From NCBI RefSeq assembly GCF_035083965.1, contig NC_089723.1, positions 4,177,501 to 4,241,500 on the forward strand: 64,000 nucleotides of DNA, given 5' to 3'. The notes beneath the pieces are model-generated. The model worked only from the letters and a program-made list of their open reading frames with translations. It did no database searches and had not been told where the DNA came from. This document shows positions 1-64,000 of this stretch, in pieces. The position numbers and the translations under genes are program-made. Source of the DNA: Branchiostoma lanceolatum (lineage: Eukaryota > Chordata > Leptocardii > Amphioxiformes > Branchiostomatidae). Positions within the stretch are counted from its first letter, which is position 1. Every line of letters begins with the position of its first letter.

Positions 1-3000
1 AGCACCTTCTTCATAACTCACGTTGTCGGGGAGCCTGAAACATAATTGTGTTTAACTTTTGTATAAAGGCATTAGCTGGAATAAGACGTGCACTTTATTG
101 TACTTCCGTGAAAAAGGAGGGTTTGTGGTCGGTTTGTTTGTTTGTGATGCGTTAGTTTGTTTGTTAGTTTGTTTGTGGTGTGTCTACAGGAAAATCGTGA
201 CACAGTTCCGCAATTGGAATTAATTTTTGAATACTGGCCATGTCCACACTTATAGGTTAAAAGTGCCAGAATGGTCCAAGACAGGTGGTAAGAAAAATAA
301 AAGTTGACCCAAGTCCAGAGTTTCTCACAGGCGAATCATGTTTTCTCCATAGAGTACTTAACTTATAGATAGCTCAGAGATTATTGAAGATGACCCTAAG
401 CAAGGACAGGATTGTGAAGTAAAACAAACAATTTATTTTTGTACTATGCGGAATTCCAGAGTTTTCCATAGTCGTCTCATAACTATATCGGTTTTATTAA
501 TAGAGTACCCAAGACAGCTAAGAGATTATTGAAGATGAACCTAAGCAAGGAAAATAAGTAAGTAGTAAAACAAACAAACAAACCAACAAACAAGTTGTTT
601 TTGTAGTAGTGTGAACTCCTCTATTTGAGAGACTTACTTGAAGCATAGGTCGGCCGGATGTACGTAGTACCTGCACAGCGAGCCGTCGACAGGCGGCGTG
701 GCACAGAACTTCACTTCCGGACACAGGTTGTACCTGCCCCCCTTACAGGCGGAACAGTACCTGCACGGTACACCTGGCTCGATGGCTACACGATCACCTG
801 GGCAGGTACACGTAAAGGTAAAGCAGTCAGTTTCCACTGAGGTGAGGTGTAATACTTTTTCAAGTAACTAGTAGAAGTGCAATTGGGCTTCACTACGGCT
901 TGCGTTTTAGGCAAGCACACCGGGTCACACCTACTCTTCTCGATATATTTGTAAGTGTGTTGGGTTCTTTTACGTGCAGATGTTTGGCGCTTTAGTGTTA
1001 TGCCTTAGGGTCCCTCATACACGGGTCCACCATCCGAAATTACGAATGCAATCCCTTACAACATGTCCGGGTAGGTATAGACAACAAGGAAGTAGAGAAA
1101 AGTAAAGTCAAAACTGCCCAAGAAGACCACTCAGGGGGACCGATGAAATCTGGTCTCTATAGACAGGTGGTTATAATAGAGAGGACATTCTTAAAGCTTA
1201 TGTCAATGGGAAAAATACAAACTCTTCCGAAATATAGCCTTTTTGGCAAAGGTAACAAGAACATCAAGACAGCAAAAGATGTTCCTTACCGACTTTCAGG
1301 TGACTGACGCCCTTCCCAAGCTCGGACACCGTGCCACTGGACTCGTGTCCCAGCACCATGGGGGCCTTGACCACGAACGGTCCGATCGCGCCGTCCGTCC
1401 AGAAGTGGACATCAGAGCCGCAGATGCCAACAGAGTGCATCGCGATTTGGACCTCTGTTGATAGATTCAAGTATATCATTAAAGGGGGGTAGTCAAGGGC
1501 AAAAGCGACCATTACTTCGCATCAGTGACCACTCCCTAGCGTCATACTAGAACTACTTTCCTCACTTAAGAAAAACAAGAATAAAACTCTTCATGCAAGA
1601 ATTAACATACATAGATTTTGCTGGGTGTTTCTTGATTTTTTCTCGAACTTTCTTTATATAAGAAAATCTCCCTCCCTTTAAGAAAAAACAAGAAAACAAG
1701 AAAAACAAGAAAAAACATTTTTGGTAGTGTACACATAGAATCTGGCAGGCAAAACCGTACACCTCCTAATTATAGAACATTTGAATTCTGTGACGATTTA
1801 TATGTTGAAAATGAAATCCACTTTTTACTTGATTGTTCCTTATATAAAGATGAGCGGCAATCGTTGTTTAAGATAATATAATTAGACAAGAAATGTACAA
1901 AAATGTCAAAGCAGGACACTTAATTTTATATACCTAATGTCATGTAAGAACGAACATATAATGGACAAAGTATAAGTATGTAGTCATATCGCCAAATGTT
2001 TCAGAAAGAGAGAAGAAACTAATAGGTGATCATCATTTAGTTTAGCAATAGCCCACAGTTTGCATGTTTTTGAGTTTTTAATGTTAGTGTAGCATTTTAT
2101 CAACTTATGTTTTGCATTATGTTTCTTACAGGCCACATGTGGTCTTCTGTGCATTTAGCCCTTCTGGGCAGGAATATGCAATAAAGACTATTATTATTAT
2201 ATTATTGCAAAGACCGTATGCTCTGCTGCAGTACCAAGGAAAACATCCATAGCTTTTTAAGTTACTGTAGAAGTAAGCCAAACAAGAGCTTTTAAAAAAA
2301 GCTGACGTTTCGGCTACGTTTATGGGTGTGAATTGTCTTTTCCCTTTACTTGAAGTAAAATCTGCCAGAGGAAGTCACTCAAGGGCTGTTCAGTCTATAA
2401 GAAAAATTGTCATTTTGGGAAATGAGTACTGGTTTAATAGAGAAAGGCAGATTGGGGAAAGCAATTTTGAAGTTACGTCACTTAACTTAAGTGCTTTTGA
2501 AAAAGCTGGTCTTGGCCTACAACTTGTACTTATTTGTAAAATGTATAATAGGCTCATTATAAAAGCTATCAATGTAATTATGTACATGGCACGCAATAAA
2601 ACATAAAATTTGAAAAAGCACCATTGAATCATCAGCACTATGGTAATTAAGTGAAATAGAAGTTCATAACAGCTAAGGTTCTATCTAAAATGACTACCAA
2701 ATGTCAAACAAATCAACAGCTACCTCATCCGTATTATTCTGGTTTCCGCATTTACAACATTTCTTCCTTATTTTCCTGGGTAATTTTGCTAAAATTCATG
2801 AAAATTCCCATAGTTTTGTGCCGAGGGGCGCCACTTTCCACGTCCGTGTTGTCTGAATGAAGTCGATACTGAACAATGGAGCATTTGCTACTGTAACAAA
2901 GAATCGCTGTTTTGCAAACAACATCAAGAGCCTCTGTTTACATCGGGGATAGAAGTTTAGTGGCGAGTGTTTTGCAAGAATCATCTTACCGCGCATAGGA

Positions 3001-6000
3001 GCCGCTGCACGGTATTTTCCATTACAATGAACAGAAAAATTCGAATGCCGGGTTTGGAATCTATGAAGTCCTGTTCATAAGACAAAGGCCTTGTATACAG
3101 TGTTTCCGCCAGAGGGGCGTCTTCCCGTCAAATGACGGCCTTATGTCGCTTTGGACGGCCTGAACTCAGACATAGGCCGTCCTCTTTAAAAAAAAGACAA
3201 ACTAAATGCCGAGAAATCGGGGAAAAAAATACGAGAGGTCGGCATAATTTCTTTGTTTTTCTTTGTTACTGCGGGCGTGGGGACGCTCTATATCGTTGGA
3301 CATTCACACTCTTTTGTTTGTTGCTATTGTTAAGCTTGCGAAGAATCGATGTCGGTGCCTTTGGCATACGGTGATCTCATTAAAAACCCGTTTTTCAAGA
3401 CTCAATCGAAGAAAGTCATCGAAGCAAACAAGAAAAACGTAAACAAAACAAGAATTTCGCCCGTGCATTTCAGCCTCTACGTCGTAATTTGCCGCGATTC
3501 GCCGTCATTTCTGACCGTATTCGACACAATATATATTCCTTTGAGTGTTTTTCCGTGAAAATTCTCCATATGTACCGTAGATAAATCATAATTTTCGCTA
3601 TGAGTTCACATAAGTCGAGCCGCAACCTGCCCCGTCCTGTTACGCGCCGATTTGAGGCACAAGACATGGTCACGTAAAAACTCAATAGATCTCGCACGAA
3701 AGGCCAAATCATGCATATAAATGTGTCCCTGTAATGTCAAGAAGCTGTCTAAGCTCCTGCGATACACTTGGAGATCCAAATATAATTTTCGAACGAGATT
3801 TGCACACTCAAAGTTGGCCCCAAATGAGCCTTCTTGTGTTAAATTCTGTCGTAGATTTCGCACTGCGTGGGGGTTTCCGTGCTACCGTTTCAGCATTACC
3901 AGGCGTAATTTACTTCCGGGTCGTAGCAGAAGGGCTTGCGGCCGAACACGGAAGTGTGGTCAATCTTCACGTTCTATCCAAAGATATGTTAGAATACTTT
4001 TCTTATTTTAGAATTTGTCATGCAGTGCAAATAAACAAATGTAACCGGCTCCTTACTGGGCGCCCAGTACGGAACAGACGACACCTACCGGGCATACGTC
4101 ACCAAAAGTGTCTGTGCTCGCTGCGGTAAGCTTGTACGTATATGCTCAGAAGCAGTTGAGACATAGGGGGCTGAGTTCCGGGAAAAGTTGGAGAAGCCCA
4201 AAGAAGACGGTGGCTTCGGCACTCTGGAGGCAACCTTCATGAAAGCAGACCCAATTCTAAAATGAAAGAATTTTCCGTTTGACGTCCGTGCCTATATGGG
4301 TGTACACACGCCCTTGAGAAAGCAAGGTTGAAATTGGGTCTATGGAATGACCCAATTCTAAAATGAAACTTTTCCGTCCTACTTCCGTGCCTATATGGGT
4401 GTACACACGCCCTTAAAAAAGTAAGGTTGAAATTGGGTCTATGGAATGACCCAATTCTAAAATGAAAACTTTCACGTTTGACGCCCGTGCCTATATGGGT
4501 GTACACACGACCTTGAGAAGCCAAGGTTGACATTGGGTCAATGGAATGACCCAATTCTAAAAGGAAAACTTTCCGTCCTTCCTCCGTGCCTACATTGTTT
4601 TACACACGACCTTGAGAAAGCAAGATTGAAATTGGGTCAATGGAATGACCCAATTCTAAAATCAAAACTTTTCCGTCCTACGTCCGTGCCTATATGAGTG
4701 TACGCACGCCCTTGAGAAGGCAAGGTTGACATTGGGTCAATGGAATGACCCAATTCAAAAAAAGGAAAACTTTTCCGTTTGAGTCTGTGACTATATGGGT
4801 GTACACATGCCCTCGAGAGGGCAAGGTTGAAATTGGGTCAATGGAATGACCCAATTCTAAAATGAAAACATTCCGTTTGACGTCCGTACCTATATGGGTG
4901 TACACACTACATTGAGAAGCCAAAGTTGAAATTAGGGCCATGGAATGAACCAATTCAAAAATCAAAGATTTTTATGTCCTACGCCGTGCTTATGTTGGTG
5001 TACACACGCCCTTGAGAAGCCAAGTTTGAATTGGGTCAATGGAATGACCCAATTCTAAAATGAAGTACTTCTCCATTTGACGTCCGTGCCTATATGGGTG
5101 TACACACGCCCTTGAAAAAGCAAGGTTGAAATTGGGTCTATGGAATGACCCAATTCTAAAATGAAAACTTTTACGTTTGACGCCCGTGCCTATATGGGTG
5201 TACACACGACCTTGAGAAGCCAAGGTTGACATTGGGTCAATGGAATGACCCAATTCTAAAATGAAAACTTTTCCATTTGACGCCCGTGCCTATATGGGTG
5301 TACACACGCCCTTGAGAATGCAAGGTTGAAATTGGGTCAATGGAATGACCCAATTCTAAAATCAAAACTTTTCCGTCCTACGTCCGTGCCTATATGAGTG
5401 TACGCAGGCCCTTGAGAAGGCAAGGTTTACATTGGGTCAATGGAATGACCCAATTCTAAAATGAAAACATTCCGTTTGACGTCCGTACCTATATGGGTGT
5501 ACACACTACATTGAGAAGCCAAAGTTGAAATTAGAGCCATGGAATGAACCAATTCAAAAATCAAAGATTTTTATGTCCTACGCCGTGCTTATGTTGGTGT
5601 ACACACGCCCTTGAGAAGCCAAGTTTGAATTGGGTCAATGGAATGACCCAATTCTAAAATGAAGTACTTCTCCATTTGACGTCCGTGTCTATATGGGTGT
5701 ACACACGCTCTTGACAAGCCAAGGTTGAAATTGGGTCAATGGAATGACCCAATTCTCAAATAAAAACTTTTCCGATTGACGTCCGTGCCTATATGAGTGT
5801 ACACACGGCCTTGAGAAGACAAGGTTGAAATTGGGTCAATGGAATGACCCAATTCTATAATAAAAAGTTTTCCGTTCGACGTCTGTGCCTATATGGGTGT
5901 ACACACGCCCTTGACAAAGCAAGGTTGAAAATCGGGTCAATGGAATGACCCAATATTCTATAATGAAAACTTTTGCCGTTCGACGTCCGTGACTATATGA

Positions 6001-9000
6001 GTGTACACACGCCCTTAAAAAGGCAAGGTTGAAATTGGGTCAATGGAATGACCCAAAATTCTATAATGAAAACTTTTCCTTCCTACGTCCGTGCCTATGT
6101 TGGTGTACACACGCCCTTGAGAGAGCCAGGTTGAAATTGGGTCAATGGAATGACCCAATTCTATAACAAAGACTTTTCTGTCCTAAGCCGTGCCTATGTT
6201 GGTGTACACACGCCCTTGAGAAGCCAAGGTTGACATTGGGTCAATGGAATGACCCATTCTACAATCAAAAACTTTTCTGTCCTACGCCGTGCCTACGTTG
6301 GCGTACACACGCCCTTGAGAAGGCAAGGTTGAAATTGGGTCAATGGAATGACCCAATTCTAAAATGAAAACTTTTCCGTCCTACATCCGTGCCTGTAGGG
6401 GTATGAACACGCCCTTTAGAATGCACGGTTGAAATTGGACCAGTGTATATAAACAATCCCTGTAGAGTGCAAAGTTGAAACCGCTTCAAAGGATCGCAAC
6501 AGTTCGGACATAAAAGAATTGTCCGTCCTAAGTGGGTGTATAACCAACGAGACATATGATAAAAAAAGTCAATCTTCCCCCATGACCTCTGTTTGGAAAG
6601 TAGGTTATATGGGTATAAATTACACAAAAGCCACTAAGAGTGCAAAAAACATTCCGTCCTTATAGTGTACGACCGTAAGTTCCTAACAATGAAAACTCAC
6701 AGAATGGAAAAGAACTTACAAACTTTTCCAAACAAGAGTTTCCCGTCTTAAGTTAGCGGATAGAACCCGCTTAATACTGCAATTCTAAACGTTCTTAAGG
6801 AACGCTCTTAGCTATGATTTTCAGGGTATAAGAGCTGAAAACAGTGTAAACTAGAAAGTGTGTTAGGACATTATATACAATGCCCTCGTTCTATTGACGC
6901 AATTTAACCTTGCCATCTTAAACCCCCGTCACAAATCAAGAATTAAGCTCGGCCGACATGCTCGGCGAGCTCCAAATGGGTATTTTCGGCCAAAGGACGG
7001 TCGACGTTCTGTCGATTACGCGGCCTTCGGTCGATTTTTAGAAATCAAATTGATCCAAATATGCTCCGGCGATTTTGAACTTCGGCGAGCTTTCGGAGAT
7101 CTACGAATTCGGCCGACGCTCGCATGAATATTGACGCCGGCTTAAGGGCGTGTGTACACCAATATAGGCACAAGCGTCAAAGTAAAAGTTTTCATTTAGA
7201 ATTGGGTCATTCTATTGACCCAATTTCAACCACGCCTTCTCAAGCGGGTGTGTACACCCATATAGGCACGGACGTCAAACGGAAAAGTTTTCATTTTAGA
7301 ATTGGGTCATTCCATTGACCCAATTTCAACCTTGGCTTCTCAGGGCCGTGTGTACTCCCATATAGGCACGGACGTCAAACGGAAAAGTTTTCATTTTAGA
7401 ATTGGGTCATTCCATTGACCCAATTTCAACCTTGGCTTCTCAGGGCCGTGTGTACACCCATATAGGCACGGACGTCAAACGGAAAAGGTATCATTTTAGA
7501 ATTGGGTCATTTCATTGACCTAATTTAAACCTTGGCTTCTCAAGGGCATGTGTACACCCATATAGGTACGGGCGTCAAACGGAAAAGTTTTCAATTTAGA
7601 ATTGGGTCATTCCATTGACCCAATGCCAACCTCGCCTTCTCAAGGGCGTGTGTAACGTTACACCCATGTAGGCACGGACGTTGGACGGAAAGTGTTCCTT
7701 TTAGAATTGGGTCATTTCATTGACCCGATTTTCAACCTTGCTTTGTCAAGGGCGTGTGTACACCCATATAAGCATGAGCGTCAAACGTAAAAGTTTTCAT
7801 TTTAGAATTGGGTCATTCCATTGACCCAATTTCAACCTTGCTTTCTCAATGTCGTGTGTACAACAATGTAGACACGGACGTAGGACGGAAAGTTTTCCTT
7901 TTAGAATTGGGTCATTCCATTGACCCAATATCAACCTCGCCTTCTCAAGGGCGTGTGTACACCCATATAGGCACGGACGTAGGACGGAAATTTTTCCTTT
8001 TAGAATTGGGTCATTTCATTGACCTAATTTTCAACCTTGCTTTGTCAAGGGCGTGTGTACACTCATATAGGTACGGACGTCGAACAGAATAGTTTTCCTT
8101 TTAGAATTGGGTCATTCCATTGACCCAATGTCAACCTTGGCTTCTCAAGGTCGTTTGTACACCCATATAGGCACGGACGTCAAACGGACAAGTTTTCATT
8201 TTAGAATTGGGTCATTCCATTGACCCAATGTCAGCCTCGCCTTCTCAAGGGCGTGTGTAACGTTACACCAATGTAGGCACGGACGTAGGACGAAAAAAGT
8301 TTTCCTTTTAGAATTGGGTCATTCCATTGACCCAATGTCAACGTTGGCTTCTCAAGGTCGTGTGTACACCCATTTAGGCACGGACGTAGGACGGAAAGTT
8401 TTCATTTTAGAATTGGGTCATTCCATCGACCCAATTTTAACCTTGCTTTCTCAAGGTCGTGTGTACAACAATGTAGGCACGGACGTAGGGCGGAAAGTTT
8501 TCTTTTTAGAATTTCCATTGACCCAATTTCAACCTTGCTTTCTCAAGGTCGTGTGTACAACAATGTAGGCACGGAGGTAGGACGGAATGTTTTCATTTTA
8601 GAATTGGGTCATTCCATTGACCCAATTTTCAACCTTGCTTTCTCAAGTTCGTGTGTAAAACAATGTAGGCACGGAGGAAGAACGGAAAGTTTTCCTTTTA
8701 GAATTGGGTCATTCCATTGACCCAATTTCAACCTTGCTTTCTCAAGGGCGTGTGTACACCCATATAGGCACGGACGTAGGACGGAAAAGTTTTCATTTTA
8801 GAATTGGGTCATTCCATTGACCCAATGTCAACCTCGTCTTCTCAAGGTCGTGTGTAACGTTACACCTATGTAGGCACGGACGTAGGACGGAAAGTTTTCC
8901 TTTTAGAATTGGGTCATTCCATTGACCCAATTTTAAACCTTGCTTTGTCAAGGGCGTGTATTACCCATATAGGCACGGACGTCAAACAGAATAGTTTTCA

Positions 9001-11692
9001 TTTTAGAATTGGGTCATTCCATTGACCCAATTGCAACCTTGCTTTCTCAAGGGCGTGTGTACACCCATATAGGCACGGACGTAGGGCGGAAAAGTTTCAT
9101 TTTAGAATTGGGTCATTTCATTGACCCAATTTTCAACCTTCATTCTCAAGGGCGTGTGTACACCCATATAGGCACGAGCGTCAAACGTAAAGTTTTCATT
9201 TTAGAATTGGGTCATTCCATCGACCCAATTTCAATCTTGCTTTCTCAAGGTCGTGTGTACAACAATGTAGGCACGGGCGTAGGACGGAAAGTTTTCCTTT
9301 TAGAATTGGGTCATTCCATTGACCCAATTTCAACCTTGCCTTCTAAAGGGCGTGTGTACACCCATATAGGTACAGACGTGAAACGGAAAAGTATTTTAAG
9401 TATGTTATAGAACACTTACGAAGTTTTGCTAAAGAACAGTATCAAACCTGTCTTAAGTTGGCGGGTATAACCCGTTTGATAATGCAATCTTAACGTTGTC
9501 AACGGAACGGTTTTACGTTATAATTCGGAGGGTATAAAAGCCAAAAGTTTTAACAGTATAACTAGAAAGTGTGCCAGAACATTAGATATACAATGCCATC
9601 GTTACTTTAAAACGAGTACTGGGCCGCCTCCTTGCGCGCTTCCCGCCCGAACACAGTCAACTGTCATCAGAATCAACACGAAACATTTCTTTTGCTTTGT
9701 CTTGCCAGTATTCTGCGTCACGCTGAGTGTGACCCGGAAACAGTGGAGTGTCGCCCTCAAACCACATGCCGCGAAACCTCCATATGGTGCGTTCTTGGTC
9801 CGGGGTGTAATACTTTAACCATAGGGAAAACCTTGGAAAATGGGTCATCTTTAACTCGAGAAATCTTGCTTCTTGGAGAAGTTTAGATACCCCGCTTTAT
9901 TGCAGGGGCTTGAGGAACGTCTTGACATTACGAGGACACATTTATATGCATGATTTGGCCTTTTGTTCGAGGACTATTGAGTTTTTACGTGACCATGTCT
10001 TGTGCCTCAAATCGGCGCGTAACAGTCCCGGGCCGTCCGCCATGTTTTTAAGCTCATTGATATGCAAGGTTTTAAGCGCTGATTGGTCCGCGTCATAAAA
10101 TCCTGTGCTCTGATTGGTTGACGGCAAGATGTCACGTGACCACAGGGCGGGAAAACCCCTTTACACTTCAGACGCTTCTGGTCACTAGTATACTTTATAT
10201 AGATCGCATTTTGTGACGATTGAAGCAGTATTAAAGCGACCTTCGTAACAAATTGATTTTGAAAAATTAACAAAGTCTTTTCTGATCACAACATTCAGTT
10301 ACTTTTCCTGGTCAATTAATTTTCGCGGTACGGTCAATTAATTTTCGCGGTACGGCCCTCCCCAAGTGGACGGCCTCTCAGTCGCGGTCTGGCGGAAACA
10401 CTGCTTGTATCTATTAAATGAATATTTAAAAATAACAAATATAAAATATTTCTTTATTTATTAATGAAAAAAAATGATATTCATAAATATGATATTGATA
10501 GATTAATATAATATCAATATATATTTTTGATATTCAATATCTAAAAAGAAAAAAAAATCCATGCACGGAGACGAACCCGGATCTTCTGGGTCCAAAGCGC
10601 TTCGCGTTGCCAGATCGGCCAAGCTGCGGTACGTAACCTTCCCACTGGACGTAATGCTATAACCTTACTATATGGTATCATTTATGCCGATTTTTGGTCG
10701 TTTTCTTGACGAAATCATTTTTTTTCTTCTGCAATCTTGTGGAATAGATGTAATATGGTCATTTTTCAGGATATCAAAGTCCGAAACCACAATGCAATGA
10801 TATTTCCGAACAGTTGTAGCAGTTACATGCGGTCGCCGTCCTGTGTCACATGCAAATCTGCGCCGTCCTGTGTCACATGCAAATCTGCGACACAGTGTTG
10901 AACCAAGCTTCCCTGGTTCATTCCTTGAAGCTTGAAGGTAAAAGCCAGGACAATACGTTCCGGCGCGCATGCGCCGAAACGTAAAAATAGTTACTCAAGA
11001 ACCTAGATAAAATTTTGAAACTAATTCTTACTGCAAACGTGTACTTGTTATTATTCTCCAAGCAGGGGCTTCGATCGAGAGGGGTAGTTTTGTTCGGGAT
11101 TTCTAAGAGGAGAGGAACGTTAGAAATTCCGGACAAAACTACCCCTCTCGATCGAAGCCTCTGCTTGGAGAATACTTGTCATGACGCCTCTACGGCTACA
11201 ACCACTGAGGCCATGGGTCATGAGTGAGTGAGTGATTCTTGACTTTGCTCACCATTCTTTCCAGGTTTGGGAATAGGCCTCTCTTCCTGCAGAATAAAAG
11301 TAGTACACATTAAAGCCAATCATCAAAAGGTTAGACTTTGCACTTTGTCACTTGACGTGAACTTTGCTCAACTCAGTGTAAAAGAACAACAACTCTGCTT
11401 TACAGATCTAACATTTTCAAAGGATTCCGACTATCAGCAGCAATTGTGGATATTGTCACAGACAAGGTTGAGATTTAAAAAATGACAATTTGCTATTGTT
11501 GGCGTATCTACTCGAGTGTTATGTAAGTCATAGAGCATATATATGCACAACAAGCGAACTCGTTTTGCCCCGCCCCTTTATAAAATGCTGCTTCGTTTTG
11601 TACATCGTTTATTGTACTCTAAGATCATTCAAACTCACCAGTTTTAGGTTGCCTTTCTCCAGAAGAACAGCGGAAATATTCGGCTCGCTCAT
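1..11692 (-). CDS. SORD: Sorbitol dehydrogenase copy A (5' part; runs off the left edge)
   Basis: This is a zinc-dependent, NAD-linked polyol dehydrogenase of the medium-chain (MDR) family, expected to oxidise sorbitol to fructose in the cytosol. Coding exons, in transcription order, are 11639-11692, 11253-11286, 1290-1454, 638-797 and 1-34; exon 5 is cut by the window edge, so the catalytic Glu and the Rossmann fold lie outside. Visible are the start [18 protein letters not shown], the catalytic Cys motif [11 protein letters not shown] (Cys41), LGHESSG (His66, Glu67) and the structural-zinc cysteines in [15 protein letters not shown]. The pocket Tyr of human SORD is Phe here and the Thr of CATPP is kept. 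Exon lengths and phases (54, 34, 165, 160) equal those of the two downstream copies. Intron 2 is about 9.8 kb and holds a large hAT-like element. The start is the Met that gives an 18-codon first exon, as in the paralogs. Confidence 0.88.
317..615. repeat. Intronic tandem duplication (~140 bp x2)
   Basis: Two adjacent imperfect copies in intron 4 of SORD copy A share segments such as AGAGATTATTGAAGATGA followed by CCTAAGCAAGGA-like text. Each contains a GTAAAACAAACAA tract. No function is apparent. Confidence 0.6.
900..1090 (-). mobile_element. Degraded SINE tail
   Basis: The text around TGTTGGGTTCTTTTACGTGC and the following ACACGGGTCCACC resembles the 3' part of the SINE at 44825-45127 (GTGGGTTCTTTAACGTGC, ACACGGGACCTCC). 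It lies in intron 3 of SORD copy A. Confidence 0.45.
1775..2206 (+). mobile_element. Truncated LINE 3' end
   Basis: The segment begins with a readable remnant of the C-terminal LINE finger ([17 protein letters not shown], ending in a stop). It closes with a 3' UTR ending TGCAATAAAGACTATTATT. A second copy of the same 3' end lies at 22640-22895. Confidence 0.65.
2230..3089. other. Intronic stretch with nothing recognised
   Basis: AT-rich intron 2 sequence of SORD copy A between a LINE end and the hAT-like element. Short overlapping ORFs on both strands carry no recognisable motif. Confidence 0.5.
4050..4256 (+). pseudogene. Decayed coding remnant, left arm of hAT-like element
   Basis: One frame reads protein-like text ([19 protein letters not shown], then VCARCG, later [16 protein letters not shown]) interrupted by one TAG, and stops in the first satellite unit. 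The Cys-x2-Cys suggests a metal site. The family was not recognised. Confidence 0.35.
4248..6445. repeat. Left satellite array, about 22 units of ~99 bp
   Basis: Units start near 4248, 4349, 4448, 4548 and so on to 6350, at 98-105 bp spacing. Each contains the arms AATTGGGTCA and TGACCCAATT separated by six bases, and GTGTACACACG. Internal larger duplications are visible (4848-5146 resembles 5447-5745). Because 99 is divisible by three, short repetitive ORFs arise on the minus strand; they are not considered genes. Confidence 0.93.
6700..6890 (+). promoter_or_regulatory. TATA-like flank S1 beside the satellite array
   Basis: Contains CAGGGTATAAGAGC and ACTAGAAAGTGTG followed by TATACAATGCC. 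The whole block is imperfectly repeated in the same orientation at 9415-9605, where the box reads GAGGGTATAAAAGCC. It could be a promoter remnant of the transposon; no transcript evidence is available. Confidence 0.35.
6890..9400. repeat. Right satellite array, inverted relative to the left one, 22-23 units
   Basis: The same ~99-bp unit in opposite orientation, spacing 91-109 bp. The first unit is split by a TTAA-flanked MITE (6922-7141). Some units carry a local GTAACGTTACAC variant (7651, 8257, 8853). Repetitive plus-strand ORFs here are frame by-products. Confidence 0.93.
6922..7141. mobile_element. 220-bp MITE with TTAA target duplication, inserted in a satellite unit
   Basis: Flanked by TTAA at 6918-6921 and 7142-7145. 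The interior is rich in GGCCGAC/GTCGGCC-type blocks, with ends related to GCCGGCGTCA. A longer relative lies at 51093-51443. TTAA duplication is typical of piggyBac-type elements; the superfamily is inferred. Confidence 0.72.
9415..9605 (+). promoter_or_regulatory. TATA-like flank S2 beside the satellite array
   Basis: Same block as S1 with a better TATA element (GGGTATAAAAG at about 9530) and the shared AACTAGAAAGTGTG and ATATACAATGCCATCG. The two copies bracket the right array. Confidence 0.35.
9657..9915 (-). pseudogene. Decayed coding remnant, right arm of hAT-like element
   Basis: A minus-strand frame reads protein-like text with residues [17 protein letters not shown] and [19 protein letters not shown], ending in an acidic tail and stop at 9657. 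It looks like the C-terminus of a transposon protein, family unknown, with no visible start. Confidence 0.35.
10560..10627 (-). repeat. tRNA-like or SINE head fragment
   Basis: The reverse complement contains a B-box-like GGGTTCGTCTCC and a plausible upstream A-box region. The rest of a cloverleaf is not convincing, so a tRNA-derived repeat is more likely than a working tRNA. Confidence 0.35.
11053..11173. mobile_element. Foldback MITE, CTCCAAGCAG family, copy 1
   Basis: A near-perfect palindrome: the left arm CTCCAAGCAGGGGCTTCGAT pairs with the right arm ATCGAAGCCTCTGCTTGGAG, both continuing inward through the GAGAGGGGTAGTTTTGT region. It lies in intron 1 of SORD copy A. Confidence 0.85.
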
Positions 11693-11760
11693 TTTTGAGA
11701 CACCGCCAGTGGTTGTTGTTGCGGATCCTGTAAACGTATGGCCGAGTTTGTACTCGTCGG

Positions 11761-12036
11761 TTGTTTGCGGTCTGCCTTTTCACCGGAATACACCAGAATA
11801 ATCATTAAGGAGGGTAAATTCTACCGGAATCCGCTATGCTTTGATGAGTAAACATCACAGGTTACTGTATTTTGGCATGAAAGGATATATATATATTTAT
11901 ATATATGGCCCAGGGAACACGAAATCACTAGAAATTACTAATTGACCGCAAGAATTTACCCTCCTAAACGGGTAGTCCGGTGTATTCCGGTGTATTCCAG
12001 ACTATCCCGGTAAAAAGGCAAACCCGTTGTTTGCAC
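11761..12036. mobile_element. Foldback element upstream of SORD copy A
   Basis: Left arm parts (CACCGGAATACACC, GGAGGGTAAATTCTA) are complementary to right arm parts (GAATTTACCCTCC, GGTGTATTCC twice), with GCCTTTT and AAAAAGGC at the outer ends. It lies just upstream of the copy A start and may sit in its promoter region. Confidence 0.65.
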
Positions 12037-12100
12037 CTTGATAAAGCCTCGGTCACACATACAGGCCCATCCCCCGACCTTGCCCCCACCACTACCCTAG

Positions 12101-12296
12101 CCTCCACCAGGCCTTCCTACGGGGCAATGGATCGTAGAATTCGGCAAAAAGGAATAATTGGCCATGAGAGTCAGTCCGCGGACAGTAAAGTTAAAATCCC
12201 CCCTCCTGCAAATGAAACCCTATGGTGGTCAAAACTCCACCGGCGAATATTCTCCCTATAGCCGGCGTAATTAGTCCGTAAGAGACTACTACTACC
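12101..12296 (-). mobile_element. ~190-bp interspersed repeat (AGCCTCCACCAGGCC family)
   Basis: Begins TAGCCTCCACCAGGCCTTCC and ends GCCGGCGTAATTAGTC followed by AGAGACTA. Related copies lie at 18880-19103 (plus), 41069-41255 (minus) and in pieces at 20886-20940 and 21181-21286. Confidence 0.7.
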
Positions 12297-12299
12297 CAA

Positions 12300-13060
12300 C
12301 CAATATCGACATCGATTGGGAATTTATTGATAGAAACTTAACATACCTATGAGGTATCTTTGAATATGATTATTTGTGTCTGGAACTTTAACCTCAAAAA
12401 TTTCACTCTGCTAGAAAACCAACAACCCCTCGACTGTTAGTTTGTTTATTTATCTTTTTATTCATTTATGTAAAACGACAAACCCATGACATTGGTTAGC
12501 ATGCAATATTAACCCTGATTAGATGTTCTACAAAGCTATGTCAGTGCTCTTACAAACGTTTTCTGTGCTATCAATCTACAAAATATGTTCTACATTATGT
12601 AGCTACGTTTAACAGACATTCAAAGTGGATGGTAAACTTTCGAATCATAGTACATGTAATTCCTTATGATTGGGAAGTTTCCCACTGTACTGAGCAATTT
12701 TTCTTAGAACTGTATCTTCATTGAACAAGTTAAGGTGAACAGACATCTGTCTTCAAAATCCATTTATTGTAAAACAAAACAGAACACCTGTGTATCTTAC
12801 GAGCCATGTTTTGTGGTGAATTGAAGTAAATATAAATGATGGTTAGTCTTAAGCATTACCAGTGTAAAGTTAAACATTACAAAAATAGTAATTTACGACA
12901 GTTCGCGTTTATGTCACTCTACAAGAATGACCAGATGACAAACAACTTTTGTTCACAATATGTCAGTTGAAGTGTTAATCTATATCTCCGGTTTTGATGG
13001 TACAGTTACATATATTGGTACCATGGCGCCGTTTTGGTGCGTCTGCTTCTTTTAAGCTTG
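12300..13060. other. Intergenic and 3' flank of SORD copy B
   Basis: AT-rich sequence between copies A and B. On the minus strand an AATAAA (complement at 12763-12768) lies about 300 bp past the copy B stop and is a candidate polyadenylation signal. Nothing else was recognised. Confidence 0.4.
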
Positions 13061-13062
13061 TT

Positions 13063-16000
13063 TCAGGCGTTGTTCTTGTCACACTTCACCATGACCTTGA
13101 TACCTTCTCCTTTCTTCGCGACTTCGAAGGCCTCCAGAGTCTGTTCCAGGCTGAACCTGTGGGTGACCAGCGGCTTCACGTCCACCTGGCCCGAGGCTAT
13201 CATGGACAGGGCTGTCGGGTAGCTAGAGAACACACAGTGCACATTACAACATGTTTCGTTCCATCATTAGCCTGGAGTCTAGCCTTGTTTTCTCCATGCA
13301 AAATTGATATATAGGTTTGGGCTTGGGTGTGTGTCTGTGTCAGTGTGTTTCTAAGCTTAAGGTTCAAAGTCATGTTGATTTGACAAGGGACGACATCCGC
13401 GTACGCATCAATTTTCGTCCGCTACACCCCCAACCCAACCCAACCCAACCCAGACCCCCTCCCAAGTTTTCGGTCATACTAAAAATCATACAAAGCAGCC
13501 GGAAAAGAAGAAATACACGATGTTTTTCATCGTTCCTGCTTTTTTTTTTTCCAATTTTTTTTATTCGCACGCTCGCATCAGTTTTGCGGTTCCCAGTGGC
13601 TGTCTTCCATATAATCAAATCAACATGGCCTAAGGTAACGGACTAACGGGTGCCTGATAGTTGCCCTCACCAGTTGGGGTAGGCAAATGTGCCCCTGATG
13701 TCTATCTCTCTCAGGGCAGCGTTTACGAGAGGGATGGTGACCATGTCTGCACCAAGTCCGACTTGCACCATCACGCCTCCTGACTTAGTGGCCTGAAAAA
13801 AAAGAAGACAAGAAGTGGAAAGTATCCTTCGTTGTAAGCAGTACATGATTAACATTAAGTATTATATAAAAGATAATTCATAGCAACTAGGGGTGGGTAC
13901 CGGTACTGTGTACCGGTACAAACCCGGTATTTTCTTATGGGCCGGTCCAGAAAAAATCAGTGGACCGGCCTATGGACCGATTAGAAAATTCAGATTACCA
14001 GGCTACCAGCAGGTGGTCACATTACCGGTCTAAGAAAAAACAAAACAGCATATTTAACGAAGATTTTTCGAAGACGTTAGCTGTGAAGATATCTAGATCA
14101 GACAACAGACGGTGAGGAGAGTATAGTTAATTTTGAGACAAATTAAGTGCGAACCTAAGAAATTATATCGTTTCACACATGACGTTAGTGATCCGACACA
14201 TGCATACACTTGCACTCTCAGAGACCTTTACTTGCGTCTCGCTCTCCAAAATATGATGTACTGAAACACTACTATGATCTGGACCTGACCATCTGGACCT
14301 GGATCTGGACCGGACCTGAATTTTCTGTACCGGTACCTGCCCCTAATAGCAACAGATGCACTGACGTTGTGACAACCAGAAACTTTGAAAACTATCATGT
14401 AAGTCAAACGATAGCTAACGTGACATGGTCTCCCGTGAAACTCCCTTCCACGGTGTTGCACCATGAAAGGGGCTTTCACGGGAGCTACACGTATGTGTTG
14501 GATGAGTCTGACTGTATGTTTGTTTGTTTGTTTGTATTTTCGCATTATTTGCCAGCTATAACATAACAAGGTATGGTTGGATTGTGGCTAGGTCTTGCGA
14601 AAAGAATTCTGTTCCGGACATGCTATGGTCTTTTTAACGCGGTAGAGTGATACACCTATACAAAAAATCATATACAAATCAACACGGTGTTGGATTTCAT
14701 TTATGTCATACCCACCCGAAAAAAATTCAAGGCAAAATGAGCCAGAAGTTGAGAAAAATTTGGCGTCGTCGAACAAAAAAAAAGCTTAACAACATAAATT
14801 CCAACATCCAAATCTGGTATTCTAATTCTCGACAGCGGCGCACTTGGCGCACGCGAATTGAGTTCGAATCATTCGATGGAAGGTCGAAGCGCGTTCCAAT
14901 CATTCCATGGAAGCTCTTGCAATACCGTAAGATACGGCAACGAACATAATCCTGGCCCAGGTATGAAATAAACTCACATATATCCCGGTCTGAACACCTG
15001 CCTGTGCACCGGAGCACTCCATGGTGACGTCAGAATTATCACCCAAAGCACCAATCACCTGGTCCGCCACCTCCTGGCTGTCACGTGACGTCACGTGCAC
15101 TGTGACGTCAGCTCTCATCTGCTTAGCGATCTCCAGCCTCTTAGGATTGACATCTATAAGAAAATGCATTATTCTCATTGGATGTTCGGAAAGAAGTTGA
15201 ATTCATACTGCCTTCTTTTTTTAAAGAAAGATATGAGGAGGATTTGGGTTAAGCAACATAACGACTGGTACGCTTGTAAATCAGTTGATACCGACACCAG
15301 ATCAATGGTGATTTCTCTCTACGTTGCACGTGATATCATCGCCTCAACACTGTTATCTACATAATCATGTATATGATACGAACATGCGTATGTATAAAAT
15401 GTCCAAATGTCCAAAGGGTTCGGAAGGAAATATTCTACATCCCTTATTCAGTGTTTTGATTTTGCCAGAGTACAGTTGGTTAGACATGGGCATGTGCTTG
15501 TTATAAACATAAGAATGTTGACCATTATCATTCTGATTTTCTAAAACCACCCCATGTACATACCAGCAATGATAACCTGGGCTGCACCCATCGCCTTCGC
15601 CACAAGGAGGCACACGAGGCCTATGGTCCCTGCAGGGAAAGGTCCCGCCATCTGTTAGTTGGTATCTAATTTTGAATTTCGACACTTTGTGGAAAGTGTT
15701 CTCAGCTCAGAAACAACACAATGGCACAAACCATATTCAACCGACATGTACTTCTTTCTAGTTTAGTCTTGTTATCTAAAACAGAGCATTTTTTTCGACG
15801 TATGCTTTTGAATGGACCTCACTGGCCAATGCAGCTGAGCTGAACCCCCTGCATATTACACAAGATAGACTGGGACAGTATGAAAGTGCTGGATCAGGAC
15901 TCCGACTGGTTTTCTAGAGGTGTTCGGGAGACGATCCAAATCCGCAGACAACGCAGTACCTTAAACAGGGACAGGGGGCGTCACTATCTCAAGCCTGTTT

Positions 16001-19000
16001 ATGACTGTCTCCTGTCACGTGATAATCAACATCAAGTCACGTGACAAGAGAACTCCAAGACGAGATCTGACTTTATTACCGGGTTGACGAAGAGACAGAG
16101 AATTCGTATCGAAAGCTCCCCAGAGCAATCTTTTTTATGCTGTGTGTAATGCTAAAATGTTTGTCAAAAGTACCCCTGCATATTTTTATTCACCTGCTCC
16201 GCTGACGAAGACCTTGTTCCCGATGGTGATCCCGGCCCTCTTGCAGGCGTGCACAGCCACGGACAGAGGCTCCATCAGCGCCCCCTCCTCGTAACTCACG
16301 TTATCAGGGAGTCTGACAATAGATTGATCATTAATGTTAAGTTAAAATCCTCCCACACCATTATTGATGTATAGGGCGGTGCCCATCTCAGTTTCATAGC
16401 CCTGGGCCACACTGGTGCAATCACTGTAGCAGGGGGCTAGTCCACTGGCAGTGAAGTGTGTTTAACTAACATACTGTTTCAGAAGTATGTACCATTTTTA
16501 TATAGTCTTTGGTATGACTCAATGCGCCTCTTGTCCAGAGGTGTCCTACCTGGGGCTTGAACCCCAGTCCTTCTGGTCCAAGTACAAGTAGTAATTTGAA
16601 CCAGATGTGGTGAGAGACAGAAGCGCAGACTACTACACCACAGGGACACCCCCGATCATTGATGATATTAGGTTATTATGAAGCCTCGCAATGGCAGCTA
16701 TAGGACGCAGTGTGTGTCAAGAACATTCTAATGTAACTACAAGTGCTACTTAAGACAATCATCGTTAGAATGTTTGGTTAACTTTGATGAGTTACACGAC
16801 AATTACTTCTGCCGTATAAATGTTGCAGTCAGAAGGCAGCTAATGGCTTATGAGCGATAACTTCTGGGCACCGAGATAATACATGTATGCAACTAAACAA
16901 TCTCTTCTCCCTGTCAGAAACGCAAACATTTACACAAGCTTGTAGCGGTTGCGAAGTCTGCTCGACAACGGTCCCTACTGGAGTGGTTTTGATTTACTCA
17001 CACCGGGAAAAAATGTCTTTCTTAGTCTGTATAACGGAAAGTACAGCTGTCCGGGGGTTTCTGTCCCCTCCTAGGCGGTGAGCGGTTACAGGACGGCGAG
17101 CGGTTACAGGAGACTTGATTTAAATCAGGCTATGTCTGTCTGGAATGGGTTCAAATTCTGGATACTGATTCTGACTATTGTGAGAGGAATCTACATCAGG
17201 GCCCACCGACCTTCTCTCAATCGGGACGGGGGTCGGTACCAACTTTCGACAACCTTTGACCCAGTGCTGACGTCACACATGCGTAATCACGTGTCAACAG
17301 CACTTGGATGATGAATGAAAGCTGATAAAGAGTGATTCGGTCGAAAATTCAGATGAGTGAATATTTTTTTAGTTGGAGAACAGTTTAATCCTCATTATTA
17401 AGGACCCTAATCATTTTGATAAGTGTGCTTACTTGTAGCAGAGGTCGGCAGGGTGCACCTTGTACCTGCACATTAAGCCTTGGACGGAGGGTGCGGAGCA
17501 GAACTTCAGGTCAGAGCAAAGGTAGTACCGGCCGGCCTTACAGTTGGTACAGTACCTGCACGGCATGCCAGGCTCTATGGCCACACGGTCACCTGGAAGA
17601 TTCGAGCAATGAACATCAATAGTTATTTCCGTGAATAATGAATGAAGACCTTTATTGCACATTTCTGCCACACCTAGCTAAGTACAGGTCACAACAAAAC
17701 AAATAACAAGTACAGTTAACGGATACAAAAAGAATATGACTATCTTTAGATAAATTCTACTTCTCCTCGCTTTTCGGTTATAGTAGATATAAAAGAACAG
17801 ACATGTTTTTCAATGGAAGGTTTGTCTAGTCGCATCAGGAATATGAAGATTACAGACCCGCAAATGGAGCCTTCTGATTGGTCAACGACATCTTACTATA
17901 TCATAATAAAACTTAACATCCTAATTACTAATACAATACAATAAGGGCTAGCATACGTTTTCGATATAGTGTTATAATCAAGTTGGTTTAATCATTAGTT
18001 TCGGTATTTTTTTCTAATGTGAAAGCAGTCGTTTAGATATTTGCCTATGTTCGCATTGTGGGGATTGTTGCATTTAAATATGTACTCAAAACATGAGCCA
18101 ACGTTTCGATGACTGTCTCTGTCATCTTCATCAGTCAGTATTAACCTAAAGAAGATGACACAGACAGCCATCGAAAAGTCGGCTCGTGTAAATACTTAGC
18201 CTCCATAGCAGGCTCTGAACCGGCCTTTTTGGGGGCTAAATAACACACCTTTTGCAGCCAGCCCGTAACAACCAGCCACCCCATAACCATTTTACCGTTA
18301 TGGGGGTGGCTACTTGGCTATGAATAAAGAACTTTGCTATTCAATCAACTGCACACTCAGATATTGATTGCTGACGTTGTATCGATGGCTCTATGTACCT
18401 ATTAAGTACACATACACATTTTATGAAATTCAAACGATCCAGTACTCAGAAAGATAAGACTTTAACGGAATTCATACGAGTTTTACTTGTAATAGTAAGC
18501 TATAAGGATCGTATTCCGTAAAACTCGAATGAATTCGGTAGATCTAGAATTGGTATACGCCAAAAATAATTACTCAAGCAACTGAATTAAATTTAGAATT
18601 GGTATGTTTCTTAGTAGTGGATCGTTTGAATCACCACTAATGTTACTTTTACCCCCATTCCACTAAGACGGCGCTCTCACCGCGCTCTCTCTGCGACCTA
18701 CCGTATTTACCGAGCTCGAATTTTATAGGTGAAAAAAAGATAATCTTTTTACGCTTTGTTCATTTCATTGTCTTTCAGTTATACATTTTTCATGATATTC
18801 CAATTATGTAGTCAAGGGTTACACAAATCCGATGTAGGTCGTAGCGAGAGCGCAGCGCGATCGTCGTCTTGTGGCATGGATAGTCTCTACCAGACTAACT
18901 ACGCCAGCTATCATCATCATCTTCAACGCCAGCTATATGGAGAATATTTTCCAGGGAAGTTTGACCACCAGAGGGTTTCATTCATAAGCGCGGGCGAAAT

Positions 19001-20757
19001 ATTGACCCTCACCGTGGACTGACTCTACTGGCTAATTATTCCTTTTTTTCCGGAATTCTACGATCCAAGCATGCGCCCGTAGGAAGGCCTGGTGGAGGCT
19101 ATAGAATGGGGGTCTTACCAACAATCAGGTGGGTAACGCCTTCGCCGACCTGCGACACGGTGCCGCTAGCCTCGTGTCCGGACACCATAGGCTCGGTGAG
19201 CACGAACTGGCCGATGAACCCGTTTTTCAGGATTGACATGTCTGAGCCGCAGATACCAACCGAATGCATGGCAAGCTGGACCTCTGTGGGACAATTCATT
19301 AGAGAGAAAACAATACAAAGTCAAAATGCCAACTTAGCCAGAGAGAAATGTGGACATTATTTGACAAAGTGGTGTCTAGTTGGACTGCGTTTCTAGTGTG
19401 TCGTGTGCTACGTACCATGTTTGCCTGGTTTAGGAATGGGTCTTTCTTCCTGTAAACGGAAAGAAAACAAATGGTAGATTTGAGTAGTATCGCAATGATC
19501 AATGACAAACAAACAAACAAACAAACAACCACTATAATTGTTTATCTCTCTTGATGTTTAGACCTGACAACTAGTAGTGAAACGATACGGTGAACTCTAC
19601 ATGTCGATTTATTTAGACTTGTCGATTTATTTAGACTTGTAGCGTCATTCATTTGTACCCACTTGTTTGTCTGCATGGATAGTTTTTAAAGACCTTACGA
19701 AAGCCGCTGTACTTTTGTTCAACAAAATTTGCGTAATCTGTACGTGTACGAATAGCCTGGTCCCAGTCTCTTGAGGTCGACTTAGTGGTGTTTTACCGGG
19801 ACCAGTCCGTTTCTGATAGCCTTTCTACCTCTGGCTGCCACCCTACTTCCGCTCAAACCCAACTTTGTCGCTCTAATTTAATCGTAATGATATATAATAT
19901 GATTTAGTTTGGTTTGATTTGTATTTATGTAGATACAATGGAATGGTAACTACAGGATATAGTGATAAAGAGGTATAGAAACTATATAATTTGTTACGTA
20001 TTGTACTGATGGCAACTGATACATGATATCTTAAGGGAGGCTATTGTTTGTTCTGTGTGTACTACTCCTGTACACAATGTCCTGGATTTTATTTAGTTTT
20101 TTGTCACTCATTTATGTGTAGCTTATGTTTTATTATTTGAATGTAAAATTTCTTTTTGAAATACCAATAAAAATAAAATAAAATAAAAACTTTGTCGATC
20201 TGGTGGCGAGCTATTTTAATCCAAGGCCGTAAACAACGCCCCGAGCGGGATAAGCTGTCTGTACGGGCGGGGTCACTCCCAGCGCCGAAGAGATATCGGG
20301 GAGACACCGAGGGTATGGATTCCAGGTTAGTGCACGTACGTACCAAAACTCGTCGAGCCAGTCGGGTCAATAGTTCAAACATGTCTACTTGGGATGCTAG
20401 ATCTGTTCATGCAGGAAGCTTGATCTGAGAGTTTTGACCCAAATTTACGAGTAAATCTGCTTTAAGATAGTCCATATCATACAGTACTGCATAGATATTG
20501 CCAAATCCTAATAGGTAAACAACTGGAAACTATATTGGAGGTAGTATAGAGGTACATTGTGTAACTAAGGGGCTGTAGGATCCGTGTTCAACTTGGAATT
20601 TGGACGCCATTGTTCTGCAGGCTTTGCTTTGCCTGCCAAATCAAAAATATAAAACTGCAGTGTTATTTTGTTGCGGGCACACAAGAAAATCTTTCCAACT
20701 CACCAATTTCAGCTTGCCTTTCTCCACAACTACTGCGGAAAGGTTGGTTTCAGTCAT
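13063..20757 (-). CDS. SORD: Sorbitol dehydrogenase-like copy B, complete, altered substrate pocket
   Basis: Nine coding exons: 20704-20757, 19416-19449, 19119-19283, 17433-17592, 16194-16312, 15564-15629, 14978-15153, 13671-13792, 13063-13222; together 1056 nt, 351 residues plus TGA. It is an MDR-family dehydrogenase. Catalytic zinc ligands are intact (Cys41 in GICGSD, His66-Glu67 in SGHEASG, Glu152 in GALMEPLSV), as are four structural-zinc cysteines ([15 protein letters not shown]) and the NAD site (GAGTIG, residues 176-181, with Asp200 after strand 2). Unlike copies A and C, the stretch VHYW is MSIL, CATPP is CSAPS, and the Arg of FRY is Ala (FAYPNC). These positions match human Tyr50, Thr121 and Arg298, known polyol contacts. 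The enzyme should still bind zinc and NAD but may act on another alcohol. All frames are open and splice sites are canonical, so it does not look like a pseudogene. Confidence 0.9.
13888..14345. mobile_element. hAT-type MITE with perfect 8-bp target duplication
   Basis: The ends are TAGGGGTGGGTACCGGTAC and its near-complement GTACCGGTACCTGCCCCTA, flanked on both sides by ATAGCAAC (13880-13887 and 14346-14353). There is no coding capacity. It lies in intron 7 of SORD copy B. Confidence 0.88.
14430..14484. repeat. Short hairpin repeat
   Basis: CTCCCGTGAAA at the left pairs with TTTCACGGGAG at the right, within a 55-bp palindrome. It may be the core of a small MITE. Confidence 0.5.
16543..16650 (-). 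repeat. tRNA-derived sequence
   Basis: The reverse complement starts GTGTCCCTGTGGTGTAGTAG (A-box-like) and ends GGGTTCAAGCCCC then GTAGGACAC, with complementary ends. At about 108 nt it is too long for an ordinary tRNA, so a SINE head or pseudo-tRNA is preferred. Confidence 0.4.
17636..17800 (-). mobile_element. Truncated LINE 3' end (CATT-tailed family)
   Basis: On the minus strand the segment ends TGCAATAAAGGTCTTCATTC, preceded by TTGTTGTGACCTG. The same tail occurs at 34146-34340 and 59064-59200. It lies beside exon 4 of SORD copy B. Confidence 0.65.
18428..18632. mobile_element. MITE-like inverted repeat
   Basis: TTCAAACGATCCA near the left end is matched by TGGATCGTTTGAA near the right end. 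An inner weaker inverted pair surrounds GAATTCATACGAGTTTTAC. Confidence 0.5.
18655..18877. mobile_element. Palindromic ~220-bp MITE, paired with a second repeat
   Basis: The left end TAAGACGGCGCTCTCACCGC and the right end GAGCGCAGCGCGATCGTCGTCTTG are imperfect complements. A relative at 40840-41068 is likewise abutted by a copy of the ~190-bp repeat. Confidence 0.65.
18880..19103 (+). mobile_element. ~190-bp interspersed repeat, plus-strand copy
   Basis: Runs from TAGTCTCTACCAGACTAACT to CCTGGTGGAGGCTATAG. It ends only about 16 bp from the donor side of exon 3 of SORD copy B (19119-19283). Confidence 0.7.
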
Positions 20758-20885
20758 GTTGAGTCTTCGTGACAGCGTATGATTTGATCGTCCGATTGCA
20801 ATTGTTCGCCTATACCTGCCAGCGAAGTTAAGTAAAGGTTACTGCTGTTGTTTTGCTTGCGTTTGCACCCGGCACCAAATAAACT

Positions 20886-21286
20886 AGTCTCTACCAGACT
20901 AACTACGCCGGCTCTATTGGACGGAGAATTTCCGTGCAAAAGATATAGAAGTCACATATCTTATCTAATTCTAAATCAAATTAATAATTTCTTAGGTGTG
21001 GGTGTGTGACGTACACTTAAGGTTTTGTTTTATAGTCTTTCAGTTTGTATTTATATTTACATAAAATTCATATCTATAATTTTATATTTTTGTAAGGTGG
21101 CACTGTCAAAATAAGTTGTATATTTTAAGTGCAGCGCCACTTTGTCTTTGTGATTTTGAATAATAAAATAAATAATTAAAAATGCGCCGGCTATAGGGAG
21201 AATATTTGCGCGGCAAATTGCGCCGGTGCGGATTTTTACGATCCATACGTATACCCCCGTAGGAAGGCCTGATGGAGGCTACATGA
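20886..21286 (+). mobile_element. Split copy of the ~190-bp repeat
   Basis: The 5' portion (TAGTCTCTACCAGACTAACT) is at 20886 and the 3' portion (GCGCCGGCTATAGGGAGAAT to GTAGGAAGGCCTGATGGAGG) at 21181-21286. They are separated by about 240 bp of inserted AT-rich sequence ending in an AATAAAATAAATAA tail. It lies just upstream of the SORD copy B start. Confidence 0.55.
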
Positions 21287-21589
21287 AAGCCGTTGAGACA
21301 ATGGTTCCCTAACATTACTCTCCAAGCAGCGGAGGGGTTTCGGCTAGTTTTGATGTGTTTCTAGGCGTTTTTCTCGGGCTTTCTACTTTGTCATGTTTTT
21401 TTTTTGTATAGCCAACCCAGAGCTAACATGACTTTTCAAACCTGATGGCGTACATGATTATGAATAATAAACACAGTTTCTGCTTTTTGTTTGTATTGCA
21501 TACCCAGTAAACCGCCTTATGGCGTAATACACCAGGTTTGTACTGAAGAGTACAAGCTGCATATCCCGACATATATATTTGATCCACTC

Positions 21590-21790
21590 ATGCACACCGG
21601 AATGGACCCCTACTCTTTCCTATAAGTGTGGTGGGTTCTTTAACGTCCTCGAAGTGTGGCTCTTCTCAAACACGGGATCTCCAATTAACGTCCTATCCGA
21701 GGGACGTCCCTAACCGAAGCTAGGTACTCATTTTCACCTGAGTGAAGTGGGTTCTAGGCAAAACACCCTGCCACTGCGAAGCCACATTTT
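21590..21790 (-). mobile_element. SINE fragment
   Basis: Shares ACGTCCTATCCGAGGGACGT and AACCGAAGCTAGGTACTCAT with the longer SINE at 44825-45127. The tRNA-like head is missing. Confidence 0.6.
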
Positions 21791-21990
21791 TTAAATGCAG
21801 TTGGGCAAAAGAGAGACAATTGAAATCAACTTTCTTGTTACTCATTTAAGGCTTACAAAAGCCTCCTGGAGACAATTGTTCTCTGCAATTCTATGGTGAA
21901 AAACAAGTTTTAAACCAATTTCACAACAAAACGTAAATATATTTTGAAATCACAAATGCCTCTGTACCCCTATAACTAAATGACAGGCTG

Positions 21991-22210
21991 AGTGGGGTCG
22001 TGTGGCGTAACGGCAGGGTGTTCAGCCCAGAACCAAGAGGTTCCGAGTTCGAATCCCCCTGGCGCCAGCGATGTTGTGTCCTTGGGATAGGCACTTAACA
22101 CGACTTTCCTCACTTCACCCAGGTGTATAGAAATTAGAATGGGTATGTTGTTATCTGTACGTGGCACTGTTATTATAAGTTATAAAAACTTGAGTGCAGT
22201 GCCAAAAAAT
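21991..22210 (+). mobile_element. tRNA-derived SINE
   Basis: The head contains an A-box-like GTGTGGCGTAACGGC and a good B box, GAGTTCGAATCCC. The body follows with CCTTGGGATAGGCACTTAAC and CTTCACCCAGG. It is intergenic between SORD copies B and C. Confidence 0.75.
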
Positions 22211-22639
22211 TGACAGGCTATTCAACATCATATACATGTTTATTACAGCCATGACACTTGTACAAATTTGTTGAGATTACAAATAGATCTAGATCAGTAT
22301 GCTGAAACTTTAAACTATTTGACATTTGTACATTGGAAAATATTACATAATACAGTGCTGTGTTTATTGTAACAGCATCTAATTTTAGTTAACCTTTTAA
22401 ATGTTTTTTAAACACTTTTTCCATCACATAGGTTCATACACACACCAATGATTTATAGGTTAAAGTAAAAAGTCAGCTGGATAAAGGGTCAATATTGATA
22501 AAGCAACAGATATTCATTTTTAAAAAGTGGAATGTTATTATCAAATAAAACATATCAAAAGCTATGCATTTTCATTATGAGGACGTTTCTAACTGAAGAT
22601 ATGTTCTCATTTTCACTGAAGTGAGGAAATTGACCAGTG

Positions 22640-22895
22640 TCATTCAATATTGATATAAAGGACGAAGTGAGTAATTATATCGCCATGTGTTTTAAAAAGA
22701 GAGAAGAAGCCATTAGAACTTAGATGTATCATGGTCATACATTTGTATAGTGTTGAGTATTATGTCAGACTTCAATGTTAACGTTATCATTATCATTTTA
22801 TTCTCTAATATCCATTACATGTACACCATGTATGATGGTCTCCTATGCATTTATCCCCCTGGGGAATGAATATGCAATAAAGATTATTATTCAAG
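22640..22895 (+). mobile_element. Truncated LINE 3' end
   Basis: A terminal coding scrap (YIAMCFKKREEAI then stop) and a 3' UTR ending TATGCAATAAAGATTATTAT match the 1775-2206 family. Confidence 0.65.
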
Positions 22896-23308
22896 TGGCT
22901 TTCTCGAGGGTACAACATTGGGACCTGCTAGATTTCGAACTCAGAACCTCTGGATTCTGTATGAAATATCCTAAACATAAGGCCGCATGCAACACAACAA
23001 ACTGGATGATCATTAAGTATCACTTTCATCATCAATAACCTAACTTCACCTTCGTCTATACATATTTTCCACATTGTGATGATCAACTGTGATCATAAAA
23101 CCTTTTAGAATTTAACCTAAGATTTTAACCTGTGCCACACCCAGTTTAATTGCACTAGGCTATCAGTAAAAGATGCCTATAGTTTCTCTGAGCGCTCTTT
23201 CTTCTGAATTTTGTTGCTTGAGTAGTGTTCCGAGTTTCCGACACATTTTTATCTGTCAGTATCACCCCCTCTCTACCAGAGGCTGCGACAGCACTGATCA
23301 AAGAATTT

Positions 23309-23430
23309 AATCTCCAAGCAGATCCAACGGTTGCAAAGACCGTAACGTTATCCAACTGGCCGGTTGCAATAAAAATTTATTCTGCCAGTTGGATACGGTC
23401 TTTGCAACCGTTGGATCTGCTTGGAGAGTA
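23309..23430. mobile_element. Foldback MITE, CTCCAAGCAG family, copy 2
   Basis: TCTCCAAGCAGATCCAACGG at the left pairs with CCGTTGGATCTGCTTGGAGA at the right, and GCAAAGACCGTA with TACGGTCTTTGC further in. Flanks read TA. Confidence 0.86.
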
Positions 23431-23739
23431 CAAAGATTTGACAGATTGGTCAATGAATTTCAGTGGTAAAGAACAATTTTTTCAGCTTTGTTTGTTCTGC
23501 TGTCTTTTGAATGTTACTTTTTATCTTGCATCATACTCCAATTATCATTCAATTTTGGTCGCTTAACTGTTGCTCAGCGACCGTTGTCTTGTGGAAAGGA
23601 TACACTACAGCAACGTCAAATCCAGTACAAAAGCTAAATTCATGTAATTTTCTTGTAATCTTCACTACATATATTCATCGTGTACTATTATATTGATAGT
23701 CTAAATTTTGAATTTTTTTGCTTTCCATGCCCAGCAGCC

Positions 23740-26700
23740 TCAGGCTTTATTCTTGTCACAGTGGATCATGACCTTGATCCCTTCCCCTTTCTTAGAAGCT
23801 TCGAAGGCCTCCAGAGTCTGCTCCAGGCTGAACCTGTGGGTGACCAGCGGCTTCACGTCCACCTGTCCTGATGCCACCATGGACAGGGCTGTCGGGTAGC
23901 TGGAAAACCAGGGAGTTGATTAATTCATTTATTGGTTTGGCTGTTCAGCACACACAGCCAGGGCTGCCCAACTTAATCCTGTGGCTGTTACAAAGGGCTA
24001 GCCCTGCTAACAAATACAATGGAATTTTGGACATAAACAGCCTAACATGATACATTATCTTAATTATAACTTGAAAGTTCATCTGTGTTCAACTTGTTAG
24101 AAGCCATTCTGGATCAGAATCAAACTGTAATTTCCAGCACAAAAAATTGCACTTACACGTTGGACTTGCATACATACATACATCGTGACATACATACAAA
24201 TTTTTGACTGATCAACTCCATTTTTTGTCCCTTAACATAGACTTTCTGAAACTTATGGACCACTGTTCACATGTTCTATTTGCAAAATGTGACGTCACAG
24301 AAGTGGTGGATTGCTTATTCCTTGACAAAGACTGGAGACAAGTTGTTCAGTTGGAAATTTGGGTAAGTCCAATTACCAGAGAAGATATCAAGAAACATTT
24401 TGGAAAGTGGGGCAAACAACATTTCAGATTATTGTAAATTATATTTATTTTGTAAATTATGTATAGAGATATTATAAATATTTCTGTGTAATAATTACTG
24501 TATCCTTGTGTTATTTCACTGCGGTTGAAAACTAGATAAAGAATTAGAATATAAAGAAATAAAGACCACAGAATCTTGACAATCTTTATAACATAGACAT
24601 TGACTCTTAGAAAAAAAAATGACAATGACAAAGACAGATGACTGCAAGAAAGGAAAAAAACATAACACTGGAGAGGTCTCCCTCACCAGTTGGCATAGCG
24701 GAAGATGCCCCTGATGTCCACTTCCCTAACAGCTGCGTTCACAATGGGGATGTTGATGGTGGGGGGACCAAGGCCGACCAGCACCAAAACTCCGCCTGAC
24801 TTGGTGGCCTGAGGAAGATAGGGTTGTTAGTGTATAATCTGTCTCCAAAGTAAAACTGTAGTCGCATCCATGAAGGTTAAACATCAAGGAAATAAGATAT
24901 TTTTCTGTTATCATGTATGAATTTGATACTCCTGGAGAGTATACATAGCTGTCCCATTTACATGCAACAGCTAAAGGAGTCAATCAACCAATAAACAAAC
25001 AATAGATACACGAGATACTAAAGAAACTGGATATATATTTTGGAAATGAAAAAGAAAGATTTGTAATGATATGACAGCTGTCACAGAAGACACGTTTTAT
25101 TTCAGTTTTCACACTTCAGTTATTAATGGTTACCGTAGTAGTTTAGCTGGTATAACTGTCCTTTGATGTGACACTCCAGCTTCGCAGGCACGCAGCATGG
25201 CAGCAGCTGGTTATATTACACTGAGCGATCTGTCATGCACACCTAGTGTTTTCACATCTGACTGCAAGCATTCTTTAAAAGCAATCTACAGTATTTGATG
25301 GCGCCAGTAGTACCATTCTATTGTAGTTCTAGGAGAAATACAAATCTTTGAACACATTTCAGCCTAGCCTGGAGTCCAGCCTTGTTAGCTTTTGTCCACA
25401 CTCCCAACATTGCTAGCCACCAACTACTGGACTCTAGGCTAATTTCTGCCTACTCACAAATATCCCAGTCTGCACACTGGGCTCTGCCCCGCTACACTCC
25501 ACTGTGACATCAGGGTTACAGCCCAGAGCGTTTACGACCTGTTCCGCAACCTCCCGCCCATCACGTGACTTCACGAGCACGGGGCAGTGCGCTCCCATCT
25601 GCTTAGCCACCTCCAGTCTCTTGGTATCAATATCTGTAAATTAAAGACAGAGAGTTTTAAACATAGCAAAGGACCAGTCTTGAAAGAGTGTACTGACACC
25701 AAGCAGAGGTTAGGTTCTGGCTACTGGGCTTTCTAACTTGGCAACATAATGGAACTTGATAAAATAGAAAGCCCAACAAAAACGCCTAAAAGACCTCCAA
25801 AACTAGCCGGAGCCTAACCTCTGTTTGGAGAGTAAAAGAGTTGTACAATTATGACAAGGATAGGAATGACCCGTAGTGTTTGCCTGAAAATGTGAGGAAT
25901 AGTGAAGCTGTATTGCTGTGAGTAGTAGCTACACAAAGAAAGTATCATGATCATTCTTCACCTCAGTTGAGTACTTGAGTATGAATGCTTTATCTGAATA
26001 ATTTTACTCAATACATTCATATGGTGATATCCAGATGAAACATTAAAAAGGAAAAGTTATACCTTTAACTTTGAGTTTAAGGGCCAGAAAACTTTAATAA
26101 CATTAATCTCAAAGAGCAAAAACTAACATTAAACACATGCAGCACAGAACTTGTAAACCTGGTCAATAGTAGTGCTACCCAAGGCCAAGGACAGTGCTTT
26201 GGTAGATCCAGCTGATAATAAGTACGAATCAAGACCACATGGGTGAAGAAGATGGGTACTGGACTCATTCTGAAAACATTGTATTCTTGTTTCTTTCACT
26301 GTAACTTTATGTTCACTGTTTTCACGGTCACTTCAGAGTCTGTACCGTGAACTTATCATCACCGTGAAAAACCTGTTGTTATCATTTATGATTCCTTCAC
26401 ACATCGGTTCTGTAAATCACTTGCCGTCACCGTGAAGTTAAAGTTCAGTGGAAATGTCCATTTTCCTTACACTGTGAAAAAATTTTTTTACCAGCGTGAA
26501 GATAAAGTGAATTACAGTATGGATCATCAACTGTAAGAACATGTACACTTTATCATGCAGATCTTTTTTTTTTAAACTTTTATTAAACAATAGCATAGTG
26601 CAGCAGCATGTGTTTAAATGATACCATGAAGCACAAGTCCTTGATAATTTTCTGAAAACTCTCTCAGTGCAAGGCTATAGGGGGGCACTCATGTAAGCAC

Positions 26701-29700
26701 TGAACTAATTGTTACTGTAGCAGGATCTCTTCACCCTAGATCAGAAACATCAATGCTCGAGACAAGCTGACTTCACTGACCCATTAGGAGAAGCAGTGGT
26801 TACGAAGGCTGCTCGGGAAATTCCCTACCCCATTTAGGCCGGAATGTAATGTGATCCACTCACATCAGGGCAATGCCCTTACAGAGCCTGCCTGTACAAA
26901 GTTGGAACATGTTGAAATGATTTTGTTTATGTAATGTTACCTGTTATGGCCACCTGAGCTGCCCCCATGGCTTTTGCCACCAGCAGACACACCAGTCCTA
27001 TAGGTCCTGTGGATAAACACAAAATCTTTATAAGTTAGGATTTACCAACTACTGCAAATGCTTTGAAGTATGCATGGTTTCTATTTGGCACTAAGGGAAA
27101 AAGTGTTTGCGGTGTTTTTAAGTTTGTGTAAGTGCTATATATAGTCACATACTGCAGTATTGGACAAAAACGTTTGCGTTTCTGCATTTACACATCTCAG
27201 CTACCCTGATATGTATTTACTACTGTTTAAGCTGAATCAAATCTTTTTCACTGGATTTTTTCAAAGCAGTCCCCATCATACTTGTGTCATAATGAACACA
27301 ATGAGAATTGTGTACAATGACTAAACAGGTAATATCAGAGACAGTCATGTGATTCTGCCTACTCAAAAATATCCCAGTCTGAGAGATTTTATATAATTGC
27401 AACACACATTCTACCATCAGTTCTTGTATGTTTAACTTTCGAGTTAACGTTGCTCATTGCCCTTGAAATACTACAAACTACACAACCAATACTGAGTGGG
27501 GGAAGGGGCTATCACACTTGTGTGTACATCAAGTCTGTATGAGTTTTATATTGACCTTTTTTGGCAAAGCTTCTGGCAGAAGAAGTAGTTTTTCAGCACC
27601 ATAAACAGGCTGCACAAGGATGGGTCAAAGTGAACAACTTCTTCCCCACAAACTTTACTTAAGCCAAAAAAACATGTCAGGAACTCATACGTACTTGATA
27701 TATGAACAATTGTGACAGCCTCTATGAGTGGTATAGTTTGAAACAAAGTGTAAATAAACAATCGTACCTGCACCACAGATGAGCACCTTGCTGCCGATAG
27801 TGACCCCCGCCCTCCTGCAGGCGTGCACACCCACAGACAGAGGCTCAAGTAGAGCACCTTCCTCGTAACTCACATGGTCTGGAAGCCTGGAAACAACACA
27901 ATACAAATTGTGATTTAGGACCTGAACTAGTGATATTCAATCACAAAGTGTGATTAGGGTCAGACAACTTCTGTGTCTGTATCTATAGAGAAGCTGAAGC
28001 AGAGTACCTTCCTTGTAACTCACATGGCCAGGAAGTCTGGAAACAGCACACAAATGGTGATTCAAGGCATGACAACGGCCAAGAGCTAATGCACTTTGTT
28101 ACACAATACAAAGGTATTCAAGCAATTGGATAGGTCTTGTTAACGGTCTGACATTTTGATAGTGTTCAATATTTTTCTTGGGTGACTGAAAAGAATCTGA
28201 AGTCCAATAGGTATTCATCCCAAAACTCTGAATTGATATGTGAGCTTTGTTGTGTTAGAGTATAAATATTTTGTCAAATTTGTTTCATATACTGCAGAAA
28301 TCTTTCATCTTGTAAAATCTTGAACACAGTCCTATCATGTACATGTACATTAAAAATTGGTTTTTGCTTTGTCTGTACAAGAACAGAGACAAGTTTTACA
28401 AAAATTGTATAGATATATACAAACAAGGCAGATGCAACATGTAAAAAAATCAACACTGTCATTCGAAAAATCTGTAAATGTGCAACAAAGCTTACAGCTT
28501 TTAAGGTGGTGAAGGACTGCCACTGAGGCTTTTTTTAATTGTCTTGAAAATGCTGGTTTCATTTATACTTGGACTCTTCCTTGTTGTAAGCCAAACATGA
28601 CAAAACGACAATGATTTTATGTTGAAAACTGAAAGTGAAGACTTACTTGAAGCAGAAGTCTGCAGCGTGTACATAGTACCTGGCCAGGGAACCATCGACA
28701 GGGGGCGTGGCACAGAACTGCATCTCAAGACACAGGTTGTACCTGCCTCCCTTACAATAGTCACAGTACCTGCATGGTACACCTGGCTCTATCGCTACAC
28801 GGTCACCTGGGCAGGAAAAACAAGAATTTGGGCTTGTTCTTAAATATGTGATTCACTTCATCTCAGCACACAGGTTATACCTGCCTCCTTTACAGTAGTC
28901 ACAGTACCTGCATGGGACACCTGGCTCAATCGCTACATGATCACCTGTAGAGCAGGAAAAACAAGAATTGGGGCTTAATCTTGCATATGTGATGCACTTC
29001 ATCTCAGCACACAGGTTATACTGTACCTGCCTCCCTTACAGTAGTCACAGTGCCTGCACAGCACACCTGGCTCTATGGCTACACGATCACCTGGGCAAGA
29101 AAAACAAAAATTGGGGCTTATATGATACACTTCATCTCCATACACAGGTTACACCTGCCTTCTTTACAGTACTCAGTAGTCACAGTACCTACATGGCACA
29201 CCTGGCTCTATCGCCACGCGATCACCTGGTCAGGAAAAACAAGAATTGGGGCTTATTCATGCATATGTGATGCACTTCATCTAAGCACACAGGTTGTACC
29301 TGCCTCCCTTAGTCACCGTGAGTACCTGTGATCACCTGGGCAAGAAAAACAAAAATTGGGGCTTATATGATACACTTCATCTCCATACACAGGTTACACC
29401 TGCCTTCTTTACAGTAGTCACAGTACCTGGATGGCACACCTGGCTTGATTGCTACACAGTCACCTGGGCAGGAAAAACAAGAATTGGGGCTTATTCTTAA
29501 TACGTGATGGACTTCATCTCCATACACAGGTTACAACTGCCTCCCTTGCAGTACCTGCACGCCAAACCTGGGTAGGAAAACAAAAGTTGATCAGAAACTG
29601 TAAGGACTGGGAAAAATGAGAGATTGTACTTTCCTGATACCAAACTTTTTTTTATGAAAGATAATTGGCAGAACAGTGCAGGCTGTTAAAGTTTGACTTC

Positions 29701-31719
29701 ACTTGTGAAATACAACAGCTGTCAGCCCCTAATCTAACACTGCCCCTAATATTATCACATTGTTTGCTGCCAAAACAGACTTTTCACTGATGTCAGAATC
29801 ATTACAATTTGCATCTACACTAGAGTATGGCAGCAGCATATTGGCAGGTGGAACAGATATACTGTGCGCTCAAACATGGCACATATTAACAGCCTGTAGT
29901 TAACTGCAGGCACAGCTATTATGGGATCTTAAGTTAGGAAGATTGGCTTCTAAATTTAGCAGGAAGTTGAAAAGAGCTACAGTATGTCAAAGACAAATAC
30001 AAATAACAAGACAATAACAAAATGGCTTTGAAAAAGGTTTGAGATTAATATACATTGTAGTCCCAGAATCTTAAAAGTTACATAATTCACTGTGAAACTT
30101 ACCAACTTTTAGATGAGTGACGCCCTCTCCGACCTCGGACACCGTGCCGCTGGCTTCATGGCCGAGGATCATGGGAGCTCTGACTACAAAGTCTCCGATG
30201 GCGCCATGGACCCAGTAGTGCACATCTGAGCCACAGATCCCAACAGAATGCATCGCAATCTGAACCTCTGCGGGGTAGATATATAGTTTGTATGTTTGTA
30301 TATATATTGCATACACGGTAAACTGTCTCATGGCGTAACACAACAACTTTGTACTGTTCATAGCCAGACTGATTTATCTGATCCACTCACACCAGGTTGG
30401 ACCCCTGCTCTCCTCAAACACCGGCCCTCCACTTAGTATCTTATCCGAGGAACGCCTTTATCCAAAGTTTCATGTAGGTACTCATTTATACCTGAGAGGG
30501 TACATCATTTGTACCCAGTAGTGGACACTGATGCCAACAGATCTAGAGTGCATCGCAATCTGAACCTCTGTGGAGTAGATGTATAGTTGTTTTTATTTTT
30601 TATATATATATTACATACACGGTAAACTGTCTCATGGCAGAACACACATATATGAAATGTTTGTGGGGATTTGTGAGAAAATGGAGTGTTCACAGTGGTT
30701 TTAAGTGCACAATTCAAACAAGGGGTATGCAGAAGACATAACAAATATGTTTGCAGTGGTATTATTAAGTTTGTGGCAAAAACTGCAAACATAAACCTGA
30801 TGCAAACATTTTCCCTTTACTATTTTGAATGCTATGTTTGAAAAAATACAAGCATGTACAATGTACTTGTATTCTGATTTCTTTCAATCAGCAATTGCGA
30901 ACAACTTAATACTGTAGGTATTCGATGTGCAGTTATAAGTTAATGTTCCTAAGTTTTATCTAACTTTTTAAAATTCTTTTTCTTACCATTTTTTCCAGGC
31001 TTGGGGACGGGTCTTTCTTCCTGTGACAAAAAAAAAAAAAAAAAAACTGTTCCTTATGCAATCAATGTTTATGAGTCATATGGTAAATCATTAAATACAT
31101 ATCAGTACACACAAACTAAGTAGGCCAGTGTACAGAGAGACCTTGGACTTTGTACCATGCTGACATAACAGTTACACGTAGGGCCACACTATGCTACGTA
31201 TGCATTTATACAGATAGATTGTACTCAGATTCAGATCCAGACAGGGCAGTCTTTCCAGCCGTTTATATCATATGTAACGTTGCATACCTAAGTCTGGCCG
31301 TGGCGACACTTAGAAGGCGTATTTTGCTTTGAGCCTTTTACATAGTCTGTAGTCCCATCGTCTTGTATGGGCTACAACTTACATTATGATAAGGTTTTGT
31401 AGTACAATCAAAATACGCCTCCTAAGAGTCGCCACGGCTATCCTAACTTATGCCTAAGTGCAGCATTTTACTCTGTGTGATGTTTAAAGAGTCGAAAACA
31501 AATGCCATGTGCCGATTGCTTACAAGCCATGCTAACGCTATAATGCATCTTGTTTTGTCATGGCAAGGTATGAGCGCGAGCGGAAAAACAAACTTTGACA
31601 AAGAAGTGACACGCCCCCCTCCCCTCCCACGGTTCAAAATACAAACTCTGCGGCTACTAACTCACCAACTTCAGGTTGCCTTTCTCTAGCAGAACTGCTG
31701 ACAGGTTTGTGTCACCCAT
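23740..31719 (-). CDS. SORD: Sorbitol dehydrogenase copy C, complete
   Basis: Nine coding exons: 31666-31719, 30987-31020, 30103-30267, 28647-28806, 27768-27886, 26941-27006, 25458-25633, 24687-24808, 23740-23899; 1056 nt, 351 residues, close to the 357 of human SORD. The protein starts [18 protein letters not shown]. Catalytic zinc ligands are Cys41 ([10 protein letters not shown]), His66-Glu67 (LGHEASG) and Glu152 ([10 protein letters not shown]). The NAD site is GAGPIG (176-181) with Asp200, which favours NAD over NADP. Substrate-contact residues equivalent to human Tyr50, Phe118, Thr121 and Arg298 are all present, so this is the best candidate for the true sorbitol dehydrogenase of the cluster. 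Cys96, 99, 102 and 110 form a structural-zinc lobe that human SORD lacks. Introns 2, 3 and 4 contain truncated copies of exons 3, 4 and 5. An AATAAA overlaps the last codons before the stop. Confidence 0.92.
25691..25834. mobile_element. Foldback MITE, CTCCAAGCAG family, copy 3 (decayed left end)
   Basis: The right end CTCTGTTTGGAGAGTA and an inner pair (GGGCTTTCTA against TAGAAAGCCC) show the palindrome. The left end has drifted to TGACACCAAGCAGAGG. It lies in intron 6 of SORD copy C. Confidence 0.7.
27050..27205. mobile_element. Decayed MITE of the TACTGTAAATGCAGAAAT family
   Basis: CTACTGCAAATGC at the left and CGTTTCTGCATTTACA at the right resemble the ends of the cleaner copy at 57561-57780. 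It lies in intron 5 of SORD copy C. Confidence 0.45.
27550..27722. mobile_element. Decayed copy of the GGGCCCTGTCACAC MITE
   Basis: Shares GGCTGCACAA, GGGTCAAAGT, CCCCACAAACTTTACTTAA and a right end ATTGTGACAG with the PIF/Harbinger-like family at 42000 and 58778. The left end is lost. Confidence 0.55.
27970..28070 (-). repeat. Partial duplicate of SORD copy C exon 5
   Basis: The stretch AGTACCTTCCTTGTAACTCA followed by CATGGCCAGGAAGTCTGGAAAC closely copies the acceptor side of exon 5 (CACCTTCCTCGTAACTCACA at 27856). It includes the acceptor and upstream intron but not the exon's 3' half or donor. Confidence 0.72.
28860..29575 (-). repeat. Five to six partial tandem duplicates of SORD copy C exon 4
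   Basis: Copies end at about 28946, 29092, 29228, 29336, 29462 and 29570, at 108-146 bp spacing. Each holds the exon 4 acceptor and first ~85 nt (encoding [23 protein letters not shown] text in the best copies) plus intron marked by GGAAAAACAAGAATTGGGGC. None has the exon's 3' part or donor. The copy next to the real exon runs into a stop. Confidence 0.85.
30370..30500 (-). mobile_element. SINE fragment
   Basis: TATCTTATCCGAGGAACGCC and GTAGGTACTCATTTATACCTGAG match the SINE body at 44825-45127. It lies between exon 3 of SORD copy C and the exon 3 fragment at 30512. Confidence 0.5.
30512..30640 (-). repeat. Partial duplicate of SORD copy C exon 3
   Basis: The block copies 30210-30340: exon text GTGCATCGCAATCTGAACCT, then the acceptor and upstream intron including ATTACATACACGGTAAACTG. 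Only the first ~20 codons of the exon are represented. Confidence 0.78.
30650..30800. mobile_element. Decayed MITE of the TACTGTAAATGCAGAAAT family
   Basis: GTTCACAGTGGTTTTAAGTG and TTTGCAGTGGTATTATTAAG resemble the internal GTTCGCGGTGGTTT blocks of the copies near 41620 and 57561. Confidence 0.35.
31293..31442. mobile_element. Foldback MITE in intron 1 of SORD copy C
   Basis: CTGGCCGTGGCGACACTTAG at the left and CTAAGAGTCGCCACGGCTA at the right pair, as do AGGCGTATTTTG and CAAAATACGCCT. Confidence 0.72.
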
Positions 31720-32214
31720 TTTAGAACACAATCTAGAAATTTCTTGACTAAAATCTAACGTTAAAAGAAAAACGGATGTGACAAGAACCGAAGTTGGCAG
31801 CAAATCCCAGCTGTGGGATCAAAGGTCAACTTTGCACGCGTGCCAATGTTTTGCACACGGCCCTCGTTAGGATGGTACCATTGATGATATTAGGTATGGA
31901 CTTGTTGACAATGAAGGAGAAAAATGTAAAAAAAAAAGTTTTAGAAATGTGGAGTAAAATATATCGAAGACAAAATGCTTTGTTTAAACCTCAAAAGTCG
32001 AGTATGATATTTCAAAAATATTCAGGAGGGGAGTATCAGAGAATCGGTAGTTCAGTGTTTATTTATTTATCAATTAATCTTTAGGGTGGTCCCTTCAGTT
32101 AACTATGTAACTGATTTCGAAGGGAGCCCTTACATTGCATGACAAATCATAACATACTGTGTAATATTCATCTATTAAATGATATACCTCACTGGAGTTC
32201 CGGATGTAAGATGA

Positions 32215-32310
32215 TGATGATGATTCATCCATCCATCCATCCACCCATCCTTCCTTCCATCCATCCATCCATTCATTCATTCATTCACTCATTCATTCAC
32301 TCATCTATCG
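32215..32310. repeat. ATCC/ATTC microsatellite
   Basis: GATGATGATGATTCATCCATCC passes into CATT and CACT repeats. Confidence 0.9.
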
Positions 32311-33549
32311 TTTATTAGCGAGTGTGTTGCCCAAGTTAAAGTGCAAGGCTCAAAGTCGACAAAATTTCACCACCAACCAACATACCAAATATCATTACAA
32401 TACGATCTAGAGATTCTTAAGTTATGCTAATAACAAATATCCGGAAACACACACAAATAGACACAAACGATACTTCCATTTTCATGGAGGTAACCAAATC
32501 GGTTATCTCGAATGAGCTTATGTTACGAGAAGAAGAGGACAAGTAACGTTACCTGCGAAAGTTGACCCACAGCTTGGTTCTGACCTTGACTTTTACGAGG
32601 ACTCGACTTTCTCATACTTTCATTATCGTTATCCCCAGTTTTGAGTCACGGCCAAGCCTAAGGCCAACTAACAACCGATGGCGGAGACTGGTAATGCTTA
32701 ATCACAGCGGGGGGTGGGGGGCGTCCTCGGTGAAGGTCATTCGACCCCTAAAGTTGCGTCCCCCGTTTCCTGCTATACACATCTGCGCATGCCTAGAAAT
32801 AGAAGGCCCCTTCTTCTTTGCAAGGTCAGGAGTAACGTGACCTCACTGAGGTCGAATGATGTCATTGAAGGACGCCAGACAAGGTGATGATCTCCTAGAT
32901 AGTTGACTTTAAAGTTTTGTTTTGTTTCTGACTGTCCTTTCCTTTAATATTTCCCTGGTATTTCTGTGATCACACACACACAAACACACGCACTGTGACA
33001 CACACACACACACAGTGACACACATGAGTATACTAACGTTATACTGTAATAGCGGCGGAAAGTTACAGGAACGAACTAAATGAAGATAAGGTGACAAATG
33101 TGCTGCACATCTGTATTATCCTGAAATGGGTTACAGTGCAAAGACATATCGAGCACCCCACAATGAATATCAATGGGCTAGTTTATTAGACGTGACAGGG
33201 TGAACTCCCCAAGGCCTGGCCTTCTACACTACGTCACACCTTCCCCTGTGATGGATGACTTTTATACGGAAAGGCGTTGTCCCGTCTCCATGGCAACTGG
33301 ATTCACTTCAGCATCTGTCTTCCCGCCCATCATCACTTGTCACTCAGCGCGGCCGTTGACTGCGTCTGGTGAGGCCAGGATACCTGGCGATGCCCGGTTA
33401 ACGCCGGTTTTGGCACGCATCATGTCATCTATTTAGTCTACACCAGCCTCATCGGGGTGCTAAAATAATGGTATTCATTGGACAAATAGGGTTGATTATT
33501 CAACCAAACGAGTAAGTCGATCATAGTGGAGACAAGCATTTGTGTGTAT

Positions 33550-33690
33550 GCATACATGCCGTTTCTGTTTGTGTGTTCGTGTGTGTGTGTATGTGTGTGT
33601 GTCTCTGTGCATGTGTTTGTATGTATGTATGTATGTCTGCCTGTGTGTGTGTTTGAGTAGGTATGTCTGTTTGAGTAGGTATGTCTGCAA
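33550..33690. repeat. GT/GTAT-rich microsatellite
   Basis: Runs of TGTGTG and GTATGTATGTATG with interruptions. Confidence 0.85.
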
Positions 33691-34145
33691 CCTACAATTT
33701 CAGAAATAAATTATTCCTGACATCCGTATGTACTAATGACACCCTAAAAATGACTTAGCTCACTCACCACCACGGATGGTATCCGTATGAAGCCCCAACC
33801 GATATTTCATTTTCACGCTGATTACTTTCGTCTGCGAACTCGAAATATGTCCACGAACAAATCCCTTCAACATGCGTGTGAGATTCGTTCGTGGTGATGT
33901 GTAAGATATATGTGAAGAATGTTTTCATGTGTTGTACGCTGTATCTGGTCCGAGATATTGGCAGGGATCCCTGGGACCCCAGGAAGTAGTTAACTGTTCA
34001 TTCATAATTGTCAGGGAAAATAGCGTTAATGATGTTCAAGTAAAATTGTGGAGATGTAACCTAAGTTCAATCGTAAAGACGAGCAATCTGTTATACATTT
34101 AAGTCCGTAAACCTTAGTGACACGGCAAGTAGCGGTTGATATCTG

Positions 34146-34340
34146 ATGGCTTTTATGATGAATGAATGGATGAATGAAGACCTTTATTGTACACATATAC
34201 CCACTGGGTTCAGTCCAGGTCACAACAGAAAACGTCACAGTTTACAAATACACATAAACAATGATAAGCTAGCTCTAGTCTAATAATCATAGTACATGAA
34301 CTTGGCTTCTTCTCGCTTCGTTATAGAATGAATGGGCAGA
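34146..34340 (-). mobile_element. Truncated LINE 3' end (CATT-tailed family)
   Basis: On the minus strand a coding scrap (TKREEAKFMYYDY, stop) is followed by a 3' UTR ending ACAATAAAGGTCTTCATTC. It lies about 230 bp upstream of the gene D start. Confidence 0.68.
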
Positions 34341-34570
34341 TTTCCAACGTTCACACAGCAGGGCGCTTCGACGGTTTTCTCTGGACGTCTTAGCGATTTG
34401 GCCTGAACTTGGAAGGTCTTAATCAAATCAAGACGTGAGGAAGACCTTGTCTGGCAGGGCATCAAGGAGTATGACCCCCTCACGCGTCTGTAGATAGGTA
34501 GTCGGGGGAGTGTCTCAGAGGATTTAGAACACAAGAGAGAGGAGACGGTACCGTCTCTGAAAACCCGAAA

Positions 34571-34835
34571 ATGGTCGTCATAACGTTTGCGATCCTCTCG
34601 TGCCTTTTGACAAACTGTCTCTGCACTGTGGGCTACGAGTTCGCGTGGAGACATGGGGAAGGACCGCCAGACTATCCGGCCTACGCCAGTAGAGCTAACG
34701 CGGTCGACCGGAGCCTGAAGCCCCGCTGCTACGGACGGTTCTTGTGTAAGAACGGGCGGTGTGTGGAGGGAGCTGTGGTCTGTAATGGCGTGTCCGACTG
34801 TGGGGACGGGTCCGATGAGAGAGGATGCGGAAGAC
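34571..34835 (+). CDS. Gene D exon 1: signal peptide and LDLa module 1
   Basis: The exon encodes a hydrophobic leader ([16 protein letters not shown]), a linker and one LDL-receptor class A repeat with six cysteines, containing [16 protein letters not shown]. The donor GTATGT follows a phase-1 codon break. The next in-frame stop lies just downstream in the intron. Confidence 0.82.
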
Positions 34836-37800
34836 GTATGTATCTTTAATCATCATTCATCAGAATAAAAGGCTAAAGATTTATCTATTTGCTACCACGC
34901 CAGGTATAAGATATACAGGAGGTAGAACTTTTACCTGGCGTTATTATGATAGAAATTTTCCCCGATATTTCAGTTTCGAATATAAAGCTTAGGATTTCTC
35001 CATCCACCACACCTCATTCATATGAATGAGTACTTTGACCTAACGTTTTATGGTATCCATTTCTTTTTCAAATATGTCACCGTTTCTCAAGAAGTTTACA
35101 AATAGATCTAAATATTGTTTACCTGGGTGTCGAACTTTAATGAACGTTTGCAAATAGATGTTGGATATTTTCTGATAATGGGCCGGTAGACCACCATTCA
35201 TCCCACTGATCTCAGATACTTTCATTTTCCGATGATGTCATATACATGTGTAGTTGTATGACATGTCCAAAGCCATGGTCTGTGCAAGAATGGCTCTACT
35301 AATACTTTTGACTACTAATGTGAATTGTACTCTGCTGAAAATTTCGTCGATTCCCTCTGCAAGGAATAAGAAAGCCAAATGGCGGTATATCTTTTAGATA
35401 GCCAGCTCAACTGTGCCAAAGGTGGGGGAGGGGGTCAAGAAAAAGTGGTGTTGATGCATCAACGGCAGGGCGTCTGTTACAGGTCAATGGATGGTGTAAA
35501 ATGAAAAAGGTGGACAGCGGAGGGATGTTGCTATGTTGAAGAGCCTTATGGCCCCGTCACACTTGGGCGTATATTCAAGTGCGCATGAGTTCCGCAGTAA
35601 CATTTTTTTGGTTCAAGTAAATTTCAGTCTGGTTATCAAACCAAATACATTACTTCTTCGGCTGCAAACTTAACCTACACCTAAAGCATGTTAATACGCA
35701 ACTCATGCGGGCTTGTATATACGCACAAGTGTGTCAGGGTGACACTTTAGCTCAATGGCAAACTTCCAAAAGACGGACAGTGACACAGAAGTGTGCTGGT
35801 TCACGGCTTTGCCTTATCAACATTGCAGATCATGAGTGGCTAAGAAGTGATAACATACCTGGGTCTAGTCCCTAGATAGGCATGTCAAACCTCCGCGTTT
35901 CCGCATTAGAACGCGGCGGCGCGCGAGGCAGTAAATGTTTTTACAAAAATCTTAAAAATCATCCGTATGCATTATGCCACTGAAAATCGTTGTCAAGAAT
36001 CAATGGATGATTTGCTATCATGCTATCATGTTTTTAATTGAAAATATCAATCGAACAAGGAGCTAAAAATCATTTAAGTTGGAGATGCAGGCGAAAAACC
36101 GCCCCGTTTTGACGCCGCGAACGCGGCACGCGATTTTGAGGCCCGCCCGGCGGAAGTCCCATTTTCAACTCAAAAGCCACAAGCCGGTGTAGCACGCAGA
36201 ACTCTGGGAATGGTTTCAGGTGAAAGGGCAGAGATCAAGGTTTACGCCAGTGGTGGGACAAAGTGTGTACGTCAATCTCGAGTTACTTTGGAGGGGTCCA
36301 GCTACGCTTCAGAACCACTGACTTCACAACACAGTGGCAGAGTCTAGAGAAGGGTATAGTGACAGGATGCACAATCTCCCCTATTCTGTTCATAATGGGA
36401 ATGAACCTTTTGATAGAGGCAGCCGCAAGCAAAGCTAAGGGACCTCGGATGATGTCAGGAGCTAGGCAAAACCCACTTAGGGGATTTATGGACGACCTCA
36501 CAGTAACTACCGTATCCCACATAGAGGCCAGATGGATGCTAGCAGAGCTCGACCTGATGGCAACGTGGGCGAGGATGAAGTTTAAACCGAAGAAATCCAG
36601 GTGTATGGTCATCAAGAAAGGGAAGATAACCAGCAGATTCAAGCTCGAAGTCCAAGGAGAGCCCATCCCATCAATCGAAGGAAATCCGATCAAGTGTCTA
36701 GGAAAGTGGTACGATGATACCCTGTCTGACAGGACGAACGTCAGCAGCACCATGAAGCAGATAGAAGAATGGCTGAGAAGAATAGAGAAGTCAGGCCTTC
36801 CCGGGAAATTCAAGGCCTGGCTTTACCAGCACGGTATGTTACCTAGGTTGATGTGGCTACTCACTGTATACGAAGTCCCAATGACAAGAGTAGAAGAGAT
36901 GGAAAGGAAAGTTAACAAGCACCTCAGAAAATGGCTGGGCGTTCCACCAAGTTTTACTTCACTGGGTCTGTATTCTAAATCAAGCCAGATGCAGCTCCCG
37001 CTTGCCTCAGTGACAGAAGAATACAAGGTGGCAAAATGCAGAACTGTCATGATGTACAGAGATTCGCAAGACCAGCAGGTTAGGCAGGCAGGCGTCACTA
37101 CAAGGGCAGGCCGGAAATTCGTGGCAGACTCCCTAGTTTCAAAGGCGGAAGGAATGTTGATCCTGCGGGACATAGTTGGGATAACGAACACTGGAAGGCA
37201 AGGTCTGGGTTCGTCACACTTCCAACAGTGGGGAAAAGCAAGTAGGAAAGAAAGGCGAGCCTTAATTCAGACAGAAGTAAGACAACTCGAGGAGGAAGGG
37301 CGGAGAGCCAAAGCAGCACAGTTAGCAGCACAGGGGGCTTGGACCAAGTGGAACCTCCCCAGTAGGAAAATAACTTGGTCGGATCTGTGGAAGCTGGAGC
37401 CGTTCCGTATTTCTTTCCTGTTGAGATCAGTTTATGATACATTACCTTCCCCAACCAACCTGTGCAGGTGGGGACTGAGGGAAGACCCAGCATGCAAGCT
37501 CTGTGGCAAGAGAGGCACAATGGCCCACATCCTGTCTGGGTGCAGTACAGCGCTCACACAGGGGAGATACCGGTGGCGACACGACAAGGTGCTGACCACG
37601 ATAGCAAGTATCCTAGAAGTTGAGAGGAAAAAGAAGCGCCACTTAGAGTCGAGAAGAGGCCCAGCAATCGCATTTGTAAGGGAGGGGGAAAAGAGTCGCC
37701 CTGCAAAAGCAAGAGCGAGCAACAACATCCTGCAGAAGGCGAAGTCATGGGACCTGATAGTGGACCTGGGAAGGAGGCTACATTTCCCCCCAGTAGTCCA

Positions 37801-40800
37801 GACAAAGCTGCGGCCAGACGCGGTGTTATGGTCAGAAGAAGGGAAGAAAATCGTCCTCATAGAGCTAACAGTCCCATGGGAGGAGAGATGTGAGGAAGCA
37901 TACGAGAGGAAGAAGAATAAATACCAAGACCTGCTCCAGGAGTGTAGGGACAAAGGATGGCAGTCTTGGCTGTTCCCAATAGAAATTGGGTGCAGAGGAT
38001 TTCCAGCACAGTCAGTATGGAAGATGATGACAGCACTAGGGATAGCAGGGAAGGACAGGAAGGTAGCTATACGCAGGATGGGGGAGGCTGCAGAGAGAGC
38101 CTCATGCTGGCTGTGGAATAGGAGAGAGGAGGTATGCTGGAAGCCAGGAGGAGCGGATGGGCAGTGAGTTGGCCACCACTGCCGGGCCCGACAGCAAGAG
38201 GGTGTTACGGATAAGGGCTGAAACACCCAATGAGGGCTGATCCGTCTGACGACATCCGACTTCCTTCAAGCGACAGCACTCCACTTACCTTAGGTGAGTG
38301 GAGTTCAACAAGCATCCAAGATGTATTAACCAAATCGTCGGGAGTTATGGGCGAAATAGCAGAAACCTCCGGGCGTAAGTGGATATTTTCGCTATTTTTC
38401 TTAAACTTAGCAATTTTGTCCCTATACTGTCACAAATATAGATATATTGTGGTCATCATGGTGTGGTTTTTGTTACTATTTAGGCGAGTTTGGCTTGTGG
38501 GTTTAGCGATACATTTTGAGAGTTTTTTTCGACAGCCCGAAATGTGACGTGCGCTGTGTGCGCATACGTGACGGGGGAGGGGGGCGTGAGATCGCGCACT
38601 TTGTATATGCTCGAAATTGAACTTATTATCATCAATCCTGCGCTAATTAACCGTAGAATGGTCATATATTTTATGCTGAATGTAATATACCTTTCATATC
38701 CGATGATATGGCATACTTTGGACGCAACAAACAATTTTCCACTGTCGTAATTATGTTGTGTATATACACTAGCGTTACGATCATACAGTCCGAATTTGTC
38801 ACACAGTTGTATGATCTTCATTCAGATCGGTCCTTTTTTGATTTTCCAGTGGATACAAAGGTGGCATATCTGGTACAGCTGTGCAGAGAACGTGGGCTGC
38901 CTTCAAGCAAACTTGAACAAGTTGAAGATTACACAAACATCAGATCAAGTGTGTGGTGACGAAAATTCAATTTCCTAATTCAAATTTTCAAGGGGAGAAG
39001 CTACTTCAGGAGAAAAACTTGAACACTAAATTAATTACTGATACTGTACTAGTCAGAAAGTAAGTTGTAAGTCTGCTGTACTGTAGGTAACTTATTATAT
39101 GTAGCAATCAGAGATCTTATTAGAATGGGTAACATAGGTATTGATACTTATAATAGCACCATACTATTATCATTCTGATTGACCATGATGTTAATTAGCA
39201 TATTTAACTAATTAAGCATTGTAATATTAATTAATAAAGTATAGACATCGTTAGGAACCTATTTCAGCAAGCTTACAACATCAGTGAGTTCATGTAGCAG
39301 CCAATATCAGTGTCCATCATTAACAATGTATGCCTTTTACTATATATGGCTCATTAGTTTATTGCCAATTAACACCTTCATATAGATCTATTATTGTTCC
39401 TGTTGTAAAAATTCCTGTACTTAAGTCAACATGTAATGTAGGTTAACAGTTGAAAGTTGTTTTAGGGAATAGGTAGTACAAATAAGGATAAGTAAAACAA
39501 CTGGTTGTACATGTGTATTTGAGGATCAGTTCAGTTCATCCTGTTGAGGAAAATTACCCTCATTTGCATATCTTGCAATTAGCCAAGACTGCAAAAATAC
39601 ATTATTCTCATAATGATCTGTTCAACAACAAGATAGTCAGAACATCTAGTGCCTTCTTCAGTTTTCAGCATGTTTAGAAATGTATGTTAATTGATTGGCA
39701 CTATTGTGGATGAATAAATTAGTTAGGGTTAATTAGAGCTAATTAAGATAAGATACTGAATATAGGTCAAAAATAAAACATGACAGTCTGTCCAGTTATA
39801 TTATCTTTAAATGCTGAAAATCTTAACAATATTGGTCAAAGTGTTTGAGACTTACATTAAAAAGTATGTAAATAACTGTGGACTTGTGGTCATTTCTGGT
39901 GCCATGTTGAGGTAAATCATTCCCATAGGGCCAATAGATAAGTGTCTTCTAATGAAAACGTCCAACTTTTCAACTTTGAAAAATTCTGAAAAATTTCAAC
40001 ATTGTCCGATTTTGACAGGATAAAATGCATATTAAGCGGAAGAATCTGATCTGTACTTTGGTAACAATTTCAGCAAGTTCTTTCCTACCAAAAAATATGG
40101 TGTGACATACCTACCCTAGATCTAGACATAAAAGAGGTTTTTCTAGAAATGCTAATTTCTTTCCAGTCCATTATTTATATCACAAAGTATCTCTACCTTA
40201 AATATAATTCAGGACAACACGATACATTGTAAGATTAGGAATCTTAGGACACAAATGTCGATGACTGAGATACCGTGACACTTTTTGCAAACTTCATATT
40301 TTTTAGTGGAGGACACTTGCGCTCTTTGAACACTTTTAAAAATCTATGTAATTCTGTTATACATATTCAGACAGACAGTTGCGTATGCATTAGATTTGTG
40401 GGAGAAGAGATTAGACTGACTGCATGCCGAGTTGTTTTGTGACTGTTTTTAGTAAGGCCGTTTGGCCGTCTCGAATCTTCCACGCATCACAAGTATGTAA
40501 CCTTTACCACTTGGCTCACGGAGACAGTAAAGTAAGAACAAACCGAGCCAGCTGTCTGCAGGCTTGAAAATTAGTCTCTTACAGGAAGAACCCCGTAAAG
40601 CCCCCCTCTCATTGGACCCGCGGCACGCTGGCGGCGTCACAGCGTCCTAAACTGGATTTGTGTTACCCTTGACTTTATGATGGGAATATTATTCAAAACG
40701 TACAAGTATGACCAAAAAGACAACAAAACACAGAAAGCATAAAAAGATTCGTTTTTTTGGGAATGAAATTCGTTGAGTGCTTTGTCAGTTCGATTGGTCG

Positions 40801-43800
40801 CAGCGACGCCGCCAGCGTGCCGCGGGTCCAGTGAGACTAGACGGCGATCGCACTGCGCTTTCGCTGCGCTTTCGCTGCGACTTAAATTGGATTTGTCTAA
40901 TCCTTGATTTCATCATTGAAATATCATGCAAAATGTAAAAGTATTGCTGAAAAAACAACAATTCACACATAGTGTTAAAAGACACGTTCTTTTATCTATG
41001 AAATTCGTTGAACGCTCTGTTAAATTTGAGGTAGCAGAGATCGTGCGGCGAGAGCGCCGTCCTAGTAGAATGGTAGCCTCCACCAGGCCCTCCTACGGGC
41101 GTATGGATCGCAGAATTCGGCAAAAAAGGAATAATTAGCCAGTAGAGTCAGTCCACGGTGAAGATCACTTTTCGCCTACGTACGGAGCCTTCCAATGAAA
41201 CCCTGGCAAATATTCTCCCTATAGCCGGCGTAGTTAGTCTGGTAGAGACTAGTGTAATAGGGGTATAACAAGATGGCCGCCAAACTGATGCAACAATTCC
41301 CAGGGGGAATATTGGTTCATGGTTACCTTGTTAAGGACTGCCGTGCCTGTTCGGTTTGATATATCTGTTGTCTACATTGGCGCTTGATAGATAATTGGCA
41401 CAAAAACAGCCGAAGGTCAAAACTGTGACCTCTGGAGGACGGACGGTTCACCGAAGGACGGAAAGAAGGTCAAACAAGTTAGAGTTGCCGTGCGAAGCTG
41501 TCGTTGGCCTGGAGTCGCATTAGCGGTTCCGAAAACCTTTCGCCTGACCTCCAACTGCGACTGCAACGCAAGAGACTACTATAACGTACATTTGAATTCT
41601 CCTAGCTTTTACCATTTGAATACTGTAAATGCATAAATGTTCGCAGTGGTTTTATGTTCGCGGTTTTGGCGGTGAACTTTCAGCGCGAACTTAAGAATCA
41701 ATTTGCCCACCTATGACTGTAGCACTACCATTGTTTCAAACGCGAACTTAAAACCACCGCGATCTTTCTACAAAATCAACCAACCCACTTATAATTCAAA
41801 ACGTTGATCACTTCATTTTCCACTGGCTTCTTTTAAAAAAAGGAAGTCAAACCCAACCATAGTCAACCATATCTAACATAGAACTTATACTAGATAACTA
41901 GTCCGTTTTTCATGTATCTCCATGTACTTGTTGGTCTGCAATTAGCCTTTTGGCATGAACTTGCAATAAAGTTATTATTGTTATGAATAGTGCATAAATC
42001 CCCTGTCACACTTGAGCATATATACAAGTCCGCATGAGTTGCGATTTTGGTTTAGGTTAAGTTTGCAGCCGAATAAGGGATTTCTTAGATTCGATCACTT
42101 GGCTGCACAACGGTGGGTCAAAGTAGTAAACAACTTTTCCCCCGCAAACCGTACTTGAACCAACGAAATGTAAGTGCGCAACCCACGCGCACTTGAATAT
42201 ACGCACAGGTGTGACTGGGCCCTAACGTTACGTTACTTGATTGAATGGACAACTAATAAATATTTGAAAATGTCCATAGCCTCCGATGAAGCCAATACTT
42301 TTGGTCTCCTCATCAGGTCGAACAGCCTTGATGCAAAGCTACCCCCTTGGCAGTTTTCGAAAAGTTTAATCTAACGTTACATCATGGTAAAATAATCTCG
42401 GGGTCAACTTGTCCAAAGACATTAATTATCCAAGATGTATTGATACGATATTTCGATCGTGTTATTTATAGTTGACAGAACTTCAGAAGGTCACAAGATG
42501 CAATTTTAACTCATCACATCGTCAAGTCTAATACGCTGACTTATGCCCTCAATTTTCGGCCGGTAACCCTGCCCCCTTGGACGGTAACCCTGACTCCACG
42601 TGGTCCGAATTCTTCACTTATCTAAATCAAAGGGTATTGACAGAGGTCAGGTCCAGTATGCAAACACTGCAGTCTGGGTGTGTGTATGCTTGTGTGTTTA
42701 TACAATAACTTTATTGCACAACAATTGTACAAGGCACAAAGTATGGCATTAACTGGTACATAGATAACATTCTATTAGGCTAATTAATCTATCTTGTAAA
42801 ATATGGTGTAGTAGTATGGTTGTCGCAGCTGAGTGTTGATTATATCTATATGGTATGACTTCGGGTTCAGCCATAAATGTCCAAAACCGTGGTAGCTGAG
42901 GATATTTTTCACGTGGACAATCCAATCATGTTCTCCTAAAAGAACAGTATTGTATGCTTCCCGAAGTATGGTATCTTCGGGTAAATGAACTAAGAGATGC
43001 CAGTATTTTACAAGTTGCATTTCTACGTCCATAATCTCCTTTGCAGGCCTCCCGGGTGGCGCCGGCATTCATTATTGGGGGGGGGGGGGGGGGGGGGGGG
43101 CTGATCCGCGATCTTCAACTTGTTGGGGCCAGTTTCTTTTTGGCTGTGGGACCGTATCTGCTTGCGGGACAGCATCTGCCGCATGTCCCATACCCCCAGC
43201 CAAAGAACCTGGCCCCTGATAAGTTGAAAATCGCGAATCAGCGCTACCCCCCAAAATAAACGCCGGTGCCACCCGGGAGGCCTGATAATGCTTGGGTCAC
43301 CTTTCCAATCCGGGGCCCGGCCGGGCAGTCTTTGGGAACGTTAAGTATGATATAAAATACCATTAAAAGCACAAAACGTGCCAAAATTATCGAAGAACAT
43401 AGCTTGTGCATATCTATTGATAGACATTTTGATTTTTCCTTTCCGCAAACAGCCCGACCGGGCCCCGGCTGGGAAATGTGACCCTAGCATAAGGAGGCTA
43501 GGGTCAAGGGCGACATTGTCGTCTTTGAATTACTACCTTTCCTACCAGTACGGTAGAGACCAAGTTCATCAGATTGGAAGCCCGACATTGTGTCAATGTG
43601 TCCAGCGTATATCTCACAGGATCAGCAGCTACAATGTACTTGACAGTTTGTTTATAACATAAGATGCGAGATTGTAACTAAAGAAGCCTGCATCTCAACT
43701 CGGATCATTTAGGAGATCAAGGCACATGCCTTCCTACCCCTTCTCCACTCATTAGGTTATCTTCTACTTAACTTTCCAACTTAACATGTACTCCGTTGGC

Positions 43801-46800
43801 CCACAGGATAACGTGGGCGTAAACCATCCGATTACAGATGACATTCAAACATACTTTATTTCTGTGCCAGGATTTGAAGATTTCCGCTGCGGTTCTAATA
43901 TATTCCGGGCAGGGAGTTGACTTCGTCAACATTTGTACTGGCGTTTGGCAACAGCTAGTGCAGAAGTCGGTTCAAGAGCTCTGCTCTTCCGAGGAGACGT
44001 TGTGACAAATCCTACCGAGATCCAATGCAACAAGCCGATATAGGGGACGGGGCCGAAACCTACTATACTTCTTTATCAAGCTTTCTTACTTCTTTCAGAA
44101 GCTATCTGTCATGAAAAATATCAAGACCATGCCAAGGACAAGGATCATGCCAAGGACAAATGATTTTTAAAAAAAACTGGAAGCTGCTGCAGTACCAAGG
44201 TCACACACAAGGGGCCCAATATCGATCTTGACCTTCGTCTTCGCAACACCTACGCACATACCACATATCATTACAATCCAATACCTTCGTTTTTCATGTG
44301 GGTAATGAGGCACAAAATATAAATCCTACACTGTCTGTAGGACTTAATTTTGAATAAGTAAAGTAATAGGACATATCGTATATTTAACACATTTGTCGTG
44401 TGAATGTACTGGGCCATCCACATTCGCCCATTTAGTCCTAATAAAGAACATATGCGATGACGATCAGCTGGCAAAACTGCCGCATGATATAACGCCTTCG
44501 CTTATTGTCACGCCTAGTGGATTACTTCCTAGTACTCAATGTGGAATGAGATATGAAACCCAGAGGTTCCGCTGCAGTACCATAGCCAGCCACTAGGCGG
44601 CTCAAAATCTAACCATTTCGAGTTCTCAACAAGACGTATTCACAAACCAAGTCTCAAGACAATCCATCAAGGTACTCTTAAGTTATCGTGTTGACAGAAG
44701 GAAGGACACACACACGAACGCTGACGAAAACATAACCTTCTCGGCGAAGGTAATTTATTTATTTATTGAGATTTACCACATGTGTGGAAGGATTGACATA
44801 ACAGGTGACTATCACTTTTTCAAGACGTCAACCCAGACCAGACTGTAAGGTTTGGACCATCCCACACCGGGACATGCCCTTATTCTTTTTCGAAAGGTGT
44901 GGTGGGTTCTTTAACGTGCGCGCGGTGTGGCTCTCCCCAAACACGGGACCTCCATTTAACGTCCTATCCGAGGGACGTCCCTAACCGAAGCTAGGTACTC
45001 ATTTACACTGAGTGAAGTGAGGAAATTTGTGTTAAGTGCCTTTCCCAAGGGAACAACGTGCGGGCGCATGTCCAACTCGGGTTCCCTTGTTTAACGGCCG
45101 AATGTTCTAGCCGTTACGCCACACGACGTAATTAAGATCGGACACTTCTACCCATCTAAAATCCATCAATAATCCCTTCCAGGCCCGTACGCCTCCGGCC
45201 CGGCACCACCAGGCGGGTTGAACAGCGTTCCTACCGCCAACTGCCAGCGGCAGTGTGACGTCACGGACCGTACCCCGGTGTGTGGATGGGACGGAAAACA
45301 AGTACGACAGTACGCCGGTACCTGTCCCATGGCCATAGCCTCGTGTATTCAGATGCAGCCCATCACGGCCACACCTTGTGGAGGTGAGTCATAGCCTCGT
45401 AGTAGGCTGCTATACAGTTCCGTCACCAAATAAAAGACTCTTTTTACACAACCAAGTGATTTATTCAACCCGCGTTTCCGCGGTGACCATCTGTCACCTT
45501 CCTCAATGCAATTTTGACTGGTTCACATTGCACTGCAGCACAGGTGTCGCTGCTTATAGATTCAGTGACTTACCAACCTGATGAAACTTTTCACAGAGCT
45601 CTGTCACCATCTTCTCTCCTATGGCTCTAAAAATCCTTTTTCTAAGGGTCAGTCATCTAATAAAGGACTTATCATTATATGTGGGTCTTTATATGGTATT
45701 TGAAAGACTTCATATGATGAAAACCACTGAGTACAGCAAATGCTTGTGCTGACTCATGCAATTCTCTGGCCTAATCGTTGCTAGTTTTTTTAGAATGATG
45801 GTCATTTTTCTTCATTGGTTGATCGTTGCATTATATTTCAAAGTCGTTAATGTATAGCTTTTGAAGTCCACAATAATCAGTGGCCGTGTGTAAGATGCCC
45901 TGTTCCTTCCACACTTCAGGGGCGACGGCGTCCTGTGCGACCGGCCAGTTCCCGTGCACCACCGGTGCGCAGTGCATCCCTCACCTCCAGCGGTGTGACG
46001 GCGTCAGGGACTGCAGAGACGGAACCGACGAGGTCGCCTGCCCGCAACGTCAGTCTTAAATTGTGTATTCAATTACTCTGTTACTCGAATTAAACCCCTG
46101 TCACGCTTGTGCGTATATACAAGTCCGCATGAGTTGCATATCAACATGTTTTTGGTTTAAGGTTAATCTCCAAGCAGATCTATAGGTTGCACAAAGACCG
46201 TATCAAACTGGCAGAGGAAGTACCTTTTGCAACCTCCTTCTTCCAGTTGGATACGGTCTTTGCAATACATTGGGTCTGGTTGGAGACTAGTTTAAGGTAA
46301 GTTTGCAGCCGAAGACGCAATTTCTTTGGTTCGATAACTAGGCTGCACAACGGTGGGTCAAAGTAGAAAACAACGTCTTCCCCGCAAACTTTACTTAATC
46401 AAAAGAAATGTTCATGCGCAACTCATACGCACTTGAATATACGCACAAGTGTGACAGGGTCCTAAGTTTGATTCTGTTTATCTTACGTTTGGTCAAGACA
46501 TTTGCTTAACTTTATCTAATCTTGTGTAGCTTTTTGGTTAAATATGTTGAACTTGAGTGCAGCTCCACTATGTGAATCGTGTAATAAGATTTAGACAAAA
46601 ATGAAAAAAAGTCTGTCTTAAAAATCATCCACACTTGCTTCAAAGACAGTACTCAAGAAGCATTATTTTTGCTGTCTTATTTGTTTTCCTATTGAACTAT
46701 CTAAAATTGCTTTTCTTTTATTTGCATATCAATTCATAGTTCGTGTTTAGAAACCTGCTGGTAGACAAATCTTGCTCAGACTAACTGATGAAAAGTAGTG

Positions 46801-47308
46801 GATGCTATTTGAAACGTCTAACCTTTTTCAAAATCATATCCAATTGCTTGAGTAACTGTTATGATGATGACCCTGCGGGCTTGATTACGATCCTGTGGCC
46901 CTAAGACCCCCTCTCCTAACATCCGCTTAGGCCTTGGCTACATACCAGCCAATTGCAAAAGGTGTAATGATTCTCTTTAATCCTCCCACAGCAAACCCCT
47001 GCAGTTACAACGCATTCCGCTGCAAGTCCGGCGCTTGCATCCCGAAGCTGAAACTCTGCAACGGCGTGAGGGACTGTACCGACGGATCCGACGAATCATC
47101 GCCACCTTGCGGTAAGGAGTCGCCTTGCAGATAAACTGACCAACTTTGAAATTGTGACGTCATTATATTTTTGCTGAAACACACACACACACACAAAGAG
47201 AGAGAGAGAGACTCGCATGCGCACACATACTGTACATACCCACACTCACGCACAAGCCCAAACACATGCACACACATACACGCACACACACAGACACACA
47301 CACAGACA

Positions 47309-47346
<38 letters not shown>

Positions 47347-48472
47347 ACACCGTGACACACACACACATAATCATTTGGAAATTCGTACATGTACTACGTA
47401 GGGTAACAGTCACCATCTTGATAGCATTAGACTGAACATTTCCATGCGTTGTCTCACTGCCAGGCTCTGCCCCTGGCCCCGGTCCAGCTCCTGGCCCCGG
47501 ACCTGGCCCCGCCCCTGGCCCCGGACCGAGCCCCGCCCCCAACTGTTTCGTAATCTGTCACAAGCACACCAGCCAGTGTGACGCTGCCTTCAGATGTGTG
47601 GTGGGTACTGGTGTTCTCTCATTGAGACACCACCTGTAGCATAGTACAAGTATGGAGCCGGTAACAGAATGTCTGCCCACTCATGACGCTATGTGTTATT
47701 GAAAAGGAAAATGTATTGCATGTAAAGAAACTGTTGTGTCGTCTTCTTCATTGTCTAACGTGGGCTTAAGGTCACAAATTAAGCTCTTGATAACGTCGCA
47801 CAAAACAATTATGCTATATCTAATTTTCGACCAACCCTAGTTCGGCCTTCCCTTGGGGAACTGACAAACTTAGTTTCACTTCTGACACGTGACCAGTGTG
47901 TCTAAACGGATCATCATTACTAACGGAAGCTGTAGGACCGGTTTAAATTGGGAATGTTAATTATTTTGTTCAAGGAAGATAGTTCAAAGTTTGAACATTA
48001 ATCTACCATTGAAGAGCAGTGAAATCATGCCAATAGCTATCATTATAGGACTCAAATACATGTAACATATGTAGTTTATGGCAAGGAGAACATAAACAGA
48101 TACCGATTATGCAAATAAATTCCTAATTTGCATGATTAATGCAAAAGTGCCATAATACTTCCAAGTGGTAATAAATAATTGGATTGTAAACATTGTGACC
48201 TGTGTAACTCAGTTAGAGGTGTACTTGACCAAACATAAATTATGCAAATGTGGAGGTCATTTGCATAATCAAACTTTTTCATGGAGATATGATGTCTCGA
48301 ACTCTTGTTTCCTTTTTTTTTCTTTCAGAACTGCCAACATAACACGGAAGGGTACAAGTGTGAGCGGTGTAAGGCCGGGTACTGGGGAATCGCCACCAAC
48401 GGCACCCCGCTGGACTGTCGTCCGTTCACCTCCTTCCCCGGCTCCCGGCCGCCAACCAACCTCACGCCATGA
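34571..48472 (+). CDS. Gene D: secreted LDLa-Kazal-LDLa-LDLa-laminin EGF protein
   Basis: Six exons were assembled: 34571-34835, 45183-45383, 45920-46048, 46992-47111, 47464-47600, 48329-48472; 996 nt, 331 residues plus TGA. Residues 1-20 form a signal peptide. Modules follow: LDLa (53-86), Kazal (109-154), LDLa (161-196), LDLa (202-238), a Pro-Gly spacer (239-265) and a laminin-type EGF domain (266-314). Module-bearing introns are phase 1, as expected for exon shuffling, except the phase-0 intron inside the EGF domain. LDLa modules bind calcium through acidic residues near Cys4-Cys6 (DCxDGSDE-type motifs visible). The product should be extracellular; ligand unknown. Intron 1 is over 10 kb and holds a LINE and several MITEs, so joining exon 1 to the rest rests on phase and on the match to gene E, and an unseen exon is possible. 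Agrin combines Kazal and laminin EGF modules, but no orthology is claimed. Confidence 0.78.
35550..35740. mobile_element. PIF/Harbinger-like MITE, copy 1
   Basis: The left end GGCCCCGTCACACTTGGGCG and the right end CGCACAAGTGTGTCAGGG are inverted repeats. Internal GCTGCAAACTTAACC is shared with the other copies. Confidence 0.75.
36225..38360 (+). mobile_element. 5'-truncated LINE with restriction-like endonuclease (R2/NeSL-type)
   Basis: A long open frame with reverse transcriptase and C-terminal endonuclease features sits in intron 1 of gene D in sense orientation. Upstream of 36225 the frame hits a stop and element similarity ends, so the 5' half is missing. The 3' UTR contains CACTCCACTTACCTTAGGTG and fades near 38360. 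The clade call is from motif memory only. Confidence 0.75.
36263..38167 (+). pseudogene. Reverse transcriptase/RLE ORF of the truncated LINE
   Basis: 634 codons opening with GTG, so this is not a natural start. Features in order: RT palm text ([13 protein letters not shown]); the catalytic box FMDDLTV, equivalent to Yx[10 protein letters not shown] thumb-side motif; a CxxCx8Hx4C finger ([17 protein letters not shown]); and a PD-(D/E)xK-like nuclease segment ([11 protein letters not shown] followed by IELTVPWEE). The frame is intact from the truncation to the TGA, so the insertion may be fairly recent, but it cannot retrotranspose alone without its N-terminus. Confidence 0.8.
38370..40590. other. 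AT-rich intronic stretch with nothing recognised
   Basis: Intron 1 of gene D. A short plus ORF (38708-38959) reads somewhat protein-like ([18 protein letters not shown]) but has no splice or repeat context. The rest is low-complexity AT-rich DNA. Confidence 0.4.
40599..40836. mobile_element. Foldback MITE (ACCCGCGGCACGCTGGCGGC ends), copy 1
   Basis: The left end CTCATTGGACCCGCGGCACG pairs with the right end CGTGCCGCGGGTCCAGTGAG. A second, very similar copy lies at 51885-52130 in the opposite overall orientation. Confidence 0.82.
40840..41068. mobile_element. Palindromic ~220-bp MITE, copy 2
   Basis: The ends TAGACGGCGATCGCACTGCG and CGTGCGGCGAGAGCGCCGTC are imperfect complements, related to 18655-18877. 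It abuts the ~190-bp repeat that follows. Confidence 0.62.
41069..41255 (-). mobile_element. ~190-bp interspersed repeat, minus-strand copy
   Basis: From GTAGCCTCCACCAGGCCCTC to GTTAGTCTGGTAGAGACTAG; an end-to-end match to the 12101 copy. Confidence 0.72.
41619..41766. mobile_element. MITE fragment of the TACTGTAAATGCAGAAAT family
   Basis: Begins ATACTGTAAATGCATAAATG, with internal GCGGTTTTGGCGGTGAACTT and AACTTAAAACCACCGCGA. The right end is truncated. Confidence 0.65.
42000..42222. mobile_element. PIF/Harbinger-like MITE, copy 2
   Basis: The ends CCCCTGTCACACTTGAGC and CGCACAGGTGTGACTGGGCC are flanked by TAA-like triplets (TAAAT before, TAACG after). A 3-bp TAA duplication and GG..CC ends fit PIF/Harbinger. 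Confidence 0.75.
42700..43060 (-). mobile_element. LINE C-terminal fragment
   Basis: On the minus strand 42784-43068 reads [20 protein letters not shown] and [15 protein letters not shown], typical of the region after the RT in L2/CR1-like LINEs. A 3' UTR containing GCAATAAAGTTATTG follows. A foldback element cuts it off at 43044. Confidence 0.6.
43044..43284. mobile_element. Foldback MITE with poly-G tract
   Basis: CAGGCCTCCCGGGTGGCGCC at the left pairs with GGTGCCACCCGGGAGGCCTG at the right; the arms continue for about 85 bp. The left arm holds a run of at least 20 G (43077-43100). Confidence 0.82.
43294..43484. mobile_element. Foldback MITE adjacent to the previous one
   Basis: GGGTCACCTTTCCAATCCGG at the left pairs with CCGGCTGGGAAATGTGACCC at the right, with GGGCCCGG/CCGGGCCC cores. 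It starts only 9 bp after the preceding element. Confidence 0.8.
43490..44820. other. Intronic stretch with nothing recognised
   Basis: Intron 1 of gene D; small ORFs only, no paralogous exon or clear repeat ends. Confidence 0.4.
44825..45127 (-). mobile_element. Long tRNA-derived SINE just upstream of gene D exon 2
   Basis: The reverse complement starts GTCGTGTGGCGTAACGGC and includes ACCCGAGTTGGACATG in place of a B box, CCTTGGGAAAGGCACTTAAC, CTTCACTCAGTGTAAATGAG and a tail toward ACCCACCACACC. It ends about 55 bp before the acceptor of gene D exon 2. Confidence 0.72.
45183..45383 (+). CDS. Gene D exon 2: Kazal module
   Basis: Phase 1-1 exon of 201 nt with a CAG acceptor and GTGAGT donor. 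It has six cysteines in Kazal order (CQRQC, then PVCGWDGK, then CPMAIASC and a last Cys). The usual TYxN after VCGxDG is replaced by QVRQY, so the inhibitory fold may be altered. The short CI-CII spacing of three resembles follistatin/agrin-type rather than classical secretory Kazal inhibitors. Confidence 0.82.
45920..46048 (+). CDS. Gene D exon 3: LDLa module 2
   Basis: Phase 1-1 exon of 129 nt. It encodes an LDLa repeat with six cysteines, including [16 protein letters not shown] with the calcium-binding acidic residues. The donor reads GTCAGT. Gene E has a same-length counterpart at 61898-62026. Confidence 0.85.
46095..46463. mobile_element. PIF/Harbinger-like MITE, copy 3, with a nested element
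   Basis: The ends CCCCTGTCACGCTTGTGCG and CGCACAAGTGTGACAGGG enclose a 126-bp foldback (46164-46289) of the CTCCAAGCAG family. The outer element resumes with GGTAAGTTTGCAGCCGAAG after the insert. Confidence 0.85.
46164..46289. mobile_element. Foldback MITE, CTCCAAGCAG family, copy 4 (nested)
   Basis: The left end TCTCCAAGCAGATC and the inner pair GCAAAGACCGTATC-like against GATACGGTCTTTGCA relate it to the 23309 copy. The right end has drifted to GGGTCTGGTTGGAGA. Confidence 0.8.
46992..47111 (+). CDS. Gene D exon 4: LDLa module 3
   Basis: Phase 1-1 exon of 120 nt with a CAG acceptor and GTAAGG donor. It encodes [13 protein letters not shown] followed by [13 protein letters not shown], a complete LDLa repeat. 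The gene E counterpart at 62607-62726 has the same length and starts likewise with NPC. Confidence 0.86.
47178..47373. repeat. AC microsatellite with AG segment
   Basis: Long (AC)n runs interspersed with ACAG, plus a short GAGAGAGAG tract. It lies in the intron between gene D exons 4 and 5. Cys-Val ORFs here are repeat artefacts. Confidence 0.95.
47464..47600 (+). CDS. Gene D exon 5: Pro-Gly spacer and first half of laminin EGF
   Basis: The exon enters in phase 1 and leaves in phase 0. It encodes about 27 residues of Pro-Gly-Ala repeats ([12 protein letters not shown] type) followed by [18 protein letters not shown], the first half of a laminin-type EGF domain. An AC microsatellite sits just upstream in the intron. 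Confidence 0.8.
48329..48472 (+). CDS. Gene D exon 6: second half of laminin EGF, stop
   Basis: Phase-0 exon preceded by a strong pyrimidine tract. It encodes [20 protein letters not shown], the most diagnostic stretch of a laminin-type EGF module (CxHNTxGxxCExCxxGYxG), then a short Pro-rich tail ending in TGA at 48470-48472. A PIF/Harbinger-like MITE begins about 15 bp after the stop and supplies an AATAAA at 48581, so it may lie in the 3' UTR. Confidence 0.85.
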   Translation, partial: NCQHNTEGYKCERCKAGYWGIATNGTPLDCRPFTSFPGSRPPTNLTP

Positions 48473-48486
48473 TTGTAATGCGCTTA

Positions 48487-48738
48487 GGGCACTGTCACAC
48501 TTGTGCGTATATTCAAGTGCGTATATTCAAGTGCGTATATTTAAGTGCGTATGAGTTGCGCATTATCATTTTTTGGGTTAAATAAAGTTTGCGGGGAAGA
48601 AGTTGTTTTCTTACTTTGACAGCCTGGTTATCGAACATAGGAAATCACTTATTCGGCTGCAAACTTAACCTAAAGCAAAAACATGTTAATACGCAACCCA
48701 TGCGGGCTTGTATATACGCACAAGTGTGACAGGGCCCT
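48487..48738. mobile_element. PIF/Harbinger-like MITE, copy 4 (first of a tandem pair)
   Basis: Starts GGGCACTGTCACACTTGTGC and ends CGCACAAGTGTGACAGGGCC. The 16-bp segment GCGTATATTCAAGTGC is repeated in tandem near the left end. Confidence 0.82.
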
Positions 48739-48975
48739 ACCACACTTGTGCGTATACTCAAGTGCGTATGAGTTGCGCATTAACATTTTTTGGGTTAAGT
48801 AAAGTTTGCGGGGAAGAAGTTGTTCTTTATTTACTTTGACCCACCGTTGGGCAGCCTGGTTATCGAACCGAAGAAATACATTTTTCGGCTACAAACTTAA
48901 CCTCAACCGAAAACATGTTAATACGCAACTCCTACGGACTTGTACGTGTACGTACGCACAAGTGTCAACGGGGCT
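48733..48975. mobile_element. PIF/Harbinger-like MITE, copy 5 (second of a tandem pair)
   Basis: Starts within the last bases of copy 4 (CCCTACCACACTTGTGCG) and ends CGCACAAGTGTCAACGGGG. The two may share a terminus. Confidence 0.78.
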
Positions 48976-48979
48976 TTAT

Positions 48980-50600
48980 CTAGTATTGTTTTCGCGTCAT
49001 GACTTCTATAGTCGTGTAGTTAAATTTGAAGAATGAAGAGCGTGAGACAGTAGGTTGATAGCAGTTGATAGCCTGTAAGTAAAACTTGGACCTTAAATTA
49101 CTAAGAAACATTCATCAAACAATTCAAACTCTTTACGTCCCATTGCTTCAACGATGTTATTGTTAGAATAGATGTTAGTTGAGTTGAGTTTATTGAGTTT
49201 ATTGAGATACCCTTTAGCCCCTCTAGGGGGGTAATCTTCCAGGGCTCATAAACACTACATGTACATCACAAAATACATACATACACACATAACTACATAG
49301 TTAAGGTATTGTGAGACCCCCCCCCCCCCAAATCCATAGATAGATACTTTATATAATAGTTCAGATTTTGCTTTTACGTCAACGGTGTTATTGTTAGATA
49401 TGTTAGGGAACTAAGGCACCATGCCCCCCCCAAAAAAAAATTAAATCATTTTTTTTTAAGTTAAGATTTGTAATAACACACCTGTTGTTGATTAAAGGTC
49501 AGAGGTTAATTGTAAGTAGTAATTTGTTGTTTTGATTAATACTGTTTACCATTAGTATCATAGTTATTACTTTTGTATTAAACATATATCTTATTTCATT
49601 AGATATTAGATATGAAACTTTTTATCATATGGTTGCAAGTAACATCAAAGAACAAGATCTTGACAGCCATTAGTTATGAAATATGATGCTGTCGAGGACA
49701 TATTTGTATAAGTCTGTAGAATTTCTATAACAAACGTATGTCTTAATTATGAATTCTGAATGCAGATGAATAAAACTGACGAGAAGAAAACATCTTTTAA
49801 CACTAATGGAGATGGCGGTGTCAATTACACGAAAAAGACATCGCAAGGGATATCACAGAAGCGCTGCCTCGAGTCGTGAACTGGAGATAAATAGTTACGT
49901 TTGCTATGATGCTGGGTGTATTTTATGTTAATTTGCATTCATTTTAAGGGATAGAGAGAAAAAAGCAGACTTCCAATATATATACCTCATATCTTTGCCA
50001 AACGATGTTAGCCTTTACAATTGCCATATTAAAAATGTTTTTCATTGATTATGTAAGTAAGATACGTATCGGTAAAGAGACCCAAAGTCGCAATCTCTTG
50101 TGTAGACAGCTGTCATTCAGCGCCATCTAGCGAAGTTCCGATTCATAACAGGTTTCTTAGCAAGGTACATGCTCAATATTAACATCTAGGATAGCTTCCT
50201 TGTCTACCAATGTCGTAATTTGTATAAACATGTCTAATGTTTCTGTTTGACAAATACTATATATAGCTAAATTTTGTGGTTTGGAAAGTAAAAACTTGCA
50301 TTCTAGGCCTAGCTAATGTGGAGAGAGAAAGTGACACAGATCTAGAGCCCTATGATTAACTATCATTAAGACGTCATCCTTGCTTTGCTTGCCGACAGGC
50401 CCGTAGGTGGTATGACGCAATGCGCCCTGCAGTGTATGTCGTATTACAGGGTACGGGCCTGGTGGTGAGGCATACCAGAGTTGTGGTGACACTTTTGGAA
50501 AGTGGGAAAGTGAAAACACTTTAGCTTACTGGTCGTGACAGAGAAGACAGACAGCATTTACAGGTTCATTGTACTAGCTCTTTCGACAAGTTAAGTTAAA
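48980..50600. other. Intergenic stretch between genes D and E, nothing recognised
   Basis: AT-rich, with a poly-C run at 49318 and a GAGTTTATTGAG tandem at 49185. No coding exon seen. Confidence 0.4.
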
Positions 50601-50639
50601 AGTGAACCACAGCTTGATATGCCATCCTAAGAATTGCAG

Positions 50640-50740
50640 CCCTTTTCAGTACAGTGTATATCGGGTGAGCTACACAGCCGGGATTCGAACTCACCGGCTT
50701 CGTGGTCGAGAGGCAGGGATCGCTATCCACTGGCAATGGA
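50640..50740 (-). repeat. tRNA-like or SINE fragment
   Basis: The reverse complement has a strong B box, GAGTTCGAATCCC, preceded by GCCAGTGGATAGCGATCCC. No complete cloverleaf was confirmed. Confidence 0.45.
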
Positions 50741-50906
50741 CTGATCACACTACTAGTACTGTACTTTGCCTCATACTGGTTGTCGTGGTCGGACAGTCTT
50801 TGCATAGCAGCGCATACCGGCGGATCACAAACTGCCCGGAGCCGCGGAGAACTAACTAGGATGGCACCCGCCGCCTATATCGTACGATCGAGAGAGTCTT
50901 GAGAGA

Positions 50907-51041
50907 TACTCTCCAAGCAGAGGTTCGGCTTATTCTTGCCGTATCAGTCTAGGCTTGCCGACAGACTGACAAAATAGATAGCCCGACAAAAACACCAAAA
51001 ATATGTCAGAAAGCCGGAGTCAAACCTCTGCTTGGAGAGTA
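50907..51041. mobile_element. Foldback MITE, CTCCAAGCAG family, copy 5
   Basis: TACTCTCCAAGCAGAGGTTCG at the left and AAACCTCTGCTTGGAGAGTA at the right; its interior is closer to the 25691 copy than to the 23309 copy. Confidence 0.85.
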
Positions 51042-51092
51042 GTTGAGAGACCGGTTTTGGTTCAAGTCCTGTTTGCTTTCAGCTTTACATAA

Positions 51093-51443
51093 AGCCGGTG
51101 TCACAAATAAGAAATTCAGCTCGGCCGACGTGTTGGCGAGTTTCAAGTGTGCATTTTCGGCCGAAGTACGGCCGACGTCCTGTCGATTACGCGGGCTTCG
51201 GGCGATTTTCAGAAATAAAAGTTGATCCAAATATTTGCTTTTTACCAGGTTAGTCGATACTGATTTCGTCCATGTCCAAGAGATGGTACCATCTCATGGG
51301 AGATTTTTAGTTTTTAGTGTTCGACGGACGTCGCCCGAGATTTTCATTGGAAGATACGGTCGACGCTCGGGCGATTTTGACATTCGGCGAGCTACGGGTG
51401 ATTTACAAGTTCGGCCGACGCTCGCATGAATTGTGACGCCGGC
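51093..51443. mobile_element. MITE related to the TTAA-flanked element, longer version
   Basis: Ends AGCCGGTGTCACAAAT and ATTGTGACGCCGGC, flanked by ATAA on the left and TTAA on the right. It shares CTCGGCCGAC and TGTCGATTACGCGG with the 6922 copy and has an extra ~100-bp insert near 51240. Confidence 0.72.
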
Positions 51444-51884
51444 TTAACCCTGACGGGGTCCACCGCAATGTGGCGCCTTAGGTCCTCTGCATCAGAGCAA
51501 ACTGACGTCTAAAGACGGCAATACTGAAAGGGTCGGTCGGAAATTCAAGTGGGGGCTGCATTTACAACCACGTAAAGATACCGCAACCAGCTGGCTGGAG
51601 AGGTCGTCATAGTTTAAGCAGCTTCTGACAGCTACAGTCTAGGCTCTGTGTTGTACATATATTGTACGGTCGGTATTGCATGTCATTCTCAACGACGAGA
51701 CACTATAGCTACTGATATACTAGATATAGCCGGAGGAGGGCTATGTGTTAACCGGTATAAGATCTTATACTGCCCTTCAGCGTAGGCTTTCGCCTTACCG
51801 TGAGAAGACAGAGCTATGCCTGTGCAAGCTTCCACAGTTCCATTCCGGGGATTCCTGAAACCGTTCAGGCTTTACAGATCCTTA

Positions 51885-52130
51885 AGCCCCCTCTCACTGG
51901 ACCCGCGGCACGCTGGCGGCGTCGCTGCGGCCGATCGAATTGACAAAGCACTCAACGAATTTTATCGACAAAAAAATAATCTTTAAGCTTTGTGCGTTTT
52001 GTTGTCTTTTTGGTCATACTTGCACGTTTTGAATGATATTCCCATCATAAAGTCAAGGGTAACACAAATCTTGTTTAGGACGCAGCGACGCCGCCAGCGT
52101 GCCGCGGATCCAGTGAGAGGGGGGGGGGGT
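51885..52130. mobile_element. Foldback MITE (ACCCGCGGCACGCTGGCGGC ends), copy 2
   Basis: Left CTCACTGGACCCGCGGCACG and right CGTGCCGCGGATCCAGTGAG; the interior shares ACTTTATGATGGGAATAT (as complement) with the 40599 copy. Confidence 0.82.
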
Positions 52131-52134
52131 GCTT

Positions 52135-54160
52135 TACCGGCGCGTCGGGATTAAGATCGACTTTGATCCATAGTCAGGTCGTTCCAGTGATGAGGCGAAG
52201 TTTGACGAATGCGGCCCAACTTTTCATGTAAAGAGAACCATGTGGCGGCCATGTGGAATGGGTTTATCTCAAACTTGTGCCAAGGGGAAGCTATAGCCTG
52301 GGATAGCGCTAGACGATAACCCCATTTTGGCTGGGGAGAACATCATACGCGAGTTTGCACCCGGTCTCTCTTGGCAGCCGATCTCTGATATCTATCGCTA
52401 CGGTCTGGTCAGTTAAGATGGCAGATTTTCTCCCCGCGCCAGAGGTAATTAGGGGCCGTGTGCTAACTGTGGTGGCGGGGAAAGTTGCTTCCCCTGCCGA
52501 AGGATTAGCGTCTGTAGCGCGGTGTTCTGGTTCCCAGGCTAAGTGGAAGCATTGGGGGCTTCCCACAGTCATTGTGGGTTTTGTCTATTAACGTCCTTGT
52601 GGTAACTTCATGGGCTAGGTTACTTTCAAATATGCGATGCAATACCACTTAATGGATGCGGGGACTATATGTAAATATGTCAAACTTTAAATTTGTACGG
52701 ATGAACGAATTCGAATAATCGAAATACGGAGAGGAGGATTAAATAAAATAGAAACTGAGCACATCCACACCTTGAGCGTATAGACTCAGCTCAGAGCGTA
52801 TGGCATGAGGGGAATGAAAGAAGAATTAACGGAAGGAACGATATATAAAAAAAAAGTCATGACATTGCCCAGCACCAACGGGCTTTATATGAAAATGAGT
52901 GAATGAATGAATGAATGAATGAATAAGGGAAAATCCCTGAAATCCCCAACGATCTGACAGGTAAGAGATCGAACATCTCAAAGCTTTCTGTACTAAGCTT
53001 TCTGAGCGTCAAATGAGCAAGGCATTTTGTGTGAATGATGAGTGGATGAAACCATGCAGACGAAAGACATGTTTGATACTTTGAACTGTACGTGGCACAG
53101 TGCACTTTACGGTCAGGGGAGGCCCCGAGGCCACGACACACATCTCGCAAACCTCGAGGCCTCCTGACCTCGTGGCGTACGTGAGATTTTTCGGCACCCC
53201 TTGCGCAAACATCAGAGATTTTCCCACCCGTTTATCTAACGTAAATTTGGGCAGAGGAGTATGTCTCACCAAACTGACACCAACCTCCGGGTTAACGAGG
53301 ACGACCTTACAGTAACCGTCTTGATGATTACGCTGCTTCTTGGGATGGTGCTACAAGACACACTCTCCAGTCCATGGCTAACTTTCCTTTGTAAGGTTGG
53401 CATTAGTAGTGGGCAACCTCAAATCAACCGTACACACTCATGCCATATCTTCAGAAAATACGCTGTAGCCGCATAGTTCCCGTTTAGAACGCTATTTGAG
53501 CCCACACCGACTAGATTCGCCTTCCGTGTGGCTTTTTCAGGGAAAAGAGCTCGAACTCATTTGTTAGGTTGACATGACCAATGTAGTCGTTACAACTATT
53601 ACTAACACGTAAAACAGGCTGACCTTACCGCCGGGTGTCGGTGGGGGAGTGACACAGCCTCTGAAGTTTCTTGTCTCTTTTTCATTTTTATCGAGCTCTG
53701 TAGATCCTTATCCTGTGTCGGGAATTGTCAACAGACGCGTGTAAATATTTCTTCACGGTGTCAAGGCCTCTGTTGTTGGCGATTTGGTATATTTAGGTCC
53801 CCGTGACATCTTTCCTAATCCGCGCTTACGGACTAAAGTGGAACCTTCTTTTCTGGTTTTGATTTCCCTTTGACACTAATAGGCTTCCGTTCGTCTATGG
53901 AAGTGTTCTGACAGCGGGGGATAGCTTTGATCATGAGTAAGCGTGTTTAGATAATGAATGGGTAATTGACGAAGCGCTCACGCGAAGCCTCATGCCCTCC
54001 CGGTGATTTATGGACGAGGAGGGGACCCAGGCATCTGACGATTGTGTAATTGGAACAAGACGACGACTTTAGGCTGGTCTGGCCCACCGCCGCTGCGCGC
54101 TCACTCCCGCTGTATCCCTCCCGTGCTGTACACGCGCGCCAAGGCCAACCTCATCCAACG
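52135..54160. other. Region upstream of gene E, nothing recognised
   Basis: Contains a GAAT microsatellite (52890-52925). Several short ORFs lack motifs. The gene E promoter should lie in the last kilobase, but no TATA box or initiator was convincing. Confidence 0.4.
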
Positions 54161-54164
54161 GACC

Positions 54165-55896
54165 ATGATGGCTCGTCTGGCTGTAGTTTTCGCGTTCCTA
54201 CTCCTGGGATCCTTGTGCGCGGGGTCACCCTTCGAACTGGGAAAACTTCGCCGCCTTCTCAGAGCCCGACGGGACGGCTCATCGGACGGAGAAGAGGGCA
54301 AAGACGTTCGGCAGGGGTCCCCGAGCCCCTCCCAGCCTCAGACAGCAGGTCAGTCTGTCCCTTACCCGTACCCAACGTATCCGCGACCGCCCACGCAAAC
54401 TGCATCTCGACCCGCTCCACAACCTTCCCCACAAACGGCGTCTCGACCAGTTCCACAACCGGTACCGTCGCAAACTGCATCTAGACCAGCTCCACAACCT
54501 ACCCCACAAACGGCATCTAGACCAGTTCCACAACCGGTACCGTCGCAAACGGCATCTCGACAACAGTACCCGTACCCCTACCCACAGCCGGCGCCAGCGC
54601 CTCAACCAGTAGCGTACCCCTACCCACAGCCGGCACCAGCGCCTCAACCAGTAGCTTACCCCTACCCACAGCCGGCACCAGCGCCTAGACCAGCACCACA
54701 GCCGGCTCCGTCGCCACAACCAGTACCGTACCCATACCCACGGCCGGCACCAGTGCCTAGACCAGCACCACAGCCGGCACCGGTGCCTCAACCAGTACCG
54801 TACCCCTACCCACAGCCGGCACCAGCGCCTCAACCAGTACCGTACCCCTACCCACGACCAGCACCAGCGCCTAGACCAGCACCACAGCCGGCTCCGTCGC
54901 CTCAACCAGTACCGTACCCATACCCACGACCGGCACCAGTGCCTAGACCAGCACCACAGCCGGCTCCGTCGCCACAACCAGTACCGTACCCATACCCACG
55001 GCCGGCACCAGTGCCTAGACCAGCACCACAGCCGGCTCCGTCGCCTCAACCAGTACCGTACCCATACCCACGACCTGCACCAGCGCCTAGACCAGCACCA
55101 CAGCCGGCACCTGTGCCTCAACCAGTACCGTACCCATACCCACAACCGGCACCAGCTCCAAGACCAGCACCACAGCCGGCTCCGTCGCCTCAACCAGTAC
55201 CGTACCCATACCCCCAGCCAGCACCAGCTCCAAGACCAGCCCCAGTGCCGTACCCCTACCCACAGCCGGCACCGGCGCCTAGACCAGCCCCAGTACCACG
55301 ACCGGCCCCAGTACCACGACCGGCCCCAGTACCACGGCCGGCACCAGTCCCGTACCCGTATCCGTACCCGCAACCGGCACCGAGACCAGCACCAGTTCCA
55401 AGACCAGCACCAGTACCTGTCCCAAGACCAGCACCAGTCCCACAACCAGTCCCGTACCCATACCCCTACCCTCAGCCGGCACCGGCCCCACAGCCAGCCC
55501 CGTACCCATACCCGTATCCGTACCCACAACCGGCACCAGCACCGAGACCAGCACCAGTACCTGTCCCAAGACCAGCGCCAGTTCCAAGACCAGCACCAGT
55601 ACCTGTCCCAAGACCAGCACCTGTCCCAAGACCAGCACCAGCACCTGTCCCAAGACCAGCACCAGTACCTGTCCCAAGACCAGCACCAGTTCCAAGACCA
55701 GCGCCAGTTCCAAGACCAGCACCAGTACCAGTACCAGCACCTGTTCCGGCCCCTTCACCAGGTCAGACCCCCCTCTACTACCCAGGTAACCCCTGCCATG
55801 AGTTCCTATGCGGAAATGGCGTCTGCATGCACAAGAGAGTTAGATGCAACGGTGTTTCAGAGTGTGGAGACGGCTCAGACGAGAAGAACTGTCAAG
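54165..55896 (+). CDS. Gene E exon 1: signal peptide, long proline repeat, LDLa
   Basis: One open exon of 1732 nt ending in phase 1 at GTAAGA. The repeat is a coding minisatellite; its commonest unit is about 24 residues (72 bp): [20 protein letters not shown] then PQPV, degrading to RPAPVP hexads near the end. The LDLa module follows ([13 protein letters not shown], then [10 protein letters not shown]). CAG|GTCAGT at 54346 and TCACCAG|GT at 55755 could be used as splice sites to remove the repeat in frame. Confidence 0.82.
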
Positions 55897-58800
55897 GTAA
55901 GAAGTATCGACTCTTCTCTATAACACTACTTACATATTTTGCGTACAAGCACATGTTGGAAAGAAAGATTGACACGGAAAGCCTAAGCACGATCTACCCT
56001 CCCAACATCTGCTTGGAGAATATGGAGTCTATTGTAACGTTAGTCAAACGTCCAACATGCATGTGCATCGCCATTATTTGCTGTAAACTGTAGGCTATGG
56101 TTATATAACATAACGCCAAAACCGTCCAGCTTGCTGGGGCTTGTAAGGTTTGTACAGTTAAGCATAACACTTTTGAAATATCTATTTAGATCTGGCAGCA
56201 AGCTTAACTAGTTTCGCCGCTCTGGAGACCTTTTCATGAGGGCCTGCATGCTCTTTTCCGTAAGGCGTAAGCAGCCTATTTTCAGTTCCTGCAATTCGCC
56301 GTCTACGTTACGTAACTCGTAGCAAGGCGACCAAATTTTGCGTAATCGTCTTCCTTGATTTTACCGTAATACGTAGGGGGTTCTTTTCAATTCAGCGTAT
56401 TAAAACGCGTTGTCGGGACCACCATGCACATGCCCGTAGCCAGGGGGGGTTCGGGGGGTTCGTCCGAACCCCCCCACAGGCTTGAAGGTCCACTTTTTTA
56501 GGCTTGAAGGTCCACTTTTTCAGGCTTGAAGGTCCACTTTTAAATGTTCAAGATTTTTTTCAAGGCGGACTTACTTGTATCACAAGCAACGCCACAGAAG
56601 CTAGAATGCTAGAAAAAACTTTGTCTCTGATTTTCCCTCTGAATTTCTCTCAAAAACACAGAAAATGCCCTTTCAGAAGGTTCAATTCTTAGAATTTGAA
56701 ACGCGCGAAGGTCCACTTTTTAATGTACAAGGTTGTTTTTTTCTAGGCGGACTTATTTGTATCACACCAGCGGAGCTGGAATTCCTAGAAAAAACTGCTA
56801 ACTTTGTCTCTGATTTCTCTCTTTAAAATCATCTCAAAAACACAGGAAATGCCATATCAGAAGGTTCAATTTTTAAAATTTTCCGGGGGGGAATACCCCC
56901 GGACCCCCCTAGAAAGCTCGCGCCTGCGGCGCTCGTCTCGCGCCTACGGCGCTCGCTGGTCCTTCAAACATGAAAACGAACCCCCCCATTCAAAATCCTG
57001 GCTACGGGCATGATGCAGACCCTCTTTCATGATATCGACACATGATAGCAAGTGGAACGTTTCAGACATCTAAGCAGGACCAGACCGCAAATGGCCAACA
57101 AACGAGCCTCTATCGCCAACTTCACGTCAGCCAGTATTAACAAGCAACATGTGTAACCTGTTCAACCATGCCCAGTGCTAAAACTAGGGTAACTGACTAG
57201 AGATTGCAGACGCTATAAGAGAAGGGTTGAATCTAAACCGAATTTGGCATGCTTTACGGACCGCCACAAGAAGAGAAGAGTAACAAAATCTCATAACCCG
57301 AAAGATAACTTTGTCCGACAAGGGGTAGCCCTACTAGTACTTGTTGACAGTCACCATTTACATTTATTCATTTATTATTATTTATTTATTTATCTATTGC
57401 ACTTCTCCATGAAAATGGAAGGCACGACGGAACAGGTGTACCCCGCAGGGGTCACCTTTTCAAGTCCACCATGCCGAGAAAATATGTTCCTGTGAGATTC
57501 TACATAAAGGCTGCTAGTGCCTCCTTAAGTCGCATAGACTGCCATTAAGTCCCCTAGATGATACTGTAAATGCAGAAATGTCCGCTGCGGTCAAGTGTTC
57601 GCGGTTTTCGCGGTGAACTGCCTACCGCGAACTTAGAACCACCGCGAAAATCCGTTCCATTGAGTCACTGTAGCGATACTATTGTTTCAGACGCGAACTT
57701 GAAACCACCGCGAACACTCCATTTTGTCTCCACCACGAAATCAAATCCATCTCCGCGAAAATTTCTGCATTTACAGTATAAGAGCAGGTACTGCACATGT
57801 GGACATGCTGACGGTCTCCCACAAGTTCACATGACCCGCTGGGCTCCATGTCAAAAACTCATGCGGTTCTCGTTAGAAAGACCGCGAGATTTAATGAAGA
57901 CGAGAATGGAGAGCGTCATCTCAAAGTGAAGAATTCGAACCACGCTGGCATGCCCGCGAGTTAAAATCTTTCGAAAAGCTTTTGATACAGCAGCCTTAAG
58001 GTAATATGACTCTTAAGCAACTTGGGGTGAAACCATGGTGAGGTAAACTGTATTGTCTCGCAAAGCCTTGAAGACTTGAACACCCTGTATAACGTTTACA
58101 TGATCTCCAAAGATCATTACTAGTCGTACGTTGATGAAGGTTAGACATCCAGGCAATAATAAGATACGCCAAAGATAGTTACTCAAGCAACTGGATACAA
58201 TTTTGAAACGGTCAGACGATTCAGACAGCATCCGCTATCTTTCGTCAGTGACTCAGGAAGAAACTGGGAGAACCAGGCATTACTAGCTGTACCCATCACA
58301 CACCCCTTGTCGTTTAGGAAAGTTTTAATTGGATTCACCAGGAAGGCACGTTCAATTTCCTTGTTTAGTGAATGCTGCAGAAGAGACAGTTACAAGATTC
58401 TGATACACGGAGGTTATAGATGGTTGCAGGATCCAGGAAACTTAGCGCAAGGAAAGTGTTCCCATCTATTTCAGATTGGGACAAAACAAAGACACTTAAA
58501 CCAGCGGATTAACCCAATTGAAAACGTTACAGTGGATAATAGTCCCCACAAAAGAATATGATTATGAGTCTAACATGTGATTCAACAATGATCACGCCTT
58601 CACATGATTTTGCGCTGATCTAAGACCAAAGAGCTCAAGTCTAAAAAAAGGAGACGACCTCAGCTGGCCCCGGAATTTTCCTGGCGTTTGGCCAAGAATT
58701 TATCATGTATGTGGCAAAGATCAATCTGTGGCGGAACTAGGACGCGAAACGTGATGCTTGTCTCTGCGCTTTCTAAAGGCCCTGTCACACTTGTGCGTAT

Positions 58801-61800
58801 ATACAAGTCCGCAGGAGTTGCGTATTAACATGTTTTTGGTTTAGGTTAAGTTTGCAGCCGAAGAAGTGATTTCTTAGTTTCGATCACTTGGCTGCACAAC
58901 GGTGGGTCAAAGAAGAAAATAACTTTCTCCCCGCAAACCTTACTTAAACCAAAAAATGTTAATGCGCAACTCACGCGCCCTTCAATATACGCACAAGTGT
59001 GACAGGGCCCTAACAGCAACAGCTCCATCGCAAAGGCATGCGTAATTATAACGTTGTAGGAATATATGAATGAATAGACCTTTATTGCACATTTTTACCA
59101 TATATGCCTAGTATGTGCCATATTCATTGCACCGTTTGCACATATATGCATGTAGATAATGTCCCATTCAATAAAGACGACAACACGCAGGCCATGATGA
59201 AATAAGCTTATCTCAATCCAGATAAGCTGACTGAAACGCTATAGAGATGTGCATAGTACAAGTTCAGTCTACCAGGGAAATTTGCTGCACTCCAAATGTA
59301 AAGGTCCAGTTGCTTTTCATGCCCTCCGCCCTCTATGAAGTGACGTAAGAAAGTCAATTTTCAATTTTTCTAGATCCTGTTACATTGTAGAAAATGTGGC
59401 ATGCAACGCTTTGGCTTTTAGCTGCATGGTCATGAGCCGCAATACATCATTCTACCTTGTGAGGTAGTTTCGGTATTGACTCAATTTTTCTCCATACATT
59501 TTGCCCGTTATCCTAGGTGGTAGTTCCTGCCCTCCCACATGTACGGACCAGTCGAACAGCCCCGTATGCGGAACAGACGGGAGGACGTACAAGAACACCT
59601 GCTATCTTCAGATCGCCGCATGCGCCACAGGACGTGCAGGACTCACAGCTGCTGGAGCGCCGCCTTGCAAAGGTAAAGCGCATTGCAGGTGTAGTAGAAA
59701 CTCTGCTGTGCCGTCGAGAAAGGCTTTGCCCATGCGGTAAAAGAAACGTCTGCGAACATGCATTACTGCGACTAACTGTTACCATTTATTGTGTTGCAGC
59801 CGGGCCTAGTCCTAAGCCCGCACCAAAGCCCGCACCAACGCCGGCACCAAAGCCGGCACCCAAGCCAGATCCAAAGCCCACACCAAAGCCAGATCCAAAG
59901 CCCGCACCAAAGCCAGATCCAATGCCCGCACCAAACCCAGATAAGCCTGATCCAAGGCCGGATCCCAAGGCACCTGATGGTACCAAAACGAAAAAAAAAC
60001 TTCCTCCCTTCATGAAATTTTCTTCCTCTCATCTTGGTTCTAAAAATATCCTCAACATCACTTTATATCTCACAACAACGTTTAACCATCTTACTTAACT
60101 CCAATCAAATTATCTTAAAATGTATCTTTTCTACATCTAAAACAATTCTTATACCCATACGTACTTCAAATTTCTTATCAATCATTTCCTGTAGCTTTTA
60201 GATTACTCATGAATTAGATTTCATCCGTGTTGATAACGACGTCTATTTCGCAGGTTTCTGAATATCATTTCCTCGACCATTGTTTTTTTTTCTTCTTCTG
60301 GTAGACTAGCGTAGAGTCTTAGAATCTAACACGTTGTTTCTTCCCCAAGCTCATAATCTTTCTTTTTGATTTGTTGTCAATGTTACCTTGACCGAATGAC
60401 ATGGTTTGTGTTTTCAGTAACTTAACTATTTGTTCGTTGGTCCGTAGACAAATGTTTGTGAATATGATATTGATGGATTTTCATAGATAAGTAGCTCTTA
60501 CCTTCACTGTGAGATGAAGACATCTAGCGGATTCCTTCAGAACAGCAGTCTTACAGCAACATCAACAACAACAGCAATCAAACTTGAAAACATGCATGTA
60601 CCATTGGTCTATCTTGCCAAAACTTGGCACTTGAGAAACATGTACTCAAGAGTATTGCGAGAAAGTGTTTCGATACCAAAATGTCAGTGAAGTTGCATAA
60701 TGATAATGATGTGAGCGTGACAATGCCAAAAGTATCATTCAAATCTTTTATTGACAGGGAGAATTTTAGCCCACTTCATGAATTAGACTTCTGTTACCTC
60801 AATAATACCAAACACCTGGGCTAATTGTTTCGCCAAGAAACTTCGTTAATATGTGACTAAGTGCAGGATGAAAATCTGGGGGGGGGGGGGACTCGAATTT
60901 GAACGTTTACAGCACAGTCAATGGAAACGAACTTACCGTGTAAAGCTTTGGAACGCAGTCTGCATTTTCTGCATGGTCGACACACCGTGACCAATTCGAA
61001 TTGAGCTTTTCAAATCATTTCATACAGAGAGTGTGCTCCTATCCTCAATCGATGGTTTTAACAAATTTGACAAACAGACGTGAAGCGCCAAGCTGTCCGC
61101 CATGATCATGCGTGACGTCACGTGCTGTCTGGTTCCCATAGCAACCACGCGCTATTGTAATGCGATACAGTAACGAAGTTCGATATTCGCTACAGTACAA
61201 AATACATAGTGTAAGATTCTCATGACATACATGAATTGAATAACGTATGATATCACGAATTCTAGAAATTATGGCTCTCTTTGCATGGTTACTAAAGAGA
61301 TACCAATATAATACTGTGTGTCAAGCAATTAGGAAATCAACTATGAAGCCTGATATCTACATGTCTTCTTACATAACAGAAACTAAATCCGCCCCAGCTG
61401 GAGTCACAGCAAATACTTTCCATGGCAATACAAGTCTAAAAACCATCAATAGTTCATCTCTAGAAATAACATGTAGGATTCCAATTCTTTAATCACAAAA
61501 ACATCATCCCTTTTGTGTTTCAAAGGTTAACAATAAATGTTCATCCATGTGATGCTAACATTTAGGTCCAATACTCAAAGTAATCTCTATTCGGACTTTT
61601 ATCCGCTTCTTAAGTCTTTCTCTAGACTAGATGAATGAATCGCTACTTTGAACATGTAACTTATGTACAAGTGACATAGGGGGAGGATATAGGATTTCTA
61701 GCAAATTGACACGTGCCTAAACCTGTGGGTCATTGATAAAAATGCAGAAAGATCGCTTCAAAATTAGATACGTTTGATTTAGGCATACCTGTTAGTATCA

Positions 61801-63521
61801 TGATCATGATTAAGACTAATTGTTGTTGGCGTCATGACGTTATATCATAGCGAATAGCTTTGTTTCATCAACTGATTTGCCACGACTGTCTCACCAGGAT
61901 CACAGGTCGGATGCACGAATGAGGAGTTCATGTGCACCAGTGGAACTCAGTGCATCTTCCACAAGTACAGATGTGACGGAGAGTCCGACTGCAAGGATGG
62001 CACCGACGAAATCAGCTGCCCAGCGCGTAAGTAATGGATTGTGCCCAGCCATTTTCTGTACATGTCTAAATATGAAAAAAAAAATTGTTAAACGATCCAG
62101 TTAGGACTAAACCAATGCACCTATGCAACATCGCAACATGTTAATTGTCATGACCTGCATTTAGATTGTAAGAACGTAAACAAACAACAAAGGTATTTCA
62201 TATTTTCATTTATTGAAAAACAGAGAGAAATCTCAGAGGGAAAACTGCCCGTTACAGTTTCTTGAAGTATTTCCTCAATCATCAAGCGAACGCTAGCTAA
62301 TAGAACACGCAGGGAAGCCAAGTAATCTTCAAGAAGATATCGGGTACTCTCCCAGCAGAGGATCGTGGGGACCGATTTTGATCTTCTTATCATATGTCCT
62401 CGGTTGAGATAAAACATGGCATATGATATATAAAGGTCACAATATTGGCCACCGATCACTACTTGAGAAGGGGCCCGTGTTTTCTAAGGAGAGGGAGACT
62501 GTCATTAGGAAGAAAAACGGGGTATTTAGATAACTTTAGAGATATCCAAGAGGTAAAGGCTATGGGACGAATCGTCAACGAAAAATGATGTGTTTTTTTC
62601 CCACAGCGAATCCTTGCATGTACAACCAGTTCCGGTGTAAGACGGACGGAAAGTGTATCCCGGTTGTCTACCGGTGCGACAAGACCAAGGACTGCACCGA
62701 CGGGTCAGACGAGGATGCACCCTGCCGTAAGTCACGTCGCTTTAGACGTCATAGATCATAGGGATGTTCATTTGCAGTCACGTGACTATTACGTAACGGA
62801 ACGTCCGCCATGTTGGTAGGTTAAAGGCACGTGACATTCACAAGGATTGACTTCACAAACCATTTTCCATTCATATTGCGTGCTGACCGTGAGATAGAAA
62901 GGCTGCAGGAAGTCGGCGACGATGATTATTATCATTTCTGATTATGATTTCAGATATACTAGTGAAATTTCTAATCCGTTTCTGATGATGATGTTGTTTG
63001 TGATTTCTGATGATGATGAAAACGACGGTGATTTCTGATGATGATTTCAGATGATGATTTTAAATGATTTCAGATGATTTTTTAAAAATGATTTAAAAAT
63101 GATTTCTGATGATGGTGATTCCAATGATTTCTAGATCTGATGATGGTGATTCCAATGATTTCTGATGGTGCTGATGATTTCTGATGTTGATGATGACGAC
63201 GGTGATTTCTGATGAGGATTTCTGATGATGCTTGCATTTTTCTCTGTATGTTTAGACTCCATTTTAGATCTATTCATTTTTAACAAAGCTTATTGTTGCT
63301 TTTTCCTTGATACAGCTGGCGCCAAACCACCACCGACACCGAAGCCCGCTCCTAAGCCTACTCCAAAGCCTGCCCCGAAACCCACACCCAAGCCCGCTCC
63401 CAAGCCAACGTCCAAGCCCGCTCCCAAGCCGGTGCCACCAACTCAGCCGCCAAAACCGAAAACCTGCTACGAGAAATGCCACAAGCACACATCGCTGTGT
63501 GACGCTGCAGATAAATGTGTT
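54165..63521 (+). CDS. Gene E: secreted proline-rich LDLa-Kazal-LDLa-LDLa-laminin EGF protein (3' end outside)
   Basis: Exons seen: 54165-55896, 59517-59672, 59800-59979, 61898-62026, 62607-62726, 63316-63521; 2523 nt, 841 residues, continuing past the right edge. The start is the first of two Met codons ([20 protein letters not shown]) that begins a clear signal peptide; the frame stays open upstream to 54042, but that part is not leader-like. Order: signal peptide; basic/acidic linker; proline-rich region (about 62-532) built on PYPYP and RPAPQPAP units; LDLa (544-576); Kazal (582-628); PKPAPKPDP spacer (630-689); LDLa; LDLa; PKPTPKPAP spacer; first half of laminin EGF. Modules, order and intron phases match gene D, so the two are tandem paralogs. 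A final phase-0 exon completing the EGF domain is expected beyond 64000. Function unknown; probably extracellular matrix or mucus. Confidence 0.8.
56429..57012. mobile_element. ~580-bp element with internal duplication and 5-bp target duplication
   Basis: The ends CATGCCCGTAGCCAGG and CCTGGCTACGGGCATG are perfect inverted repeats flanked by ATGCA (56424-56428 and 57013-57017). The interior has two copies of a ~200-bp block (GAAGGTCCACTTTT to AGAAGGTTCAATT). It lies in intron 1 of gene E. Confidence 0.8.
57561..57780. mobile_element. MITE with TACTGTAAATGCAGAAAT ends
   Basis: A 220-bp palindromic element; the ends ATACTGTAAATGCAGAAAT and ATTTCTGCATTTACAGTAT are complementary. Inner GCGGTTTTCGCGGTGAACT pairs loosely with AACTTGAAACCACCGCGAA. 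Confidence 0.82.
58778..59010. mobile_element. PIF/Harbinger-like MITE, copy 6
   Basis: The cleanest copy: GGCCCTGTCACACTTGTGCG on the left, CGCACAAGTGTGACAGGGCC on the right, with TAAA before and TAAC after. Confidence 0.85.
59064..59200 (-). mobile_element. LINE 3' tail fragment (CATT-tailed family)
   Basis: GAATGAATAGACCTTTATTG is the complement of the AATAAAGGTCT-CATT tail seen at 17636 and 34146. Confidence 0.5.
59517..59672 (+). CDS. Gene E exon 2: Kazal module
   Basis: Phase 1-1 exon of 156 nt with a TAG acceptor and GTAAAG donor. It encodes a Kazal domain (CPPTC, then [20 protein letters not shown] and a final Cys). Unlike the gene D copy it keeps the canonical [11 protein letters not shown] core. 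The residue two after the second Cys, usually P1, is Asp. Confidence 0.86.
59800..59979 (+). CDS. Gene E exon 3: Lys-Pro spacer
   Basis: Phase 1-1 exon of 180 nt encoding [21 protein letters not shown] repeats with no cysteine. The donor GATG|GTACCA is weak but preserves phase with the next LDLa exon. Gene D has no equivalent exon at this point. Confidence 0.68.
59985..61890. other. Gene E intron 3, nothing recognised
   Basis: AT-rich intron between the Lys-Pro spacer exon and the second LDLa exon. It has a poly-G run near 60880 and no further paralogous exon. Confidence 0.45.
61898..62026 (+). CDS. Gene E exon 4: LDLa module 2
   Basis: Phase 1-1 exon of 129 nt. It encodes CTNEEFMC, then [16 protein letters not shown], a complete six-cysteine LDLa repeat. 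It is the counterpart of gene D 45920-46048. Confidence 0.87.
62607..62726 (+). CDS. Gene E exon 5: LDLa module 3
   Basis: Phase 1-1 exon of 120 nt. It encodes [16 protein letters not shown], then [11 protein letters not shown], an LDLa repeat. The acceptor CCCACAG and donor GTAAGT are strong. Confidence 0.88.
62920..63235. repeat. GATGAT/GATTTCT imperfect microsatellite
   Basis: Repeated TGATTTCTGATGATGAT units with interruptions, in the intron before the last visible exon of gene E. Confidence 0.85.
63316..63521 (+). CDS. Gene E exon 6: Lys-Pro spacer and first half of laminin EGF
   Basis: The exon enters in phase 1 and leaves in phase 0 (GTT|GTAAGT). It carries about 48 residues of KPAPKPTP repeats, then [18 protein letters not shown], closely matching gene D exon 5. 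The second half of the EGF domain must lie to the right of the window. Confidence 0.84.
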
Positions 63522-64000
63522 GTAAGTAAACGACCATATCATTTATTTGCTAAAAAACGATTCGATTATACTTTTTTTTTAATTTTCTACATTGGTTTTT
63601 CATAATAAGACAACAAATATAATAAGGGAAGCATCCAGCAATAACTGATCATGAACAGATAATGTGAAATCATATATAATAATAATAACAGAAGTTCGGT
63701 GTAAAGTTGCACATACACCGATAAGCAATAATGATAACATAAATTTCATCCAACAGAAATTTAAATGTAATGTAACATAAATCTAAGCATTTCCAACAAT
63801 GAAGAAACGAAACAATGAAGAATGCATATAAAACAAGATATTTAGCTGCATAAAGCTATATTAAAAGTGCCCCCATTTCCCCAGGTGCTTCTCCAGTTTG
63901 CCTTTCTTCAGGGCTATATAATATTCTATGATTCGATTCGATGATTTTGAAGTCACTCGGTAATGAAAGAAGCTACTAACACCAGGGCACACCAACCGCC

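Follow-up and report, generated by a model that had tools for sequence, protein, structure and literature searches.

The described systems closest in layout to the locus reported here are foldback-type elements, of which Drosophila FB is the type. FB and the sea urchin TU elements have long inverted arms with tandem repeats, in which the repeat units are short and the arms are contiguous with the ends, unlike in the present element. The group of FB and TU is also named in the work on Tetris, a foldback transposon of Drosophila virilis with inverted arms containing ~220-bp tandem repeats and with target-site duplications (TSDs) of 8–10 bp (PMC4079207). Its terminal inverted repeats (TIRs) are long, up to 1,735 bp, with three or four repeats in the example given; the copy number of the array differs between alleles, and the authors suggested an affiliation with Mutator (PMC4079207). 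A Galileo copy of D. willistoni is 9,021 bp long with TIRs of 4,246 and 4,680 bp, both of which include ~140-bp direct repeats, and it contains fragments of other transposable elements (TEs); the TSDs of Galileo are 7 or 8 bp (PMC4168063). Within a Galileo copy, the TIRs contain unequal numbers of repeats (PMC3573991), and the repeats of GalileoG in D. buzzatii contain transposase-binding sites (PMC3688188). Tm1, a Mutator/Foldback element of root-knot nematodes, is built of a ~14-bp motif and has a 9-bp TSD (PMC3169594).

Since tandem repeats are already on record in the inverted arms of Tetris, Galileo, and Tm1, the layout of the present locus is of a known, foldback type, and the statement of the first-pass annotation that no described family has this layout was wrong. 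Among the matches listed for the amphioxus transposon, foldback, and satellite literature, no title referred to such an element, and the excerpted text of an amphioxus TE paper (PMC5802833) uses neither "hAT" nor "foldback". A literature text search for the TIR strings gave, among the matches listed, no eukaryotic-transposon title and no 13-letter string.

Results

Boundaries of the element

The window, that is, the whole 64,000-nucleotide stretch of Branchiostoma lanceolatum DNA analysed, contains one copy of the element, and neither a second insertion nor an empty site was seen there. The edges of the element lie at 3098 and 10403, where the following features were found:

3090–3097, no strand: left TSD, CTTGTATA, 7/8 identical to the right flank
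3098–3113, plus strand: left TIR, CAGTGTTTCCGCCAGA
10388–10403, minus strand: right TIR, reading TCTGGCGGAAACACTG on the window strand
10404–10411, no strand: right TSD, CTTGTATC

The two TIRs form an exact inverted match (16/16) that ends after 16 bp. With up to three mismatches allowed, the TIR motif was found in the window at these two sites only (0.45 expected), and at least two matches were also obtained in 7 of 100 shuffled controls. The flanking octamers differ by a single mismatch. A survey of inverted pairs (arms of at least 12 bp, spacing of 0.1–15 kb, arrays masked) detected 221 pairs in the window, only two of which had flank octamers agreeing at seven or more positions: the pair of the element and that at 11052–11174, an inverted-repeat unit of 123 bp, the arms of which measure 14 bp and the flanks of which match at 7/8 positions. 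None of 30 first-order Markov simulations contained a pair of at least 14 bp with such matching flanks. Pairs of at least 16 bp occurred at a mean of 0.13 per simulated window (n = 30) and the probability of octamer agreement at seven or more positions is 0.0004, so the chance of a TIR pair together with its flanks is 0.13 × 0.0004, that is, ~5e-5 per window. Because of these results, the ends and their matching flanks are regarded as being beyond chance.

The proposal of the first-pass annotation that a transposon-like unit of 7.3 kb with hAT-like ends is delimited here was supported; the TIRs match fully, and octamers do flank them where it had placed an 8-bp target duplication, the copies of which are, however, imperfect. 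The mismatch in the TSD, the end of the TIR match after 16 bp, and a BLAST E value of 0.05 when the TIR pair is taken by itself within the locus would also suit a TIR pair lying by coincidence around an inverted satellite duplication. The simulations and the per-window estimate speak against such a coincidence, as does, post hoc, a subterminal motif common to both ends, and it appears very improbable.

The subterminal regions include the following features:

3135–3180, plus strand: left subterminal repeats, three ACGGCC/GGCCGT copies (3135–3140, 3155–3160, and 3175–3180), candidate transposase-binding motif
10310–10355, plus strand: 22-bp direct repeat, 2.1 copies, near the right end
10352–10375, plus strand: right subterminal ACGGCC copies (10352–10357 and 10370–10375)

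ACGGCC/GGCCGT is present in five copies in the two 260-bp ends, three in the first and two in the last, where 0.15 would be expected from the rest of the window; AGGCCGTC (on either strand) occurs four times in the two ends and not at all outside the element. Since these motifs were picked post hoc by screening all 6- to 8-mers, the sharing of a subterminal motif by both ends is only a lead. Subterminal repeats have been described at the ends of hAT elements and matter for hAT transposases (PMC4763223).

Organization of the interior

Between the subterminal regions, the following segments were identified:

3629–3764, plus strand: left copy of the inverted segment S, 136 bp, 87.5% identity (core 3637–3742, 100/106)
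3992–4021, minus strand: isolated 30-bp unit-like stretch, opposite to the left array (weak)
4248–6438, plus strand: left array, ~22 units of ~100 bp, with an internal 6–7-unit segmental duplication
6439–6713, plus strand: stretch past the left array that may be its inner edge in decayed form, with a unit trace at ~6450–6542
6714–6890, plus strand: segment X1, direct repeat of X2, 75% identity
6891–6921, minus strand: inner end of the right array, severed by the nested insertion
6918–7145, no strand: nested MITE-like insertion, ~220 bp, bounded by TTAA on each side, with a sister at ~51090–51447
7142–9392, minus strand: right array, ~22.5 units of the left-array repeat, inverted
9414–9603, plus strand: segment X2, direct repeat of X1
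9898–10033, minus strand: right copy of segment S (blastn against the left copy)

The element is thus ordered as TIR, unique sequence, S, unique sequence, plus-oriented array, perhaps a decayed array edge, X1, minus-oriented array with the insertion, X2, unique sequence, inverted S, unique sequence, and TIR. TRF placed the left array at 4248–6438 (period 100, 21.9 copies) and the right one at 7144–9392 (period 100, 22.5 copies); the true start of the right array is at 6891, and the ~220-bp TTAA-flanked insertion splits it. Two opposed arrays of one repeat with near-equal unit numbers had been proposed from the first reading and are present; the unit length, given there as ~99 bp, needs slight revision, with a TRF period of 100 and a unit spacing of mostly 99–101 bp. 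The ~140-bp inverted segment said to be shared by the arms corresponds to S.

At the junction of consensus units, a perfect and stable 10-bp hairpin is formed, AATTGGGTCA-ATGGAA-TGACCCAATT (fold z −4.0), the arms of which are not significantly more conserved than sequence elsewhere (0.955 vs. 0.891, p 0.06). There was no support for transposase binding by the unit of the kind known from the Galileo repeats: the number of 8-mers that the unit consensus shares with the 260-bp ends (none with the left and one with the right) is at chance level. The exact 26-base core of the unit had no match in viral contigs, while an 18-base core matched two bacterial records in genome contigs, which is not above the chance expectation for an 18-mer in 257 Gb. 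A protein search with the array ORF 8973–9410 gave 1504 candidates, none at an E value of 1 or better.

No inverted similarity was detected by blastn between the TIRs and S (3114–3628 and 10034–10387) or between S and the arrays. The element is not a simple palindrome, and its arms are not one continuous inverted repeat. The unit trace in 6439–6713 had a score of 27, which none of 200 shuffles reached, and it is considered weak because this score equals the best of 116 control tiles; the stretch at 3992–4021 scored 29, where the 116 control tiles reached 27 at most, and is also weak. X1 and X2 (~180 bp) bracket the right array in direct orientation, while the left array is flanked by X on one side only. 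Such pieces could derive from a carrier if the arrays were passengers, that is, if satellite-carrying elements, for example of the Helentron type, had inserted twice in opposite orientations into a hAT-like element; satellite-like arrays on Helentrons have been reported in oyster (PMC7492417). However, the outer edges of the two arrays had no flank in common according to blastn, and the position of X on both sides of the right array in one orientation but on one side of the left array does not fit a double insertion of this kind, which we consider improbable.

The nested insertion belongs to a MITE-like family with TIRs near GCCGGCGTCACAA. The ends of both copies are TTAA except for one end of the second copy, which is ATAA, and the copy in the right array is without ~130 bp of the interior of the 51090–51447 copy. 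Other inverted-repeat sequences of the window are a ~200-bp element in two inverted copies (40613–40830 and 51903–52107), the inverted-repeat ends of which are rich in CCGCGGCACGCTGGCGGCGTC, and a group of related sequences at 46376–46460, 48492–48910, and 58778–59009 that have ATATACGCACAAGTGTGACAGGG in common. The CpG observed/expected ratio is 0.995 in the element (3098–10403) and 0.785 for the window.

Coding content

Pfam scans covered 22 of the 48 ORFs of at least 50 aa overlapping the element, taken from its sequence beyond the arrays or at their margins; the other 26 are mostly array frames. No transposase was found among the scanned ORFs and the few matches were all below the cut-offs, including a Myb_Cef match in ORF 3384–3584 (17.3 bits vs. 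a cut-off of 27), which was taken as chance.

Elsewhere in the window, ORF 36224–38167 encodes a non-LTR reverse transcriptase that is 100% identical over 90% to the B. lanceolatum protein P0002 and 94% over 97% to another, P0001. An LDLa ORF (34502–34849) is situated 1.4 kb upstream of it, and in P0002, a single predicted protein, zf-RVT and LDLa domains occur together. A query with part of an LDLa ORF found no homologue among proteins of similar length. Another long ORF at 54039–56093 contains proline-rich repeats and an LDLa-like end, LDLa having been recognized by eye.

Relationship between the units of the two arrays

Forty-one full units (20 left and 21 right) were compared; the left array was used without its first and last unit, and the right array without its incomplete units. 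Mean unit identity was 0.828 within the left array, 0.842 within the right array, and 0.829 between them (0.846, 0.869, and 0.853, respectively, without gaps). All 16 common polymorphic columns, in which the second state occurs in at least six units, had both states in both arrays, one of them being a gap column and another having the minor state in a single left unit. In the tree, unit L03 grouped with five right-array units (support 99/95) and, within the pair L03 and R07, support was 97/88.

A weak array signal was also detected. The within-minus-between similarity gave p 0.009, or 0.025 when five duplicated left units were omitted; array labels changed 10 times on the tree versus ~14 under shuffling, with values this low in 14 and 7 of 500 shuffles, and the nearest neighbour lay in the other array for 14 of the 41 units versus 21 when shuffled, with 4.9% of shuffles as low. 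A 6-bp insertion was restricted to R05, R11, and R17 among the full units. These observations argue against complete mixing of the arrays.

The unit order is not collinear, as the best diagonal was reached by 0.758 and the best anti-diagonal by 0.36 of 500 shuffles. A one-to-one mirrored order of the arrays, tried as a candidate, was unsupported by the anti-diagonal value, and with unmirrored unit orders the hairpin-mediated expansion suggested at first reading was not supported. The left array includes a duplication of 6–7 units (lag 6, p 0.003; lag 7, p 0.021), and a weaker lag-6 signal was seen in the right array (p 0.036), all values being unadjusted for the 13 lags. Similar unit numbers need not imply a recent mirror duplication. 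The simplest account would be that the arrays have a shared origin in both orientations and have since undergone turnover, mostly independently, with occasional exchange between the arms.

Discussion

Affiliation of the ends

Typical values for hAT elements are TIRs of 10–25 bp, a TSD of 8 bp, and a usual length of 2.5–5 kb, and a copy of BuT2 was reported with one mismatch in the TSD (PMC3942097). A CAGNG start was named for several fungal hAT-like elements, one other hAT starting otherwise, and a central TA was called typical of the hAT TSD (PMC3441728). The present element has a short TIR starting with CAGTG and an 8-bp TSD with one mismatch; CTTGTATA, coming from a single insertion, is without a central TA. 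Target patterns of hAT elements are nTnnnnAn for Ac and nnnTAnnn for Buster, and CTTGTATA fits neither of them. Judged by its ends, the element is a likely candidate for hAT and is not filed there as a member.

A similar architecture could be mobilized by a transposase of the P superfamily or of another family generating 8–9-bp duplications. Galileo, the closest well-studied layout, belongs to the P superfamily and has 7- or 8-bp TSDs, Tetris with its 8–10-bp TSDs was assigned tentatively to Mutator by its authors, and the present target site is without the hAT patterns. On the other hand, the CAGTG start, the 16-bp TIR, and the 8-bp duplication fit the descriptions of hAT, and a mobilizing family other than hAT seems rather unlikely. 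The odds of this alternative overlap with those of the explanation we prefer, which claims hAT-like ends and not a proven hAT transposase.

A putative history of the element

We consider that the locus probably represents a single old integration of a DNA transposon of the cut-and-paste type that is non-autonomous and combines hAT-like ends with an interior of the foldback type. Its movement would depend on a transposase encoded at another genomic site, which would recognize the 16-bp ends, perhaps together with the subterminal ACGGCC motifs, and would leave target duplications of 8 bp. Amplification of the ~100-bp unit may have taken place inside the element, and the unit may have come to be present in both orientations via inverted duplication or exchange between the arms. 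Each array could then have altered its size and order separately by unequal exchange, by which 6–7 units would have been duplicated on the left, and units may occasionally have been transferred between the opposed arrays. The mobilizing family, the transposition itself, its age, and the order of events are what we infer from the sequence of a single locus. Several observations stand against this explanation: the direct orientation of X1 and X2 is not explained by a plain inverted duplication, the TSD carries one mismatch and fits none of the hAT target patterns, the length of 7.3 kb exceeds that of usual hAT elements, a single copy was seen, the units cluster weakly by array, and the unit consensus shares 8-mers with the ends at chance level only.

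The proposal made at first reading that the element spreads a satellite is conjectural, one copy having been seen. A more speculative extension, to which we give little weight, would make the element a hAT-mobilized satellite carrier of a chordate. Continued exchange of units between its opposed arrays, by inversion or by conversion mediated by hairpins, would keep a single unit pool in either orientation despite drift in order and number, and the element would seed free satellite arrays. If other copies exist, hAT-like ends and a cephalochordate host would be added to the known satellite-carrying transposons, and a young family, if present, would allow direct measurement of repeat exchange between opposed arrays. 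As a single old copy, the element is mainly an annotation result. In a table of TE-to-satellite cases, Tetris is listed as a foldback case and no row names hAT, some rows being given without a superfamily (PMC9659126); this is one table and not proof that no hAT case is in print.

Comparison with known systems

Tandem repeats are found inside the inverted arms of the present element, as in foldback elements, while long inverted-repeat arms continuous with the ends are not. It is regarded as foldback-like and is not filed as a member of the group because blastn revealed no inverted similarity between TIR and S or between S and the arrays. Non-autonomous hAT elements are similar to it in the 16-bp TIR with a CAGTG start, the 8-bp TSD, and the repeated subterminal motif, but at 7.3 kb it is longer than the usual hAT element and consists mostly of satellite. 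It resembles Tetris, which is non-autonomous, has tandem repeats in inverted arms, and has no conserved ORF; it differs in the 16-bp TIR, ~22 units per array, interrupted arms, and direct X copies. Long repetitive inverted arms are common to Galileo and the present element; in Galileo, however, the arms are long TIRs and the transposase is known, while the unit described here shows no link to transposase-binding sites. With Tm1 it shares composite inverted ends with tandem motifs, and one Tm1 copy also contains a nested inverted-repeat element (PMC3169594), but the ~14-bp motif and 9-bp TSD of Tm1 contrast with the ~100-bp unit and 8-bp TSD found here. The present element differs from these systems in that hAT-like ends are paired with this layout, and also in how long its arrays are, in its interrupted arms, and in the direct orientation of its X copies.
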